Below are positions 1 through 64,000 of a stretch of 64,000 nucleotides of DNA, one piece after another. Source of the DNA: Chondrocystis sp. NIES-4102 (GTDB lineage Bacteria; Cyanobacteriota; Cyanobacteriia; Cyanobacteriales; Xenococcaceae); contig AP018281.1 in assembly GCA_002368355.1 (NCBI GenBank), forward strand, positions 1,240,001 through 1,304,000. The letters are read 5' to 3'. Position 1 is the first letter of the stretch. Each line of letters starts with the position of its first letter. The notes below the pieces were generated by a model. The model ran no database searches. It had not been told where the DNA came from and was given only the letters and a program-made list of their open reading frames with translations. The position numbers and the translations under genes were made by a program.

Positions 1-101
1 ATGATATTATCGTGTTTGGTTTTATTTGGGCTGCCTTAGCTCTTTACTCTGGTATTTCCGTAGTAAATAGCACTTCAAAAAATAAGCTCAATCGCAAATA
101 A
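1..101 (+). CDS. C-terminal end of a RarD/EamA-like permease (partial)
   Basis: An open frame enters from the left edge (codons in phase with base 3) and ends at TAA 99-101. The 32 visible residues include a hydrophobic stretch, FIWAALALYSGIS, and a short basic tail. This resembles the last membrane helix of RarD-type EamA drug/metabolite permeases, whose final helix has a similar FIW-x-ALA pattern. Only the tail is present, so the family call is tentative. The gene converges on dnaK. Confidence 0.5.
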   Translation, partial: DIIVFGFIWAALALYSGISVVNSTSKNKLNRK

Positions 102-194
102 CTAGAAACTTAGGAAAGGTTAAGCTTTTAGCCTTTTCATTAATTTAATAAATATTTTTGCTCTTTCCAGCTAATCTTATAAATTATTACTGAC

Positions 195-222
195 AAAAAA
201 AGACACACCGTCAAGATGTGCC
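195..222 (-). terminator. Rho-independent terminator of dnaK
   Basis: Read on the minus strand, an 8-bp stem (GGCACATC / GGTGTGTC, with two G-U pairs) closes a 5-nt loop and is followed at once by seven T. It lies about 40 bp past the dnaK stop codon. Confidence 0.75.
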
Positions 223-261
223 TGATTAAAACTAAGATTTAAATCAAATTAAGCAACGGAA

Positions 262-2181
262 CTATTTAGTTTCAGAAAATTCCGCATCGATGACATCATC
301 GCCACCATCACTACTACCAGCAGCACTGTCTGTAGGAGCGTCGCCACCTGGTGTACCACCTGTAGGATCTGCACCTGCACTTTGTTGATAGATATTGCTA
401 CCAATAGTGTAAAGAGTTTGTTGTAATTCAGGTAGAAGAGTTTTAATTTTCTCATCATTCTCTGAAGCCACAGCCTCTTTAAGATCCTTAATTAGACCTT
501 CTGCTTTAGTTTTATCATCAGCAGAAACTTTATCACCTAATTCAGTCAACTGCTTTTCTGCTTGATAGACTAAAGAATCAGCTTGGTTTTTGCGATCAAT
601 TGCTTCACGACGTTCTTTATCAGCAGCAGCATTACTTTCTGCCTCTTTTACCATGCGGTCTACTTCATCATCAGGAAGAGTTGATGCACCTGTAATACTG
701 ATAGATTGCTCCTTACCAGTACCTTTATCTTTAGCAGTAACATTGAGGATACCATTAGCATCAATGTCGAAGGTAACTTCAATTTGAGGTACGCCACGAG
801 GTGCTGGAGGAATACCATCTAGACGGAATGTTCCCAAACTCTTATTATCTTTACCAAATTCTCTTTCCCCTTGTAGAACATGAATTTCTACATTGGTTTG
901 ACCATCAACTGCGGTAGAAAAAGTTTCAGATTTCTTAGTAGGAATAGTAGTATTACGAGGAATAATTTTAGTCATTACACCACCCAAGGTTTCTACACCT
1001 AGAGATAGAGGAGTAACGTCTAAGAGCAAGATATCTTTTACTTCTCCAGCCAAGACCCCTGCTTGAATTGCTGCACCGACTGCTACAACCTCATCAGGGT
1101 TAACAGTTTGGTTAGGATCTTTGTCTAAGATTCTTTTAGTTAACGCTACGATCGCTGGAATACGGGTTGAACCACCCACCATTACTATTTCATCGATCGC
1201 ATCTTTGGATAATTTAGAATCCTTTAAAGCTTGTTCTACTGGAATACGGCAGCGATCAATTAGATCGGAACAAAGTTCTTCAAATTTAGCTCTAGTTAAA
1301 GAAATATCTAAATGTTTTGGCCCATCCTGGGTAGCAGTAATAAAAGGCAGGTTAATATCAGTCTGAGTAGCACTGGAAAGTTCAATTTTTGCTTTCTCAG
1401 CAGCTTCAGTTAGACGTTGTAAAGCCTGATTATCTTTACGCAGGTCAATACCTTCATTTCTTTGAAATTCTTCTGCCAAAAAGTCAACGATTTTTTTATC
1501 AAAGTCATCACCACCTAAGTGGGTATCACCAGCAGTAGCTAATACTTCAAATACACCGTCTCCTACTTCTAGTACAGAAACGTCGAATGTACCGCCACCT
1601 AAGTCAAATACTAGGATAGTTTCATTACTTTTCTTATCTAACCCATAAGCCAGAGAAGCTGCTGTTGGTTCGTTGATAATCCGTAAAACTTCAACCCCAG
1701 CAATTTTTCCAGCATCTTTAGTCGCCTGACGTTGGGAATCATTAAAATACGCAGGAACGGTAATAACAGCTTGAGTTACCTTTTCCCCAAGATATTTACT
1801 AGCATCTTCAATAAGTTTACGTAAAACTTGAGCAGAAATTTCTTCTGGTGCAAACTGCTTTGATTGTGCAGGACAGTCTACCTTAACATTGGCATTATTA
1901 TCTCTAAGTACTTTATAGGCTACTTCCTTGGTTTCATTGGTAACCTCATCGTACTTGCGTCCAATAAAGCGTTTTACAGAATAAAAAGTATTGCCAGTGT
2001 TCATTACAGCCTGGCGTTTAGCAATCTGACCTACTAAAAGATCACCATTTTTAGCGTAAGCGACAACTGAGGGAGTAGTTCTAAAACCTTCCGCGTTAGC
2101 GATAACTGTGGGTTTTCCCCCTTCCATCACTGCTACACAAGAGTTAGTAGTTCCTAAGTCAATACCAACAACTTTTGCCAT
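262..2181 (-). CDS. dnaK: Molecular chaperone DnaK (Hsp70), DnaK2-like
   Basis: Hsp70 chaperone that binds exposed hydrophobic peptides in an ATP-driven cycle with DnaJ and GrpE. The 639 residues match a full-length DnaK. Visible parts: phosphate-1 motif GIDLGTTNS near residue 6, the [12 protein letters not shown] stretch, phosphate-2 [13 protein letters not shown] near 195, adenosine motif VGGSTRIP near 340, the interdomain linker [11 protein letters not shown], the substrate-binding domain, a helical lid, and a Gly/Asp-rich tail ending in [12 protein letters not shown], close to the usual EEVK-type end. The short N-terminus and lack of a long tail suggest the housekeeping DnaK2 type of cyanobacteria; this is inference. 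No grpE or dnaJ lies beside it. A clear terminator follows. Confidence 0.97.
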
Positions 2182-2483
2182 ACTTTAAACAAATACTCCG
2201 AATTTAACAACAAAAACTAAAATTATTTTTTTAGGCAGTGCAATATACAATGCTGTAGATGATTTGTGACTCTTATTGGTTTGCTTTACTCCCCTCAGTT
2301 ATCACATCATCTTTATACATAGTGCAAGTAGATGCTATCTCTTTGGTAGTGTAGTTTTCCGAACCTTAAGGTGGCGGTTGAACAGATGAGGAACATTTAT
2401 ATTGATCACATTAGACAGAGCATTTATTTATTAGAAAAGATAAACTATGAAAATTCAATTCTACTTAGCTGTCTCAATTATCT
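2182..2483. other. Divergent intergenic region dnaK / SemiSWEET
   Basis: About 300 bp separates the two divergent starts and should hold both promoters. No CIRCE inverted repeat (TTAGCACTC-N9-GAGTGCTAA) was found in front of dnaK. No small ORF or RNA gene is convincing. Confidence 0.5.
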
Positions 2484-2738
2484 ATGGAACTTATGACCTA
2501 TATAGGTCTTTTGGCAGGAATTTTAACTACTATTTCCTTTTTACCTCAAGCAATTAAAACTTGGCAGACAAAATCCACTAAAGACATTTCTCTAACGATG
2601 TTTCTTTGTTTTTGTACTGGTGTAGTTCTATGGGTAATTTATGGCTTTTATACTCAAAATTTACCAGTATTTCTCGCCAATTTTGCAACTTTTATCTTAG
2701 CTTTTTCAATTTTAGTTTGTAAACTGAAGTACGGTTAA
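2484..2738 (+). CDS. SemiSWEET-type sugar transporter (PQ-loop protein)
   Basis: An 84-residue membrane protein with three predicted helices: residues 5-25, 35-55 and 60-80. Helix 1 carries the PQ signature as FLPQAIKTWQTKS, followed by KDISLTMF, which is the standard SemiSWEET pattern. SemiSWEETs dimerise to form a passive sugar channel equal to half a eukaryotic SWEET. The length is right for a complete gene. It stands alone between dnaK and gpsA, so the substrate cannot be inferred from neighbours. Confidence 0.88.
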   Translation: MELMTYIGLLAGILTTISFLPQAIKTWQTKSTKDISLTMFLCFCTGVVLWVIYGFYTQNLPVFLANFATFILAFSILVCKLKYG

Positions 2739-2867
2739 AATACTTTCATAATAATTAAAGATTGATGCAAAATCGTATCATGCAAGCAGTATTAATCACT
2801 AAGGTTTTTGCTTAATCTGTTTTACTGCAATAATAAAATTGAACAGTATTATTTTGAGATTGTATTT

Positions 2868-3809
2868 GTGAATATTCCAGCTAATATTGTCGCTATTTTA
2901 GGAACAGGAGTATGGGGTTCTGCTTTGGGCAAAATCGCAGCTAGTAATGATTATGAGGTACGTTTTTGGTCGCATCGTGGTAGTACTCCCTTAGAATCAG
3001 TAGTTGAGGAGGCGGTAATTGTTCTTTCCGCAGTAGCTATGAAAGGAGTAACCCCAACAATTCAAAAATTGCGATCGCTAAATTTGCCAACTGAGAAAGT
3101 TATCGTCACTGCTACCAAGGGATTAGATTCTCAAACGACTAGAACACCTTCTCAAATTTGGCAGTCAGCTTTCCCAAGTAATCCAGTAGTAGTATTATCG
3201 GGGCCGAATCTATCGAAGGAAATAGCTAAAGGTTTGCCCGCAGCCACTGTAGTAGCTAGTAGTAATTTAGCTGCTGCGGAAATGGTACAGGAAATTTTTG
3301 CCTCAGATACTTTTAGGGTATACGTAAATCAAGATCCTATTGGTACAGAATTAGGAGGAACATTAAAAAATGTCATAGCAATAGCATCTGGCGTATGTGA
3401 TGGAATGAAGTTAGGGACTAATGCCAAAGCTGCATTATTAACCCGCGCCCTACCAGAAATGATTCGCATTGGAACACATTTAGGTGCATCTGGCGAGACT
3501 TTTTTTGGCTTATCTGGTTTGGGAGATTTAATTGCTACTTGTGATAGTCCTTTATCTCGCAACTATCAAGTAGGTTATGGACTCGCTCAAGGTAAAACTT
3601 TGGATCAAATTTTAACAGAGTTAGAAGGTACGGCAGAAGGAGTCAACACTGCCAATGTCTTAATTAGAATTGCTGATCTAGAAAAGATAGCAGTTCCTAT
3701 TGCTCGGCAAGTATCGCGACTTTTAAGTGGTAAAATCACACCAGAACAAGCAATCCAAGCCTTAATGGAACGGGAATTAAAACCAGAATTCTGCGACTTA
3801 GATTTGTGA
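2868..3809 (+). CDS. gpsA: Glycerol-3-phosphate dehydrogenase [NAD(P)+]
   Basis: Reduces dihydroxyacetone phosphate to sn-glycerol 3-phosphate for membrane lipid synthesis. The N-terminal Rossmann motif is AILGTGVWGSALG. The mid-protein stretches VVLSGPNLSKEI and GGTLKNVIAIASGV hold the family Asn and catalytic Lys; GLSGLGDLIATC and EGVNTANVL follow. The GTG at 2868 is preferred because it leaves about a dozen residues before the Rossmann strand; the frame stays open to a TTG at 2808, but that would add 20 residues unlike the family. The protein is about 313 residues, which is normal. The last 12 bp overlap the severed tail of the gene on the opposite strand. Confidence 0.95.
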   Translation: MNIPANIVAILGTGVWGSALGKIAASNDYEVRFWSHRGSTPLESVVEEAVIVLSAVAMKGVTPTIQKLRSLNLPTEKVIVTATKGLDSQTTRTPSQIWQSAFPSNPVVVLSGPNLSKEIAKGLPAATVVASSNLAAAEMVQEIFASDTFRVYVNQDPIGTELGGTLKNVIAIASGVCDGMKLGTNAKAALLTRALPEMIRIGTHLGASGETFFGLSGLGDLIATCDSPLSRNYQVGYGLAQGKTLDQILTELEGTAEGVNTANVLIRIADLEKIAVPIARQVSRLLSGKITPEQAIQALMERELKPEFCDLDL

Positions 3810-3917
3810 ATTATTTAAATTTTCTTGTAAAAACTGCCATGCCAGATCCTGATCTAAAGGTTTAGCATATAAATATCCTTGAGCCAATTCACAACCCCAA
3901 TTTTTGAGTTGTTTTGC
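3798..3917 (-). pseudogene. Severed C-terminal tail of the EAL domain
   Basis: Directly beyond the TAA at 3918-3920 the same frame stays open for 39 more codons, to TAA 3798-3800. The translated tail reads like the normal end of an EAL domain: a WGC motif, then LAQGYLYAKPL, then a short helix. A single C-to-T change (CAA to TAA) would explain the break. Confidence 0.8.
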
Positions 3918-5705
3918 TTATTGCTCAGTTTCAACTCCTTCTGCAACCACATCAAAGCCTAGGTTATGGGCTAAATCTAAGGTTGCTTTAACAATAGTAG
4001 AAGCCTGATTTTTTTCATTTAAACGGCTGACAAAGGAACGATCAATTTTCAAAGTGTTAACAGGAAAACGATCTAAATAGCTCAGGGAAGAATACCCAGT
4101 CCCAAAATCATCGATCGCTAACTGTATTTGGCGAGCTTTGAGTTGATTAAAAACTCGTTCAGCGACCGCAGCATTGTTCATTAGCAAGGTTTCAGTTAGT
4201 TCTAGTTTGAGATATTTAATATTAATACCAGTAGCCAAAATTATGCTATCTAATTGCTCAATAAAGTCTTCTTGTTCAAATTGTTTGGCAGAAATATTAA
4301 CACTAATTGTGAAATCTTGAGATTGGGTATTTAGGTAGTCTTGCCAAATACGAATCTGTTGACAAGCTTGTTGTAAAACCCACATTCCCAAAGGTAAAAT
4401 TAAATTGGTTTGTTCAGCAATGGGAATAAATTTTATTGGTGAGATAAAGCCTTTTTTAGGATGATTCCAACGCACCAAAGTTTCAAAACCTTTTATTTTT
4501 CCTGAGCTTAAGCAAATTATAGGTTGATAGTTTAAATAGAATTCTTGGCGTTGTAAGGCTATATGTAGATCAGTTTCTATTTCTAAAATTTCAAGAGCAT
4601 TATTTTGTAAGGTAGTGTCAAAAAATTTATAATCATAACTACTAGAGTTTTTAGCCTTATGAATTGCCAATTCTGCATCCCGAAAAATATTTTCAGGCTT
4701 GGTATATTGATGATCCGCAATCACAATACCCAAATTAAATGATATAAAAATTTCCCTATGTTCTAAAATAAATGCTGGTGATAAACATTGTTGGATTTGT
4801 TTAACTAAATGAGTAGGACAATTTTGACTTTGAATTTTTTTGATGACGAGCGCAAATTTATCTTCACCAAAATGAGTCAATAAGATATTAGGATTAGTGA
4901 TTTGTGAATTTAACCTTTCGGTAATCATAGTCAGTAATTTATCTCCTGCTTGACGACCTAAAGAATCATTAATGATTTTAAAACGGTGACAGTCTAAAAG
5001 AATCGTAGCAAATTGATAGCTTTTATCTTTATGTGTAAGTAGTAAAATTTCTGTTAATTTTTTAATTAACCATAAACGATTAGGTAGTCCTGTTAAAGAA
5101 TCATGCCAAGCTAAATATTCTAATTGTTGTTGCGCTTGTTTACGAACAGTAATTTCTGCCCTTAAACGCGAGGTTCTGTTAACAATTTTTTGTTCTAATT
5201 CAAGATTTAACTGACATATCTCCGCCTCTGCTGCTATCCGATTACTAATTTCTAATTCCAGTAATCTATTTTTTTGGATTAATTGTTTCCTTAGTGTTTG
5301 AAGCTTAATTTGATTATTTACTCTAGAAAGTACTTCTGGAATTTGAAAAGGTTTACTAATGTAGTCTACTGCACCTAATTTAAAGGCTCTAACTTTATCA
5401 AAAACTTCATCTATCGCACTGACAAAAATAATCGGGATATCTTTAGTTAATTCTGATTTCTTTAAGCGTTGACAAATTTCAAATCCATCTATATCAGGTA
5501 AATTAATATCTAGAAGAATTATATCTGGTATTTTAGCTTCAATAGTTAATAAAGCCATTGAACCATTGACAGCACAACGAACTTGATAACCTTCTTGAAT
5601 TAATGTTTTGGATAGTAAACGTAAATTATCGGGCGTATCATCGACAATCAGAATATTATTAGTATATAGAGATAATTTATTATTAACAATTGTCGCGTTT
5701 TCCAT
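3918..5705 (-). CDS. Receiver-GGDEF-EAL response regulator, truncated in EAL
   Basis: Two-component output protein related to cyclic-di-GMP turnover. Residues 15-130 are a receiver domain with acidic pair D22/D23, phosphoacceptor D66 and K118. A coiled coil (about 135-195) leads to a GGDEF domain whose signature is GEDKF (residues 280-284), so cyclase activity is unlikely. The EAL domain keeps ETLVRW, TETLL, IDDFGTGYSSL and KIDRSFV, but the frame stops right after VAEGVETEQ at residue 595. The missing end lies in frame downstream. Loss of the final strand and helix may inactivate the phosphodiesterase; a base-calling error or readthrough are alternatives. Confidence 0.85.
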   Translation of the reverse strand: MENATIVNNKLSLYTNNILIVDDTPDNLRLLSKTLIQEGYQVRCAVNGSMALLTIEAKIPDIILLDINLPDIDGFEICQRLKKSELTKDIPIIFVSAIDEVFDKVRAFKLGAVDYISKPFQIPEVLSRVNNQIKLQTLRKQLIQKNRLLELEISNRIAAEAEICQLNLELEQKIVNRTSRLRAEITVRKQAQQQLEYLAWHDSLTGLPNRLWLIKKLTEILLLTHKDKSYQFATILLDCHRFKIINDSLGRQAGDKLLTMITERLNSQITNPNILLTHFGEDKFALVIKKIQSQNCPTHLVKQIQQCLSPAFILEHREIFISFNLGIVIADHQYTKPENIFRDAELAIHKAKNSSSYDYKFFDTTLQNNALEILEIETDLHIALQRQEFYLNYQPIICLSSGKIKGFETLVRWNHPKKGFISPIKFIPIAEQTNLILPLGMWVLQQACQQIRIWQDYLNTQSQDFTISVNISAKQFEQEDFIEQLDSIILATGINIKYLKLELTETLLMNNAAVAERVFNQLKARQIQLAIDDFGTGYSSLSYLDRFPVNTLKIDRSFVSRLNEKNQASTIVKATLDLAHNLGFDVVAEGVETEQ

Positions 5706-5753
5706 TATCTGAATTGAGATTTATATGTTAAAAGTATAGATTGCTATAATTAT

Positions 5754-5796
5754 TAATATTGAAATAAATATAAATACTAATATTGAAATAAATATA
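5754..5796. repeat. Two direct copies of a 19-bp AT-rich repeat
   Basis: TAATATTGAAATAAATATA occurs at 5754-5772 and again at 5778-5796, a 24-bp period, just upstream of the receiver-GGDEF-EAL gene on the minus strand. It may be a regulator site or simple replication slippage. Confidence 0.7.
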
Positions 5797-5874
5797 GATG
5801 TTATTAATATTTTATTGATAACATTCCAAAATTAAGATAAGGTGTGATCTATAACAGGCTCAACATTGACACGC

Positions 5875-5903
5875 GAAAAACCCATCTAATAACAAGATGG
5901 GTT
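5875..5903 (-). terminator. Rho-independent terminator of the Wzc-like gene
   Basis: On the minus strand a perfect 9-bp stem (AACCCATCT / AGATGGGTT) with a 7-nt loop runs into a short T tract. It lies about 40 bp past the stop of the Wzc-like gene. The plus strand has no T tract, so it works leftward. Confidence 0.8.
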
Positions 5904-5939
5904 AAATAACAACTTACCCTGAGGTATTATAAATATCTT

Positions 5940-8099
5940 TTACAATGTTTCTGTAGAAATAACTCCTAATAGTTTCAGATTAAGATTCTTGATCTGATTT
6001 AAAGCTTGGGTAACTAACGATTTCTTAGTTCGACCAATTGTTACTGTCATCAAAAGACCATCAGTATGAGCAGCCAAAAAGCTAGTATCCATGTTATTCA
6101 AAATAGGAGGAGTATCATAGATAACCAAGTCATATACTTGCTCAAATTCTTTAATTAACTTCTCCATGCGATTAGAAGTTAGCAGTTTAGAGAAGTTTAA
6201 TGGTACTTGTCCAGAAGTAAGAACAGAAAGATTATTATCGGGCGATCGCTGAATAACTTCCTGCCAATCTGTTTGTTCAGCAAGTAAATTACTTAAACCA
6301 ACTTGATTGGGTAAATTACATTGTACATGGAGTTGTGGCTCTAATAAGTTAGCATCTACCAATAATACTTTTTGACCTGTAGCAACAGCAGTTTCTGCTA
6401 AATTCCAAGCAATTGGCAATTGCTCATCTCCTTTGATGGCTGAAGAAACTACTAAAGATCGAATAGGTGGCTCAGTAAAGCGCAATCTTAAATTAGCGTA
6501 GAGAGATTTAAAAGATTCTAAAACAGGTTTACTATAGTGATCTGGAGCTTCAACTAATAAGTTGGATTGAGGTAATAATTTGGGAGTCTCTTCCCAAGTA
6601 ATAGTTTCCAATAAAGGAGACTTAATTATATCTTCAATATCTTCGGCCGAATAAAATGTATTGTGAAATTTTTCCAAAAAGGCTGTAGCTGCTACCCCAG
6701 CCAACAAACCCCCAATTAAAGCAGCTAGTAATTTTTTCTCTGAAGTCATGGAAACTGAGGCTAAATTACCATCCTCATCCTTAGCTAACTGGGGTTGTGA
6801 TACTATTTCCCAGGGAATTTCGCTTTGAGCTAATTCCACACTTAAATTATCTTTTTGGGTCAAAAGTTGTTGTAAGGTTTGACTTGCGATCGCTAATTCC
6901 TGTTGTAATTTGGTGTATTGACGTGAAATTTGGGGAATTTTAAGTGCTTGTTGTTCGTATTGAGAAATTGTTGTTGTCAGATTTTGATTTTGAACTTCTA
7001 AAAGTTTAATTTGAGTAATGGCATCAACTAATTGCTGAGTCATACCTGAAAGAATTGTATTCTGCAAGTTAAGCAAAGGTGAATTACTAAAACCAACTGA
7101 AGACTGTCCGCCTAAAATTCGCTGTTTTTCTTTAGTTAATAGATTAAGTAAATTAGCTTTTTTATCCTCTAATTTTTGAATAGTAGGAGTATTACTTTCA
7201 AAACGTGCAGATTCTAAGGATATCTCACTTTCTATTTCCTTATATTTTTGTAGCAAGGACTGATAATTGGGATCTTCACTTAAAGTTGAAACAACAATTG
7301 CTTCAGATGGATTAATCTTTAACTGTTGTTGTAAACTATTTTTAAGTGCTTTTTGCTTATTTAGTTCATTTTGAGTTTCTATTTGTTGAGCTTTAAGTAA
7401 ACTAATTTGCTCTAATAAGTCTTGCCCTTTAGTTTGGGGATCTATTAATTGGTTTTGTTCCTGTAAAGTTTGTAGATTCACTTGTAAAGTGTTAACTCTA
7501 CTGTACAGTTCAGGTAATTGTTTCTCAATAAATTCAACTCCCTGTCCAATACGAGATTTACGTTCTTCTAAGGAATACTGTAAATATTTTTGCGAAATCT
7601 CTCCTAAGACCAATTCTACTAATTCGGGATCATCATGTTGGTAAGTTACTTTAATAATTTTGGTTTGATCCGCCCTAGTTGTCCCAATTCTCTCAATTAC
7701 TAAATCTTCCGTAAGTTTTTCTATAGTAATTTCAGGATATTTTGTTTTAATTTTATCTACCACAGGAGACAGCATTTTGGGGCTTTTCAATAAAGCAATA
7801 ATCGTTGAATAATCCATCTCTAATTGCTTAGTATTGATCTGTTTGCTTGACCCTGTTAGGTTACTAGGTTCTGCCAATCTCGCTTCTGAGCTTACTGGTT
7901 CTACTAATAGTTGAAACCCACCTTCATATATAGGTGTATGATTACGATTACTTACCCAAACTATACCAGTAACTATTCCAGCAATGCCAATTATAGGCAT
8001 TATATTTCTTTTAATAGTTCTTAAAAAAGAGGTGAAGTTTAATTCAGGTTGAACAGGGATAATTAACTCTTCTTCGCCAGCACTTATTAGTTTTTGCAT
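5940..8099 (-). CDS. Wzc-like polysaccharide co-polymerase, no P-loop
   Basis: Inner-membrane protein of the Wzz/BY-kinase family (719 residues) that governs chain length and export of extracellular polysaccharide. It has an N-terminal membrane helix (about 32-50), a Wzz domain, long periplasmic coiled coils (about 180-430), a second helix (about 455-475) and a cytoplasmic kinase-like domain. In that domain Walker A', VLLVDANLLEP, and a Walker B, DLVIYDTPP, are visible. The P-loop, normally PGEGKST, reads KGDEQLP near residue 555, with no GK[ST], and there is no C-terminal Tyr cluster. It is probably a pseudokinase serving structurally. The neighbouring flippase, polymerase and glycosyltransferases support a Wzx/Wzy-type system. 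Confidence 0.9.
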   Translation of the reverse strand: MQKLISAGEEELIIPVQPELNFTSFLRTIKRNIMPIIGIAGIVTGIVWVSNRNHTPIYEGGFQLLVEPVSSEARLAEPSNLTGSSKQINTKQLEMDYSTIIALLKSPKMLSPVVDKIKTKYPEITIEKLTEDLVIERIGTTRADQTKIIKVTYQHDDPELVELVLGEISQKYLQYSLEERKSRIGQGVEFIEKQLPELYSRVNTLQVNLQTLQEQNQLIDPQTKGQDLLEQISLLKAQQIETQNELNKQKALKNSLQQQLKINPSEAIVVSTLSEDPNYQSLLQKYKEIESEISLESARFESNTPTIQKLEDKKANLLNLLTKEKQRILGGQSSVGFSNSPLLNLQNTILSGMTQQLVDAITQIKLLEVQNQNLTTTISQYEQQALKIPQISRQYTKLQQELAIASQTLQQLLTQKDNLSVELAQSEIPWEIVSQPQLAKDEDGNLASVSMTSEKKLLAALIGGLLAGVAATAFLEKFHNTFYSAEDIEDIIKSPLLETITWEETPKLLPQSNLLVEAPDHYSKPVLESFKSLYANLRLRFTEPPIRSLVVSSAIKGDEQLPIAWNLAETAVATGQKVLLVDANLLEPQLHVQCNLPNQVGLSNLLAEQTDWQEVIQRSPDNNLSVLTSGQVPLNFSKLLTSNRMEKLIKEFEQVYDLVIYDTPPILNNMDTSFLAAHTDGLLMTVTIGRTKKSLVTQALNQIKNLNLKLLGVISTETL

Positions 8100-8616
8100 A
8101 GTCTCGGTACGTAAATATTATTTAATATATTTAATAGTTGTTGTAGCTTGGTATTATATCTTGCCTTCTCAAGCTTAATCTATGTATTTTCTCTATTATA
8201 TATATGGTTTTAAGCTAGTAGGTAAAGTTTATTTTAATATAATGTGTTGCTCTGATAAATTTACTGATTAGACTTGAAATACATACTATTTAAAATAACT
8301 TGCCCGATTCCTTTTTTTTCTGTAGCTTGATAAAATCAGCAAATTCACTGTTGTTCTTATTTGGATTTTAAAATATATTATTTGATAATTAATTATTTAC
8401 TTGTCTATAAGACGGAAGGAAAATCAAGACAAGAGAAATATCTGTTTTAATAATATATTACACAATTTAAATTCATTTCGCAGTATTTATATATCAGAAT
8501 TATAAATGCTCAAAATCATTAGCTATTTCGCATTATTACAGTGAAGCGTATTGCCACTGGTTAATAGAAGCTTAATACGCCTTTTTAGGTACTGTACTTA
8601 AATACACTGAATTAAA
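8100..8616. other. Gene-free spacer before the Wzc-like gene
   Basis: About 500 AT-rich bases between the small peptide gene and the start of the Wzc-like gene. They should contain the latter's promoter. I see no supported ORF. One hairpin near 8546-8586 is listed separately. Confidence 0.5.
8546..8586 (+). terminator. Possible plus-strand hairpin terminator without a gene
   Basis: A 7-bp inverted repeat, GCGTATT / AATACGC, with a 21-nt loop is followed by CTTTTT on the plus strand. All annotated genes around it are on the minus strand, so if it works it ends an unknown transcript. The long loop makes this weak. Confidence 0.35.
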
Positions 8617-8757
8617 TTATTTTGGAGTAACTAACAATTTTTGCGCTACTACTTTATCGCTACTTTGAGATGTATTTTTATCGGGCTTTAGGTATAAAGG
8701 AATGTTTTTACATTCTTCAAGTTTGGGAGCTACATATTTCTTTTTAGTTTTACTCAT
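8617..8757 (-). CDS. 46-residue peptide with YxxPxL leader motif; RiPP precursor candidate
   Basis: A small ORF with a ribosome binding site (AGAGG, about 10 bases before ATG) starts 57 bp downstream of the GT2-PqqD gene on the same strand, so the two are likely cotranscribed. It begins with a basic run, MSKTKKK, then YVAPKL (residues 8-13). This fits the YxxPxL motif that RRE/PqqD-like domains bind in lasso-peptide leaders. The remainder is polar, with one Cys (16), a Ser/Thr/Gln patch (29-33) and a Lys-rich end. No Gly or Asp/Glu arrangement of a classic lasso core is obvious, and no lasso cyclase or protease gene is nearby. A RiPP-like or otherwise modified peptide is an inference from motif plus context. 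Confidence 0.6.
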   Translation of the reverse strand: MSKTKKKYVAPKLEECKNIPLYLKPDKNTSQSSDKVVAQKLLVTPK

Positions 8758-8814
8758 AAAAGGTTTACCTCTAGTTATTTCAAAAAAAAGTTTATTTAAT
8801 AATTATCAAGAACT

Positions 8815-10371
8815 TTAAACAGCAATTTCATTATTAACTTCAATCAAATCTTTAATGGCTAGCTGTTCTATAATAGCGAAAAGATCATTGAGACATATCT
8901 CTGGTGTAACGGCATATTCTTGTACAATAGATTCACAAAGATATCCAATAGTTTGGGGTTTTTGTATTAAATTCCAAATAAATATGCCAACTTCATTTAA
9001 GGTGTAATACGACCCAGTTTGAACATGGAACAAAATTGCCTCATCTTCATTAGCAATTGGCGATAAGACTTGCTCTTTTATTGCACATATATTAGAAGAT
9101 AAAGAAAAACCAGGTTTTATAAAATCTGCAATCGGTGCTAAATTAGGTGATTGATTAGGATTGAGATCACGATCTGTACGTATCCATGCTTGTTGAGGTT
9201 TAATCAAAAAAGCAAAGTATATAGGGAGTTTCCAGAGAAGATAGAAAGGTATACTTAATAGATTAATTAAAGCAATATCTTGACGAGCAAATTTAAACCA
9301 AGAACCAATAACCGCCAAAAAGATCATTAACCCTGTAATTATAGACAAAATACTAATAGTCCAGTATTGTTGCCAAAAGCCGATAAATAAACCAGCAACA
9401 AGAGTAATTAACCAAGCTATTGACAATAAAGATAAAGGAGGAATACACAAATCAAAAGCGATCGCTAGTAATTCAAAGCGTCTTTGTATGATGGCAGCTT
9501 TAATAAGTCTGGGAACTTGAGTTTTTAAAGTTTGCAAGTGTCCATGTATCCACCTAACTTTCTGACTCTTTGCTGCTTGTTCTTTCTGTGGTAAAAATCC
9601 TGTAACTTTACCTTGGGGACAAAATAAAGGATTATTGCCAGCGATCGCGAGATCTATTCCTAACTGCATATCTTCCACAATATTATTAGTAGCTAAAGGT
9701 GCTTGACTAATCACAGACCAGGGAAAAGCTGTTCCCATCGTTAATAAACAAGGTAATCCTAACCAATGTAATCCTGTTGGACGCACAAGGTTTTTAACCG
9801 TAAATGCTAGTGCAGAAATAACGCTTTTAGGATTAGCTTTAGCTGGTTGATGCAGAATATTAATTGGCTGAACAGGACGACCTGAAATTTTGGCCAATTT
9901 CGCCAGTTCATCGATTGTACCTGGATGTACATAACAGTCGGCATCAAATACTATGACTACCTCTGGTGGGTTAGGCGCAAGAAATCTTAATCCATAATCT
10001 AGGGCATATCCTTTACCTTTTTCTTGATTATTAAATCTTTCAAGCACCGTTACCTCAAATTGACGACATATGTCTGCGGTGCGATCGCTACAGTTATCAG
10101 CAATTACTATTAATTGATCTTGACTAGTTAACTGCGGTAGTAACGTTTTTAAAGTTTGGGCAATTCCGACAGCTTCATTATGGGCAGGAACTAAAATACC
10201 AACACTAGGTCGAGGCTCATTACTATTAGAATATTTATTCTTACTTCTTGCTGGTAAAAGTGCTGCTATACACTCAGCAAATAGTATGATAACCAAAAAT
10301 AATAATACTGAAGTTATTAGTAGAAATACTATTTTATTAAAAACCGTAAATATAGTCAGAATTGCATCCAT
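8815..10371 (-). CDS. Processive GT2 glycosyltransferase fused to a PqqD/RRE-like domain
   Basis: Membrane glycosyltransferase of the cellulose/hyaluronan synthase type (518 residues). An N-terminal helix (13-33) is followed by a GT-A fold with VPAHNE (61-66), FDAD (142-145, metal/donor site), VED (232-234, acceptor base) and QKVRW (270-274, a QxxRW signature). Helices follow at about 305-330, 338-357 and 368-390. Residues 437-513 form an unexpected extra domain: EAILFHVQTGSYYTLNEVG, then IWNL, a helix, and a final LIEV. This is the PqqD pattern, the fold used as a RiPP recognition element. A small peptide gene with a matching leader motif lies 57 bp downstream. Sugar and acceptor are unknown. 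Confidence 0.88.
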   Translation of the reverse strand: MDAILTIFTVFNKIVFLLITSVLLFLVIILFAECIAALLPARSKNKYSNSNEPRPSVGILVPAHNEAVGIAQTLKTLLPQLTSQDQLIVIADNCSDRTADICRQFEVTVLERFNNQEKGKGYALDYGLRFLAPNPPEVVIVFDADCYVHPGTIDELAKLAKISGRPVQPINILHQPAKANPKSVISALAFTVKNLVRPTGLHWLGLPCLLTMGTAFPWSVISQAPLATNNIVEDMQLGIDLAIAGNNPLFCPQGKVTGFLPQKEQAAKSQKVRWIHGHLQTLKTQVPRLIKAAIIQRRFELLAIAFDLCIPPLSLLSIAWLITLVAGLFIGFWQQYWTISILSIITGLMIFLAVIGSWFKFARQDIALINLLSIPFYLLWKLPIYFAFLIKPQQAWIRTDRDLNPNQSPNLAPIADFIKPGFSLSSNICAIKEQVLSPIANEDEAILFHVQTGSYYTLNEVGIFIWNLIQKPQTIGYLCESIVQEYAVTPEICLNDLFAIIEQLAIKDLIEVNNEIAV

Positions 10372-11168
10372 GATCTATGTTTTGCTAAATGATTTGATGT
10401 TCAAGGTTAAAAATTATGATCTTGTGTTTATATGAAATTTAATGAGATTATCATAGACACTCAAAGAATTTACCTATAACAAGTCATTAATTATTCAAGT
10501 TAACTATAATTAGAAATTATAAATAAGCAATTTCTAGTAATAATTATCTAATTTTGAGTTGGTAAATCTGACGCAGGAATATTTTTGATCTACTCGAAAT
10601 ATACAAGAGATTAAGTAACTGATTCAATCTCATGATTTTTTACCCGTAAGCTTTAGGAGTAATCACTGTAGATTTGAAAGAAGATAATGATTAGAGCTTA
10701 TCTCCAGTTATAACTTAAATGACAGTAATATTAATAAAGTTTTTGTGAACAAACATTGTTCCTAATTAAAAATTGTATGAATTAATCACAAAGGCTCAAT
10801 TTATAATTCACATTTCAATAACACATAAATCTATAAAGTCGGTGACTCTAAGTAAAAAGAAGCAAAAAAAACGCCTCTATTAAATATTGAAGTATTGATA
10901 AAGAAAGACGAAATTAGTAAAAATAGGCTTGCTGTATATCAAGAGCAGATGTTATCAATGATCTATGAGAGTTATTAGGTAAATACACAAAAATCAATAG
11001 TTAAATATTCACAGTTTCTTTATTGAATAAAAAGTATCTTATATAACTCTTAACTATTAAATCCTGCTGTTATCTTTCCCTATAAAAAGCAAATTAAATG
11101 CTTACTTAAAGCAATTTGTTGATCCATAAAATACAAAATAATCAATAACACCAAGTGATTTGTTAATT
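10372..11168. other. Divergent AT-rich spacer, no gene seen
   Basis: About 800 bp between the divergent GT2-PqqD and GT4 genes. Only very short open frames occur and none has a ribosome binding site worth naming. Promoters for both directions of the polysaccharide locus should lie here. Confidence 0.5.
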
Positions 11169-12449
11169 ATGAAAATTGCTTATCTAGTTAATCAATATCC
11201 AGCTATTAGCCATAGTTTTATTAGAAGAGAAATTATCGCCTTAGAAACATTTGGTATCAAGGTAGAACGTTTCTCGATACGTAATACATCAGAACTAGTG
11301 GATCAAGCAGATAAATTAGAATGTAATAAAACTCGATTCATTTTAAAAGCTGGAAGCAAAAGTCTATTATCAAATTTACTAATAACCGCAATTACTAGAC
11401 CGCGCCGTTTTTGGCAGACTTTGAAGCTGACACATAAAATTGGTTGGGGTCAGGATAGAGGTTTTTTAATCCATCTAGCTTATTTAGCCGAAGCTTGCCT
11501 ACTCTTGCGTTGGACTAAAGAGGCAGATATTGCTCATATTCATGCTCATTTTGCTTTCAATCCCACCACAGTAGCCATGCTATGTCATACATTAGGAGGC
11601 CCTACTTACAGTTTTACAGTACATGGCCCAGAAAGTATAGATAGAGCAATTATTTTAGCTTTAGGAGAAAAAATCAAGCGAGCTACTTTTGTTGCAGCAA
11701 TTAGTTCCTATTGCCAAAGTCAACTTTATCGCTGGTGCGATCGCGCTGATTGGTCTAAAATCCAGATAATTCACTGTGGTTTAGATCAACCATTTTTTGC
11801 CGATCCTCCTACACCTGTTCCCCAAAATTCTAGATTCGTCTGTGTAGCAAGACTGAGTGAACAGAAAGGTCATTTCGTGCTTCTAGCAGCAGCTAGTCAA
11901 TTAGCGCAAGCAGGATGGCAATTTAAATTAAATCTAGTAGGCGACGGGCCCCTTAGACCTCAAATTGAGGCAATGATTGTTGAGTATGGATTACAAAAAT
12001 ACGTTGAACTGACTGGTTGGCTAAGTAATTCTCAAGTTCGACAGCAAATTATCGATGCTCAAATCATGGTTTTACCAAGTTTTGCTGAAGGCTTACCAGT
12101 AGTAATTATGGAAGCTTTAGCTTTGGGTCGTCCAGTGATCAGCACCTATATTGCTGGCATTCCTGAATTATTAGAGAACGATGTTTGTGGGTGGTTAGTA
12201 CCCTCTGGTTCGGTTGCAGCTTTAACTAACGCTATGCGTCGTGCTTTAGAGTTATCACCACAACAGCTTGAACAGATGAGTGAAATAGGAGTAGAGAGAG
12301 TCAAGCAACAACACAACGTCCTGATAGAAGCCCAAAAGCTCGCCAATCTTTTCCAACAAACTGCCGAAGGATCTGTGGTTCAAGCAGCTATACCGATGTT
12401 CAATCCCAATAATCAGGCAAAGACTATTTATATAGCTAGTGAGAGTTAA
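11169..12449 (+). CDS. GT4 family glycosyltransferase
   Basis: GT-B-fold enzyme adding a sugar to the lipid-linked repeat unit at the cytoplasmic membrane face. The N-terminal domain begins MKIAYLVNQYPAISHSFI, typical of GT4 enzymes of exopolysaccharide loci. The C-terminal domain has FVCVARLSEQKGH and the nucleotide-sugar EX7E motif in EGLPVVIMEALALGRPV. The ATG at 11169 is preferred over an in-frame TTG nine bases earlier. The next gene starts 7 bp after the stop, so the two form an operon. The sugar cannot be deduced. Confidence 0.92.
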   Translation: MKIAYLVNQYPAISHSFIRREIIALETFGIKVERFSIRNTSELVDQADKLECNKTRFILKAGSKSLLSNLLITAITRPRRFWQTLKLTHKIGWGQDRGFLIHLAYLAEACLLLRWTKEADIAHIHAHFAFNPTTVAMLCHTLGGPTYSFTVHGPESIDRAIILALGEKIKRATFVAAISSYCQSQLYRWCDRADWSKIQIIHCGLDQPFFADPPTPVPQNSRFVCVARLSEQKGHFVLLAAASQLAQAGWQFKLNLVGDGPLRPQIEAMIVEYGLQKYVELTGWLSNSQVRQQIIDAQIMVLPSFAEGLPVVIMEALALGRPVISTYIAGIPELLENDVCGWLVPSGSVAALTNAMRRALELSPQQLEQMSEIGVERVKQQHNVLIEAQKLANLFQQTAEGSVVQAAIPMFNPNNQAKTIYIASES

Positions 12450-12456
12450 TAATTAT

Positions 12457-13803
12457 ATGACATCAGCTTCTGTCCACAAACAAGCTATCAACGGTACGAT
12501 CTGGACTATGGCTGGATATGGGATGAGCCAAGCCTTAAGACTGGGTAGCAATCTGATTTTAACTCGCCTTTTAGTTCCAGAACTTTTTGGACTAATGGCT
12601 TTAGTAAATGTATTTATCATCGGTTTAACTTTATTTTCCGACATTGGTATCCGTCCTAGTATTATTCAAAATAAGCGGGGAGACGAACCGATTTTTCTCA
12701 ATACTGCCTGGACAATACAGATAATTCGCAGTGTTGGTATTTGGCTTGGATGCCTACTTATTGCTTTTCCAGTGGCAAAATTCTACGGTGAACCTAGATT
12801 GACTTGGTTAATTCCTATAGTTGGGTTTAATACTGTTATTTTAGGTTTTAGTTCTACTAGCCTGGCTAGTTTAAGTCGCCATTTAGAAATTGGTAAACTT
12901 ACCATTTTTGAAATTATCACTCAGTCTATTTCTTTAGTGGTAGTGCTTGTCTGGTCATGGTTTAACCCCACAATTTGGGCGTTAGTGGTAGGTAATCTAG
13001 TTTCAGCACTTAGTATTGTGGCATTGAGTCATCGTCTTAATACAGGAGAACCTAATACTTTTGCTTGGAATAAAGAAGTAATTAAAGAAATTACAACCTA
13101 TGGTAGATGGATTATGGTTTCCACAGCCATGACATTCTTATCCTCTCAAACAGACCGTTTAATCTTAGGCAAGATGTTGACTTTGGAGATGTTGGGGATC
13201 TACACGATCGCTTTTACTATTTCGGAAATTCCTAGACAAATAGTTATTAAGATAGGTTCTGCGGTAATTTTTCCCATCATTTCTCGACAGATAGATTGCC
13301 CACGTCCAGAATTACGAAGCAAGATTAAGAAGCAACGTTGGCGACTGCTGCTAGTTTTGGCATTGATTATGGTAGTGATTGTCAGCTTTGGGGATCTATT
13401 AATCTCAAAATTATACGATGAAAGATATCTAGCAGCTACCTGGATGCTACCTATTCTGGCGATCGGAATTTGGCCTATTGTCCTTTCAGAAACCTTGGGT
13501 CGTTGTCTTCATGGTTTAGGGAAACCGCAATACGCAGCTTGGGGATCTTTTTGTCGCTTTTTGTTTATTGCCATTGGTTTGCCCCTAGGATTTTCTCAAA
13601 TGGGTATTTTAGGAGCATTAATTGTAATTTCCCTTAATGATATTCCCACTTATTTAATTGTTAGTTATGGTTTGTGGCGAGAAAAACTACTTTGTCTCCA
13701 ACAGGATTTTATAGCAACATCTGTATTTTTGGGATTGGTGATTATGATGTTTTTAGTTCGCTCTCTTATCGGTATAGACCTCCCTATTATCGATATTACT
13801 TAA
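12457..13803 (+). CDS. Polysaccharide flippase, Wzx type
   Basis: Multi-pass membrane protein of the MOP flippase superfamily (448 residues from this ATG). It would move lipid-linked repeat units across the inner membrane. The start fits the family, with a helix rich in small residues (INGTIWTMAGYG), then the ILTRLLVPELFGLMALV stretch typical of polysaccharide transporters. About 12 to 14 hydrophobic segments run to the end. A GTG at 12439 overlapping the GT4 gene is in frame, but the ATG 7 bp after that gene is the simpler start. Its partner is the Wzy-like gene at 14510. Confidence 0.92.
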   Translation: MTSASVHKQAINGTIWTMAGYGMSQALRLGSNLILTRLLVPELFGLMALVNVFIIGLTLFSDIGIRPSIIQNKRGDEPIFLNTAWTIQIIRSVGIWLGCLLIAFPVAKFYGEPRLTWLIPIVGFNTVILGFSSTSLASLSRHLEIGKLTIFEIITQSISLVVVLVWSWFNPTIWALVVGNLVSALSIVALSHRLNTGEPNTFAWNKEVIKEITTYGRWIMVSTAMTFLSSQTDRLILGKMLTLEMLGIYTIAFTISEIPRQIVIKIGSAVIFPIISRQIDCPRPELRSKIKKQRWRLLLVLALIMVVIVSFGDLLISKLYDERYLAATWMLPILAIGIWPIVLSETLGRCLHGLGKPQYAAWGSFCRFLFIAIGLPLGFSQMGILGALIVISLNDIPTYLIVSYGLWREKLLCLQQDFIATSVFLGLVIMMFLVRSLIGIDLPIIDIT

Positions 13804-14509
13804 TTGAAGAAATATAAAAATTATCTTTATGTCGTCATCCGCAAATTTATATGTGTACACCAAAAGAATCAGACTCTTCCTAATATCAAACTAATATATG
13901 TTATGCGTAAATCCGTTGAGCGTAGCTATTTATAAACCTAAAAAAATAATAGGAATAAATCGAGAAACAAAGTACGGCTTTCTAAAAAAAAAATTACTAA
14001 AAATCTATTTTCTAATTTGTATGTTTAGCTCATTAAGTATTTACCATTAATCTTAACCAAATCTTTAATCAACCCAGGTTTTAAAATGTTATAAAAGAAT
14101 ATATATCAGCCTTGGGTAATCTAATTAAATTTATAATTTTTAGTTATGTATTGAAGATATAAGACGATATTGCTATTAAAAGCAAAGAGCGATAATCCCG
14201 TACAAATATACATTATATGGTGGCTAGTTAAATACCTCAAAAAACTCAAGCAATATATTCTTTAAATATTTTGATTTCTTTTTAATCGTAAATATTACGG
14301 AAACAATAGCAAAATGATTATTATTATTTAATAGTAAAAATCATGCTTGAAATTACAAACAAGGCAAAGATTAATTTAAGTATAAGTTTACATTAAGAAG
14401 CAAAAAATATTATATAAAAACTTATTATTACGATAATCCTAAATATTTAAAAAAATCTAACTTTACAACTAAGTAACCATTTAAAAAAATTCTATTACCG
14501 AGAAAGTGT
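13804..14509. other. AT-rich spacer between flippase and polymerase
   Basis: About 700 bp, very AT-rich, with several A/T runs. No ORF above about 20 codons with a plausible start, no RNA gene and no convincing terminator were seen. It probably holds the promoter of the polymerase-sulfotransferase run. Confidence 0.5.
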
Positions 14510-15907
14510 ATGAGTCTTCAAGCACAATTTGTAATCATTGCCTGGATACCCTTGGTTTTTTATATATTTAAAATTTATCCCCCTTCTAAGGCAGTATTGA
14601 TTAGTTTTATTTTAGGTTGGTTATTCTTACCTCAAGGAGTAGAATTTTCTTTACCTCTAATTCCAAACTACAATAAATTATCTGCCATCAGTTACCCCAT
14701 TTTACTTGCCAGCTTTTTATTTGATAATCAACGTTTTCGGTCTTTTAAATTCGGTTGGTTAGATTTACCAATGACAATATGGTGTATTTGCCCTTTGGCT
14801 TCTTCACTTAGTAATGAATTAGGTATATATGATGGTTTAGTTGCATCTTTAACGGTAACTGTCATCTATGGCGTTCCTTTTTTCATTGGTAGGATGTATT
14901 TCAATACATTGACAGGAATGCGTCAGTTAGCGATAGGGATTTTCCTAGGTGGCTTGGTTTATGTACCCTTATGCTTATTAGAAATTGCCATTAGCCCTCA
15001 ACTACATCGCCTAGTTTATGGTTATCACGGTAATAAAGATTTTGTTCAATCATTACGATACGGTGGCTATCGACCTACTGTATTTATGCAGCATGGTTTG
15101 AGTGTGGGTATGTGGATGATGGCTGCTACATTGATCGCTATCTGGTTATGGCAAGCTAAAGTCATTAATAATCTTGCAGGTTTACCTGTTGTCTGGTTTG
15201 TACCTATTTTATTAATCACATTTGTCTTACTTAAGTCCACTGGTGCATATATCTACTTAATTTACGGAGTAGTTATTTTGATCACTGCCAAATGGTTGCG
15301 AACAAGTCTACCTTTATTAGTCTTGATCACTATGATTTCTGCTTACATATTAATGGGAGCAACTGGTATTTTCACAGCAGAACAGTCAAACAAGATCGTT
15401 ACAGTTGCTAAAGACATCGCAGGAGAAGATAGAGGGGCATCTTTAGAATTTAGATTAGATAACGAAGAGCTTCTAGGGGAAAAAGCTAGACAGAAGATGA
15501 TTTTTGGGTGGGGAGGATGGAATCGTAACCGAGTTTTTGACTATAACTACGAAGGAGATCTTGTAGATACCACAATTACAGATAGCCTCTGGATTTTAGC
15601 TTTTGGTATGAATGGCTTGGTTGGGTTAATCGCAATTTTCAGTGCTTCATTATTGCCAGCATTAACTTTCTTTACCTCATGTTATCCGTCCCCTTATTGG
15701 TTTCATCCCAAAGTAGCACCAGCAGCAATGCTAGCTAGCACCACAACTTTATATATGCTCGACTGTACTTTAAATAATCTACCAAACCCCATATTTACAT
15801 TGGCATCGGGAGGTATAGCAGGATTAGTGTTGAGACAGTCTTATCTAAAACATTCAAACAATCAACGATTACCAATCACAAGTCAAGTTCGTAATATTCA
15901 AACATAG
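14510..15907 (+). CDS. O-antigen ligase/polymerase-like membrane protein (Wzy-like)
   Basis: A 465-residue protein with about ten or more hydrophobic segments and a larger hydrophilic loop around residues 295-355. That loop contains an Arg/Glu-rich part and a GWGGWNRNRVFDYN stretch. This topology and the loop with W-G-R motifs match Wzy polymerases and WaaL-type ligases, which share one fold and are hard to separate by eye. In this locus, next to Wzx and a Wzc-like protein, polymerisation of repeat units in the periplasm is the natural role. Sulfotransferases follow downstream. Confidence 0.8.
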   Translation: MSLQAQFVIIAWIPLVFYIFKIYPPSKAVLISFILGWLFLPQGVEFSLPLIPNYNKLSAISYPILLASFLFDNQRFRSFKFGWLDLPMTIWCICPLASSLSNELGIYDGLVASLTVTVIYGVPFFIGRMYFNTLTGMRQLAIGIFLGGLVYVPLCLLEIAISPQLHRLVYGYHGNKDFVQSLRYGGYRPTVFMQHGLSVGMWMMAATLIAIWLWQAKVINNLAGLPVVWFVPILLITFVLLKSTGAYIYLIYGVVILITAKWLRTSLPLLVLITMISAYILMGATGIFTAEQSNKIVTVAKDIAGEDRGASLEFRLDNEELLGEKARQKMIFGWGGWNRNRVFDYNYEGDLVDTTITDSLWILAFGMNGLVGLIAIFSASLLPALTFFTSCYPSPYWFHPKVAPAAMLASTTTLYMLDCTLNNLPNPIFTLASGGIAGLVLRQSYLKHSNNQRLPITSQVRNIQT

Positions 15908-16022
15908 CAAGTTCGACTTTGGATAATGAGCAATAAAAAAGTTTTTCTTCTAATTAATCCCATCTAAAGATATTTACTCAACTCAATTTATAAAAATTAC
16001 TGTTGTCAAATCTCAAATAACT

Positions 16023-16982
16023 ATGAATACTCAAGATACTTTTATTAAACAACCGATTTTTTTAGTAGGTGCAGAACGTTCAGGTACAACACTCCTAAGA
16101 CTAATGTTAGATAATCATCCTAATTTAGCTTGGTGCTATGAATTTGAGTATGCAGTTGACTTAATCCCAGATGACAACAATTGTTGGCCAGAATTGGGGC
16201 AATATTATCAATGGCTAGAAACTCATCGAACTTTTCAATCGACTGGTTTTACTATAGATTCGACTTTAGATTATCCATCATTGATTAACAGTTTTTTGTT
16301 GCAAAAACAAGATAAAGCAAAAAAATTACTAGTGGGAGCAACTGTTCACCGTCATTTCCATAGATTATTAAGAATATGGCCCGATGCCCGCTTTATTCAT
16401 ATTATTCGTGATGGTCGAGATGTAGCTCGCTCGTGTATTGGTATGGGCTGGACTGGAAATGTCTGGACAGGAATAGAACAGTGGTTAGAAGCTGAAACTC
16501 TATGGAATGAATTAGAAAAGCAATTACCTCCTAATCAAAGAATGAATTTGACTTATGAAGAATTAATTTTAGATCCAGTTAAAACCTTGAAGCAAATATG
16601 TAATTTCATTGGTATTGAGTATGACGAGGCAATGCTTAGTTATCCACAAACTACTACCTATAGTCTTCCTGATCCTAAAATGATCGAACAATGGAAACGT
16701 AAAATGTCTAAGCATGATGTTCAGTTGGTTGAGTCTCGAATCGCTAGTATACTTGTGGAGCGTGGGTATAAATTGAGTGGATTACCCCCATTGAAGGTTA
16801 ATTTCCTCATGAGGCAAAAAATTAAATTACAAGATTGGTGGTATCGTATTCAATTTCGCATCAATTTATATAGTTTTCCTTTATTTTTATCAGATTTTTT
16901 TGCCCGACACCTAAGACTTTATCAGTGGCAAAAGTCAATTAAATTAAAACTCAATGCGATCGAAAATGCGCAGCTTAAATAA
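16023..16982 (+). CDS. Sulfotransferase, first of a tandem pair
   Basis: PAPS-dependent sulfotransferase (319 residues, cytoplasmic). The 5'-phosphosulfate loop is GAERSGTTLLR (residues 16-26). The 3'-phosphate motif is FIHIIRDGRDVARSCI, about residues 130-145. Its closest relative here is the next gene, of identical length and alignable end to end, with shared blocks such as TYSLPDP and a GYKLSG near the C-terminus. Placement between a polymerase and glycosyltransferases suggests sulfation of the exopolysaccharide. Sulfation of a lipid or small molecule cannot be excluded. Confidence 0.9.
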   Translation: MNTQDTFIKQPIFLVGAERSGTTLLRLMLDNHPNLAWCYEFEYAVDLIPDDNNCWPELGQYYQWLETHRTFQSTGFTIDSTLDYPSLINSFLLQKQDKAKKLLVGATVHRHFHRLLRIWPDARFIHIIRDGRDVARSCIGMGWTGNVWTGIEQWLEAETLWNELEKQLPPNQRMNLTYEELILDPVKTLKQICNFIGIEYDEAMLSYPQTTTYSLPDPKMIEQWKRKMSKHDVQLVESRIASILVERGYKLSGLPPLKVNFLMRQKIKLQDWWYRIQFRINLYSFPLFLSDFFARHLRLYQWQKSIKLKLNAIENAQLK

Positions 16983-17013
16983 CACAATATAACTTCTTAT
17001 TAATTTAAATTTT

Positions 17014-17973
17014 ATGCCAACAAACACTTCTACAATTGAACAACCAATTTTTATTATCGCGTCAGGGCGATCGGGGTCAACTCATTTAAGGTTAATGTTA
17101 GATAATCATTCCCAATTAACTTGTTTAGATGAAATTGACTATACTGTGCAACTAATTTCAGATACTGGAGAATTCCCTCAACTAGAACAATATTATGATT
17201 GGTTAGAGAGCGATCGCATATTTGCTGAGAGAAATTTAACTATTGATCGTAATTTAGATTATCCTCAATTAGTCAAAAGTTTTTTAGCACAAGAATCCCA
17301 GCGATATGGCAAAACTTTTTTATGTGCAGTCAGTCATAAAAATTTTGATAAACTCTTAAAAATTTGGCCTAACGCTCTTTTCATCCATTTAGTTCGTGAT
17401 GGTCGAGATGTCGCTTATTCCTGTATTACTGAAATGGGGTGGTATGGAAATTTTTGGCACAGTGTTGAATATTGGGAGAAATCTGAACAACTATGGACAG
17501 AAATGGTAAAAGTTATCCCGATAAATCAAAGATTAGAAATTACTTACGAAAGTCTAATTAGTAAAACTGTAGAAACACTTACTCAAGTATGCAATTTTAT
17601 TGGTATTACTTACGAGCAGGCAATGCTTACTTACCATCAAACCAGCACCTATAGTTTACCTGATCCCAGTTTTATTGGACAGTGGCGCAGCAAAATGTCT
17701 CAACATGATATTCAGTTAGTTGAAGCTCGTATTGCAGAGATATTAATTTTACGAGGTTATAAACTCAGTGGTTTCCCACTACTCAAGGTAAATCCAATTA
17801 TGAAACAATGGTTCAGATTACAAAATTGGTGGAAGCTGATGCAGTTACGTATAGATAGATATAGTCTGCCTTTGTTTTTATCAGATTATTTATCACGCCA
17901 CTTAGGATTAAAACAGTGGCAAAAGTCTATCAGATTACAACTTCATACTATTGAAAATGCCCATCTGAAATAG
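17014..17973 (+). CDS. Sulfotransferase, second of a tandem pair
   Basis: Paralogue of the preceding gene, starting 31 bp after it and also 319 residues long. The 5'-phosphosulfate loop is ASGRSGSTHLR (residues 16-26); the RDGRDVAYSCI motif binds the 3'-phosphate. Differences cluster in the acceptor side, for example the segments after residue 37 and around 90-115. The pair may therefore sulfate different positions or sugars after a duplication. Both loops look intact, so there is no sign of decay. Confidence 0.9.
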   Translation: MPTNTSTIEQPIFIIASGRSGSTHLRLMLDNHSQLTCLDEIDYTVQLISDTGEFPQLEQYYDWLESDRIFAERNLTIDRNLDYPQLVKSFLAQESQRYGKTFLCAVSHKNFDKLLKIWPNALFIHLVRDGRDVAYSCITEMGWYGNFWHSVEYWEKSEQLWTEMVKVIPINQRLEITYESLISKTVETLTQVCNFIGITYEQAMLTYHQTSTYSLPDPSFIGQWRSKMSQHDIQLVEARIAEILILRGYKLSGFPLLKVNPIMKQWFRLQNWWKLMQLRIDRYSLPLFLSDYLSRHLGLKQWQKSIRLQLHTIENAHLK

Positions 17974-18078
17974 CAGGGTCTAGCATGAATTTAAAATAGA
18001 TAATAAATGATTATAGAAATATATATCTAGATTGATAGCGATACAAAATAGAAAAGTTAAAGATAAATACTAAACATT

Positions 18079-18963
18079 ATGAATCAAATAATCAATGAAC
18101 ATACATTTGCTATCATTACTCCTAGTTACGCTCCAGATTTCGAGCGATGCAAAATTCTTTGCTGGAGTATAGATAAGTTTATTTCTCCTAGTGTTAATCA
18201 TTATATTATTGTTGATCGCCAAGACTATCAGCTTTTTTCACAGTTGCAAGGAATAAAAAGAAAAATCATTATTAAAGAATCAATATTGCCTTGGTGGATC
18301 AAGCGAATACCTTTTTTAAATAAAAAAAATTTTTGGCTAAATTATCAAGGATTACCATTACGTGGCTGGCTAGTACAACAAATTATTAAACTCTCAGCAG
18401 CACAATATACAAGTGAAGATATTTTAGTATTTATTGATTCTGATGTGGGGTTTGTCCGTCCTTTTGACCTAAATAATTTTGTTAAACAGGATCAAGTTAG
18501 ACTATTTAAAATTGCTAATAGCAATAAAACGAAAGATTCAGATAATTGGACTAAGAATAGTAACTATTTATTAGGTTTATCAAATATCCCACATTTTCAT
18601 AATTATGTAGGTCAAATCATAACTTGGAAAAGAAATAATCTCCTAAAGTTATATGAACACATAGAAAATGCTACAGATAAAAACTGGTTGAAGGCCTTAT
18701 GTAGTTCATTACATTTGTCTGAATATCATTTATATGGAAATTTTGTTGATTACATTCTTAAAGATCAATCAGGACATTACGATGATGAATCACATATATG
18801 TCACCAGTATTGGCATACTAGTCAGATGTCTGAACAACAACTGCAAATGTTTTTTCAGCAAATTCCTCTTAGTTGCTCATCAGTCATGATATCTGCCAAA
18901 GCTGACATGAATGTATCTCAAGACAAATATATTAGCCTTTTAGAATTAGTGCCAAAGAATTAA
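18079..18963 (+). CDS. DUF6492-like putative glycosyltransferase
   Basis: A soluble 294-residue protein starting with TFAIITPSYAPDFERC, and with a VFIDSDVGFVRPFDL segment in the middle. The DSD core and the surrounding pattern are those of the DUF6492 family, which looks like a GT-A glycosyltransferase with a DxD metal site. Members are common in polysaccharide loci; no activity is established to my knowledge. It lies between sulfotransferases and a GT2 gene, so transfer of a sugar to the same polymer is the likely role. Confidence 0.75.
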   Translation: MNQIINEHTFAIITPSYAPDFERCKILCWSIDKFISPSVNHYIIVDRQDYQLFSQLQGIKRKIIIKESILPWWIKRIPFLNKKNFWLNYQGLPLRGWLVQQIIKLSAAQYTSEDILVFIDSDVGFVRPFDLNNFVKQDQVRLFKIANSNKTKDSDNWTKNSNYLLGLSNIPHFHNYVGQIITWKRNNLLKLYEHIENATDKNWLKALCSSLHLSEYHLYGNFVDYILKDQSGHYDDESHICHQYWHTSQMSEQQLQMFFQQIPLSCSSVMISAKADMNVSQDKYISLLELVPKN

Positions 18964-19094
18964 TAAATTAAAGATGCATAATTTCGTCGTGGTTACTGTA
19001 AGAAATAACTAAAAGTGAAATATTCAACAAAATTATGGGCATGATTTGAGAATAGCCACAGTTATGACGATTGTAGATAAGATTAAAATTTAAA

Positions 19095-20090
19095 ATGCAA
19101 AATTTAGAAAATATTGGAATAGTTGTTATTGGACGCAACGAGGGCGATCGCCTTTATCGTTGTCTACTTTCAATCACTAAACAAGTTAAGAATATTGTAT
19201 ACGTAGATTCTGGTTCAACCGACGGTAGTATCGAAATGGCTCAATCCTTGGGGGTAGAAGTAGTTAAACTCGACTTATCTCTTCCTTTTACCGCAGCCCG
19301 TGCTAGAAATGCAGGATTTACTCACTTATTAAATATTAATCAGCAAATTGAATTAGTGCAGTTTGTCGATGGTGATTGCGAAATATTCCCAAAGTGGTTA
19401 GAAACTGCTAAAAAAGTTTTAGATGACGAATCAAATATTGCTGTTGTCTGTGGTCGCCGTCGTGAAAGATTTCCAGAAAAGTCCATTTACAATCGATTAT
19501 GTGATCTCGAATGGGATACCCCTATTGGAGAGGCCTTAACTTGTGGTGGAGATTCTATGATTCGAGTATCCGCTTTTCAACAAGTACAAGGATTCAATCC
19601 GACCCTCATTGCTGGGGAAGAACCCGAATTATGTGTGCGATTGCGTCAGCAAAACTGGAAAATTCTTCGTATTGACGCAGATATGACTCTTCATGATGCA
19701 GCTATGACTAAATTTAGTCAGTGGTGGAAAAGAGCCTTAAGAGCAGGCTACGCTTACGCCGAGGGTTCATGGTTGCATGGTAATAGTCCACAACGTCATT
19801 GGGTACAAGAGACTAAAAGTATTTGGTTTTGGGGCTTAATTCTACCACTGATAACTTTAATAACTATTTATCCTAGTAAAGGTTGGAGTGTTTTAATGCT
19901 TATGGGGTATCCTCTGATGACATACAAAATTTATCGTTACCTCAAGCAGCGAAAGTATAGTAGCAAAGACACTATTTTATACGCTCTTGCTTGTCTAATT
20001 AGTAAATTACCGCAAGTACAAGGACAAATTAATTTCCACTTTAATCGACTTTTAAAACAAAAAGTAAATCTTATAGAGTATAAATATTAA
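19095..20090 (+). CDS. GT2 glycosyltransferase with C-terminal membrane helices
   Basis: A 331-residue GT-A enzyme: IVVIGRNEGDRLYRCL at the N-terminus, VYVDSGSTDGS (donor site), FVDGDCE (DxD-like metal motif), and AGEEPELCVRLRQQNW with the catalytic-base region. Two hydrophobic segments near residues 245-280 anchor it to the membrane. It fits the GT2 enzymes common in exopolysaccharide clusters. Donor and acceptor are unknown. It is the last gene before a 444-bp gap that separates it from the dioxygenase-NRPS run. Confidence 0.9.
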   Translation: MQNLENIGIVVIGRNEGDRLYRCLLSITKQVKNIVYVDSGSTDGSIEMAQSLGVEVVKLDLSLPFTAARARNAGFTHLLNINQQIELVQFVDGDCEIFPKWLETAKKVLDDESNIAVVCGRRRERFPEKSIYNRLCDLEWDTPIGEALTCGGDSMIRVSAFQQVQGFNPTLIAGEEPELCVRLRQQNWKILRIDADMTLHDAAMTKFSQWWKRALRAGYAYAEGSWLHGNSPQRHWVQETKSIWFWGLILPLITLITIYPSKGWSVLMLMGYPLMTYKIYRYLKQRKYSSKDTILYALACLISKLPQVQGQINFHFNRLLKQKVNLIEYKY

Positions 20091-20534
20091 TGTTAGGTGA
20101 TTACACGCAAAGCTGATCTTTTCCCTATTGTGGTAAATCAATTATTTATTAGTAATAACACTGTAAACAACGTTTTTTCTGTATAATATTCATTTATTTT
20201 TAGGTTCTGCAATTATTAAAACATCATACTGTAGTAGATAATAAATATTTAAATAAACAGATAATTAATATTGTTAATAATCTATATTAACCCTTAACCT
20301 TATTGGGTTTTCAGCATTTAAAAACTATTGTGAAGCTTAACTTTAAATAACTCATACTGAATTTAAAAAGTTGATAAAGTTATCATTTTAGAGTAGATAT
20401 ATTTAGTTATGCGTGCCAACATAAAAATAACCAAGCATATCTCATAAGCATTTAAATTAAACATTAAACCAATAGAAACAAAGACTAATAAAGTTTTTGT
20501 TCTCTATTTAATTCGTATAAAATAATCAAAAAAT
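20091..20534. other. Spacer before the dioxygenase-NRPS run
   Basis: About 440 AT-rich bases without a supported gene. A short AACCC / GGGTT pair with T residues near 20289-20313 could be a weak terminator, but the stem is only 5 bp. The promoter of the following four-gene run should lie here. Confidence 0.45.
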
Positions 20535-21671
20535 ATGCTCAATTACAATCCTATCAACACAAATGGCTTCGATTTTATCGAGTTTACCAGCAAATCGCCA
20601 CAAGAACTAGTGGATCTTTTTACTAAATTTGGTTTTGTAATTACTCGTCGTCATGTCCATAAGAATCTTCTATTACTAGAACAAGGCGAAATTAAATTTC
20701 TGATCAATTCAGAACCTCAGACACAAGCTGCTGCTTTTGAAGCAATACATGGATCAGGTATTTGTGGGATGAGTTTTAGAGTTGCCAATTCCCAGTTGGC
20801 TTTACAAGAAGCAGTTAAACGGGGAGCTAAAGCAGTTACTAGTAATGACTACGATTTACCAGCTATTGAAGGGGTAGGTGGGTCAAAAATTTACCTAATA
20901 GACGAACAAACTTCTGAAGCATTTTTTGCTAAAACTTTTGAATTCACAGGTCAAGAGCCACTTGCTCAACCAATCCTTACTTATATTGACCATCTAACTC
21001 ACAATGTCTTCCGAGGTAATATGGAAGCTTGGGGAAGATTCTACGAACAAGTATTCAACTTCCGCGAAATTCGCTATTTTGATATCAAAGGTAAGCATAC
21101 TGCTTTAACTAGCAAAGCAATTGTCAGTCCTTGTGGTAAGATACGCATTCCTCTTAATGAATCGCAAGACGAATTATCACAAATTGCCGAATTTCTTGAA
21201 CGCTACAATGGCGAAGGCATCCAACATTTAGCCCTAGGCTGTGAAAATATTTATAACGTCATCAGCCAAATTAAAGCAGCAGGGATCGTCTTTCAAGAAA
21301 CCCCTGAAACCTATTACGATTTGATCCCTCAACGTATCCCTCAACATCAAGAGGATATAACTGCTCTTAAAGAGATGAACATCTTAATTGATGGGGAAGG
21401 GTATAGTACATTACTGCAAATCTTCACCAAAGAAATAATTGGCCCTATTTTTTTCGAGTTAATTGAGAGAAAAGGTAATCCAGGGTTTGGAGAAGGTAAT
21501 TTCCAAGCTCTGTTTGAGTCTATTGAGTTAGATCAAATTCGCCGTGGTGTAATTAATGACCAACAAGCCGAAGAATTACAGCCAGTAGCCCAGCAACTCA
21601 AACACCCAATGCTATTGAATAACTCAACAACTAAACCAAAAGTTAGAGCTAAATCTCGTCTCACGGTTTAA
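20535..21671 (+). CDS. hppD: 4-hydroxyphenylpyruvate dioxygenase
   Basis: Non-haem Fe(II) dioxygenase converting 4-hydroxyphenylpyruvate to homogentisate (378 residues). Two vicinal-oxygen-chelate halves are visible. The iron ligands are H153 (IDHLTHNV), H231 (IQHLALG) and E308 (IFFELIERKG). The N-terminal NPINTNGFDFIEFTS matches the Pseudomonas-type enzymes. The related hydroxymandelate synthase, often paired with NRPS genes, usually replaces the Pro and Asn kept here in IPLNE (P206, N208), so homogentisate formation is favoured. It ends 58 bp before the NRPS gene, and the close run suggests it supplies or modifies a precursor for the NRPS product; this is inference. Confidence 0.88.
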   Translation: MLNYNPINTNGFDFIEFTSKSPQELVDLFTKFGFVITRRHVHKNLLLLEQGEIKFLINSEPQTQAAAFEAIHGSGICGMSFRVANSQLALQEAVKRGAKAVTSNDYDLPAIEGVGGSKIYLIDEQTSEAFFAKTFEFTGQEPLAQPILTYIDHLTHNVFRGNMEAWGRFYEQVFNFREIRYFDIKGKHTALTSKAIVSPCGKIRIPLNESQDELSQIAEFLERYNGEGIQHLALGCENIYNVISQIKAAGIVFQETPETYYDLIPQRIPQHQEDITALKEMNILIDGEGYSTLLQIFTKEIIGPIFFELIERKGNPGFGEGNFQALFESIELDQIRRGVINDQQAEELQPVAQQLKHPMLLNNSTTKPKVRAKSRLTV

Positions 21672-21729
21672 TGTCTCAACTGAAATCTTGCTCAACACCA
21701 TACTTTAAGTTAACTAGCTTGTAATTAAT

Positions 21730-24700
21730 ATGAACCAGAATTTACTTCCTGTTTATCGTCATTTTGAACAGTATGCCCAACAGTCTCCTAATTCAGTAGC
21801 AATAACTTTTGCATCCAAGCAAATAACCTACGGAGAATTAAATTTTAAGGCAAATCAGTTAGCCAATTATCTGATTAGTTTAAAAGTTAAACCACAAGAC
21901 TGTATAGGTGTCTTAGTAGAACCAGGATTTGAAATTTTGGTGGCTATTTTGGCAATTCACAAACTTAATGGGATTTATCTACCTATTGATCCAGAATTTC
22001 CCCTTGCTAGAATCAAAAGTATAGTTGAGCAAGCAAAACCAGCGATTATCCTCTGTGCTAGTCAAAAAGGAATTACAGTTGAGACGAGTTTGAGTTCACT
22101 AAATATTAATACTGTTGATTTACCTTCTTTAGATTTATCATCATATGAAACCAATAATCTCAACTATGACTGTCCGCTAGACAGTATTTCTCATATATTT
22201 TTTACTTCAGGAACAACTGGTACTCCTAAAGGTGTAGTTTCATCTCATCAGAATTTAATCCACTATCTATTTTCTGCTCAGGCAAAGTATCATTTTAAGG
22301 CTGAAGATAGTTTCTTATCCGCTACTAGATTCACTTTCAGTATTAGTTTGTTTATGTTGCTATTGCCTCTAGTCTCTGGGGGACGGGTGGAAATGATTAC
22401 CCAAGAGGAATTATTAGAGCCATCATTATTAGCGAAGGCAATTGAGCAGTCAACATTCTTTCATTTGGGGCCAAGTATATTAAGGATCTTCTTAGACTTT
22501 TTAGAGCAACAACCTAAGTTAGAAACACAGAGCAGATTTGCTCATGTAAAACACGCTTCAAGTGGTGGAGATATGATTCCACCTTCAATACTTAACCGCC
22601 TCAATCAAATTTTTACCAATGCCGAAGTATACGCAATTTATGGGTCTAGTGAAATAAGTTGTATGGGGTGTACCTATTTTGTACCTCGTAATTTAAATTT
22701 AAAACAAACTTTAGTAGGAAAGCCTTTTGATAATGTACAGTTACGAGTCTTAGATACTCAACAAAAAGATGTAGCTGTAGGAATTAAAGGTGAGATTTAC
22801 TTTGCTGGGGCTGGAATTACTTCTGGGTATCTAAACCTACCTCAATTAACTCAAGAAAAATATATTTTACTCGATGGTCAACGCTTTTATCGCACAGGGG
22901 ATTTAGGTTGCTTGACTGCTGAGGGAGACTTGCAAGTATTGGGACGTAGTGATTTTCAAGTTCAAATTCGTGGTCAAAGAATTGAATTAGCTGATATTGA
23001 AGCCAATTTAAATTTGCATCCAGGAATTATCAACTCTGTAGTGGTGGCGAAGGAAGACCACAACCAAGAGCAACAGTTAGTAGCCTACTTTATTACAATT
23101 AGAGATTTTAGATTAACTCAACAGGAATTACGGAATTTTCTGGTAGAGCTTCTGCCTCAATATATGATTCCTTCCCAGTTTATTTTGCTAGAACAGTTTC
23201 CTTTAACTTTTAATGGTAAAGTTGACCGTCAGGCATTACAAGCCTTAAAACAAACCAAAACAGAATCTAAGGTTGCTCCACGCAGTGAATTAGAAAAGCA
23301 GCTAGTGAATATTTGGGCTGAGGTGTTACACCTACAAATTGAGGATATCAGTATTGAAGATAACTTTTTTGCTTTAGGAGGGCATTCCCTATTAGCTACT
23401 CAAGTAATTTCTCGTATACGAGATAGTTTGCAAGTAGAAATATCCCTTAGAAGTTTATTTGAGTTGGTTACTATTGCTCAACTTGCTCCAAAAATTGAGG
23501 TAGCTCAAACAGTTAGTAGTTTAGAACCAATTTCTCTTTTAACAGATAGAAGTCAAATGCCTCTATCGTTGGCTCAACAACGACTATGGATTTTATATCA
23601 AATAGAATCACAAAGTTCTGCTTACAATATTCCCTTAGCTTTGGAATTGAAGGGAAAAGTAGATATCAAGATCCTCAAAAGTGCGATCGCTGAAATTGTC
23701 AGTCGTCATGAAGTGTTACGCACTAGAATTCAAGTAATTGAGGAGATTCCTTATCAAGTAGTTGAGCCTGAAGTTACCATTGAACTTGCGATAATTGACT
23801 TGCAAGCTCTACCCGAATTACCCAAGCAAGCAGAATATCAACGTCTAGCAACTATTGAAACAGACCGTTATTTTAATTTAACTGAAGATTTCTTATTACG
23901 TACTACATTGGTGCAATTAACTACTAACACCCAGGTTCTATTAGTGACAATGCACCATATCATTTCCGATGGTTGGTCTTTAGAGGTATTTACTCAAGAA
24001 TTGGCTAGTATTTATACGGCTTTAATGACTCAGCAAGCAATTTCTTTACCATCATTACCTTTTCAATATGGCGACTTTGCTCATTGGCACAGACAATGGT
24101 CAGAATCTACAATATTTTCTACCCAGCTTGCTTATTGGCAGCAACAACTAGCTGCTTTACCAACCTTGTTGGAATTACCAACAGATCATCCTCGTCCTGC
24201 GGTACAATCTTTTTCTGGCAGAATCAAACAGTTTAGTTTAAGTCCTCAACTAAGTAAAAAATTACAACAACTCTCTCAACAAGCTGGGGCAACTCTGTTT
24301 ATGACTTTGTTGACTACCTTTGCTGCTTTATTATCTCGCTATAGTAACTCCCAAGATATTGCGATCGGGTCTCCTATTGCCAATCGTCATCGTCGAGAGC
24401 TTGAATCTTTAATTGGTTTTTTTGTTAACACTTTGGTGTTACGTACTAATTTAGAAGGAAAACCCAGTTTTTGGGAATTATTGGGGCAGGTAAGACAAAC
24501 AACGTTGGATGCTTATGCCAATCAAGATGTTCCATTCGATAAATTAGTAGAAGTATTACAACCTGAACGTAGTCTGAGTCATAATCCACTGTTTCAGGTG
24601 ATGTTTATTTTACAGAATCATACTGCTACAACAAAGGAAATGTGTGATGTTACGGTAACTCCTTTATTGGTGGAACAAGTAACAGCACAATTCGACCTTA

Positions 24701-27633
24701 CTTTGTCAATGACGGAAACCTCTGAAGGATTAACAGGATTTTGGCAATATAACAGTGATTTATTTGAGCCTGAAACTATTGATCGGATGACAGGGCATTT
24801 TGAGATGTTGCTAACAGGTATTACTAATTGTCCAGAACAACCAGTGGCTAACTTACCATTACTAACAACAGTAGAACGTCATCAATTGTTGAACCAATGG
24901 AATGATACTCAAAAAGCATATGCTGATGAGCAATGTATTCATCAACTAATTGAAGCCCAAGTAGCTCGTACTCCTAATGAGATTGCCGTAGTATTTGAAG
25001 ACCAAGAATTAACTTATGCACAGTTGAATTGTAGGGTAAATCAGTTAGCAAGACACTTGCAACAATTAGGGGTTAAGGCAGAAACTCTAGTGGGAGTGAG
25101 TCTTGAGCGATCGCATTTGATGTTGATAGCTCTTTTGGCTGTTCTTAAAGCTGGTGGGGCTTATGTACCTCTAGATCCTAATTATCCTCCTGATCGTTTA
25201 GCTTTGATGGTGGAAGATTCAGAGTTAGCTATTTTATTAACCACACAAGCAAGTGCCAACGTGATCTCTGATTATTCAGGTAAAACGATTTGTTTGGATA
25301 CACAATGGTCTGATATTGCCCTAAATTCGGGGGATAATCTAGCATCCGTAGCCCAGCCTGATAATTTGGCTTATATTATCTACACTTCAGGGTCAACAGG
25401 AAAACCTAAAGGAGTACAACTGGAACATCGAGGTGTTGTTAACTTTTTGCAATCAATGCAAACTGAGCCTGGAATTACTCATAAAGATATTCTTCTAGCT
25501 GTAACTAGTATCTCATTCGATATTGCAGTTTTAGAGTTATTTTTACCCTTAATTGTGGGAGCTAAAGTAGTTATTGCTGCTCAACAAGTAACTGGAGATG
25601 CTTCTCAATTACTAGACTTGATGTTGAATTCTCAAGCGACAATCATGCAAGCCACTCCTGCCACTTGGAGAATGTTAGCTGCTGCTAAATGGGAGGAAGT
25701 TCCAAGGTTAAAAATGCTTTGTGGTGGTGAACCATTAGCACCTGATTTAGCTCAACTAATGCTACAGCGATGTTCTTCGTTGTGGAATGTTTATGGCCCT
25801 ACGGAGGCTACTGTTTGGGCAACAATTCATGAAGTTAAACCAGATTTTGATTTAATTCCTATCGGTCATCCTTTAGCAAATACTCAAGTTCGTATTTTAG
25901 ATGCTCATGGACAGCTATTACCTATTGGTGTAGCAGGAGAAATTCATCTAGGAGGAGTACAATTAGCTCGTGGTTATCTAAATCGTCCAGAATTAACTCA
26001 AGAAAGATTTATTTTTAATGCTACTGACGGTGAGCAGTTGGAGCGATTATATAAAACTGGCGATTTGGGACGTTATCTACCCGATGGCAACGTCGAATGT
26101 TTAGGTCGTATTGATAATCAAGTCAAAATTCGCGGTTTTAGAATAGAACTTGGGGAAATTGAAGCTAATTTAGCCTTACATCCACTGGTGCGTAATTGTG
26201 TAGTTGTAGCAAGAGAAGATGTGCCTGGAGATAAGCGAATAGTAGCTTATATAGTTGCTGAGACAAATTCAATCAAGGGTAAAGAATTACGGCAATTTCT
26301 AGAGCTTTCTTTACCTCACTATATGATTCCCAGTCATTTTGTAATTTTAGAATGCTTCCCTCTGACTCCAAATGGAAAAATTGACCGACGTGCTTTACCT
26401 GCACCATTAACCTCATCCGCGACAGAAATTATTGCTCCACGCAATGAATTAGAGCAAAAATTAGCTGAAATTTGGCAGCAGGTATTAAATGTTGATTCCA
26501 TTAGTGTTACCGATAACTTTTTCGATCTTGGTGGACATTCTCTATTAGCCGTTGCCTTGTTTGAGAAGATAGAGCAAACATTTAAGCGTAAAATACCCTT
26601 AGCAACGCTCTTTAAAGCCCCCACTATAGAGCAGTTGGGAGAAATACTTGGTTCACAAACAAATAATTTTTGGGACTGCTTAGTATTACTTAAGACAGGA
26701 GATTTAACTCTCACTCCTTTATTCTTAATTCACGATGCTGATGGTGAAATCATGCTGTATTCAGGTCTATCAAAATATCTTACAGATAATCGACCTGTAT
26801 ATGGAATTAGACCCTATAGCCGAGAAGGTTTTCCAACTCTGCATACTCGGATTCCTGATATGGCAAATTATTATGTGCAGCAGATACGTAAAGTTCAACC
26901 CCAAGGGCCCTATTTATTGGGTGGTTTATGCGCAGGTGGGGTATTGGCATTTGAAATAGCTTGTCAACTTCAAGCTCAAGGTGAACAAGTTCCTTTTGTC
27001 GGGATTATTGATGCGATCGATGTGGAAGAATTGAATTTCCATGATTATGTTATAACGCATCGGATGAGTAGCCTGTCAGAAGCTATAAGTAAAAAATCTC
27101 AAATGAGTAAAGCAAAGCAAATTATTTATCTGCTTAACACTTTAACTAAGAAACTTAAAAACTTAATAATTTATGAAGCTAGCGTCAAACTTGAGGCAAC
27201 TAAGCAGAAATTAAAAATTATGCTGTTTAGATATTACTTGGATCGGGGATTAAAATTACCTCAATTTTGTCAAAATATTTCCGTCAAAAACATTTATGAA
27301 AAGGCACGGGAAGAATATAAACCACCAACTTTTAGGGGTAAATTAACCCTTTGGCGAGCTATGGGTAATACTAATGCCTATTTACCATTTGACGATACAG
27401 CAGCAATTCTCGTCTCAAAAGATCCTTATTTTGGTTGGGGTAAACGCTCAACTGATGGAGTTGAATCATTTGATGTTCCTGGGGGTCATTCTAGTATGCT
27501 TCAAGAACCTAATGTGCAAATTCTGGCAGAAAAAATGCAAGCTTATATCGATTTTGCCTTAACAGAACAAGAAACTATTGATGGGATAGATGAAGTTGAA
27601 AGCGATCGCTCGTTTGCTAAGACATCTAGATAA
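21730..27633 (+). CDS. Dimodular NRPS: A-PCP-C-A-PCP-TE
   Basis: A 1967-residue nonribosomal peptide synthetase. A1 (about 1-510) has FTSGTTGTPKG; PCP1 carries S553 in LGGHS; C (about 590-1040) has HHIISDG with H743 and D747; A2 (about 1055-1545) has YTSGSTGKPKG; PCP2 carries S1604; the TE (about 1650-1955) has GLCAG, so the nucleophile is C1734 instead of Ser, with GGHSS near the end. In A1 the usual FDxS is FTFS (T202 replaces the Asp that binds the amino group), which points to a non-amino-acid such as an aryl or 2-oxo acid. By-eye alignment of A2 gives D-I-L-Q-L-G-V-V-W, close to glycine codes. The predicted product is an acyl-glycine unit, released or cyclised by the TE. No MbtH-like gene is adjacent. 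Confidence 0.93.
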   Translation: MNQNLLPVYRHFEQYAQQSPNSVAITFASKQITYGELNFKANQLANYLISLKVKPQDCIGVLVEPGFEILVAILAIHKLNGIYLPIDPEFPLARIKSIVEQAKPAIILCASQKGITVETSLSSLNINTVDLPSLDLSSYETNNLNYDCPLDSISHIFFTSGTTGTPKGVVSSHQNLIHYLFSAQAKYHFKAEDSFLSATRFTFSISLFMLLLPLVSGGRVEMITQEELLEPSLLAKAIEQSTFFHLGPSILRIFLDFLEQQPKLETQSRFAHVKHASSGGDMIPPSILNRLNQIFTNAEVYAIYGSSEISCMGCTYFVPRNLNLKQTLVGKPFDNVQLRVLDTQQKDVAVGIKGEIYFAGAGITSGYLNLPQLTQEKYILLDGQRFYRTGDLGCLTAEGDLQVLGRSDFQVQIRGQRIELADIEANLNLHPGIINSVVVAKEDHNQEQQLVAYFITIRDFRLTQQELRNFLVELLPQYMIPSQFILLEQFPLTFNGKVDRQALQALKQTKTESKVAPRSELEKQLVNIWAEVLHLQIEDISIEDNFFALGGHSLLATQVISRIRDSLQVEISLRSLFELVTIAQLAPKIEVAQTVSSLEPISLLTDRSQMPLSLAQQRLWILYQIESQSSAYNIPLALELKGKVDIKILKSAIAEIVSRHEVLRTRIQVIEEIPYQVVEPEVTIELAIIDLQALPELPKQAEYQRLATIETDRYFNLTEDFLLRTTLVQLTTNTQVLLVTMHHIISDGWSLEVFTQELASIYTALMTQQAISLPSLPFQYGDFAHWHRQWSESTIFSTQLAYWQQQLAALPTLLELPTDHPRPAVQSFSGRIKQFSLSPQLSKKLQQLSQQAGATLFMTLLTTFAALLSRYSNSQDIAIGSPIANRHRRELESLIGFFVNTLVLRTNLEGKPSFWELLGQVRQTTLDAYANQDVPFDKLVEVLQPERSLSHNPLFQVMFILQNHTATTKEMCDVTVTPLLVEQVTAQFDLTLSMTETSEGLTGFWQYNSDLFEPETIDRMTGHFEMLLTGITNCPEQPVANLPLLTTVERHQLLNQWNDTQKAYADEQCIHQLIEAQVARTPNEIAVVFEDQELTYAQLNCRVNQLARHLQQLGVKAETLVGVSLERSHLMLIALLAVLKAGGAYVPLDPNYPPDRLALMVEDSELAILLTTQASANVISDYSGKTICLDTQWSDIALNSGDNLASVAQPDNLAYIIYTSGSTGKPKGVQLEHRGVVNFLQSMQTEPGITHKDILLAVTSISFDIAVLELFLPLIVGAKVVIAAQQVTGDASQLLDLMLNSQATIMQATPATWRMLAAAKWEEVPRLKMLCGGEPLAPDLAQLMLQRCSSLWNVYGPTEATVWATIHEVKPDFDLIPIGHPLANTQVRILDAHGQLLPIGVAGEIHLGGVQLARGYLNRPELTQERFIFNATDGEQLERLYKTGDLGRYLPDGNVECLGRIDNQVKIRGFRIELGEIEANLALHPLVRNCVVVAREDVPGDKRIVAYIVAETNSIKGKELRQFLELSLPHYMIPSHFVILECFPLTPNGKIDRRALPAPLTSSATEIIAPRNELEQKLAEIWQQVLNVDSISVTDNFFDLGGHSLLAVALFEKIEQTFKRKIPLATLFKAPTIEQLGEILGSQTNNFWDCLVLLKTGDLTLTPLFLIHDADGEIMLYSGLSKYLTDNRPVYGIRPYSREGFPTLHTRIPDMANYYVQQIRKVQPQGPYLLGGLCAGGVLAFEIACQLQAQGEQVPFVGIIDAIDVEELNFHDYVITHRMSSLSEAISKKSQMSKAKQIIYLLNTLTKKLKNLIIYEASVKLEATKQKLKIMLFRYYLDRGLKLPQFCQNISVKNIYEKAREEYKPPTFRGKLTLWRAMGNTNAYLPFDDTAAILVSKDPYFGWGKRSTDGVESFDVPGGHSSMLQEPNVQILAEKMQAYIDFALTEQETIDGIDEVESDRSFAKTSR

Positions 27634-27665
27634 CTATATTTACTAATTTTTAATCATTTATATTT

Positions 27666-28667
27666 ATGTTTACTCCAACCCAACTACATAATGCTAATTC
27701 TCTATTAGTTGTTATTGTTAACTATCGTACTCCTAAGCTGACAATTAATTGCCTACATTCCTTAATTACTGAGGTTAAGGCTTTACCTGATGTCAAAGTT
27801 ACTGTTGTTGATAATGCTTCAGGTGATGATTCTATAGAACAAATTAATACGGCAATTGAAACCGAGGGTTGGCAAGAATGGATCACTCTGCTTCCTTCGC
27901 CACATAATGGTGGATACGCATTTGGTAATAATTTAGCTATTCAACCTGCTTTAACCTCTTCAAATCCACCATCTTATTTTTATCTGCTTAATCCCGATAC
28001 TGAAGTACGCCCAGGTGCGCTTAAAACCCTATTGGATTTTATGATCCAGCAGCCAGAGGTCGGAATTGCTGGTAGTAGTTTGGAAGTTGAGGCAGGTAAG
28101 GTATGGCCTATCGCTTTTCGTTTTCCCACTATCTTAAGTGAATTAGATGCGGGTTTACGTCTTGGTATAATTTCTAAACTTTTGTCCAATTGGATTGTCT
28201 CTCGTCCTATGGGTAATGAGGTATGTCAGGTTGATTGGCTACCAGGGGCAAGTATGATGATTCGGCGTGAGGTATTTGATTCAGTAGGACTGATGGATGA
28301 GAAGTATTTTCTTTATTATGAGGAAACTGATTATTGTTTACAGGCAAAAAAAGCAGGTTGGTCTTGTTGGTATGTCCCCCAAAGTCGAGTTATGCATATT
28401 GCAGGGCAAAGTACAGGGGTAAGTGAAAAGACTTCTAAAAATAAACCTTTACCGAAATATCTTTTTGAATCAAGACGAAGATATTTTGTCAAAAATCATG
28501 GCTGGTTGTATGCAGCTTTAACTGATGCTGTTTGGATTTTAAGTTTTAGTTTTTGGAGAGTTAGACGCTTAATTCAACGTAAACCAGATATAGATCCTCA
28601 AAATTATCTTAGGGATTTTATTCGTCATAGTGTTTTATTCAAACCCGTTTGGCAAGCATCAAAGTAA
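27666..28667 (+). CDS. GT2 glycosyltransferase (rhamnosyltransferase-like)
   Basis: A 333-residue GT-A protein with VIVNYRTPKLTINCL, VTVVDNASGDDS, HNGGYAFGNN and LNPDTEV, the hallmark order of the WcaA/rhamnosyltransferase-like GT2 enzymes. LPGASMMIRREVF and LYYEETDYCLQAKKAGW follow as the acceptor/base region. It starts 32 bp after the NRPS stop and ends 28 bp before the next gene, so it shares their transcript. It could glycosylate the NRPS product or add a sugar to the polysaccharide. Donor specificity cannot be read by eye. Confidence 0.9.
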   Translation: MFTPTQLHNANSLLVVIVNYRTPKLTINCLHSLITEVKALPDVKVTVVDNASGDDSIEQINTAIETEGWQEWITLLPSPHNGGYAFGNNLAIQPALTSSNPPSYFYLLNPDTEVRPGALKTLLDFMIQQPEVGIAGSSLEVEAGKVWPIAFRFPTILSELDAGLRLGIISKLLSNWIVSRPMGNEVCQVDWLPGASMMIRREVFDSVGLMDEKYFLYYEETDYCLQAKKAGWSCWYVPQSRVMHIAGQSTGVSEKTSKNKPLPKYLFESRRRYFVKNHGWLYAALTDAVWILSFSFWRVRRLIQRKPDIDPQNYLRDFIRHSVLFKPVWQASK

Positions 28668-28695
28668 TAACTCAATTGGAGTTTTTTAATTATTT

Positions 28696-30393
28696 ATGTG
28701 GTTTATTAAAATTAGAAATTTATTATTAGCAAATATTATTACTTTAAGTATTCCTAGTATTCTATTTTTAGGCATATCTGGTTGTGTAGCTAAAACGGAA
28801 ACCGCAGCAAGAGAAATAAGTAGTTCAACCCCCGTAACCAAAAATACAGTTAAAGTTACAGAAAAAAAAACCAGTAATACAACGAATAAAACCCAAAATA
28901 AGGTTAAAACATCAGAACTCGCCATTGAACAAAAATTTCCGATGGGTATCAACCTGTCGAGCGATGTTAGTTGGTCAAGAAGTAAGATGTGGATCAACAT
29001 AGCTAAAAGTGCTAGAGATTGGGGTTATGTTGATAAACCTTACCAGCCCAATCCCGATCTTAAACTATCTGCCCAGGGATATCCTTTATCTGATGCTGGA
29101 CTTTTTTTTGAAGGGTATGAGTACCAACCTGGGGTCTGGCAATTTTCCTATCAAGGTAGTGGTGAGATTAGTTTTACTGCTGGAGGAAGCCTAATTGAGG
29201 TTAATCGACGGGCTGATGGAACTGTGAGAGGAACATTTGACAGATCAGCTAAAATGCGTGCAGATGGTTCTTTAATCCCCGTGCATTTAATGCTAAAGAA
29301 TATAGATCCTAATAATCCACCTTCAAATTTAAAAATTGTGGCTGCGGGATACGATTTAGATTCAGATGCTATTTACACCCAAGAGTTTCTCAACTTCATC
29401 AAACCCTTTAAAATTCTACGTTACATGGATTTGATGGAAACCAATGAAAGTACCATTAAAACTTGGGGCGATCGCCTTAAACCCAATGCACCAGGTAAAG
29501 GTGTTGCTTTTGAGGATTTGATTGCCCTATCTAATATAACTAATAAAGAAGCTTGGATTACTCTGCCTCATCTAGCGGACGATGAATATATCCGTCAAAC
29601 TGCCAGATTATTTGCCCAACAATATAATCCCAATCTCAATCTATATTTGGAAAATAGTAATGAATTATGGAACAGAAGTTTTTCTCAAAGTCGTGATTTC
29701 CACGCATCGACTATTGATAAGCTGATGAGAGAAGAAGGCTTAAGCCCAGCAGCAGCTACCGCCAAAGTAGAAAAAGAAGGTATAACCCAAAAAGCAGTTG
29801 TTGATCGCTTATGTCATATTTCTAATATCTTTCGCCAAGAATTTGGTACTAAAGCCGACAAAATCAAACCTGTTTTAGCAGGGCAAGCAGCCAATAGTTG
29901 GCACATAAAAAAAGGGTTGGAACATTTAGCAGCTACAGGACAACAAGAAAACTGTAATCTTGATGGTATTGCGATCGCTCCCTATCTTAATACTCAATAT
30001 GGCCCTGAGTTTAATCCAACTTCGGTAGATGAAGTATTTGAGGAAATGGAAGCATATTATCAAGCAAGGGTAAAACCGTGGATTACAGAACACGCTCAAT
30101 TAGCTAAACAATATAATCTTAAACTTTATGCCTATGAAGGTGGACAACATTTAAACGGGGAAAATGCTTTGGATATTAAGATTGCTGCTCAAAATGATCC
30201 TCGCATGGGAACATTGTTAAAAGATTATTTTTGTTTCTGGCAAGACTCTGGAGGCGAAGATTTTGTGTTTTTCTCTAGTATTAATGATCATTCTAAATAT
30301 GGTCACTGGGGTTTAAAAACCAGTATTAACGAAGGTGAAACCGTTAAACATCGTGCTGTAATGGATATGCTTAAGCCTGGATCATGTCTTTAA
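28696..30393 (+). CDS. Secreted lipoprotein, glycoside-hydrolase-like
   Basis: A 565-residue exported protein. A hydrophobic signal ends in a lipobox, ISGC, at residues 27-30, so it should be a lipoprotein on the outer face of a membrane. A Ser/Thr/Lys-rich linker (about 33-75) leads to the folded part. That part has LRYMDLMETN, then WITLPHLADDEYIRQTA, then LENSNELWN with E323, and later AYEGGQHL with E481. NE-type and late-strand Glu residues of this sort are the acid/base and nucleophile pair of clan GH-A glycosidases, so polysaccharide cleavage is plausible. The exact family is not recognised. It would fit trimming or release of the polymer made by this locus. Confidence 0.75.
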   Translation: MWFIKIRNLLLANIITLSIPSILFLGISGCVAKTETAAREISSSTPVTKNTVKVTEKKTSNTTNKTQNKVKTSELAIEQKFPMGINLSSDVSWSRSKMWINIAKSARDWGYVDKPYQPNPDLKLSAQGYPLSDAGLFFEGYEYQPGVWQFSYQGSGEISFTAGGSLIEVNRRADGTVRGTFDRSAKMRADGSLIPVHLMLKNIDPNNPPSNLKIVAAGYDLDSDAIYTQEFLNFIKPFKILRYMDLMETNESTIKTWGDRLKPNAPGKGVAFEDLIALSNITNKEAWITLPHLADDEYIRQTARLFAQQYNPNLNLYLENSNELWNRSFSQSRDFHASTIDKLMREEGLSPAAATAKVEKEGITQKAVVDRLCHISNIFRQEFGTKADKIKPVLAGQAANSWHIKKGLEHLAATGQQENCNLDGIAIAPYLNTQYGPEFNPTSVDEVFEEMEAYYQARVKPWITEHAQLAKQYNLKLYAYEGGQHLNGENALDIKIAAQNDPRMGTLLKDYFCFWQDSGGEDFVFFSSINDHSKYGHWGLKTSINEGETVKHRAVMDMLKPGSCL

Positions 30394-30879
30394 CAATTAT
30401 TGGTTATCAACCACCCTTACACGCTTGTATTAGGTAATAAAGTAGGCATTGCTCAATTAAATTACTAAATCGAAAAATGATCTGTTCTTAGCTAGACACT
30501 TTTTAGCGTTAAATTCCCTAAATCATGTCTCAATTCCGCCTTTGTATAGCATCGGAGAAATGTTATTCGGCAAGGACAAATAAAGTGCTGAAACATTGAT
30601 TAATAAATGATTTTGATCTTAAGAGTCAAATAAAGGGGCTGATTAACAAGATTACGGGTTTTTAGCTGGTGTCCCAGTAAGAGAGTTTTTTCTCAAACCT
30701 ATGTTAAATGTTCATCAAAGACGATAATAAATTGAGTAACCAATAATTGTAAGTGGAACAGTTTTAAGCAAACCTCTACCAACTAAAATTTCTTTTCTGC
30801 TATATAAACACCTTGTTGATCATCTCAATCGCCATAATCCAGTCATAATATCAAATATAATGATCTATTCGACTAAAAA
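30394..30879. other. Spacer after the polysaccharide/NRPS locus
   Basis: About 490 bp. Only open frames below 15 codons with poor context were seen. No convincing terminator or RNA gene. It marks the end of the accessory locus. Confidence 0.45.
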
Positions 30880-31713
30880 ATGAAAACTCTACAGACGCAA
30901 GGGCAAAAAGCAATCCCCCAACTCGGACAAGGAACATGGCGCATGGGAGAAAAAGATAGTCAAAAGCAAATAGAGATAGATGCACTCAAACTGGGAATAG
31001 ATTTGGGAATGACGTTAATAGATACTGCGGAAATGTACGGTGAAGGTGGTGCGGAAAAGATAGTCGCCTCAGCTATTTCTGGACGTAGAGACGAGATATA
31101 TTTAGTCAGTAAATTTTATCCTTATAATGCCAGTTACGAGGGGGTAATTAAAGCTTGCGATCGCTCTTTATCCAGACTGAAAACCGATCGCCTAGATTTG
31201 TATTTACTTCATTGGCGAGGTTCAGTGCCATTATCGGAAACTTTGAAAGGTTTGCAGTATCTTAAACAAGCAGGAAAAATTTTAGACTATGGCGTAAGTA
31301 ACTTTGATACAGATGATATGGAAGAAGCAGCATCTTTACCTGGAGGAAAAGAAATAATTACTAATCAAGTGCTTTACAACCTAAAACGTCGCGGTATTGA
31401 ATGGGATTTATTACCCTGGTGCAAAGAGCGTAATATTCCTATTATGGCTTATTCTCCTATCGAGCAAAGAGCTTTTGTTAATGATTCTAAGTTAAATAAG
31501 ATTGCAGCCAAGTATAATGTAACATCTACTCAAATAGCCCTTAGTTGGTTATTGCATCAAGATAATGTAATTGCTATTCCCAAAGCTACCAAGAGTAATC
31601 ATGTCAGAGAAAATCACGCAGCATTATCTATAGAGTTAACGCAAGAAGACCGAGAGCAGTTAGATCTAATATACAAGCCTCCTACCCGTAAAACATCTCT
31701 AGCAATGAGATAA
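30880..31713 (+). CDS. Aldo/keto reductase
   Basis: NAD(P)H-dependent oxidoreductase of the AKR superfamily with a (beta/alpha)8 barrel (277 residues). The catalytic tetrad is in place: D48 (LIDTAEMYG), Y53, K78 (LVSKFYP) and H111 (LYLLHWRG). Later motifs GVSNFD and NQVLYNL are also typical. The cofactor-binding end is IPKATKSNHVRENHAA. The length is slightly short but normal for bacterial members. It stands alone, and its substrate is unknown. Nothing ties it to the NRPS locus 490 bp upstream except position. Confidence 0.93.
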   Translation: MKTLQTQGQKAIPQLGQGTWRMGEKDSQKQIEIDALKLGIDLGMTLIDTAEMYGEGGAEKIVASAISGRRDEIYLVSKFYPYNASYEGVIKACDRSLSRLKTDRLDLYLLHWRGSVPLSETLKGLQYLKQAGKILDYGVSNFDTDDMEEAASLPGGKEIITNQVLYNLKRRGIEWDLLPWCKERNIPIMAYSPIEQRAFVNDSKLNKIAAKYNVTSTQIALSWLLHQDNVIAIPKATKSNHVRENHAALSIELTQEDREQLDLIYKPPTRKTSLAMR

Positions 31714-32476
31714 AAAGTGATTGGCTATGCTAAAAGTAGATGGGTGAATGCTGCAATTTAAAGGCATTATTCAGTCTAAATATAACCAAATGGTCTACTG
31801 TTTTTGCCCTAATTCTCTTTATAATTAATGCACTTTCTAACTTCAATTTTGCCGTTCTATTCTCTAGTATATCGTCACAAAAAGCACTACACATCTTTAC
31901 TTATCCATAGTTTCATCTCTGCTTGCGTAGTCTTCCTTTAATACTGCTACACAGTACCCCGATAAATTTAATAGATACTGCGATCGCTCTTGGGAGGCTA
32001 TCCCTCATCGCTTTTTCCTTAATATCTACTTTCAAAAACGCTAAGACAATATTCATAATCTCAATAAGTACTATCAGCATCGACTCGCGGTTAATACAAT
32101 AGATGCGATTACCGATATTCTTAATTTAGATAATATTCTTGTTCCTATATAGGCTTATGGTTATGAAATAGTAATTGCGCCTGACTATTTATCCTCTTAT
32201 AAAAGCACGAAGTAATTAGGCGGAATGAATAAAGTCATATATTTTTGCAGTCTTTAGCTATTTCCCGCAAAATCAGCAGTTTTAACTGTCTCAAACTTTC
32301 TCTCGCTGCGAAATTTTACATATTACCCCTTATGACACTCTCGCGTTTATTTTCCCCTATAGCGAAGTCATGCAGTTAAGCTTATTACTAATAAATAGAA
32401 TAGACTTGAGCGCAAAAGTAGGGTTATATAGTGCGATCGCAGAAACTATTGTATAGATTTTTTTGTGGTCACGCTT

Positions 32477-32608
32477 ATGATAGTGTCTTTATTGCAAGTT
32501 TACAACGCTCCCTTTGAATGGGCGATATTTTGTGATGCAATGTTATTAGATAGAAAACTGATTGATCATTTTCAACACCTAAAAACAAGACAGCCAAGTT
32601 ATAAGTAA
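32477..32608 (+). CDS. Short ORF of unknown status (43 residues)
   Basis: Starts MIVSLLQVYNAPFEW and ends HLKTRQPSYK. Amino-acid content looks protein-like, with Trp, Cys and Asp/His residues, but there is no clear ribosome binding site and no family is recognised. It may be a remnant of a larger gene. Confidence 0.2.
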   Translation: MIVSLLQVYNAPFEWAIFCDAMLLDRKLIDHFQHLKTRQPSYK

Positions 32609-32784
32609 TCTAAATTAATTAAAAAAGTTCAGATTTTCATTTATAGGTACAGTTTAAACCCCTTTTCTCATTTATACTTTGCTCGCAGGGTAAGATTAGC
32701 TGATAACTACTATCTTCGAGACAATTACTATAATTATCCTGATTTAATTCAATGGGACTATATATCATTTGCCCATAAAACTAT

Positions 32785-32813
32785 AAAAAAACCCCAGCTA
32801 CCAGACTGAGGTT
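32785..32813 (-). terminator. Minus-strand terminator with no upstream gene
   Basis: On the minus strand an 8-bp stem with one mismatch (AACCTCAG / CTGGGGTT) and an 8-nt loop is followed by T7. The sequence feeding into it (about 32814-33090, minus strand) has no protein gene. It may end a small RNA, or be the leftover of a lost gene. Confidence 0.6.
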
Positions 32814-33093
32814 AAATAGGAGAAGTTGATTTTGAGAAGATTGTTTGCTGTTGACGCTCTTTTGCAGAGTATTTAAATTAATAATTCAAGATAAAACCAA
32901 ATATATTAACTATATAAGCCAGCCTTTAGTGATAATAGTATGCCCTGAGCTATATTTACCCCAGAATATTATTTCAAGTATTACTTGAAGGATTCACTGC
33001 TTGTTAACTTATGTACTCAATTATAGCAACATATATTAAATTTTGTAAACCTTTTTTAATAAAAATCACAAATCTAGCTTTAAGTGAGGGTTT

Positions 33094-33939
33094 ATGAGCG
33101 ACTCAAAATCTTGGAATGCCGATAGTTCAAGCTTGTTAAAGAATATTTACCGTTGTGCAGATAAAAGTAGTTGGTATAGTCAAGTAGCAGTAGCCTACGA
33201 TCGCACTAGACCCCGTTACCCGACTGGAATTATGAATAGGATGCAGAAAGTGGCGAATTTGCAACCTCATACAAAAATACTAGAAATAGGATCGGGGCCA
33301 GGTATTGCGAGTGTGGAATTAGCGAAATTAGAAGTAGAAATGGTTTGTATTGAACCGAGTTTAGCAGCTTGTGAAATAGCCAGACGTAAATGTGCTGCAT
33401 ATTCCAATATTAAGTTTATTAATACTACTTTTGAAGAATGGACGTTAGAAAAGCAAAAATTTGATGCAGTAATTGCGACAACTTCTTTTCATTGGGTAAC
33501 ACCAGAAATCAGAAACCAAAAGACCGCAGCAGCTTTAAAAGAAAATGGAGTATTAATTTTATTGTGGAACACTCCACCGCAACCGAATTATCAGATTTTT
33601 CAAAGCTTAAAGGATATCTATTTAACTTATGCTCCTGATTTAGCTCAATACGAAGAACATCAAGCATATCAGGAAAATTTAGCACAAATAGGACAAGAAG
33701 TAATTAATTCTGGCTACTTTAAAGATTTAATTTCTGAACAAGTAATTAGTAAAGTAGTTTACAGTATCGATGATTATTTAACTTTACTAAGCACTCTCTC
33801 GCCATATATAAGATTAACAACCATCGATCGCAATACTTTATTTACTCAGTTAAAACAAAGACTAGAAAATACTAATAATAATCAATTAGAACTTTCTTAT
33901 TTATCGATCCTGCAAGTTGCTAGTAAAAATAATATGTAA
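33094..33939 (+). CDS. Class I SAM-dependent methyltransferase
   Basis: A 281-residue Rossmann-fold methyltransferase. Motif I is ILEIGSGPGIASVELA, near residue 68; the acidic end of strand 2 is CIEPS; motif IV is FDAVIATTSFHWV; and VLILLWNTPP follows. Family members of this methyltransferase_11/25 type act on many small molecules, so the substrate cannot be named. The N-terminus, with AVAYDRTRPRYP, matches the usual start of this group. No operon partner is adjacent. Confidence 0.88.
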   Translation: MSDSKSWNADSSSLLKNIYRCADKSSWYSQVAVAYDRTRPRYPTGIMNRMQKVANLQPHTKILEIGSGPGIASVELAKLEVEMVCIEPSLAACEIARRKCAAYSNIKFINTTFEEWTLEKQKFDAVIATTSFHWVTPEIRNQKTAAALKENGVLILLWNTPPQPNYQIFQSLKDIYLTYAPDLAQYEEHQAYQENLAQIGQEVINSGYFKDLISEQVISKVVYSIDDYLTLLSTLSPYIRLTTIDRNTLFTQLKQRLENTNNNQLELSYLSILQVASKNNM

Positions 33940-34193
33940 ATTTCTAAGACGTTCTCTTGACCTACAATTAATTGTTTTGTAACTTTATATACATAAATTA
34001 GATTTTTAGTAATTTTATATACAGAAAAACTAATTTGGTTTCCTATGATCAAGTGCTGCTTTTCGGATAAATATATAGCAACTGTTATTACTGGAGGTTA
34101 AAAATTAATTAAATGCTTCAGAGTTAAATATAAAATAAATTGGGTAGCAGCTTGTTTGAGGGAATTGCAATAACGTTCATTTCAGCAAGAAAA

Positions 34194-34445
34194 ATGGTCA
34201 ATACAGTTTTAAACACGCCTTCCAGTCTTCCTCAATGGTGTTCGCTAAAATCAAACTTATCAATTGATATAGCAATTGAACAACATCTTACTAATACTTG
34301 GGTTAAGCTTTTAGAATTACCATCACCTTATAGTCATGATGAAGCCTTGATTTTGTGTAAACATTCCGACACAGAATGGGTGGCGTGGGTGCCTGATCAT
34401 GGGGAAGCAATTATTGATAACAGGCAGTTTTGTATGTATTCCTAA
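34194..34445 (+). CDS. Small conserved-type hypothetical protein
   Basis: An 83-residue soluble protein from the ATG at 34194. An in-frame TTG at 34140 would add 18 residues of unlikely composition. It has MVNTVLNTPSSLPQW at the start, and an ending WVAWVPDHGEAIIDNRQFCM that reads as a small beta-rich domain. The shape resembles short uncharacterised cyanobacterial proteins I have seen, but no function is known. It converges on ispE with a 17-bp gap. Confidence 0.6.
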   Translation: MVNTVLNTPSSLPQWCSLKSNLSIDIAIEQHLTNTWVKLLELPSPYSHDEALILCKHSDTEWVAWVPDHGEAIIDNRQFCMYS

Positions 34446-34462
34446 ATGATTTTAAACTATAG

Positions 34463-35407
34463 CTAGTGTTTGAGATGAATTCCCTCACTACTAAGCTTAG
34501 TTACCCAGAAATTTAATTGGGGGTCTGAGATCTGATTTCTTACTTGTTGTTCTATGGCGATCGCTTTTGTTTGAGAATCACAAAGGGCGAATACCGTAGG
34601 ACCTGATCCAGACATCATTGTACCCAAAACATCTTGATTAGCAAAAGCTGTTTTCAAAGCTGCTACTTGAGAATAAGCAGGTAAGACTACTTTTTCCAAG
34701 TCATTATAAAGAAGTTTGCCGATTTGTTGGCTATTTTTGTGTTGAATAGCTTTAACTAGAGGGCTAGAATGAAGTTGGGAAGTTCGAGAACGAATACCAG
34801 CTAAATCAGTAACATAAGAATCACTGTATTGCTGACGATAGGTATTATATGCCCAAGGAGTCGAAACGCTCAGATTATCATATTTAGCCAAAACCACCCA
34901 AATATTATCTAAATCTTGGAGTGCATCAAGCTTTTCACCTCTACCAGTAGCGATCGCAGTTCCTCCCCCAATACAAAAAGGAATATCTGAACCCAATTTA
35001 GCTGCTAATTCTTGTAATTCAGGTTGAGTAAGTCCTAAATTCCACATTAAATTAATGCCAACTAAAACTGCTGCTGCATTACCTGAACCCCCTGCTAAAC
35101 CTGCTGCTACAGGAATGTGCTTATGAATTTTAATTTTAACTCCCCCATAATTAGCATAAACTTGGGGGAAGAGATCACACATCAATTGGGCAGCCCGATA
35201 AGCAAGATTAGTTTCGTCTGTAGGAACTTGTGGATGATTGCAACTAATATAAATATCGGGAGTATCACTAGATTGAATGTCGATTTGATCGGCTAATTCA
35301 ATACTTTGTAAAATCATCACTAATTCATGAAAACCATCAGGACGGTCGCCAATTATTTCAAGATGAAGATTAATTTTAGCTGGTGCAATTAAAGAGTAGG
35401 AATACAT
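34463..35407 (-). CDS. ispE: 4-diphosphocytidyl-2-C-methyl-D-erythritol kinase
   Basis: GHMP-family kinase phosphorylating CDP-methylerythritol in the MEP pathway, which supplies isoprenoids for carotenoids and phytyl chains. The N-terminus has [13 protein letters not shown] with the catalytic Lys; the ATP-binding loop is [15 protein letters not shown]; the C-terminal motif is [15 protein letters not shown] at 35407 gives 314 residues, which is typical. The frame continues to a TTG at 35458, but those 17 residues are not family-like. Confidence 0.95.
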
Positions 35408-35514
35408 ATAATCATCAACAAAAGAGCCATCTGACTTACTATAGCAGTCCCTAGACAAGTTGAGAGATTACACTTTTCCTACCACTTAATCACCTTTAAA
35501 TAACTAAAATTTAG

Positions 35515-36690
35515 TTAACTTTTACTTTGTACAACCACTTCTTGAGAGTCTTCAATTGATGAAACGTCAGATTGTTTAGATTTTAATTGCTGCTGTGCCA
35601 TCAAGTTGATAATCGAAGCTTTTTCAAGTAAACCTAAGACATTTCCAGTTTCGTTAACTACCACAAATTCAAGAGCATTTCTAGTTTCGATCATTTTGGC
35701 AACTTCCAATAAAGAAGTATCTGCAGCAATAAGATCTTCTGTGGGGATGGGTTTAACCAACTCATGAATATAAATCTCATTCCATTGGGAAGTAGGAATT
35801 TGTTTTAAAGCTTCGGTTGCGATCGCACCCAATAGTTGGCGATTTTCATCTACTACTAAGAATTTCTTCCAACGCTCTTTACCAATTACATATTCATTAA
35901 CAAATTCTCGAACACTAAGATCATTACTAACTATGGGGCTATCAGCAATTACAGCATCTTGTGCTTGATATTGACTTAATTTATCTTGAACTGTTGCTGA
36001 CTGAGCTGCAAAACCAGCATTCTGTAATAAAAATATGCCAATTAATAAAGTCCAGAAACTACCTATTTGACTAATACCTACAATAGATAAAATTCCTAAA
36101 GAAATTGCCAACCAACCAATTACTTGACCAACTCTACCTGCAAAGATAACTCCTTTATTAGGATTATTTGTAATTTTCCAAACAAGGGATTTAAGTACAT
36201 TACCACCATCGAGGGGTAAACCTGGAATCATATTAAATAGTGCTAAAACTAAATTAATATATGCCACCAGAGAAATAATTGCCTTGAGGGGTAAAGTTAA
36301 AGGTAAAGTGGCTGCCATTAGAGAAAATAAACCAAACAGTAAGATGCTTACCAAGGGTCCTGCGATCGCTACTGAAAACGCTTGTAATGGAGTTTCCGAT
36401 TCTTTTTCTAAAGTAGCTAAACCACCAAAAATAAATAGGGTAATAGATTTAACGGGGATTCCTTGGGCGATCGCCACAAAACTGTGACCTAATTCATGAG
36501 CTAATACTGAAGAAAACAGCAATAAAGCAGCCACTAAACCAAGAAACCAGGGCATTACCCCAGTCAGTTCAGGAAACTGAGTTAAATTAGACCCATAACT
36601 CCAAGTTACTAACCCTAATACTAAAAACCAAGAAGGATTAATAAAAAAAGGAATTCCAAATAAATTACCTATCCGAATGTTGCCGTTCAT
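35515..36690 (-). CDS. Site-2 protease (M50) with CBS pair
   Basis: Intramembrane metalloprotease of the M50B group (391 residues). The zinc site is HELGH with H65, E66 and H69, and the third ligand is D161 in NMIPGLPLDGG. About six hydrophobic segments span residues 15-225. Residues 245-370 form two CBS motifs (for example VIADSPIVSNDLSVREFV), which in such proteases are thought to sense adenine nucleotides. Targets may be anti-sigma factors or other membrane proteins. It is divergent from the receiver-haem gene, with 461 bp between. Confidence 0.92.
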   Translation of the reverse strand: MNGNIRIGNLFGIPFFINPSWFLVLGLVTWSYGSNLTQFPELTGVMPWFLGLVAALLLFSSVLAHELGHSFVAIAQGIPVKSITLFIFGGLATLEKESETPLQAFSVAIAGPLVSILLFGLFSLMAATLPLTLPLKAIISLVAYINLVLALFNMIPGLPLDGGNVLKSLVWKITNNPNKGVIFAGRVGQVIGWLAISLGILSIVGISQIGSFWTLLIGIFLLQNAGFAAQSATVQDKLSQYQAQDAVIADSPIVSNDLSVREFVNEYVIGKERWKKFLVVDENRQLLGAIATEALKQIPTSQWNEIYIHELVKPIPTEDLIAADTSLLEVAKMIETRNALEFVVVNETGNVLGLLEKASIINLMAQQQLKSKQSDVSSIEDSQEVVVQSKS

Positions 36691-37151
36691 GGCATACTCC
36701 TGTTTAGACGACGCAATAACATTCCACTATTGTTAAATAGGAACGTTTAATATTTTTGTTTACTATTAAGTTATTTAAATTGTAACGAAGCGTAAACATT
36801 AATTCATCCTTGCCTACTAGAGTAAAAACCGTCCAAAAAATTACGGTAAATCAATCACCAATCAATGGTTGAGAGTTTACTTAAAAATCATATCAACACA
36901 CGTAGGAATTATTACTCATAGCTACTTTACACTATCTTTACATTGTTCCTGTAGTGTAAGCTTAGATTAAATGAAAATGAGATTATCTAGTCAAAAAAGA
37001 TGGCTAAATAAGCATCTCAGATCAATTTACGAGATAAACGCTATATATTAGACACATTTAAGTCTATATTTGCCATCATTCATACTTGGCATATAAAAAG
37101 TAAATTGATGTCATTATCTTTGCCAACAGACATATAGAGTTTTAATTAAAA
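36691..37151. other. Divergent spacer, M50 protease / receiver-haem protein
   Basis: A 461-bp AT-rich region that should hold both promoters. The only structure I can point to is the repeat pair near 36925-36959, described separately. No ORF or RNA gene seen. Confidence 0.5.
36925..36959. promoter_or_regulatory. Putative operator: 11-bp-spaced direct repeats plus inverted repeat
   Basis: CTTTACA occurs at 36925-36931 and again at 36936-36942, exactly 11 bp apart, that is one DNA turn. Such spacing is typical of OmpR/PhoB-family response regulator sites. In addition TTACACT (36927-36933) and AGTGTAA (36953-36959) form an inverted repeat. It lies about 190 bp before the receiver-haem gene and about 235 bp before the protease gene. 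The regulator is unknown. Confidence 0.4.
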
Positions 37152-38414
37152 ATGATTCGTGTATTAGTTGTTGACGACCTAAAATTGATTTGCAGGGGTC
37201 TAAAAGCGATGTTTGTTGCCGAAACAGACATTGAAATAGTAGGCTTTGCTCATAACGGTAAGGAAGCGATTAAACAGACAGAAGCAAAAAAACCTGATGT
37301 AGTCATAATAGATATTTTAATGCCCGTTATGGGGGGTATAGAAGCTACTAAAGAGATTAGTAAAAAATTTCCTCAAGTCAACGTAATTGTCTTAAGTAGT
37401 TTTGAAGATGAGCCAATTATTCTAGAAGCGATCGCAGCAGGTGCAAAAGGTTATCTACTCAAAAATATGGTGGGTGAAGATATAGCAGCAGCAATTCGTG
37501 CAGTTCATCGAGGTTCTTCTCATTTTGCCCCAGGAATTATCGATAATTTAGCCAAATATGCCCAGACTGAGATAATTGCAACTAAAAATAGTATTGTTCC
37601 AAGTAAAGTTTGTACCATTGAGAGCCTTGACTCTCCTACTATCGATCTGGTTAAAGATAAACCTAAAAAGACTACATCTGCCCCAGCAAAAACAGGTAAA
37701 ATGACTGCAATTGCTAAAAGTGCCAAAGCAGCTAAATCAAAAATACAAAAACCTTTATTTGAATACGGTGATTGGATAACAGTTTTATTAGCAGTAGCTG
37801 TTCTTTCCCAAATGAATGGTATGGGTCATGATTTAGGACACGCAGGACTGTTTTTACTAATGCTAGCTTTAATTGCCCGTCCAATTCGCTTTTTTTGGGA
37901 TGCACCCTTAAAACATCGAAGAGCGATCGGTATTTTTGCTTTTGCTGCTACTTTAGGTCATGCTATTTATGCAACTATTAATGTTTTAGATGCTGATCCT
38001 GGTATTGTCCTAGCAATGTCACCTAAAAATCAAATAGGAATTCTGGCTGGTGTAATTGCTTTAGGCATTATGACTCCTGCTGCTATAACCAGTTTTCAAT
38101 CTTTACAACGTAAGTTAGGCAAAACATGGCGACAAATTCACTTGCTAACTGTCCCTGCTTTAGCTTTGGCTGTATTACACACAGTTTTAGTTGGGCCTCA
38201 CTATATGTTAGAGTTTAAAATGGAGTTTCTCGACCATATACGCACCTATTGCGTTGTATTAGTAGGTGTCTTGGTATTATTGATGAGAAAACAGATCTTT
38301 TGGTCGGTTTTGGGTTTAAATAAACTTGGTAAATCCGCTAATAAAAAGCCTATTAATCAGGAAGCTAAATCTTTAAATAATTCTCCACAAAGTAAAGAGC
38401 TTGCTAAAACTTAA
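37152..38414 (+). CDS. Receiver domain fused to a haem-type membrane domain
   Basis: A 420-residue protein with unusual architecture. Residues 1-125 are a NarL-type receiver with D8/D9, phosphoacceptor D54, S82/S83 and K104, continuing into the first part of the usual NarL linker. The DNA-binding domain is absent. A Lys/Ala/Ser-rich linker (about 135-203) follows, then six hydrophobic segments (about 206-222, 229-249, 258-278, 295-315, 327-349, 365-380). Candidate haem ligands are H270 in AATLGHAIY, H330 in WRQIH and H343 in AVLHTV. RRAIGIFAF and WRQIH...LH match the ferric-reductase-like/MsrQ (YedZ) domain. Phosphorylation may control membrane electron transfer; this is inference. Confidence 0.85.
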   Translation: MIRVLVVDDLKLICRGLKAMFVAETDIEIVGFAHNGKEAIKQTEAKKPDVVIIDILMPVMGGIEATKEISKKFPQVNVIVLSSFEDEPIILEAIAAGAKGYLLKNMVGEDIAAAIRAVHRGSSHFAPGIIDNLAKYAQTEIIATKNSIVPSKVCTIESLDSPTIDLVKDKPKKTTSAPAKTGKMTAIAKSAKAAKSKIQKPLFEYGDWITVLLAVAVLSQMNGMGHDLGHAGLFLLMLALIARPIRFFWDAPLKHRRAIGIFAFAATLGHAIYATINVLDADPGIVLAMSPKNQIGILAGVIALGIMTPAAITSFQSLQRKLGKTWRQIHLLTVPALALAVLHTVLVGPHYMLEFKMEFLDHIRTYCVVLVGVLVLLMRKQIFWSVLGLNKLGKSANKKPINQEAKSLNNSPQSKELAKT

Positions 38415-38457
38415 TTATTTTTCAATCACAAGTTATCTGGTAATTAGATTACTTAGA

Positions 38458-38494
38458 AATCCCTCTTGGTTTTAGTTTAGAGGGATTATTTTTA
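38458..38494 (+). terminator. Rho-independent terminator after the receiver-haem gene
   Basis: A perfect 9-bp stem (AATCCCTCT / AGAGGGATT) with a 12-nt loop, followed by ATTTTTATT on the plus strand, 44 bp after the stop codon. Confidence 0.75.
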
Positions 38495-38633
38495 TTAGAT
38501 AAATAAATACTATTGAGTTTCGTAATCATCCTCGAAACACTAATTGCAATAGTAATACTGAGCGAGAAACATTTAGGTTAGCTAAAATCAATATAATTAA
38601 ATATATCTCAATATAAAAATATACATATTTACA

Positions 38634-39332
38634 ATGTCTCAAGCTGCTTTAAATTTAGTCGCAGTCGGGATTTTCATCATGACGATGACATCCTTATTAG
38701 GCCCAATTTTCCATATTTCTCCTGTAGTACCAGCTTCCCTTACCTTTGGTATATTAAGTTTAGCCACCCTAGACACCCTAAGTTGGAATAGTAAAGGAGT
38801 TTCACTATTATTAGACTTATTTGCTTCATCCGAACAACGCCAGCGTATCATTAATCATGAAGCAGGGCATTTTTTAACAGCTTATTTCTTAGGTATTCCG
38901 ATCGCAGGTTATACCTTAACTACTTGGGAAGCTTTACAACAAGGACAATTACGGCGTGGTGGAGTAAATTTAGAGACAGAAGCATTGACCCAAGAACCTC
39001 TAGAATTAGAAAAAATACGTTTAACTTTAGATCGTTTTTGCACTGTTTGGATGTCGGGGGTAGCTGCCGAAAAAATGGTTTTTGGTGATGCTCAAGGTGG
39101 TGTAGAAGATCGACAGCAGTTACAGCAGGCGTTAAAAATGTTAGGATTTCCCGAAACAGTTTATCTTCAAAAAGAACGTTGGGCGCAACTTCAGGCAACT
39201 AATTTGTTAACTAGACATCAAAAATCCTATGAGGCTTTAGTAGAAGCAATGAAGCAAAGAGCCTCTGTGGCAGAATGTTGTGCTGTAATACAACAACACT
39301 GTGATGTGGATACAGTAGCTACTTATGGATAA
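38634..39332 (+). CDS. FtsH/M41-like membrane metalloprotease without AAA domain
   Basis: A 232-residue protein with two N-terminal hydrophobic segments (about 4-23 and 31-48). The zinc motif is HEAGH (H75, E76, H79), in the sequence NHEAGHFLTAYFLGIP, typical of M41 peptidases. A later SGVAAEKMVFG and VEDRQQ correspond to the third-ligand helix of FtsH. The AAA ATPase part of FtsH is missing, so it cannot pull substrates by ATP hydrolysis. Such short M41-like proteins are found in cyanobacteria and chloroplasts. Its substrate is unknown. Confidence 0.82.
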   Translation: MSQAALNLVAVGIFIMTMTSLLGPIFHISPVVPASLTFGILSLATLDTLSWNSKGVSLLLDLFASSEQRQRIINHEAGHFLTAYFLGIPIAGYTLTTWEALQQGQLRRGGVNLETEALTQEPLELEKIRLTLDRFCTVWMSGVAAEKMVFGDAQGGVEDRQQLQQALKMLGFPETVYLQKERWAQLQATNLLTRHQKSYEALVEAMKQRASVAECCAVIQQHCDVDTVATYG

Positions 39333-39867
39333 TTATTAGTTAACTGTGTTATAGGCGTAATAAACTAGTTTAGGACAATTCGGGTGATTATCTGGTCGTA
39401 GTAGGTATTAGTGATCAGTGAACAGTTAAAGACTAATAACTCAAAAATGTCCATTAATTATCTAATATAGATAAAATTTTTGTTTAAAACTTGGTCTGCA
39501 TAAGTTTAAATCTCTAAGTTGTGTTGACCAAGATTAAAATTAAAGTAAATCAATAAATCAATGGCATTTTCAAGATCAATCGCCAAATTATTGCTAAATA
39601 TCTCAAAATCAAACAAGATTATGGTTGTTATATAAGCTTACGGAATTAGCCTAATTCTACGTAGATTAAGGACGGGTCATAAAAAGCGTGGAAAGGTAAA
39701 GTAGAGATCATCAAATTTATTCATCAACCAGTCCATAATCTATTTTTAAAATATAAACTTGAGAGTAGTAGAATCTTATTGCCAATTAAACATAGATAAT
39801 TATTAATTGACACAATTGCGGATTGAAATGAGAAAATAAAAAGCTACCTTAACTGTTAGCTGAAGAT
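39333..39867. other. Spacer before the aminotransferase gene
   Basis: A 535-bp stretch with no supported ORF. It includes a degenerate TAGTAGGTATTAGTGATCAG-type stretch near 39400, related to the heptamer-rich spacers elsewhere in the window. No terminator or RNA gene seen. Confidence 0.45.
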
Positions 39868-41052
39868 ATGAGTTTAAATTGGATTAACCGCGCGAAGCGT
39901 TTAAGTGTCTTACCGCCCTACGTATTTGCTCGTTTAGATGAATTAAAAGCCCGCGCCAGAGAACAAGGATTAGATTTAATAGATTTAGGTATGGGTAACC
40001 CTGATGGTGCTGCCCCTCAACCAGTTATTGATGCTGCGATCGCAGCTTTACAAGACCCTTCCAACCACGGTTATCCACCCTTTGAAGGGACTGCCAGCTT
40101 TCGCCAAGCAATTACAGACTGGTATCAAAGATGTTATGGAGTAGAATTAGATCCAAATAGCGAAGCTTTACCATTAATCGGGTCAAAAGAAGGTTTAGGT
40201 CATTTAGCAATGGCATATATTGACCCAGGCGATCTTATTTTAGTCCCAAGTCCTTCCTATCCTGCTCATTTTCGCGGTCCATTAATTGCAGGAGCAAAAA
40301 TTCATCCAATTAATTTATCAGCAGAGCAAAATTGGATAATCGACCTAAGTACTATTCCTGAAACTGTGGCTCAACAAGCCAAGATCCTCTATTTTAATTA
40401 TCCTAATAATCCTACTACTGCCACTGCACCCAAAGAATTTTTTGAAGAAGTAGTTAAGTTTGCTCGTCATTACGAAATCTTACTCGTCCACGACCTTTGT
40501 TATGCAGAATTAGCTTTTGATGGTTATCAACCCACATCTCTATTAGAAATACCAGGAGCAAAAGAAATCGGTGTTGAGTTTCATACCCTATCTAAAACCT
40601 ATAATATGGCAGGTTGGCGTGTAGGATTTATGGTGGGCAATTCAGATATTATCCAAGGTTTACGCACACTTAAAACTAATTTAGATTATGGTATCTTCTC
40701 TGCGGTACAGAAGGCAGCAGAAACAGCTTTGCAATTACCAGATGAATATATTAAAAAAGTACAAAATCGTTATAGTCAAAGAAGAGATTTCTTAATCAAA
40801 GGGTTAAGAGAATTAGGATGGCAGATTTCCCCTTCTAAAGCAACCATGTATCTTTGGATTCCAACCCCTATAGGCAAAGGGTCAACAGAATTTGCCCTAG
40901 ACCTTTTACAGCAAACAGGAGTAGTAGTTACCCCAGGTAACGCTTTTGGAGACGCAGGAGAAGGGTATGTGCGGATTAGTTTAATTGCAGATTGCGATCG
41001 CTTAGGAGAAGCAATTAATCGCTTTAAGCAAGCAGGGATTAATTATCAGTAA
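39868..41052 (+). CDS. Class I/II aminotransferase (AspC/AlaC-like)
   Basis: PLP-dependent aminotransferase, 394 residues. The PLP lysine is in HTLSKTYNMAGWRVGF; LYFNYPNNPT and VHDLCYAELAFDG supply Asn and Asp/Tyr contacts; the carboxylate-binding Arg lies in GYVRISL. The start LNWINRAKRLSVLPPYVFA matches the cyanobacterial group usually labelled aspartate or alanine aminotransferase, related to LL-diaminopimelate aminotransferase. Which amino acids it uses cannot be read from sequence. No operon partner. Confidence 0.9.
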   Translation: MSLNWINRAKRLSVLPPYVFARLDELKARAREQGLDLIDLGMGNPDGAAPQPVIDAAIAALQDPSNHGYPPFEGTASFRQAITDWYQRCYGVELDPNSEALPLIGSKEGLGHLAMAYIDPGDLILVPSPSYPAHFRGPLIAGAKIHPINLSAEQNWIIDLSTIPETVAQQAKILYFNYPNNPTTATAPKEFFEEVVKFARHYEILLVHDLCYAELAFDGYQPTSLLEIPGAKEIGVEFHTLSKTYNMAGWRVGFMVGNSDIIQGLRTLKTNLDYGIFSAVQKAAETALQLPDEYIKKVQNRYSQRRDFLIKGLRELGWQISPSKATMYLWIPTPIGKGSTEFALDLLQQTGVVVTPGNAFGDAGEGYVRISLIADCDRLGEAINRFKQAGINYQ

Positions 41053-41165
41053 ACCAGATCAAATTTTTGTAATTTTATAAACAATTACCTGCCTACAATT
41101 GTCTTTTACCTTTCTCGACGGTGTAATTATATTTCTTAAGTTCCACTTATAGTATGTAACTATAT

Positions 41166-43730
41166 TTATTCCTGACCTCGATCAATACGAAATCTTTCTA
41201 CCGAAGACAGCAAACCACGGGCAATACCTACTAAATTTTGTAGTGCGCCCCCAACCCTTTGAGATTCTTGAGATGTAGCTTGAGCAGTTAATTCTACTGA
41301 TTGCATTACTTGTGCTACAGCCCGAGAGTTTTCTCGCTGTTCGACGGTATCGGCAGTAATTGAACGAACTAAAGTATCAATCCGATTTGATACCTGAATA
41401 ATATCCTCTAGGGCCGTTTTTGCTTGTTCGGCTCTTTCAGTTACGTCGATAACCTCCTGAATACCTTCTTCCATCGCTGTCATTACCGATCCAGTTTCAC
41501 TTTGAATTTGTAAAACAATTTGCTCAATTTCTTTCAAAGATTTACCAGATCTATCTGCTAACTGCCTAACCTCATCAGCAACTACAGCAAAACCCCGACC
41601 AGCCTCTCCTGCTTTGGCTGCTTGAATTGAGGCATTTAAAGCTAATTGGTTAGTTCTTTCGGCAATTTGCGAAATCAAAAGTACAATTTTAGAAATTTCC
41701 TGTGAAGCTTCTGCCAACCTTTTAACCTTACGGGCTGTTTCCGATACCGTTTCTCTAATTTGAAAAATTCCTGCTACAGTTCGTTCTACCGCCTTACCAC
41801 CTTTGAGTGCTGTGACTGAGGATGAACGAGCCACTTCCTCAGCTTCACGGGCATTATCTGCTACCCTTTCAATCGATTCGGTCATCATTTGTACCGAATT
41901 TAAAGTTACTGCTAATTCTTCTGCCATACGCAATGCTTCACTGGATTGATTGCGTGCAAACAATTCACTATCAGTAGAACCCTTGTTTACCTGCTCCGCA
42001 GCTTCTTTTACCTGACGAACAATTTCTCGCAAACTTTGGATAGTTAAGTTAAAAGCATCAGCAACTGCTCCTAATACGTCTGCTGTAACTGTAGCTTGGA
42101 CTGTTAAGTCTCCTCTGGCTGCACCTTCAACGTCATCTAGTAGTCTAATTACCTGCCTTTGTAAATCTTCTTTTGCTTGTTCTGTTTCTTCCGCTCTTCT
42201 TTGAGCTTCTTGAGTAGTAGTTAAAATCACTCTAGTCATACGGTTAAAACCAGTTGCTAACTGTCCAAATTCATCTTGAGAAAAAACAGTTGCTTTAGCA
42301 TTTAAATTACCTTGATAAACATCATCAAATTGAGTTTTCAAGTCAATACTGGCTTTAGTTACGTGTCTGGCTGTAATTTTACCTAACGCTGCTGCTGTAC
42401 CTAAACTTGTTGCTCCTGCAACTAAAGAGAGGATTAAGCTATTTTTAGCACCTCTGGCAAAACTATTTTCAGAACTTTGACTAGCAGCAATACTAGATCC
42501 TAACAACCCAATAAATAATACAGCGATCGCACTAGCTAATCCTGCTGCCCCTGCTGTAATAAGCTGTTTCTTCTCTATAGGTGCATTAATAAATCCTGCT
42601 AATGTTCCCTGATTGACTTCTATAAGTGGTGCTTCTTTTGCACCTGATAAGGAAGTAGTTGCAGAAGTTGCATTAACTTCACTAGACGCAATTTCTTCGG
42701 GGTTCATCGCAGTAGATTCTGCAACCAGATTATTAGAAGAGGCATAACTATTAATACTAGGCTCTTCTGGCAAGTTAAATAAACCTGTATCTGGTAAATT
42801 TTGCTCTAATTCCTCTAAATCAAAGAAACTACTATCAATTTCATCAAATTCTAGTTCATCTTGATAATCTAAACCTCCTTTATCCGAAGTATCTTCTACT
42901 TCTGCGCCATAATTTTCGCTGCCTGCCATATAAAAAGGTTCAGTCAAAACTGTATCAATTTCTAATTCTGAACTATCTTCATAATCATTTTCATAATCAC
43001 GTTGGTTGACAGCGAAATCATCCTCTGCATATTTAGGAAAAGAATCGTCTTGGTCATCTAAATCTGCCATAAAGGTAGCACTTGCAGCTATATTCGACTT
43101 ATCTTGAAAAGCTGATGAGTGTTCAAACTCAGTAAAGGAATCTTCAAAACTATGCTGTTGCTCATCAAGAGCTATATTCTCTGAATTTGCTTGATTAACG
43201 TTAAGAAAAGGATTATCAAATGTATCTTCTTTAATAGCAGTCAAATCCTCTTCGCTATCGCCTGCCATTTCTGTATTATCTAATTTAGAACTATAATCTT
43301 CACCGAAATCAAAATCCTCTTCTATTGCATCTTCCTGTTGAGCAAAATCAATCCCCACTGAAGTTGGGAATGGTACGATGTTTTCACCCCCAAACATTTC
43401 TGGCATTTCAAAATTATCTTCATCAAAGTCTAATTCAGAACCCATAGACTGTTGCTGTAGCTGTTCTAGCTGCTCAATACCGCTACGTGCAAAATCAATC
43501 AGATCCTGTTCATCGCTAAATTGTAAAACATTTTCATACTGCTCTCTTGCTAGATCATAATTTTGAAATCCATAACAATAAATATGACCTCGTAGCAACA
43601 AGACATTAGGATCGTTAGGAAATTCTTCAGCTAGATGATCAATTATTTTTGCTGCTTGAGCAAAATCGCTTTCTAAATAAGCTTTTTCTGCCTGTCCGTA
43701 TTCTTGTGAATAATTAGTTCCTGATGCCAT
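41166..43730 (-). CDS. pilJ: PilJ-like methyl-accepting chemotaxis protein
   Basis: Taxis receptor of 854 residues signalling to a CheA-type kinase for type IV pilus motility. It starts with TPR-like repeats (about 1-115), then a very acidic, low-complexity stretch (about 120-370). Two hydrophobic segments near 390-415 and 425-445 are separated by only about 20 residues, so there is almost no periplasmic sensor. A HAMP region ([14 protein letters not shown]) and the MCP signalling domain follow, with the highly conserved hairpin around [19 protein letters not shown]. Input is therefore probably cytoplasmic, through the TPR/acidic part. It is the last gene of a pilH-pilI-pilJ run. No GAF (phytochrome-like) domain is present. 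Confidence 0.9.
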
Positions 43731-43902
43731 GTGCTTATTGCCAAATTAATATAAATTATTATTGGTTGCGGTGAGCTTAGTAATTACTTTATGTTTAGAC
43801 TGGTCTGATGGCTGTAAATTTATTTTAGCGAAGCCACCTAATATAATGTTTTCTGACGCTTGGTATAAATAAAAAAGAAGTTGCTTATTATAGTTGCTCA
43901 CG

Positions 43903-44433
43903 TCAGGTTGCCCATCTTGCAGATCTTAATATTTTGGCAGGATCTAGTAAATTAACAATTAAGTTACTTTCGGTATCTGGTTGCCATTGAGCTTGAATAA
44001 AAGGAGCCATCGTACTTGATGGGGGACTATAAATTTCTAATTGATCTACATCTAACCAATCCATTTCCCCAATACTAGTAATTGCTAAACCCATAATTTG
44101 CTCATGGTCTTCGATCGCAATTACTGGAATTGTTGGACGATCAGTTTTTAATACTCCACTATCACCTAAAAATTGACCCAAGTCTGCTACCCAAATTACC
44201 TTTCCTCTCAAATTAATTGTTCCTAACAATAAGGGAGAGGCATTAGGAATAGGAGCAATTTGATCAGGAGTTTGCTGCATCACCTCGGCAATCCCCGTAG
44301 CAGGAAAAGCACAAGCTTCTCCCGAAGCTAAATAGAAACGAAGATGTAGTTCTCCTTCTGGGTTTTCTAGTGGTTGTATATCTAACGATAGATCGAGACT
44401 ACTGTCGGCATACAGTTCAGAATTACTAACCAT
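43903..44433 (-). CDS. pilI: CheW-like adaptor PilI
   Basis: A 176-residue protein with one CheW domain. It begins with LHLRFYLASGEACAFPATGI, followed by the GTINLRGKVIWVADLGQFL segment that contacts receptor and kinase. CheW proteins bridge receptors to the histidine kinase. It sits between the PilH-like regulator and the PilJ receptor, about 79 bp and 172 bp apart, in the order known from cyanobacterial pilus-taxis loci. Confidence 0.9.
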   Translation of the reverse strand: MVSNSELYADSSLDLSLDIQPLENPEGELHLRFYLASGEACAFPATGIAEVMQQTPDQIAPIPNASPLLLGTINLRGKVIWVADLGQFLGDSGVLKTDRPTIPVIAIEDHEQIMGLAITSIGEMDWLDVDQLEIYSPPSSTMAPFIQAQWQPDTESNLIVNLLDPAKILRSARWAT

Positions 44434-44512
44434 AAGCTTATTTTTTATACATATAAATATTTACCGATACATTAAATATGCGGTTGAACAATATTATCTC
44501 AACTAATTTCAG

Positions 44513-44878
44513 TTAAGCCCGTAGTAATTGTTTAACTGTGCCTATCAACTCGACAGGTTGAAAAGGTTTAGCAATATAAGCATCTGCCCCCTGCTTCATC
44601 CCCCAGTAGCGGTCGAATTCTTCACCTTTGGAAGAACACATCACGACTGGAACATTTTGAGTTTTAGGATCTGATTTGAGACGACGACATAATTCATAAC
44701 CATTCATTCTTGGCATAACTATGTCCATTACTACTATATCGGGATTAAATGTTTCTAAATGCTCTAAAGCTTCTACTCCATCACAAGCAACCGTAACGTT
44801 AAGACCACTACCTTTTAGCAGATCAGAAATCATTTGTCTTTGCGCTAAACTATCTTCTACAATTAGAACTTTGCTCAT
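44513..44878 (-). CDS. pilH: Single-domain response regulator PilH (CheY-like)
   Basis: A 121-residue stand-alone receiver domain. Acidic residues E8/D9, phosphoacceptor D52 in VVMDIVMPRMNG, and the Lys of YIAKPF are in place. The VMCSSKGEEFDRYWGMKQGA stretch is typical for PilH/TaxY-type regulators of cyanobacterial phototaxis. It begins the pilH-pilI-pilJ run. A PatA-type PilG and the PilL kinase are not in this window and must be elsewhere. Confidence 0.9.
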   Translation of the reverse strand: MSKVLIVEDSLAQRQMISDLLKGSGLNVTVACDGVEALEHLETFNPDIVVMDIVMPRMNGYELCRRLKSDPKTQNVPVVMCSSKGEEFDRYWGMKQGADAYIAKPFQPVELIGTVKQLLRA

Positions 44879-45711
44879 AATACGTTAATATACGAAGGTG
44901 ATCCTGATTAAATTTAAGTCCACTTGGCAATTGATTGATTTTAGGAAATCAAACTATTTTTTTGAGTGCGTCGGAATTTTGAGGTTGTTTCAAAATTAGG
45001 AGACGTAGTGATTTCACTTTATTTACTGATATTCACTTAGTCTGCCCATATTTCACATAAACTTTATCTATCCTCCATTTATTTTATTTGCATCAAGCAA
45101 AATCTTTTGCTCACTTAAAGATTTAATTTACGAGATTTTATAATAATCACCAGAAGACAAGCTTCTATAAAGATAATTACCACCCTCTCCGCTTCAGAAT
45201 ATACTCTACTTTTTGACCAATCGCCAGGTTATAATCAACATCAAACTGTTTATAGTTCATTTGTTTATTTAGTTAAGCTATAAATATTGTCATTTGATGA
45301 TAGTTATTTTCTCTAGATCTTCGAGTAAATATTCTTAAGTATTAAAATAGCGATCATTAATTCTGATACCAAGCATTTGTTTTAAACACTGGGAGCAACA
45401 TCAATACTTATTACTAAGTAAGTTTCGTTTAAATGATTGCTGATTAACGCTGTGTTGAAATTACTTAATGTAGTTTTGCGTAAAATAAATTTCCATTAGT
45501 AAAAAATAATAATTTATAAAAATAATATCTCAAGCTCTTGGCAACCAATTGTGATGCTGGTTATGCTGGAGTTATTAAAATGAATCAACTCATCAAAGAT
45601 GTTGTAGATTTTTATTTTATTGATTCTGGATATTTCAATCAATCAACAGTAAATTAGAAAAACTTAATTTTTCTGAGTTACAGCACAGAAAAAATCGCGA
45701 GGAAGTCAAGA
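44879..45711. other. Divergent spacer pilH / hmpF
   Basis: About 830 AT-rich bases between two motility-related transcription units. Two tiny ORFs are present: minus strand 45177-45260 (27 codons, MNYKQFDVDYNLAIGQKV then EYILKRRGW) and plus strand 45580-45657 (25 codons). Neither has a recognisable family. I see no terminator or RNA gene with good support. Confidence 0.4.
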
Positions 45712-47433
45712 GTGCTATATCTAGCAGAAATACAAAAACAAAGTAAGGGATTTATGGGTGGCGTGGAAACCAAGCTGAAACTCATAGCCTGTCAACGTAA
45801 CGATGACAGTTGGAGTATTGTCAATAATGAATTCCTTCCTGTTGAAGAAGCTAATGATTTTGGCGATGGTGCTTTGATTGTGGTTAATTTGGGCGTTAAC
45901 CGTCAAATTCAGGGAAAGATAGAATTAGCTTCGCAAAAAATTGTCGGTATTTTAAAGAATTTTTCCCGACTATTGGAAAAGACTAAAGATCAAGAACAGG
46001 AAATAGGTCAATGGAAAGAGTCATTGGCAATTCAAAGTGAGGAATTGAGCCGACGGCAACTAGAAATGGAAACTCGCCTAGAACAGGTAGAGCAAATGGA
46101 GGAGGAGTTTGAGCAATTTGAACAGCAAAGGGCGCAAATTGAAGCAGCTAGAGCCGAAACAGAAAAACTTAAGCAAGAATTTGAGGCAAAAAGCGCAGAA
46201 TTAGAAGGAGCTTGGGCGCAGTTACAGGGACAACAACAAAATTTAGCAGAACAATTACAACAGTCTAAGGTTTTAGATCCGACTCAAGCTACTGAAATTA
46301 AAAATAAGTTAACAAGTTTACGTAGTTTTACAAATGTTGGTAATTCTTTAAAAAGCCAGTTAGATTTGGCAGCAGGAGCAATTAAAAATCAAGAAACAAT
46401 TTGGGAGTCATATTCGGGAAATTTAGAGCAATATTCCCAAAGTTTATTAACAAAACGTCAGGAATTAGAGGCTAATGGAACTGAATTAGCTAATAAAAAA
46501 CAACAAATAGAGTCTTTAATTATTGCGATTAAGGAAACTGAACAACAGTTAGGAATTGAACAAAAATCATTAGAAGTTAAACAGGAACTAACACAATTTC
46601 TAGATCTTGAGTGTAATTCTCAAAATCAAATATTACAGATGTTATCAGGTACTGAATCTGATGCTAATGGTAATCAAAAAATAGATATTAATCAATTAGA
46701 AAATATGCCTTTACCTAATTTAGAGGCTATAGTAGAAAATTTGAAGAAAGATTTAGAGAAAGTAGCTAGATTTGTTAATGATCAAGAGGAAGAATTAGGC
46801 TGGCAGTGTAAAGCTGTAGAAGAATTAGAAGCTAAAATAGAGCAAGTAGGAGAATTTGAACGTTTAAGTTTAGAGCAAGAATTGGCTGATGAACGAGAGG
46901 CGAAAAAAATGTTAGACCAAACATTAGTAGGTCAACGTCGATCGCTTAAGGAAAGACATCAAGTTCTTTTAGAACATTCGCGGGTTTTAAAACGTCGGCA
47001 TGGAATAGTTGATTTTGATTTTGAGTCTGAGATTAAAGATATTGATTTAGAACCAATTAAAAAGGGTTTGGCTCAACAACATGAAAAGCTTCAGCAGCGT
47101 CAGCAAGAGTTGGCAGCAGAAGTTGCCCAAATTGAGCAAAGTATTCAAGTCTTAGAAACGAAACTACAACAACAATTAAATCAGAAAAATGATCTCGAAT
47201 TAGCGATCGCTAAACAACAAGAGGATTGGCAAGTATTAAATACTGATGTAATTCAATTGCAGTCTCAAATTGATTTTTATGATCAACAATTAAAGCCATT
47301 GGAAGCTGCTAAAAATAGTTTGAGTAATGAGATATCTCAAATGGAACAATTATTAGCTAATTATTTCGCTGATGATCCTGCTAAGGCTGTGGAAGAAATT
47401 GAAGGTATTATTAATCAATTAACAGTAAGTTAG
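45712..47433 (+). CDS. hmpF: HmpF-like pilus motility coiled-coil protein
   Basis: A 573-residue protein. The N-terminal 80 residues form a compact domain (MLYLAEIQKQSKGFM, LKLIACQRNDDSW, DFGDGALIVVNLG). The rest is mostly Gln/Glu-rich coiled coil, ending about residue 565. This layout matches HmpF, a polar protein needed for type IV pilus motility and phototaxis in filamentous cyanobacteria. The GTG start has a good ribosome binding site (GAGGAAG, 7 bases upstream). It lies divergent from pilH-pilI-pilJ, which fits a joint role in directing pili. Its last 4 bp overlap pabC. Confidence 0.85.
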   Translation: MLYLAEIQKQSKGFMGGVETKLKLIACQRNDDSWSIVNNEFLPVEEANDFGDGALIVVNLGVNRQIQGKIELASQKIVGILKNFSRLLEKTKDQEQEIGQWKESLAIQSEELSRRQLEMETRLEQVEQMEEEFEQFEQQRAQIEAARAETEKLKQEFEAKSAELEGAWAQLQGQQQNLAEQLQQSKVLDPTQATEIKNKLTSLRSFTNVGNSLKSQLDLAAGAIKNQETIWESYSGNLEQYSQSLLTKRQELEANGTELANKKQQIESLIIAIKETEQQLGIEQKSLEVKQELTQFLDLECNSQNQILQMLSGTESDANGNQKIDINQLENMPLPNLEAIVENLKKDLEKVARFVNDQEEELGWQCKAVEELEAKIEQVGEFERLSLEQELADEREAKKMLDQTLVGQRRSLKERHQVLLEHSRVLKRRHGIVDFDFESEIKDIDLEPIKKGLAQQHEKLQQRQQELAAEVAQIEQSIQVLETKLQQQLNQKNDLELAIAKQQEDWQVLNTDVIQLQSQIDFYDQQLKPLEAAKNSLSNEISQMEQLLANYFADDPAKAVEEIEGIINQLTVS

Positions 47434-48221
47434 AAGAATTTATTAAATAAATCTTGCCAATTAACAGTTTTTACAGGGTAAATTTGTTGATGATCACCAT
47501 TAATAATCATCTTAATAGGAATTATGCCAACAACACAGTTAGTATAAAATATAGCTTCTAAATGTTCGCTAAAGTTAGGAGTCCAAATATTTTCTTGAAC
47601 CTGAAATTGCTGATTATTTAAATAACTAAAAAAATGCGATCGCGCTATACCTGGTAAAATTCCGAGATCTAAACTAGGAGTGTACCAACAATGGTTTTTC
47701 CATCCCCATAAGTTACCCGTACTAGTTTCTAGCCAATTACCTTGATGATCAATTAAGATCGCTTCTTGGGCATTATGCTTGAGTGCTTGGTTACGAGCTA
47801 GATATGCAGCTAAATAATTACCAGTTTTATATTCTGCCAAACTACGCCTATATATTCTCTCTGTTGCTATCCAAGCCGTTATACCTCTGGTTTGACGTTG
47901 TTTTAAATCTGGTGGTAAATTACGTCCTGTAATCCATTCTTTACCGTCGGGAAAAATTACTAATCTTAGTATAGGAAAATAAGCAGTTAATAATTCTGCC
48001 CCTTGCCTAAGTCTTGTCCAATTAGGTTGTTGCCATTTAAATACTTGAATACTTTCATTTAAGCGATCGCAGTGTGCTTGCCAAGCGGTTAAAGGATGTT
48101 GCAAAGAATTTTCGTAGATCCGCATGGTGCTAAACACATTTGCTCCATAAATAAACCCAGGTTCATTGATACTTAATTGCAGTTGATTAGAATTAACTAG
48201 AGAGCCATCATACCAATACAT
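47430..48221 (-). CDS. pabC: Aminodeoxychorismate lyase-like class IV aminotransferase
   Basis: PLP fold-type IV enzyme of 263 residues. The likely PLP lysine is in AEYKTGNYL; ETSTGNLWGW and GILPGIARSHF are typical fold-IV motifs. Closest by eye is aminodeoxychorismate lyase, which makes p-aminobenzoate for folate. Branched-chain aminotransferases are the alternative but are longer. It converges on hmpF with a 4-bp overlap, so each gene's 3' end lies in the other's antisense. Confidence 0.8.
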   Translation of the reverse strand: MYWYDGSLVNSNQLQLSINEPGFIYGANVFSTMRIYENSLQHPLTAWQAHCDRLNESIQVFKWQQPNWTRLRQGAELLTAYFPILRLVIFPDGKEWITGRNLPPDLKQRQTRGITAWIATERIYRRSLAEYKTGNYLAAYLARNQALKHNAQEAILIDHQGNWLETSTGNLWGWKNHCWYTPSLDLGILPGIARSHFFSYLNNQQFQVQENIWTPNFSEHLEAIFYTNCVVGIIPIKMIINGDHQQIYPVKTVNWQDLFNKFF

Positions 48222-48375
48222 ATAATCAATCTATTATCTAAATACACTTGATTGTTGCAAATTTATTCGCTGATAATCATAACTAATCAAGCATATCTTC
48301 GAGATTAATTTAATCTGGGCAGGTTTTGTCAGATAATAGAAATTATAAAGTTTTTAAGTTTTATATTAGCTCACA

Positions 48376-49269
48376 GTGAAAAAGTTAATTCGCGGTCTAG
48401 ATAAGTTTAGACAAAACTACGTTACTACCCATCAAGAGCTTTTAGAACAGTTGTCTCATGGTCAAAAACCTAGAGTATTATTTATCACCTGTTCTGATTC
48501 TAGAGTTGATCCTAATTTAATTACTGATACTGACATTGGAGAATTATTCGTCATTCGCAACGCTGGTAACATTATTCCTCCCTATGGAGCAGCTAACGGT
48601 GGCGAAGGTGGCACAATTGAGTATGCTATCAATGCCTTGGGCATAGAACAGGTAGTTATCTGTGGACATTCTAACTGTGGGGCGATGAAAGGCTTGCTCA
48701 AGCTCAATAAGCTACAGGAAGATATGCCTTTAGTTTATGATTGGCTAAAACACGCTGAAGCAACTCGCCGTCTAGTGCTGGAAAATTATTCAGACTACGA
48801 TGATAAAGATTTAACTGAGATTTTGGTTGCTGAGAATGTCTTGATTCAAATTGAAAATCTCAAAACCTATCCCGTAGTAAGATCTAAGCTGCATCAGAAA
48901 AAAATTAAAATTTATGCTTGGATTTATAATATCGAAACAGGAACGGTTTTAGCTTATGACGCTCGCACTCATACATATATTCCTCCTGAAGGTCAACTAT
49001 TTGACGATGATGATTCAGATGATACAGTTCGTCCTTTTGTAGCTTGTGGTAATAGTGAATTTTTAATTCCCATAAAAAAAGAATTGGAAGCTTTACTCAA
49101 ACTCACCCCCCAAACCCCAAGTGCAGCAGAAACAGCAACGCGATCGCTAGTAACTTTATTTGATAAGGCTCGACGCTTAGGAATGAATAATATTGAATTG
49201 CAAAACTATCATTCTCTATTTTCAGAATCTGTACAGCTTTGGGCAGAAAAAATGTATTCTCGCAGTTAA
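48376..49269 (+). CDS. ccaA: Beta-carbonic anhydrase, CcaA-like
   Basis: Zinc enzyme interconverting CO2 and bicarbonate, 297 residues. Zn ligands are C39, H98 and C101, with the D41-R43 dyad, seen in ITCSDSRVDP and CGHSNCGAMKG. A C-terminal extension beyond residue 210, with an acidic DDDDSDD stretch, resembles that of carboxysomal CcaA (IcfA), which binds CcmM; a non-carboxysomal beta enzyme is possible. It begins with GTG, and hisA starts 4 bp after its stop, so the two are cotranscribed. Confidence 0.9.
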   Translation: MKKLIRGLDKFRQNYVTTHQELLEQLSHGQKPRVLFITCSDSRVDPNLITDTDIGELFVIRNAGNIIPPYGAANGGEGGTIEYAINALGIEQVVICGHSNCGAMKGLLKLNKLQEDMPLVYDWLKHAEATRRLVLENYSDYDDKDLTEILVAENVLIQIENLKTYPVVRSKLHQKKIKIYAWIYNIETGTVLAYDARTHTYIPPEGQLFDDDDSDDTVRPFVACGNSEFLIPIKKELEALLKLTPQTPSAAETATRSLVTLFDKARRLGMNNIELQNYHSLFSESVQLWAEKMYSRS

Positions 49270-49273
49270 TTAA

Positions 49274-50053
49274 ATGACTATGGAAGTTATCCCTGCAATT
49301 GATTTACTCGATGGCAAATGTGTACGTTTATATCAAGGTGATTATGCTCAAGCTGCAATATTTAACGATAATCCCGTTGAAGTAGCTCTTGGGTGGGAGG
49401 CAGAGGGCGCAACCAGATTACACGTAGTCGATTTAGACGGCGCAAAGTCAGGAGTCGCAGTAAATTTAACGGTAATAGAAGCGATCGCCAAAGCTCTTAA
49501 GATACCTGTTCAAGTTGGTGGAGGTTTACGCGATCGATCAAGTGTAGCTAGATTATTAAATACAGGTGTACAAAGGGCTATTTTGGGGACAATTGCCGTG
49601 GAAAACCCAGAATTAGTTACTCAATTATGTGCTGAATTTCCTAATCAGATTGTAGTGGGAATTGACGCTCGCAATGGGAAAGTTGCTACTAGAGGTTGGT
49701 TAGAAACTTCTGAGGTTATGGCTACTGATCTGGCAAAGATCATGGCAACTCAAGGTGTAGCAGCAATTATTTATACCGATATCCAACGCGACGGTACTCT
49801 AGCTGGGCCGAATATTGAATCATTGCGAGAATTAGCTGAATCTGTCACTATTCCCGTCATTGCTTCTGGAGGAGTGAGTTCTTTAACTGATTTATTTAAT
49901 TTATTGAGCTTAGAATCTATCGGGGTAACAGGAGCAATTGTTGGACGAGCAATTTATACAGGTGATCTTAGTCTGACTGAAGCAATTAGAGCAGTTGGTG
50001 ATGGACGTTGGCAAGATGTTCCTCACGGTAACACTGGAACTTACTTTGCTTAA
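49274..50053 (+). CDS. hisA: ProFAR isomerase, histidine biosynthesis
   Basis: 1-(5-phosphoribosyl)-5-[(5-phosphoribosylamino)methylideneamino]imidazole-4-carboxamide isomerase, a (beta/alpha)8 barrel of 259 residues. The catalytic Asp lies in [16 protein letters not shown] and the second in [13 protein letters not shown]. Phosphate-binding motifs QVGGGLRD and IASGGVSS are in place. Two start codons, 49274 and 49280, are possible. It follows carbonic anhydrase by 4 bp with no other his genes nearby, as usual for scattered cyanobacterial his genes. Confidence 0.97.
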
Positions 50054-50092
50054 TTTATTTTGATAAGTCAAGGATACTATTTAGCTCTGATT

Positions 50093-50356
50093 TTAACTGG
50101 CAAGCCTGTTCTGTTTAATAATTGAATTTTTATCTCTTGATAATTCTAAAGTATTACTATAATTGGGTAAGTTTTGTTCTAGAATTTCAACCTGTAGATT
50201 TACTTTAATTAAATAAGAACCAGCTTGATTATTTACCGCCTCTGCTATTTCTGCTGTTAAATCAGGGCGTTCTCCTGTAATCGGATTTCTTAGGATACAA
50301 CGCTCCCAATCTGCATATGCTTCTGGATTTAAGCTAAGGATATAATGTTTATTCAT
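50093..50356 (-). CDS. Hypothetical 87-residue protein
   Basis: I do not recognise this protein. It starts MNKHYILSLNPEAYADWERC and has a central NQAGSYLIKVNLQVEIL strand-like region. No membrane segment or catalytic motif is visible. It lies convergent to hisA with a 39-bp gap. The start has an AGGAAAGACC-type sequence upstream, consistent with real translation. Confidence 0.55.
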   Translation of the reverse strand: MNKHYILSLNPEAYADWERCILRNPITGERPDLTAEIAEAVNNQAGSYLIKVNLQVEILEQNLPNYSNTLELSRDKNSIIKQNRLAS

Positions 50357-50483
50357 AGGTCTTTCCTCGATATTATTAGTACTATTATACCTAATGTTGA
50401 TTAATTAATCAAGTAGAAATTCACTAGGTTTAAAAAAAACATCTTAAAATTAAGTAAAGATATGTATTCAGGGAAATAAAACA

Positions 50484-51053
50484 ATGCTAGCTAGCAATAT
50501 TGAAAGAAGGTTTTGGGAAGCAGGAATTTCCACATTAGTTGCTAGTTTAGTTATGGGTATAGATACTCAGAAAGTAATGAGTGCTGAGAAAGTGATTGTC
50601 AACTATGGTGTGATTAGTCAGTCGGTTGAGCTTGAAGAATTAAAGACTTTTGCCGAGACAGGAGAAGCATCTGGGGGTATAAACTTTCTTTTAAAGGCAA
50701 GTAACCAAAATCCCTATGCAATTCGCTGGATATTAACACAACAGTTTCCTGCTAATAATACTCTGATCTACGACTTATTAAATACTGCGCCAGGAGAATA
50801 TGTTTTATCTCAAACCAGTCAGGTAGTAAACTCTAAATCTGAGCGAGCTAATGTTAAAGCCTTAAGAGGAGCGATCGTTGCGTCTACGAGTGATGATAAT
50901 CTAGTTTCGCTGCTGGAGTTGTTAGAAAATTATCCAACTAAAGAAGTTTACATAAATAGCAAAGTTCTAGCCAAAGCTAACCGCAACTTAAGTCAATTCA
51001 TTCAACAGATCAATCGCTATATCAAGATACCGTTTGATTTACTAAAAAATTAA
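50484..51053 (+). CDS. DUF1400-type exported protein
   Basis: A 189-residue protein. A hydrophobic N-terminal segment (about 12-28) is followed by SAEKVIVNYGVISQSVELEELKTF, FAETGEASGGINFLL and a repetitive helical part. This is the DUF1400 pattern, which in cyanobacteria often precedes an alpha/beta hydrolase domain; here the hydrolase is missing, so only the helical domain is present. The length suggests a stand-alone form and the hydrophobic start suggests export. Function unknown. Confidence 0.75.
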   Translation: MLASNIERRFWEAGISTLVASLVMGIDTQKVMSAEKVIVNYGVISQSVELEELKTFAETGEASGGINFLLKASNQNPYAIRWILTQQFPANNTLIYDLLNTAPGEYVLSQTSQVVNSKSERANVKALRGAIVASTSDDNLVSLLELLENYPTKEVYINSKVLAKANRNLSQFIQQINRYIKIPFDLLKN

Positions 51054-51168
51054 TGATAACGTTTAACCGCATTCCGCGGTCATAAATACTTACATCTAAT
51101 TGCTTATAGTCTGACCAAGAAAAGAGTCATAAGATAGGGAGAGAAATATTTATTAATTTTTATTTTAA

Positions 51169-51582
51169 ATGCTGACATATCAAGAACAACCTTTAGAACT
51201 AAAACCTATTGCTGCTGAAGAGCTAAAGAAACAAGAGAGAATGAGGGATGTCACCTTGTTATTACAGCAAATGGTAGAAAGAGAAGAAGTAGCTTTAAAA
51301 CTTATTATTGACTGTTTAATTGATGTTGGTGCAATTAATTATGCCAATTATAAATTAAATAACCCTACTTTAAATAAGATGATGAAGATACTAGTGGGGT
51401 ATGTTAAACCAGTTGCTCGCCCAATTGCTTTACGGTGGGTAAAAAAAAATCTTCCTAACTTAGTAAGTGCTTGGTTAGAATCACAAGTATCCTTTAAACC
51501 TGTTCCTATTAATGATAAGGAAGCTATAACTGGAGAACTAGAAACTGTTCCTGTAAGTCAAGCAGATCAGCCAATTAAATGA
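51169..51582 (+). CDS. Hypothetical helical protein, 137 residues
   Basis: Predicted mostly alpha-helical and soluble, with a basic middle section (ALRWVKKNLPNLVSAWLES) and a loose C-terminus. I do not recognise a family. ATG start; 115 bp after the DUF1400 gene on the same strand. Nothing in it points to an enzyme. Confidence 0.6.
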   Translation: MLTYQEQPLELKPIAAEELKKQERMRDVTLLLQQMVEREEVALKLIIDCLIDVGAINYANYKLNNPTLNKMMKILVGYVKPVARPIALRWVKKNLPNLVSAWLESQVSFKPVPINDKEAITGELETVPVSQADQPIK

Positions 51583-51700
51583 GGTGGATTAAACAAAAAA
51601 ATCAAACTATAAGGCGATAGGGTAATGTAGAACCAATAAACACAGATCGCTTTACAGTTTGTTATTTATCTTAATTTTATCTAATATATCTTAAACGCAT

Positions 51701-52255
51701 TTAACTAGCGATACTACTTACTGCACCTTTAAGGGCTGCAACAGCTTGTTCAACACTAGCCCAAAGCCCCATATCGGGTTCTATGCCAGCAATTTCTCTT
51801 GTACCAACAAAGTAAAGTACGCCTTTTAGAACTTCTTGATGAGCGCGATTTTCAAAGTTAACCTTATTAAGAGGCTCTACCGCATCTTGAAGTTTATCAT
51901 CTAAAGATTGAGCAACTTTATGGATTATTAAGCCAGTCATGCTCTGTTGATGCTTAAGCATCTCAAACTGAAAGAACTTATCATAAACTGTAAGCTCTGA
52001 ACCATCCATCATTTCCCCAATTTTTTCAGCGTGCTTTTGGGTAATATCGCGGGGTTGAGCAGTGCTACCAACATCTCCAATAACTTTGTCGATTGAGCTT
52101 AGGTTTTCGCGATCGCTTGCTATCATTTTTTCTAGTCGCTCGCGAATTGTCTCATCTTGAGTTTGGCTCATGAGTTTTTGAGCGCATTCTATCAAAACGT
52201 TTTGTATCAGCCTTAGATCGGCAAGTTTTGTCTCTAGGTTTGTCATATCAGCCAT
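51701..52255 (-). CDS. Hemerythrin/ferritin-like helical protein
   Basis: A 184-residue, all-helical soluble protein. It begins with LETKLADLRLIQNVLIECAQ and has FEMLKHQQSMTGLIIHKVAQ and NRAHQEVLKGVLYFVG in the later helices. His and Glu residues spaced along helices suggest a four-helix bundle that could bind a metal pair, as in hemerythrin-like proteins of cyanobacteria. The spacing is not a textbook hemerythrin set, so metal binding is an inference. It lies divergent from chlH. Confidence 0.6.
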   Translation of the reverse strand: MADMTNLETKLADLRLIQNVLIECAQKLMSQTQDETIRERLEKMIASDRENLSSIDKVIGDVGSTAQPRDITQKHAEKIGEMMDGSELTVYDKFFQFEMLKHQQSMTGLIIHKVAQSLDDKLQDAVEPLNKVNFENRAHQEVLKGVLYFVGTREIAGIEPDMGLWASVEQAVAALKGAVSSIAS

Positions 52256-52652
52256 TGCTGTTATCTCCCAATTATTATTTTGATAGGATAAGCGTTAATT
52301 ATTTCTTTTCTTTTACAATAGCGACGAAATTGGTCGTCTATCCTCGTCCTTGAGAGGGATTAATCTCTAAAATTTTGAACCAATGCTCTTGATAGATGCT
52401 TTATTGCTACAAATGTTTATGTAAAGTTTTATCAAGATATTCCTAAGTAATTACTCTCAGAAATTGTAAAATTTTGTGACGTAATGTTTAATTATTTTTA
52501 TCGAATTGTGTCAAATCAGTTGTTTGACGGATTTTGAGTAACTTTTTTTGATAAAAGTACTTTACATAAGAATATTGGCTGGGTAGGTAAAGAGCGAGCT
52601 TACCCTTAATACCCTATTAAAATCGCCATTAATTTAAGGAGAGTCGAGTTAT
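52256..52652. other. Divergent spacer in front of chlH
   Basis: About 400 bp that must carry the chlH promoter and that of the minus-strand helical protein. A strong ribosome binding site, AAGGAGAG at 52636-52643, precedes the chlH ATG by 9 bases. No ORF or RNA gene seen. Confidence 0.6.
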
Positions 52653-55600
52653 ATGTTCACCCAGGTCAAGTCCACCGTTCGTCACGTTAAGCCAGATGCC
52701 GTTAACGGACGCGATCTACTCAGGGTGGTCTATGTCGTCCTAGAGCCTCAGTATCAAAGTACCCTGACTGAAGCAGCTAGATCGATTAATAGTAATAATC
52801 CCAATTTAGCCGTAGAACTGAGTGGTTATTTAATTGAAGAGTTACGAGACGAAGAAAATTATAATAATTTTAAAAATGATGTAGCCCAGGCAAACATTTT
52901 TATTGCTTCTTTAATATTTGTCGAAGACTTAGCCCAAAAGGTAGTCGAGGCAGTTACACCCTATAGAGATAATCTGGATGCTGCGGTGGTGTTTCCGTCA
53001 ATGCCAGAGGTGATGCGTCTCAATAAGCTTGGTAGCTTCTCGATGGCTCAACTAGGGCAATCAAAGAGTGCGATCGCTCAGTTCATGCGTAAGCGTAAGG
53101 AAAAGTCTGGCAGTTCTTTTCAAGATGCCATGCTTAAGTTGTTGCGGACATTACCAAAAGTATTAAAATATCTACCTGTAGAAAAAGCTCAGGATGCCCG
53201 TAACTTTATGCTGAGTTTTCAGTATTGGTTGGGTGGCAATGCAGATAACTTAGAGAATTTTTTGTTAATGCTATCTGATAAATATGTTTATAAAGATAAG
53301 CAGCAAAACAATCTAAAATACGCTGAACCAATTGTTTATCCTGATATGGGTATTTGGCATCCTCTAGCCCCTAAAATGTTTGAGGATGTAGAGGAATACT
53401 TGACTTGGTTTAATAACCGTCTTGATATTAATGATGATTTAAAAGATCCCTTAGCTCCTTGTGTTGGGTTAGTATTACAACGCACTCATTTAGTTACTCA
53501 AGATAACGCCCATTATGTGGCAATGGTGCAGGAACTAGAATGTATGGGGGCAAGAGTAATTCCTGTATTTGCTGGTGGTCTAGATTTTTCCAAACCAGTA
53601 GATGCTTATTTTTGGCAAGAAAATCAAAATCAGGCAATAGTAGATGTAGTTGTCTCCTTAACTGGTTTTGCCTTAGTAGGTGGCCCAGCTAGACAAGATC
53701 ATCCCAAAGCGATCGAGTCTTTAAAACGTTTAAATCGTCCCTATATGGTAGCGTTGCCTTTAGTATTCCAAACTACTGAAGAATGGGAAGAAAGCGAATT
53801 AGGATTACACCCTGTTCAAGTAGCATTGCAGATTGCTATTCCTGAATTAGATGGTGCAATTGAACCTATTATTGCTTCTGGAAGAGATGGAGCAACAGGA
53901 AAATCGATCGCCCTGCAAGATCGAGTAGAAGCGATCGCTAGAAGAGCCATGAAATGGGGTAATTTACGTAAAAAACCCAAACTACAGAAAAAAGTAGCAA
54001 TTACAGTCTTTAGTTTTCCCCCCGATAAAGGTAACGTTGGAACTGCTGCCTATTTGAATGTTTTTGGTTCAATTTATGAGGCAATGAAGGGGTTAAGAGA
54101 TAATGGGTATGATGTGCAAAACTTGCCAGATTCTGCGGAAGCCTTGATGCAGGAAGTGATTCATGATGCCCAAGCACAATATGCCTCACCTGAACTTAAT
54201 ATTGCTCATCGGATGTCGGTGGAACAGTATGAGAGATTAACGCCTTATTCTGTCAAACTAGAAGAAAATTGGGGCCCACCTCCAGGACATCTAAACAGTG
54301 ATGGTCAGAATTTATTGATCTACGGTAAGGAATTTGGCAACATCTTTATTGGGGTGCAACCTACCTTTGGTTACGAAGGAGATCCAATGCGCCTATTGTT
54401 CTCTCGCTCTGCTTCTCCTCATCATGGTTTTGCAGCTTACTACACTTATTTAGAGCATATCTGGCAAGCGGATGCAGTATTGCACTTTGGTACTCATGGA
54501 TCACTGGAGTTTATGCCAGGGAAACAAATGGGTATGTCGGGTGATTGTTATCCAGATAGCTTAATTGGGTCTATTCCTAACATTTATTACTATGCAGCCA
54601 ATAACCCCTCAGAAGCAACTATTGCTAAACGACGTAGTTATGCTTCAACTATTTCTTACCTAACCCCTCCTGCTGAAAATGCTGGACTATATAAAGGTTT
54701 AAAAGAATTGGGTGAGTTGATTGGTTCTTATCAAAGCTTAAAAGATAGTGGTAGAGGGATACAAATCGTCGATACCGTTATGGATCAAGCACGGATCGTT
54801 AATTTGGATAAAGATATAACTTTCCCCGACTATTCTGCTAAGGATATGACCCAGGAAGAACGGGATACCATTATCGGCTTAGTCTACAAAAAGCTGATGG
54901 AAATTGAATCACGTCTACTTCCTTGTGGATTACATATTATTGGTAAACCCCCAACCGCCTCAGAAGCGATCGCCACTTTAGTTAATATTGCTAATTTAGA
55001 TCGTGAGGAGGAAGAAATTATTTCCTTACCTCGGATTATTGCTAATAGTATCGGTAGAGATATCGATGAAATTTATGCCAATAACGATCGCGGAATTTTA
55101 GCAGATGTACAATTATTCCAAGATATTACCCAAGCAACTCGTGCTGCTGTTACCGCTTTAGTTCAAGCTCAAATAGACTCTGAAGGTAGAGTTTCGATGG
55201 TGTCTAAGCTTAATTTCTTTAATATTGGCAAAAAAGCACCTTGGATTCAAGCCTTACATGAACATGGGTATAAAAACATTGACACTGACGCGCTCAAACC
55301 TTTAGTTGAATATCTAGAGTTTTGTTTAGAACAAATCTGCGCTGATAACGAACTGGGTGGTTTACTCCAGGCTTTAGAAGGAGAATATGTACTACCAGGC
55401 CCAGGTGGTGATCCTATCCGTAACCCCAATGTCTTACCTACAGGTAAAAATATTCATGCTTTAGATCCTCAGTCTATCCCTACTTTAGCTGCGGTTAAAT
55501 CGGCAAAAATCGTTGTAGATCGCTTGATTGACCGTCAAAAGTTAGACAATGGTGGTAGATATCCTGAAAGTATTGCTTGTGTTCTTTGGGGAACAGATAA

Positions 55601-56630
55601 CATTAAGACCTATGGTGAATCTTTAGCACAAATTATGTGGATGATTGGGGTTCGTCCTGTCCCCGATGCTTTAGGTCGTGTTAATAAATTAGAATTGATT
55701 CCTCTAGAAGAACTGGGTCGCCCTCGTATTGATGTGGTGGTAAACTGTTCTGGGGTTTTCCGTGACTTGTTTATTAATCAAATGAACCTCTTAGATCGAG
55801 GGGTTAAAATGGCAGCAGAAGCGGATGAACCTATAGAAATGAACTTTGTGCGTAAACACGCCTTAGAACAAGCAGAGGAAATGGGTATTAATGTGCGTCA
55901 AGCAGCGACTCGTATTTTTTCTAATGCTTCTGGTTCATATTCTTCTAACATCAACCTCGCAGTGGAAAATAGTAGTTGGGAGGAGGAAAAGGAATTACAG
56001 GATATGTACCTCAACCGCAAATCCTTTGCTTTTAACTCCGATAACCCTGGGGTAATGGATGAAAGTCGCGGTTTGTTTGAGTCTTCTTTAAAGAGAGCGG
56101 ATGTAACTTTCCAAAATCTAGACTCTTCTGAGATTTCGTTAACAGATGTATCTCATTACTTTGATTCCGATCCTACTAAGATCGTATCTAGTTTAAGAGA
56201 TGATGGGAAAAAACCCACTGCTTATATTGCTGATACAACTACTGCTAATGCTCAAGTTCGTACGTTATCGGAAACAGTGCGTTTAGATGCTCGTACTAAA
56301 CTACTTAACCCTAAATGGTATGAAGGAATGTTGAGTAACGGTTATGAAGGTGTGCGAGAACTTTCTAAGCGTTTGGTTAATACTATGGGTTGGTCAGCTA
56401 CTGCTGATGCTGTGGATAATTGGGTATATGAGGATGTTAATACCACCTTTATTGATGACCCCGAAATGTGCAAACGTTTGATGGATCTTAACCCTAATTC
56501 CTTCCGTAAAATTGTTGGTACTTTACTTGAAGTTAACGGGCGTGGTTATTGGGAAACTAGTGAAGAAAATCTCGATCGCCTGCGTGAATTGTATCAAGAA
56601 GTGGAAGATAAGATTGAGGGTATTGATTAG
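52653..56630 (+). CDS. chlH: Magnesium chelatase subunit H
   Basis: Large catalytic subunit that binds protoporphyrin IX and inserts Mg2+ with ChlI and ChlD, the first committed step of chlorophyll synthesis. The 1325 residues are the usual length. Family stretches include [17 protein letters not shown], which holds active-site His residues, [19 protein letters not shown] and [19 protein letters not shown]. The start follows a strong AAGGAGAG site. It is transcribed alone and ends at a clean terminator. This is chlH and not cobN, judged by the overall length and by being in a cyanobacterial context. Confidence 0.97.
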
Positions 56631-56659
56631 TAATTAATTATTAATTGACTTAAATGTTT

Positions 56660-56688
56660 AAGGTGCGAGCGATCGCATCTTTTTTTTT
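56660..56688 (+). terminator. chlH terminator with GNRA tetraloop
   Basis: A 9-bp stem (AAGGTGCGA / TCGCATCTT, one G-U pair) closed by a GCGA tetraloop, then a run of T, 29 bp after the chlH stop. The stem-loop includes a HIP1-type GCGATCGC octamer. Confidence 0.85.
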
Positions 56689-56768
56689 GCTATACAACAC
56701 GATATTATAGTTTCACTGGATACTATAGCCGTACAAAATTAGATTATGACAATTAGGGTGATTGGCTC

Positions 56769-56800
56769 GTAGGTAGTAGGTAGTATGTAGTAGGTAGTGG
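56769..56800 (+). repeat. AGTAGGT heptamer tandem repeats
   Basis: Degenerate tandem units of about 7 bp (TAGTAGG type) in the spacer after chlH. The reverse complement of the same unit occurs at 59851-59875. Such heptamers fit the short tandemly repeated repetitive sequences known from cyanobacteria. Confidence 0.7.
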
Positions 56801-56816
56801 GGGTTTGGGTAGTCAT

Positions 56817-56857
56817 AAAGGATAAGCTATGTCTGCGACAGCTACGCAACCGCAAAT
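56817..56857 (+). repeat. 41-bp dispersed repeat, copy 1
   Basis: Core begins AAAGGATAAGCTATGTCT and ends CGCAACCGCAAAT. A second copy lies in opposite orientation at 62149-62189 with one mismatch in 41. The centre contains TGTC-N3-GACA, so it can form a small hairpin. Confidence 0.75.
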
Positions 56858-56948
56858 AGGTACTAGATATCAGTAAAAAAATGTCCTAACTTTATCTGGT
56901 ATTGCTATAGCTTTGGGCTTTTAATTATTCCCGACTCCTGAGTACTAT

Positions 56949-58076
56949 TTAAGCGCACAACATTAAAATAGGAATAGTTAACTTAAATATAGTACCTACG
57001 TTTAACTCACTTTCGACTGAAATTGTACCTTGATGTAATTCTACATATTCCTTTACAATTGCTAATCCTAAACCAGTTCCTGGAAATCCTTCGGAATTAC
57101 TCGCTCGATAAAAAGAATTGAATAAATTAGGTAGATCTTGGGGTGGAATACCAATACCGCGATCGCGAATTATAAATGTTATTTCTGCATTTGTATTGGA
57201 TATTTCAAAGTCAATAATACTATTTTGGGGAGAATATTTACAAGCATTAGATAGTAAATTGCTCAAAATATGGTCTAACAACTTGCTATCTAAATTAAAA
57301 GTTTCTTGTTCGCTTTGATAAATAAAGTTGATTTTTTGCTTATTATTAAATATTATTTGAATCTCGCCAATTAAACCACGACAGAAAGTTTCTAGTTGCA
57401 ATTGTTGAGGATTAAATGCAACTTTTCCGAGATCTTTTTGAGTAATAATTAAAACATCATCTAAAAGCTCGGTCATCTTTTTAACATTACGCTGTAAACC
57501 TGCTAAAACATTTTCTTTCTTTTCTGGGTCTAATTTATCGCCATAGGTTTGTAATATTTGGGTCATGCCATAAATTCCATTGAGGGGATTACGAAACTCA
57601 TGGGAAACTATTGAGAGAAAGCGAGATTTAAGTTTATTTAATTCTTTTTCTTTAACTAAAGCTAGATTTAATTCCGTTTGCGTTGCTTGTAATTGTAGAG
57701 AATAAGAACGCGATCGCAATAATACCCTTAACTTTGTTTGTAATTCTATTTTTTGAATCGGAGTATAAATAATATCATCAATTAAAGATTCTAAATGATC
57801 TGTGGAAAAGCCTATATCTTGGAGAGTAGTTAAGAGAATAAAAGGCAAAAAAGCAGGTATTTCTAATTGCCTTCTGGCTAATAATTGTTTTCTTAGTTGA
57901 CGAATTGTTCCTAGATCTACAAAGCACAGATCAAAACTTTGATGTAATAATTCCTCGCCTTCTATGACAAAATCACCGTCTATGGTGGGTGATAAAATTC
58001 GATATTTATCCTTTAAGCTTTGAGCTAATAAATGACGATTTTGGTGATGATATATTAATAAAAGAAGACGTTTCAT
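56949..58076 (-). CDS. Histidine kinase with degenerate receiver domain
   Basis: A 375-residue sensor protein. Residues 1-120 resemble a receiver fold but lack the N-terminal acidic pair; D54 is present (CFVDLG) and the usual Lys region reads IYTPIQK. A short coiled coil leads to HisKA with H159 in SHEFRNPLNG. The ATPase domain has N-box NLLSNACKYS, G1 DRGIGIP and G2 GTGLGLAIV. It begins 15 bp after the KaiC-like gene ends, so they share an mRNA. The KaiC-like protein and this kinase probably work together in signalling. Confidence 0.9.
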   Translation of the reverse strand: MKRLLLLIYHHQNRHLLAQSLKDKYRILSPTIDGDFVIEGEELLHQSFDLCFVDLGTIRQLRKQLLARRQLEIPAFLPFILLTTLQDIGFSTDHLESLIDDIIYTPIQKIELQTKLRVLLRSRSYSLQLQATQTELNLALVKEKELNKLKSRFLSIVSHEFRNPLNGIYGMTQILQTYGDKLDPEKKENVLAGLQRNVKKMTELLDDVLIITQKDLGKVAFNPQQLQLETFCRGLIGEIQIIFNNKQKINFIYQSEQETFNLDSKLLDHILSNLLSNACKYSPQNSIIDFEISNTNAEITFIIRDRGIGIPPQDLPNLFNSFYRASNSEGFPGTGLGLAIVKEYVELHQGTISVESELNVGTIFKLTIPILMLCA

Positions 58077-58091
58077 TTACCATTCTAATTT

Positions 58092-59534
58092 TTACTTTTG
58101 ATCAATCCACTCTGGTACACCATTAAGAATTCCTCGTAATTTATCTAATGGGTCACCTACTTTAATACCATATTTAGTAATACTAAACTCCCGTAATGTA
58201 CGTTCAAAATCTGATACTCTTTTCTTCAGGACACCGATCGCTTTAGATAATTGACCATTTAATTCTAAATAACGCAAGAAAACTAAATTATCACCTAGAT
58301 AAGACAGTCCATTTTCCGTAACGCTAAAATTATCGCCAGCTATTGTATGAACTTCGTTAACTAAAATAACTGTTACTCCCATGTTTTTTAAATATTGACA
58401 TAAAGAGTGTAGGTGACGGATTAAATCTTCACCCTGCATTGATAGTTGATAACCTGACGTACTATCAATCATAATAATTTTGGCGTTGTTTTCTTCTACT
58501 TCCCTACGCACTAAATAAAAAAAGCGATTGGGTGTATATTTTAACGGTTCAACTAGCACTACAGATAGAGTACCACGCTCAATCATAATCTGAGCAGGAA
58601 TATTAATTGCTTGACAACGTTGTAATAAAGTTTCCATTCCTTCCTCAAAAGCATACAGTACAGATCTCTCGCCTTTCCCCGCAGCTTCTTTCATAAACTG
58701 GATACCAAAAGTAGATTTTCCTACTCCACTCGGTCCACTAATAATTGTCGTTGTTCCCCGTTCGATCCCACCATGTAATAATTCGTCTATTTCGGGAATA
58801 CCAGATGAGATTATTTCAGATTTAAACTGACGCTGATATATTTCGGGAACTAAACGAGGAAAAACTTGTATACCCTGCTCACTTAATTCTAAATCATGTT
58901 TACCACCGACAAAATTAGAACCTCGAATTTTATTGATTTGAATAGAACGTCTTTCTGTTTCTATATCTAATTGTATTACTCCGTCACTCATAAACTCTAG
59001 ATCATCATCGGGATAACGTTGGCTAGCTTCAGAAGTAAATAGAAGTGTTATTTCTTTTTCTAGCAAAAAACGTATAAAGGATTGTATTTGTTTGCGAAAT
59101 TGAAAATAATCGGCGGATAAAAAGCGAAATTGGGTTATGGTATCTAAAAAAATACGTTGAGGTTCTAAACGAGCGATCGCATTAATGATATTCTGAATAA
59201 CAGGGGCTTTCTCTACTTCAGCAGCCGAAAAAACATCATAGCTTTGATCTTGAGTAAAAAAATCGGCGGTAGTACTAAGATCGAGAAATTCTACTTGGTC
59301 TAGATTAATATTAATTTGTTGAGCGTTGCGACGAATTCTAGCTTCTAATTCGCAAAAAGTGATAAATAATGTAGTTTCGCCTTGAGATATACCAGCATTA
59401 AGAAAATGAAACCCCAGAGTTGTTTTTCCACTACCAGGTTGACCTTTAATAAGATATGTTTGATTTTTTATTAGACCTCCTGATAAGATTTCGTCTAACC
59501 CTGTAATCCCAGTAGAAATACGATTTAAATTCAT
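58092..59534 (-). CDS. KaiC-like two-domain ATPase
   Basis: RecA-type ATPase of 480 residues with two KaiC-like domains. Domain 1 (about 1-225) has P-loop GQPGSGKTT and a Walker B RIFLDTITQF. Domain 2 (about 230-470) has P-loop GPSGVGKST and IIMIDSTSGYQLS. It lacks the extra C-terminal A-loop/tail of clock KaiC and no kaiA or kaiB is nearby, so a role in the circadian clock is unlikely. KaiC-like proteins next to histidine kinases are known in bacteria. The kinase gene follows by 15 bp. Confidence 0.92.
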   Translation of the reverse strand: MNLNRISTGITGLDEILSGGLIKNQTYLIKGQPGSGKTTLGFHFLNAGISQGETTLFITFCELEARIRRNAQQININLDQVEFLDLSTTADFFTQDQSYDVFSAAEVEKAPVIQNIINAIARLEPQRIFLDTITQFRFLSADYFQFRKQIQSFIRFLLEKEITLLFTSEASQRYPDDDLEFMSDGVIQLDIETERRSIQINKIRGSNFVGGKHDLELSEQGIQVFPRLVPEIYQRQFKSEIISSGIPEIDELLHGGIERGTTTIISGPSGVGKSTFGIQFMKEAAGKGERSVLYAFEEGMETLLQRCQAINIPAQIMIERGTLSVVLVEPLKYTPNRFFYLVRREVEENNAKIIMIDSTSGYQLSMQGEDLIRHLHSLCQYLKNMGVTVILVNEVHTIAGDNFSVTENGLSYLGDNLVFLRYLELNGQLSKAIGVLKKRVSDFERTLREFSITKYGIKVGDPLDKLRGILNGVPEWIDQK

Positions 59535-60032
59535 TTAAGTAGTCAAAGTTTATAAAAATAATTAATGCTGGAGATCCTTTTATACAACTATACAACTCAA
59601 CAATCTAGTTAAACAAACTTCTAATCTTTATCTATCGTGCAAATTTCAGGATTATTTTGAGTTTTTCAGGGTTTTTTAGGTAATATGGTTATCAAAACTT
59701 GATATTCTGATTATTAGTTCCTTTTATTAGGTTTAGTTAAGGTTTACTTGAAGTGCAGCAACAAGATTTTAATATATTGCTTGTGTCAGTAACATTACTT
59801 GAATATTTAAGATCAATTCTTAAGCATTAGGGAGAAAATATAAATGAAAAACCTACTACCTACTACCTACTACCTAAAACCATTTTATTTTGTAGTCAAC
59901 ATCTAAGTAATTCATATAACTAGCTTATCTGCATAGATCTAATTTAAACCTATGCAAAAGATATGAAAATAAAAGTAATAGTATTCGTGGCTTTGATATC
60001 TAACTTGATATTAAATTATCCTCGTACTCTAA
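59535..60032. other. Spacer with heptamer repeats
   Basis: About 500 bp between the KaiC-like and EEP genes, which run in the same (minus) direction. It carries the ACCTACT repeats at 59851-59875. No gene is supported. The KaiC-like promoter should lie in its right-to-left start near 59540-59700. Confidence 0.45.
59851..59875. repeat. ACCTACT heptamer tandem repeats
   Basis: ACCTACT is repeated three and a half times in perfect register. It is the reverse complement of the AGTAGGT units at 56769-56800. Confidence 0.85.
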
Positions 60033-60995
60033 TTAAATAGGAACAAGTAATTCAACAATAATAGGTAGATGATCTGAACCTAAATGTTTTCCTAACCTAA
60101 AGTTTTCCACCTTAATATCAGAACTTATTAAGCAGTGATCTATAGGGGCGGAGAAAATCGCCAGTTGAGGATTAATTCCCGACTGGGTAGGTAGAATACC
60201 AAAACCTTGACGAGCATTATGTAAACCAGATTGTTTAATTAAGGAATGATAAAATGGTGACCACATGGACACATTTAAATCTCCTGCAATTATTACTGAT
60301 TGTTTTAAATTCTTGACATATTCGCCGATACCTTTTTCTAAATGTTTATTACGTATTTGCCAACCTTCTTTACCGTAATATAATTGAGGATAAGCATGAG
60401 TTGCTATTAATTTTATTTGGCGATATTGATTAATTTTTAAATCAGAAATTACTAATCCTCGGTAAGTTCCATAGAGTTTTATTGCGGTATTAATTAAAGG
60501 TAATTTACTATAAACTTCAATCTCTAATTTTTTTGCTTCTATATGATAAGGATAGTTAGCTTTTAAGACAGATAAATTTTTTGCCCAAGGTTCTATAGCT
60601 TCTTGAAAGATAGCAATATCAGGTTTTTCTTTATTGATAAAAGAGAGTGCTTGTGCGTAGTTTTTATTATCCCACAGGACATTATAGGAAATTACTTTTA
60701 ATGGTTGATAGTCATTATTATTATTAATTTGCGGTTGATTCATATACCAAGGGAGAATCTCAGCCAAATTAAGCAAAACGCCAAACAAACTAATAGCTAG
60801 CCACAGTTTTATACGAGTTAAGGCAAAATATATAAGACAACACAACCCTAACAACAAAAATTGTAATTTATATCCTGATGTAAATTCTAAATATAAATTT
60901 ATCCTGCCTAAATATCCAGCTAAAGATAAACCTAACGATAAAATAGTCAAACTGCTAAATAAGTAATAACTAATCCTTCTCTTTTTATGAGACAT
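60033..60995 (-). CDS. EEP-family hydrolase with membrane anchor
   Basis: Endonuclease/exonuclease/phosphatase fold protein of 320 residues. Two or three hydrophobic segments (about 8-80) place it in the membrane. The catalytic domain has VISYNVLWDN, IFQEAI, GDLNVS, PIDHCLIS and LGSDHLPIIV, the standard order of metal and phosphate ligands. Such membrane-anchored members are common in bacteria; substrates range from nucleic acids to phospholipids, so no specific one can be given. The HNH gene is 26 bp upstream on the same strand. Confidence 0.9.
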   Translation of the reverse strand: MSHKKRRISYYLFSSLTILSLGLSLAGYLGRINLYLEFTSGYKLQFLLLGLCCLIYFALTRIKLWLAISLFGVLLNLAEILPWYMNQPQINNNNDYQPLKVISYNVLWDNKNYAQALSFINKEKPDIAIFQEAIEPWAKNLSVLKANYPYHIEAKKLEIEVYSKLPLINTAIKLYGTYRGLVISDLKINQYRQIKLIATHAYPQLYYGKEGWQIRNKHLEKGIGEYVKNLKQSVIIAGDLNVSMWSPFYHSLIKQSGLHNARQGFGILPTQSGINPQLAIFSAPIDHCLISSDIKVENFRLGKHLGSDHLPIIVELLVPI

Positions 60996-61021
60996 AGGTA
61001 ATTATAACTAAAGTAAACAAA

Positions 61022-61264
61022 TTAATTATAGTAACGCTGAAAACGCGCATCAAAATGATGTTTTTTCTTTTGATTACAGCGACTACATAAAACTTGTAAA
61101 TTACTGATGTCGTTTGTTCCACCTTTTGCCAAGGGGATAATATGATCTATATTTAATTGTGCTGCTGTAGTTTGTTTCCCGCAACTTTGGCACTGATAAT
61201 TATTGCGCTGCAAAACATAGTCTTTAACGGATTTAGGAATATTAATTCTTGGTGTCTTAGACAT
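61022..61264 (-). CDS. HNH endonuclease, small
   Basis: An 80-residue HNH protein. Two CxxC zinc-binding pairs (CQSCG and CSRC) frame the DHIIPLAKGGTND motif that holds the catalytic His and the Asn region. The basic ends would bind DNA. Small HNH proteins are often stand-alone in cyanobacteria, near mobile DNA, but no intron, integrase or partner is seen here. It is possibly cotranscribed with the EEP gene. Confidence 0.9.
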   Translation of the reverse strand: MSKTPRINIPKSVKDYVLQRNNYQCQSCGKQTTAAQLNIDHIIPLAKGGTNDISNLQVLCSRCNQKKKHHFDARFQRYYN

Positions 61265-61378
61265 GGGTTTATTTTAAAAAGTCGTATATAAAATACATTT
61301 TATAATCTTAAAACTTCTACGTTTTCCCCTAAGTGGGGGATAGGCAACAAAACAAAAAAAGCAATTATAAAATGCAGT

Positions 61379-61738
61379 TTAAGATAAACCTTGGCGTATA
61401 TCATCGAGAGAATTATCTTTTTTTATATCTTCAGGTTCATCAGGACAAAATTCTAATATTACTCGTATTCTTACTTTACCTTTTTGCCAAGTTGCAGATT
61501 TCGGTTCTAATATTTCAGCATTAATACCATTTTGATTCCACTTATCACCATAGTGTGGTGCAGTGCCTAAACCTACTTCTTTTAATTTATTAGATATATC
61601 AGATATTACTGACTGGGTAAAAAATCTATTCAACTGTGCCATAAAATTACTAATTCTAAAGGTTGTGCCATTTTCAAAAGAAACAACAGCATTAGAGTCT
61701 TCATGTTCCAGATGTTTAAAGTTAATTGGATAATTCAT
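61379..61738 (-). CDS. KGK-domain protein 1
   Basis: A 119-residue soluble protein. The conserved C-terminal half has TWQKGKVRIRVILEFCPDEP and ends in SLDDIRQGLS. The WQKGK core and LDDIR end define the cyanobacterial KGK family, whose function is unknown. The N-terminal half (SNAVVSFENGTTFRISNF) matches the DVISF-like start of the family. It is one of four KGK genes in 2 kb, and its start region is copied at 61886-62041. Confidence 0.88.
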   Translation of the reverse strand: MNYPINFKHLEHEDSNAVVSFENGTTFRISNFMAQLNRFFTQSVISDISNKLKEVGLGTAPHYGDKWNQNGINAEILEPKSATWQKGKVRIRVILEFCPDEPEDIKKDNSLDDIRQGLS

Positions 61739-62041
61739 ATTTACACATAAAATAAATAATTTTTATAGCTATATTAGATAAGTTGTAAATTCTCTCTTTA
61801 AGTTTTTAAGTAATAACTACTACCTCCTACCTATTGGCTTGATCTCATCCTTATTTAGCTACCCTATCCTGACTACTTACTCCTATCAAAAGAAACAACA
61901 GCATTAGAGTCTTCATGTTCCAGATGTTTAAAGTTAATTGGATAATTCATATTTACACACAAGATAAATAATTTTTATAAAAATACTAGATATATTTATA
62001 ATTTCTCCCTTTAAGCTTTTAACTACTACCTAATACCTATT
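61674..62041. repeat. Direct duplication of a KGK gene start and promoter region
   Basis: The segment 61674-61835 (first about 21 codons of KGK gene 1 plus about 90 bp upstream) is repeated at 61886-62041, offset about 212 bp, nearly identical over the coding part and diverging upstream. Confidence 0.88.
61873..61950 (-). pseudogene. Truncated KGK gene copy (25 codons)
   Basis: Begins with the same 21 residues as KGK protein 1 (MNYPINFKHLEHEDSNAVVS, then F), then leaves homology after codon 21 and stops at TAG 61873-61875. It is the product of the partial duplication and lacks the KGK motif. Confidence 0.85.
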
Positions 62042-62117
62042 AATTCCTAAACTAAGAGCGTATTTAAATTACATACTATTCTTTTATAACATTAGGTTGA
62101 AACCCTTATCCCCCAAA

Positions 62118-62189
<72 letters not shown>

Positions 62190-62249
62190 AGGACTCCTTT
62201 CTCAACCAATAAATTAAATGCGTAACAGCTTACCTACCTAATAATCTAA

Positions 62250-62537
62250 CTAGTGATTATTAAGCCGAATATCATCCAGAATTGATTCTTTTTTATCGGG
62301 AATAAATTGTAGACAAATTTTAACTTTACCTTTTTGCCAGCTTTGGTTAGGAGATAAAAGTTTACATGGTACTCCTTCTACTATCCACTTATGTTTTTTA
62401 TGGCGATTAATATGCTCACCTAATCTATCTAGAAATTCTTCTGATGTATAGGTATTATGACTAATTAAAACATTATCCTCATGATTAGAAATAGATACTA
62501 CTTCGTTGTTATTAATTATTCTGTCTGCATTATCCAT
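62250..62537 (-). CDS. KGK-domain protein 2 (short)
   Basis: A 95-residue member of the KGK family. It has EVVSISNHEDNVLIS at the start, WIVEGVPCKLLSPN, then SWQKGKVKICLQFIPD, and ends ILDDIRLNNH. It is shorter than the others in the N-terminal half. It lies between the truncated copy and KGK gene 3 on the same strand, with 56 bp to gene 3. Confidence 0.85.
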   Translation of the reverse strand: MDNADRIINNNEVVSISNHEDNVLISHNTYTSEEFLDRLGEHINRHKKHKWIVEGVPCKLLSPNQSWQKGKVKICLQFIPDKKESILDDIRLNNH

Positions 62538-62593
62538 AATAGATTGCTGTCAATAAAAATTTCTAGGTTAATTTTAGGGGCTATAATATCTCA

Positions 62594-62935
62594 CTAATCG
62601 GAAGTATGTATACGACTACGAATATCATCTAAAGAAGTAGTATTATTGCTTGTTTCTTCAGGCTCAAACTTAATAACCAAGTTTATTTTTCCTTTGCGCC
62701 ATCCTTTTGTAGTTCCATCTTGTCTGATAACTTCGCATTCGATACCTTGGGTAAAAATATCTGAATTGTCACTATTTTCAACACTTTCTCTTATATAATT
62801 TTCATACTCTTTAAGTAGTTGTTGCACTTTGAAAGTATCGCCAGAAGTAAATCTAGCTTCATCATGTTTCAAGACAGCAATAACATCATTGTGAGATAAA
62901 ATTTCCATATCCTTATCTAGTTTTAATTCAACCAA
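62594..62935 (-). CDS. KGK-domain protein 3
   Basis: A 113-residue KGK protein: NDVIAVLKHDEARFTSGDTF at the start, GIECEVIRQD, then GWRKGKINLVIKFEPEE (Arg replaces Gln in WQKGK) and the LDDIRSRI end. Only 6 bp separate its start from the stop of KGK gene 4, so these two are surely one transcript. Confidence 0.87.
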   Translation of the reverse strand: MVELKLDKDMEILSHNDVIAVLKHDEARFTSGDTFKVQQLLKEYENYIRESVENSDNSDIFTQGIECEVIRQDGTTKGWRKGKINLVIKFEPEETSNNTTSLDDIRSRIHTSD

Positions 62936-62941
62936 TTATAT

Positions 62942-63304
62942 TTAGGTGTTGCTATTATTTATTTCTTGTCGCAGATCATCGAGAGGTGATGAATTTTCTG
63001 TTGCTGTATCAGGAATAAATTCTAAGGTAATATTGACTTTTATTTTTCCTTTTTGCCATCCTGAAGATCCAGCCCTTAATATTTCGCATTCTTCCCCGTC
63101 TGTAAACCAGGTCTGACTAGATAAAGTTAGCTGTCTATGTATATAACTATGAATTGCAGGTATTGCGTCATCCTTTATTACTTTATTTACACCACCTTTA
63201 AATTTACTAATACTAACTAACCTATCTGATTGAAAAGATATAACATCCTTATCATCACATTGAACTAAAAACTCATTAAACTGCAATTCAAAATCAGAAG
63301 ACAT
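62942..63304 (-). CDS. KGK-domain protein 4
   Basis: A 120-residue KGK protein: DKDVISFQSDRLVSISKF, then DGEECEILRAGSSGWQKGK, IKVNITLEFIPD and LDDLRQEIN. It is the closest in shape to the family pattern. It is the first gene of the four in transcription order, and probably starts the mRNA for genes 4-3, perhaps also 2. Confidence 0.88.
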   Translation of the reverse strand: MSSDFELQFNEFLVQCDDKDVISFQSDRLVSISKFKGGVNKVIKDDAIPAIHSYIHRQLTLSSQTWFTDGEECEILRAGSSGWQKGKIKVNITLEFIPDTATENSSPLDDLRQEINNSNT

Positions 63305-63456
63305 AGATTTTATTTACCCATTTATAAATTTATTGGTAATAGATAGTTAGGTGGTGCTAAATCAGATTAATAGTTTTTAGCTTTTATTCTTAACGCGCAG
63401 ATAAAGAGTTAGGGTAGCTGTTAGCTATTAGCTTTTAGCTTTAACTATTAACTACT

Positions 63457-63500
63457 ACTCCTGACTCCTAACTCCTGACTCCTGACTCCTGACTCCTAAC
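63457..63500 (+). repeat. TGACTCC/TAACTCC heptamer tandem repeats
   Basis: About six units of the same heptamer as at 62119, with T-A variants, in the spacer between the KGK array and the next minus-strand gene. Confidence 0.85.
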
Positions 63501-63528
63501 TACCTACTACCTACCTCATTGATAACAT

Positions 63529-63987
63529 CTAGGGATTAATATGACTATAATTTGTACTTGCCATATTCAAAGAATAATCCTCAAAATCAGAAGAATTAAA
63601 AGTTATCTCCTTAACTTCAATAGAGGGTAGATAATATTCAGACAAATTAAAAGATGAAGCTGCATCATTAAAGAGCGATCGCAGACAATTATTAATACTA
63701 TTTACAGCTTGATTATATTGATTTATTTTTTCTTCTATTTCCTGCTGTAATTTTTGATTGAGAGCAATTTTACTAATAGCTTCCTTCTCCAAAGTTTGCT
63801 CTAAAAATGCCCTAGCCTGGGGATAATATTGTAATATTTTATTAGCTTGTGCTTGAGCTTGAGGTAATAAATGAGACTTAATAGTATTATTAATTGTTTG
63901 ACGGAAATTACGCCTAATTGTCTCAGAAACTTTCGGTTCAAAATCAAGTTTTAATAACTGACGTATAGCTGCTTGGGCTTCTATCAT
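63529..63987 (-). CDS. Hypothetical helical protein upstream of the KGK array
   Basis: A 152-residue, mostly helical protein. Residues 20-110 look like a long helical bundle or coiled coil (for example ALNQKLQQEIEEKINQYNQA), followed by a polar end. I recognise no family; it could be the C-terminal piece or partner of a dynamin- or GTPase-like protein, which is only a guess from the helix pattern. The ATG at 63985-63987 is close to the window edge, but the frame is closed and complete if this start is right. Confidence 0.55.
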   Translation of the reverse strand: MIEAQAAIRQLLKLDFEPKVSETIRRNFRQTINNTIKSHLLPQAQAQANKILQYYPQARAFLEQTLEKEAISKIALNQKLQQEIEEKINQYNQAVNSINNCLRSLFNDAASSFNLSEYYLPSIEVKEITFNSSDFEDYSLNMASTNYSHINP

Positions 63988-64000
63988 GCTACTACAATCA

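Follow-up and report, generated by a model that had tools for sequence, protein, structure and literature searches.

In the window, by which we mean the whole 64-kb stretch of DNA that was analyzed, two adjacent genes occupy positions 8617-10371 of the minus strand. The first (8815..10371, minus strand) is a 518-aa ORF for a GT2 glycosyltransferase that carries a C-terminal RRE. Its stop codon is followed, 57 bp downstream, by a 46-codon gene (8617..8757, minus strand) for a precursor-like peptide that we call P0002. An earlier note on this DNA had drawn attention to both genes; its coordinates are correct, and the short downstream gene with its ribosome binding site was confirmed (AGAGGT at 8767..8772, minus strand, as read from the sequence).

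The catalytic region of the glycosyltransferase covers aa 55-277 (9541..10209, minus strand) and matches the Pfam profile Glyco_tranf_2_3 with 61 bits. The ORF and its DAD, VED, and QxxRW motifs bear out the original description of the enzyme as a GT2. These motifs (DxD, ED, and QxxRW) are retained in the window's copy, in the copy from a second genome (G015), and in four aligned homologs that are unfused; the copy from a third genome (G020) is truncated by a contig end and was left out of this comparison. Hydropathy indicates one membrane stretch near the N terminus and a further two or three ahead of the RRE, and a position of the RRE on the cytosolic side of the membrane is plausible.

The RRE itself occupies aa 444-510 (8842..9042, minus strand). 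It covers positions 1-67 of the 67 in the PqqD profile PF05402 and scores 57.9 bits against a Pfam cut-off of 23.4, while the top NCBIfam RRE model is lasso_PqqD_Bac at 52.8 bits, which lies below the cut-off of 80 for that model. By sequence, the closest solved structures are lasso RREs, namely TbiB1 (E 8e-15) and 9x90 (E 4e-14). When an AF2 model of the domain was submitted to Foldseek, the top match was 5v1v, which is TbiB1 with the TbiA leader (E 2.9e-5, TM 0.86 by target length). Thus, the PqqD-type domain that had been claimed for the end of this enzyme stands, and its fold, which had been named as a test, is assigned to TbiB1 by both routes.

The predicted sequence of P0002 is MSKTKKKYVAPKLEECKNIPLYLKPDKNTSQSSDKVVAQKLLVTPK. 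Its leader reads KKKY8VAP11KL13, and the YxxPxL motif in residues 8-13 (8719..8736, minus strand) is exactly the one that had been claimed. The peptide has no match in Pfam or NCBIfam. Homologous ORFs lie in G015 and G020, preceded by the ribosome binding sites AAAGGAGA and AAGGAGA. Across the three peptides, M1, K5-K7, Y8, P11, L13, E15, K17, S30, and L41 are invariant. Ser30 (codon at 8668..8670, minus strand) is the sole hydroxyl residue of the core that aligns as invariant and is thus our candidate sugar acceptor, with a weak match there and a one-residue gap directly before it.

Substitution rates appear to differ along the peptide. Leader columns 1-17 have pN values of 0.17-0.29 and pS values of 0.51-0.62, and columns 18-47 have pN values of 0.38-0.52 and pS values of 0.51-0.71, each from three pairs with few sites. 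By these estimates the leader is constrained and the C-terminal part drifts, as judged from the only three sequences known here, whose cores differ in length and align weakly. Precursors of RiPPs usually show this combination of a kept leader and a drifting core.

Short motifs of this kind also arise by chance. The window has 97 ORFs of 30-75 aa that start with ATG; six of them show the loose pattern [YWF]xxPx[LIVMFA] within their first 20 residues, and P0002 is, by eye, the only one of the six with YxxPxL. In the larger set of 2592 ORFs of 30-75 aa from the window and the fetched loci, which includes real lasso precursors, YxxPxL is present in the first 20 residues of 52. A chance origin of the motif in P0002 is nevertheless untenable, because the peptide is conserved in two further genomes and the motif is retained in all three.

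The RRE very probably binds the leader of P0002. In LppB, which has been studied experimentally, D70 forms a bond to the leader Tyr and N33 one to the Pro kink; the D70A mutation weakens the complex and N33A almost abolishes it (PMC13381572). In our alignment, the fused RREs carry N and D at these two positions. An Asp paired with a Tyr is also the commonest state among lasso RREs, and therefore the Asp match alone says little. An AF2 prediction was made in which the RRE and the peptide form a single chain joined by the read-through spacer, an arrangement that raises local concentration. For the window's chain, mean pLDDT values by block were 83-96 for the RRE and 48-50 for the spacer, and peptide residues 7-16 averaged 91, with a predicted strand at L13-E15 and values of 55-57 for the rest of the peptide. 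The chain from a second species (L063) was modeled less confidently (leader blocks 80 and 73, strand L13-W16), and the leader strand has the same register on the RRE in both predictions. These two runs, each made with the peptide that belongs to the RRE, share alignment rows and so are not independent. The proposal that motif and domain bind each other is thus favored by the model and by the Asn/Asp signature.

Fusion of an RRE to this transferase is rare and was found in few cyanobacteria, all relatives of Pleurocapsa. At E 1e-60 the GT2 is found in 21 of 27 genomes of the family, at 29 listed places, and the RRE is attached in three of the 27 genomes (the window's own, G015, and G020); a match in G008 (L023) ends at aa 222 and is too short for its C terminus to be judged. 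RRE-like matches at E 1e-6 occur in 109 of 388 genomes sampled from the order, and three genomes match the fused profile over its whole length within a single frame. Another genome, G364 (L131), has a frame of 1037 aa whose RRE-like match is weak (31.5 bits). A draw of 388 genomes from the class (E limit 1e-15) yielded 41 genomes with matches and the fusion in the window's own genome only; this draw overlaps the order set, and G015 and G020 are absent from its matches. A search of genome contigs returned 25 loci, among whose readable open frames (that of L075 was excluded) the transferase end is found only in L063, which is Pleurocapsa sp. MO_192.B19 and, by length and sequence, the same contig as in G020. 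In PLSDB, the 15 records listed among 49 match the fused protein to about aa 420 at most, and one of the 49, possibly beyond those 15, covers at least 80% of the query.

The peptide follows the fusion closely. A search of the order's 388 genomes with a profile of the peptide gives three strong matches (E 5e-24 to 3e-28), one in each genome that has the fusion; 133 genomes match at E <=1, and the next best match after these three has an E of 0.008, which is chance level. Among the 29 GT2 places, with flanks of up to 1.5 kb, a KKKY-type ORF accompanies the fused ones alone (three of 29), and chance matches to the motif at the other places bear no resemblance to this ORF. Small ATG ORFs lie within 700 bp downstream at four of 12 unfused loci examined in more detail, and none contains the motif. 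At two of these 12, L194 and L196, the gene order of the window (divergent GT4-Wzx-Wzy and GT2-Wzc) is found without the RRE and without the peptide. Presence of the RRE and presence of the peptide are thus linked. The idea that the peptide is unrelated to the domain was rejected, since the peptide is seen only beside the fusion. The order GT2-RRE, peptide, Wzc is kept at all three fused loci. Conservation of the peptide and its YxxPxL motif beside homologous fused genes, which the earlier note had named as a test, was found in three of three genomes.

The surrounding genes suggest what the transferase might do. Downstream of the peptide gene is a Wzc-type polysaccharide co-polymerase (5940..8099, minus strand), a position it has at each of the three fused loci. 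On the plus strand, a divergent GT4 glycosyltransferase (11160..12449) is 55% identical to MYO_RS16785 (xssI by gene order), and it is followed by a Wzx-type flippase (12439..13803; 59% to its homolog from the synechan cluster) and a candidate Wzy-type polymerase (14510..15907; 49% to MYO_RS16770, xssF by gene order), which has no Pfam or NCBIfam match. Two sulfotransferases of a synechan-like cluster come next (16023..17973; 53% to a sulfotransferase homolog). A homolog of XssM from the synechan cluster also lies near the fusion (59%), and the Wzc is a 31% match to that cluster's Wzc, the names again being given by gene order. Over aa 4-402, the GT2 half shares 46% identity with MYO_RS16815 of the Synechocystis plasmid pSYSM, a gene that we read from its place in the gene order as xssO. 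With such xss-like neighbors, the region around the fusion is a synechan-like sulfated exopolysaccharide locus and the enzyme an XssO-like GT2 with a putative role to match. The pSYSM protein differs in having no RRE, and a small ATG ORF was not found within 700 bp downstream of its gene.

In the synechan system, deletion of xssO left bloom formation intact and little exopolysaccharide accumulated; the pathway is of the Wzx/Wzy type and employs eight transferases, with XssP as the priming one (PMC8205485). This precedent does not support the earlier description of the window's GT2 as processive, because its nearest studied homolog, XssO as named by gene order, is one of those eight. Homologs of Wzx, Wzy, and Wzc adjoin the gene, which favors repeat-unit assembly although QxxRW is present, and we rejected the reading as a processive synthase for this reason.

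The same neighbors bear on whether P0002 might serve as a primer or anchor, such that the peptide, in place of a lipid, carries the growing polysaccharide repeat or chain. The coupling of transferase and peptide fits this idea, as does the lack of any PF02397 priming-type transferase in the window. The six PF02397 matches in the genome, all located elsewhere, could nonetheless act in trans, Wzx, Wzy, and Wzc homologs adjoin as they do in a lipid-linked pathway, and the two syntenic loci manage without a peptide. We therefore consider a priming or anchoring peptide improbable.

The RRE itself is related to those of lasso peptide biosynthesis. In a tree of 91 columns in which many forks are open, the three fused RREs group together in a single clade (100/99), and the rows nearest to it by path are L093 and L092, which are discrete RREs of another family rather than those of the same genomes. 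In 40 regions around other RREs, a lasso cyclase match was found in 32 and a cyclase and/or B2 match in 37; the regions with neither (L109, L125, and L131) include two that are cut by contig ends. The window's locus shares with lasso systems a YxxP-type leader beside an RRE. Indeed, it resembles the lasso pair TbiB1-TbiA (5v1v) in RRE fold, YxxPxL leader, and Asn plus Asp signature, and TbiB1 is also its nearest solved structure, as lasso-type RREs are its nearest neighbors in the tree. It differs in that the RRE is fused to a GT2, the window has no B2 or cyclase match, and the peptides are without G-x5-T.

These differences are supported by several searches. The lasso cluster of the window's own genome (L032) has a cyclase of 849 bits (cut-off 525) and a B2 of 101 bits (cut-off 33). 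The cyclase, B2 protease, and HPr-type kinase of this genome have no match in the 64-kb window (tblastn, E 0.01), and lasso B2 and cyclase have none at E 1e-4 in L089-L091, of which L091 is a 6.6-kb contig. The G-x5-T pattern of cyanobacterial lasso precursors was hit in 64 of 80 discrete RRE loci, with at least one dubious hit, and by eye it is missing after the leader motif in all three peptides. Since neither cyclase nor B2 is matched, the reading of the locus as a lasso cluster was rejected.

A related explanation is that a lasso cluster between the GT2 and Wzc genes lost its protease and cyclase, leaving the fused RRE and the precursor without a job. Such a relic would fit the lasso-type character of the RREs most closely related to the fused one, and also the position of the lasso cluster of the window's own genome beside an ORF that we read as Wzc-like. 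However, the linker and RRE of the two other species are still 53 and 54% identical to those of the window, with 54 of 140 columns invariant, the peptide leader appears constrained, and the ribosome binding sites are kept. A functionless remnant would thus be an unlikely state for this pair.

Alternatively, the true ligand of the fused RRE could be a lasso precursor that is encoded elsewhere and glycosylated in trans. Each of the three genomes with the fusion has a discrete RRE locus in addition: L032 and L114 include both cyclase and B2, and L112 has B2 and no cyclase match. In G020 (L114), the lasso RRE has the Asp and the lasso leader is YNAPKL, nearly the same as that of the fused system, and FusB1, a lasso RRE from outside Bacillota, is promiscuous (PMC13381572). 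We nevertheless give this proposal only a slim chance: a dedicated peptide is encoded next to the fusion in three of three cases, and the lasso pair of the window's own genome combines an FxxP leader with Tyr at the recognition position, where the fused RRE has Asp.

The best single account of the locus, to which we assign a probability of about 0.45, is that P0002 is glycosylated by its GT2-RRE. Fusion, peptide gene, co-conservation, RRE homology, and synteny are observed; glycosylation, its acceptor residue, the cytosolic side, and the fate of the product are inferred. A membrane GT2 of a synechan-like sulfated exopolysaccharide pathway would have gained a lasso-type RRE at its C terminus, along with a dedicated gene for a precursor-like peptide. 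The leader (KKKYxxPxL) would dock on the RRE as an extra beta strand, and the RRE would hold the variable C-terminal part near the active site of the transferase. There, a sugar or short glycan could be placed on a core hydroxyl, with Ser30 as the candidate. The outcome would be a glycosylated peptide whose synthesis, and perhaps also export, uses the exopolysaccharide machinery. Against glycosylation, the window is without matches to a lasso cyclase, B2, or HPr-type kinase, and the lack of B2 leaves no known way to remove the leader. Moreover, the family of the GT2 half has a studied member in a Wzx/Wzy pathway.

The main rival takes up these same points. P0002, bound via the RRE, might be a regulator or tether in exopolysaccharide synthesis: a switch for the transferase, a means of positioning it, or a link between it and Wzc. 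The transferase is, after all, part of a putative exopolysaccharide pathway, no maturation protease or cyclase of the lasso type is matched in the window, and the order GT2-RRE, peptide, Wzc is conserved at three of three loci. Against this, the leader is conserved but the C-terminal part varies in sequence and length, and a regulator would be expected to conserve that part as well. We regard a regulatory or tethering peptide as somewhat unlikely.

Other systems in which an RRE or a GT2 acts on a peptide help to place glycosylation of P0002 by its transferase. The RRE of the mycofactocin system, MftB, is a separate protein, and that system also differs from the present one in its peptide chemistry. 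The likeness lies in MftF, a GT2 that builds on a RiPP an oligosaccharide with as many as nine glucoses (PMC7491314), so glycosylation of a RiPP by a GT2 exists as chemistry. LPP systems of Bacillota share a YxxP leader that is read via RRE residues Asn33 and Asp70, and an exopolysaccharide gene nearby, but have a discrete RRE, an HprK-like kinase, a signal-peptidase-like enzyme (SpI), an NTP transferase, an MsbA-like transporter, and a longer leader motif (PMC13381572). The window's RRE is fused and no HPrK match was found in the window, which sets this locus apart from LPP.

The earlier note knew of no described system of this type, which is too broad. Fusions of an RRE to a glycosyltransferase, the same joining as seen here, are mentioned in the RRE-Finder report of 2020 (PMC7470986) and in its 2025 update (PMC12710340), the latter naming PF00535, and the relevant passages of both give no function. 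We found no recognizable description of an exopolysaccharide transferase with an RRE and a cognate peptide in the literature searched, a body that did not extend to subscription journals, preprints, or supplements; passages of PMC12325987 likewise contain none.

Should P0002 prove to be glycosylated, it would represent a new RiPP type. More specifically, a new peptide class might exist in which an exopolysaccharide glycosyltransferase uses its own RRE to mature a peptide, and in which this peptide serves as carrier, primer, or cap for the glycans of a sulfated exopolysaccharide, a proposal that we regard as doubtful. If the peptide only steers the enzyme, the system would instead be a peptide-gated exopolysaccharide transferase, and to our knowledge there is no earlier example of one. 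The system would connect leader-guided peptide modification with exopolysaccharide assembly, fields that seldom meet. The pairing of an RRE-bearing membrane GT2 with a cognate peptide, set against syntenic relatives that have neither RRE nor peptide, constitutes a clean natural experiment.

Several additional observations were made along the way. Among 80 discrete lasso-type RREs (L032, L092-L130, and L154-L193), the RRE residue equivalent to LppB D70 varies together with the aromatic residue of the leader. The pairings are D-Y at 44 loci (and at four more that have an additional, probably spurious hit), E-W at 11, Y-F at two, and H-Y at one, with E-Y (L177) and D-W (L192, a dubious ORF) as single exceptions; the rule finds no precursor at the remaining 16 of the 80. 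On the tree, each trait changes eight times, and there are five supported independent pairs, of which a mean of 4.7 go in the same direction and 0.0 in the opposite one (median sign test 0.06). A recognition code between RRE residue and leader aromatic in cyanobacteria is thus possible.

Wzc-like genes lie within about 6.5 kb of RRE or lasso loci in six of the 40 regions (L098, L108, L113, L114, L117, and L118), and in a Bacillota genome an exopolysaccharide gene is reported near LPP and lasso clusters (PMC13381572). Farther along the plus strand of the window, a 565-aa ORF (28696-30393) between a GT2 gene and an aldo-keto reductase gene is without a match at E 0.001 in either Pfam or NCBIfam. 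The window also encodes a 1967-aa NRPS (21730-27633, plus strand) with adenylation, condensation, carrier, and thioesterase domains, which is adjoined by a 4-hydroxyphenylpyruvate-dioxygenase-like gene (20535-21671).
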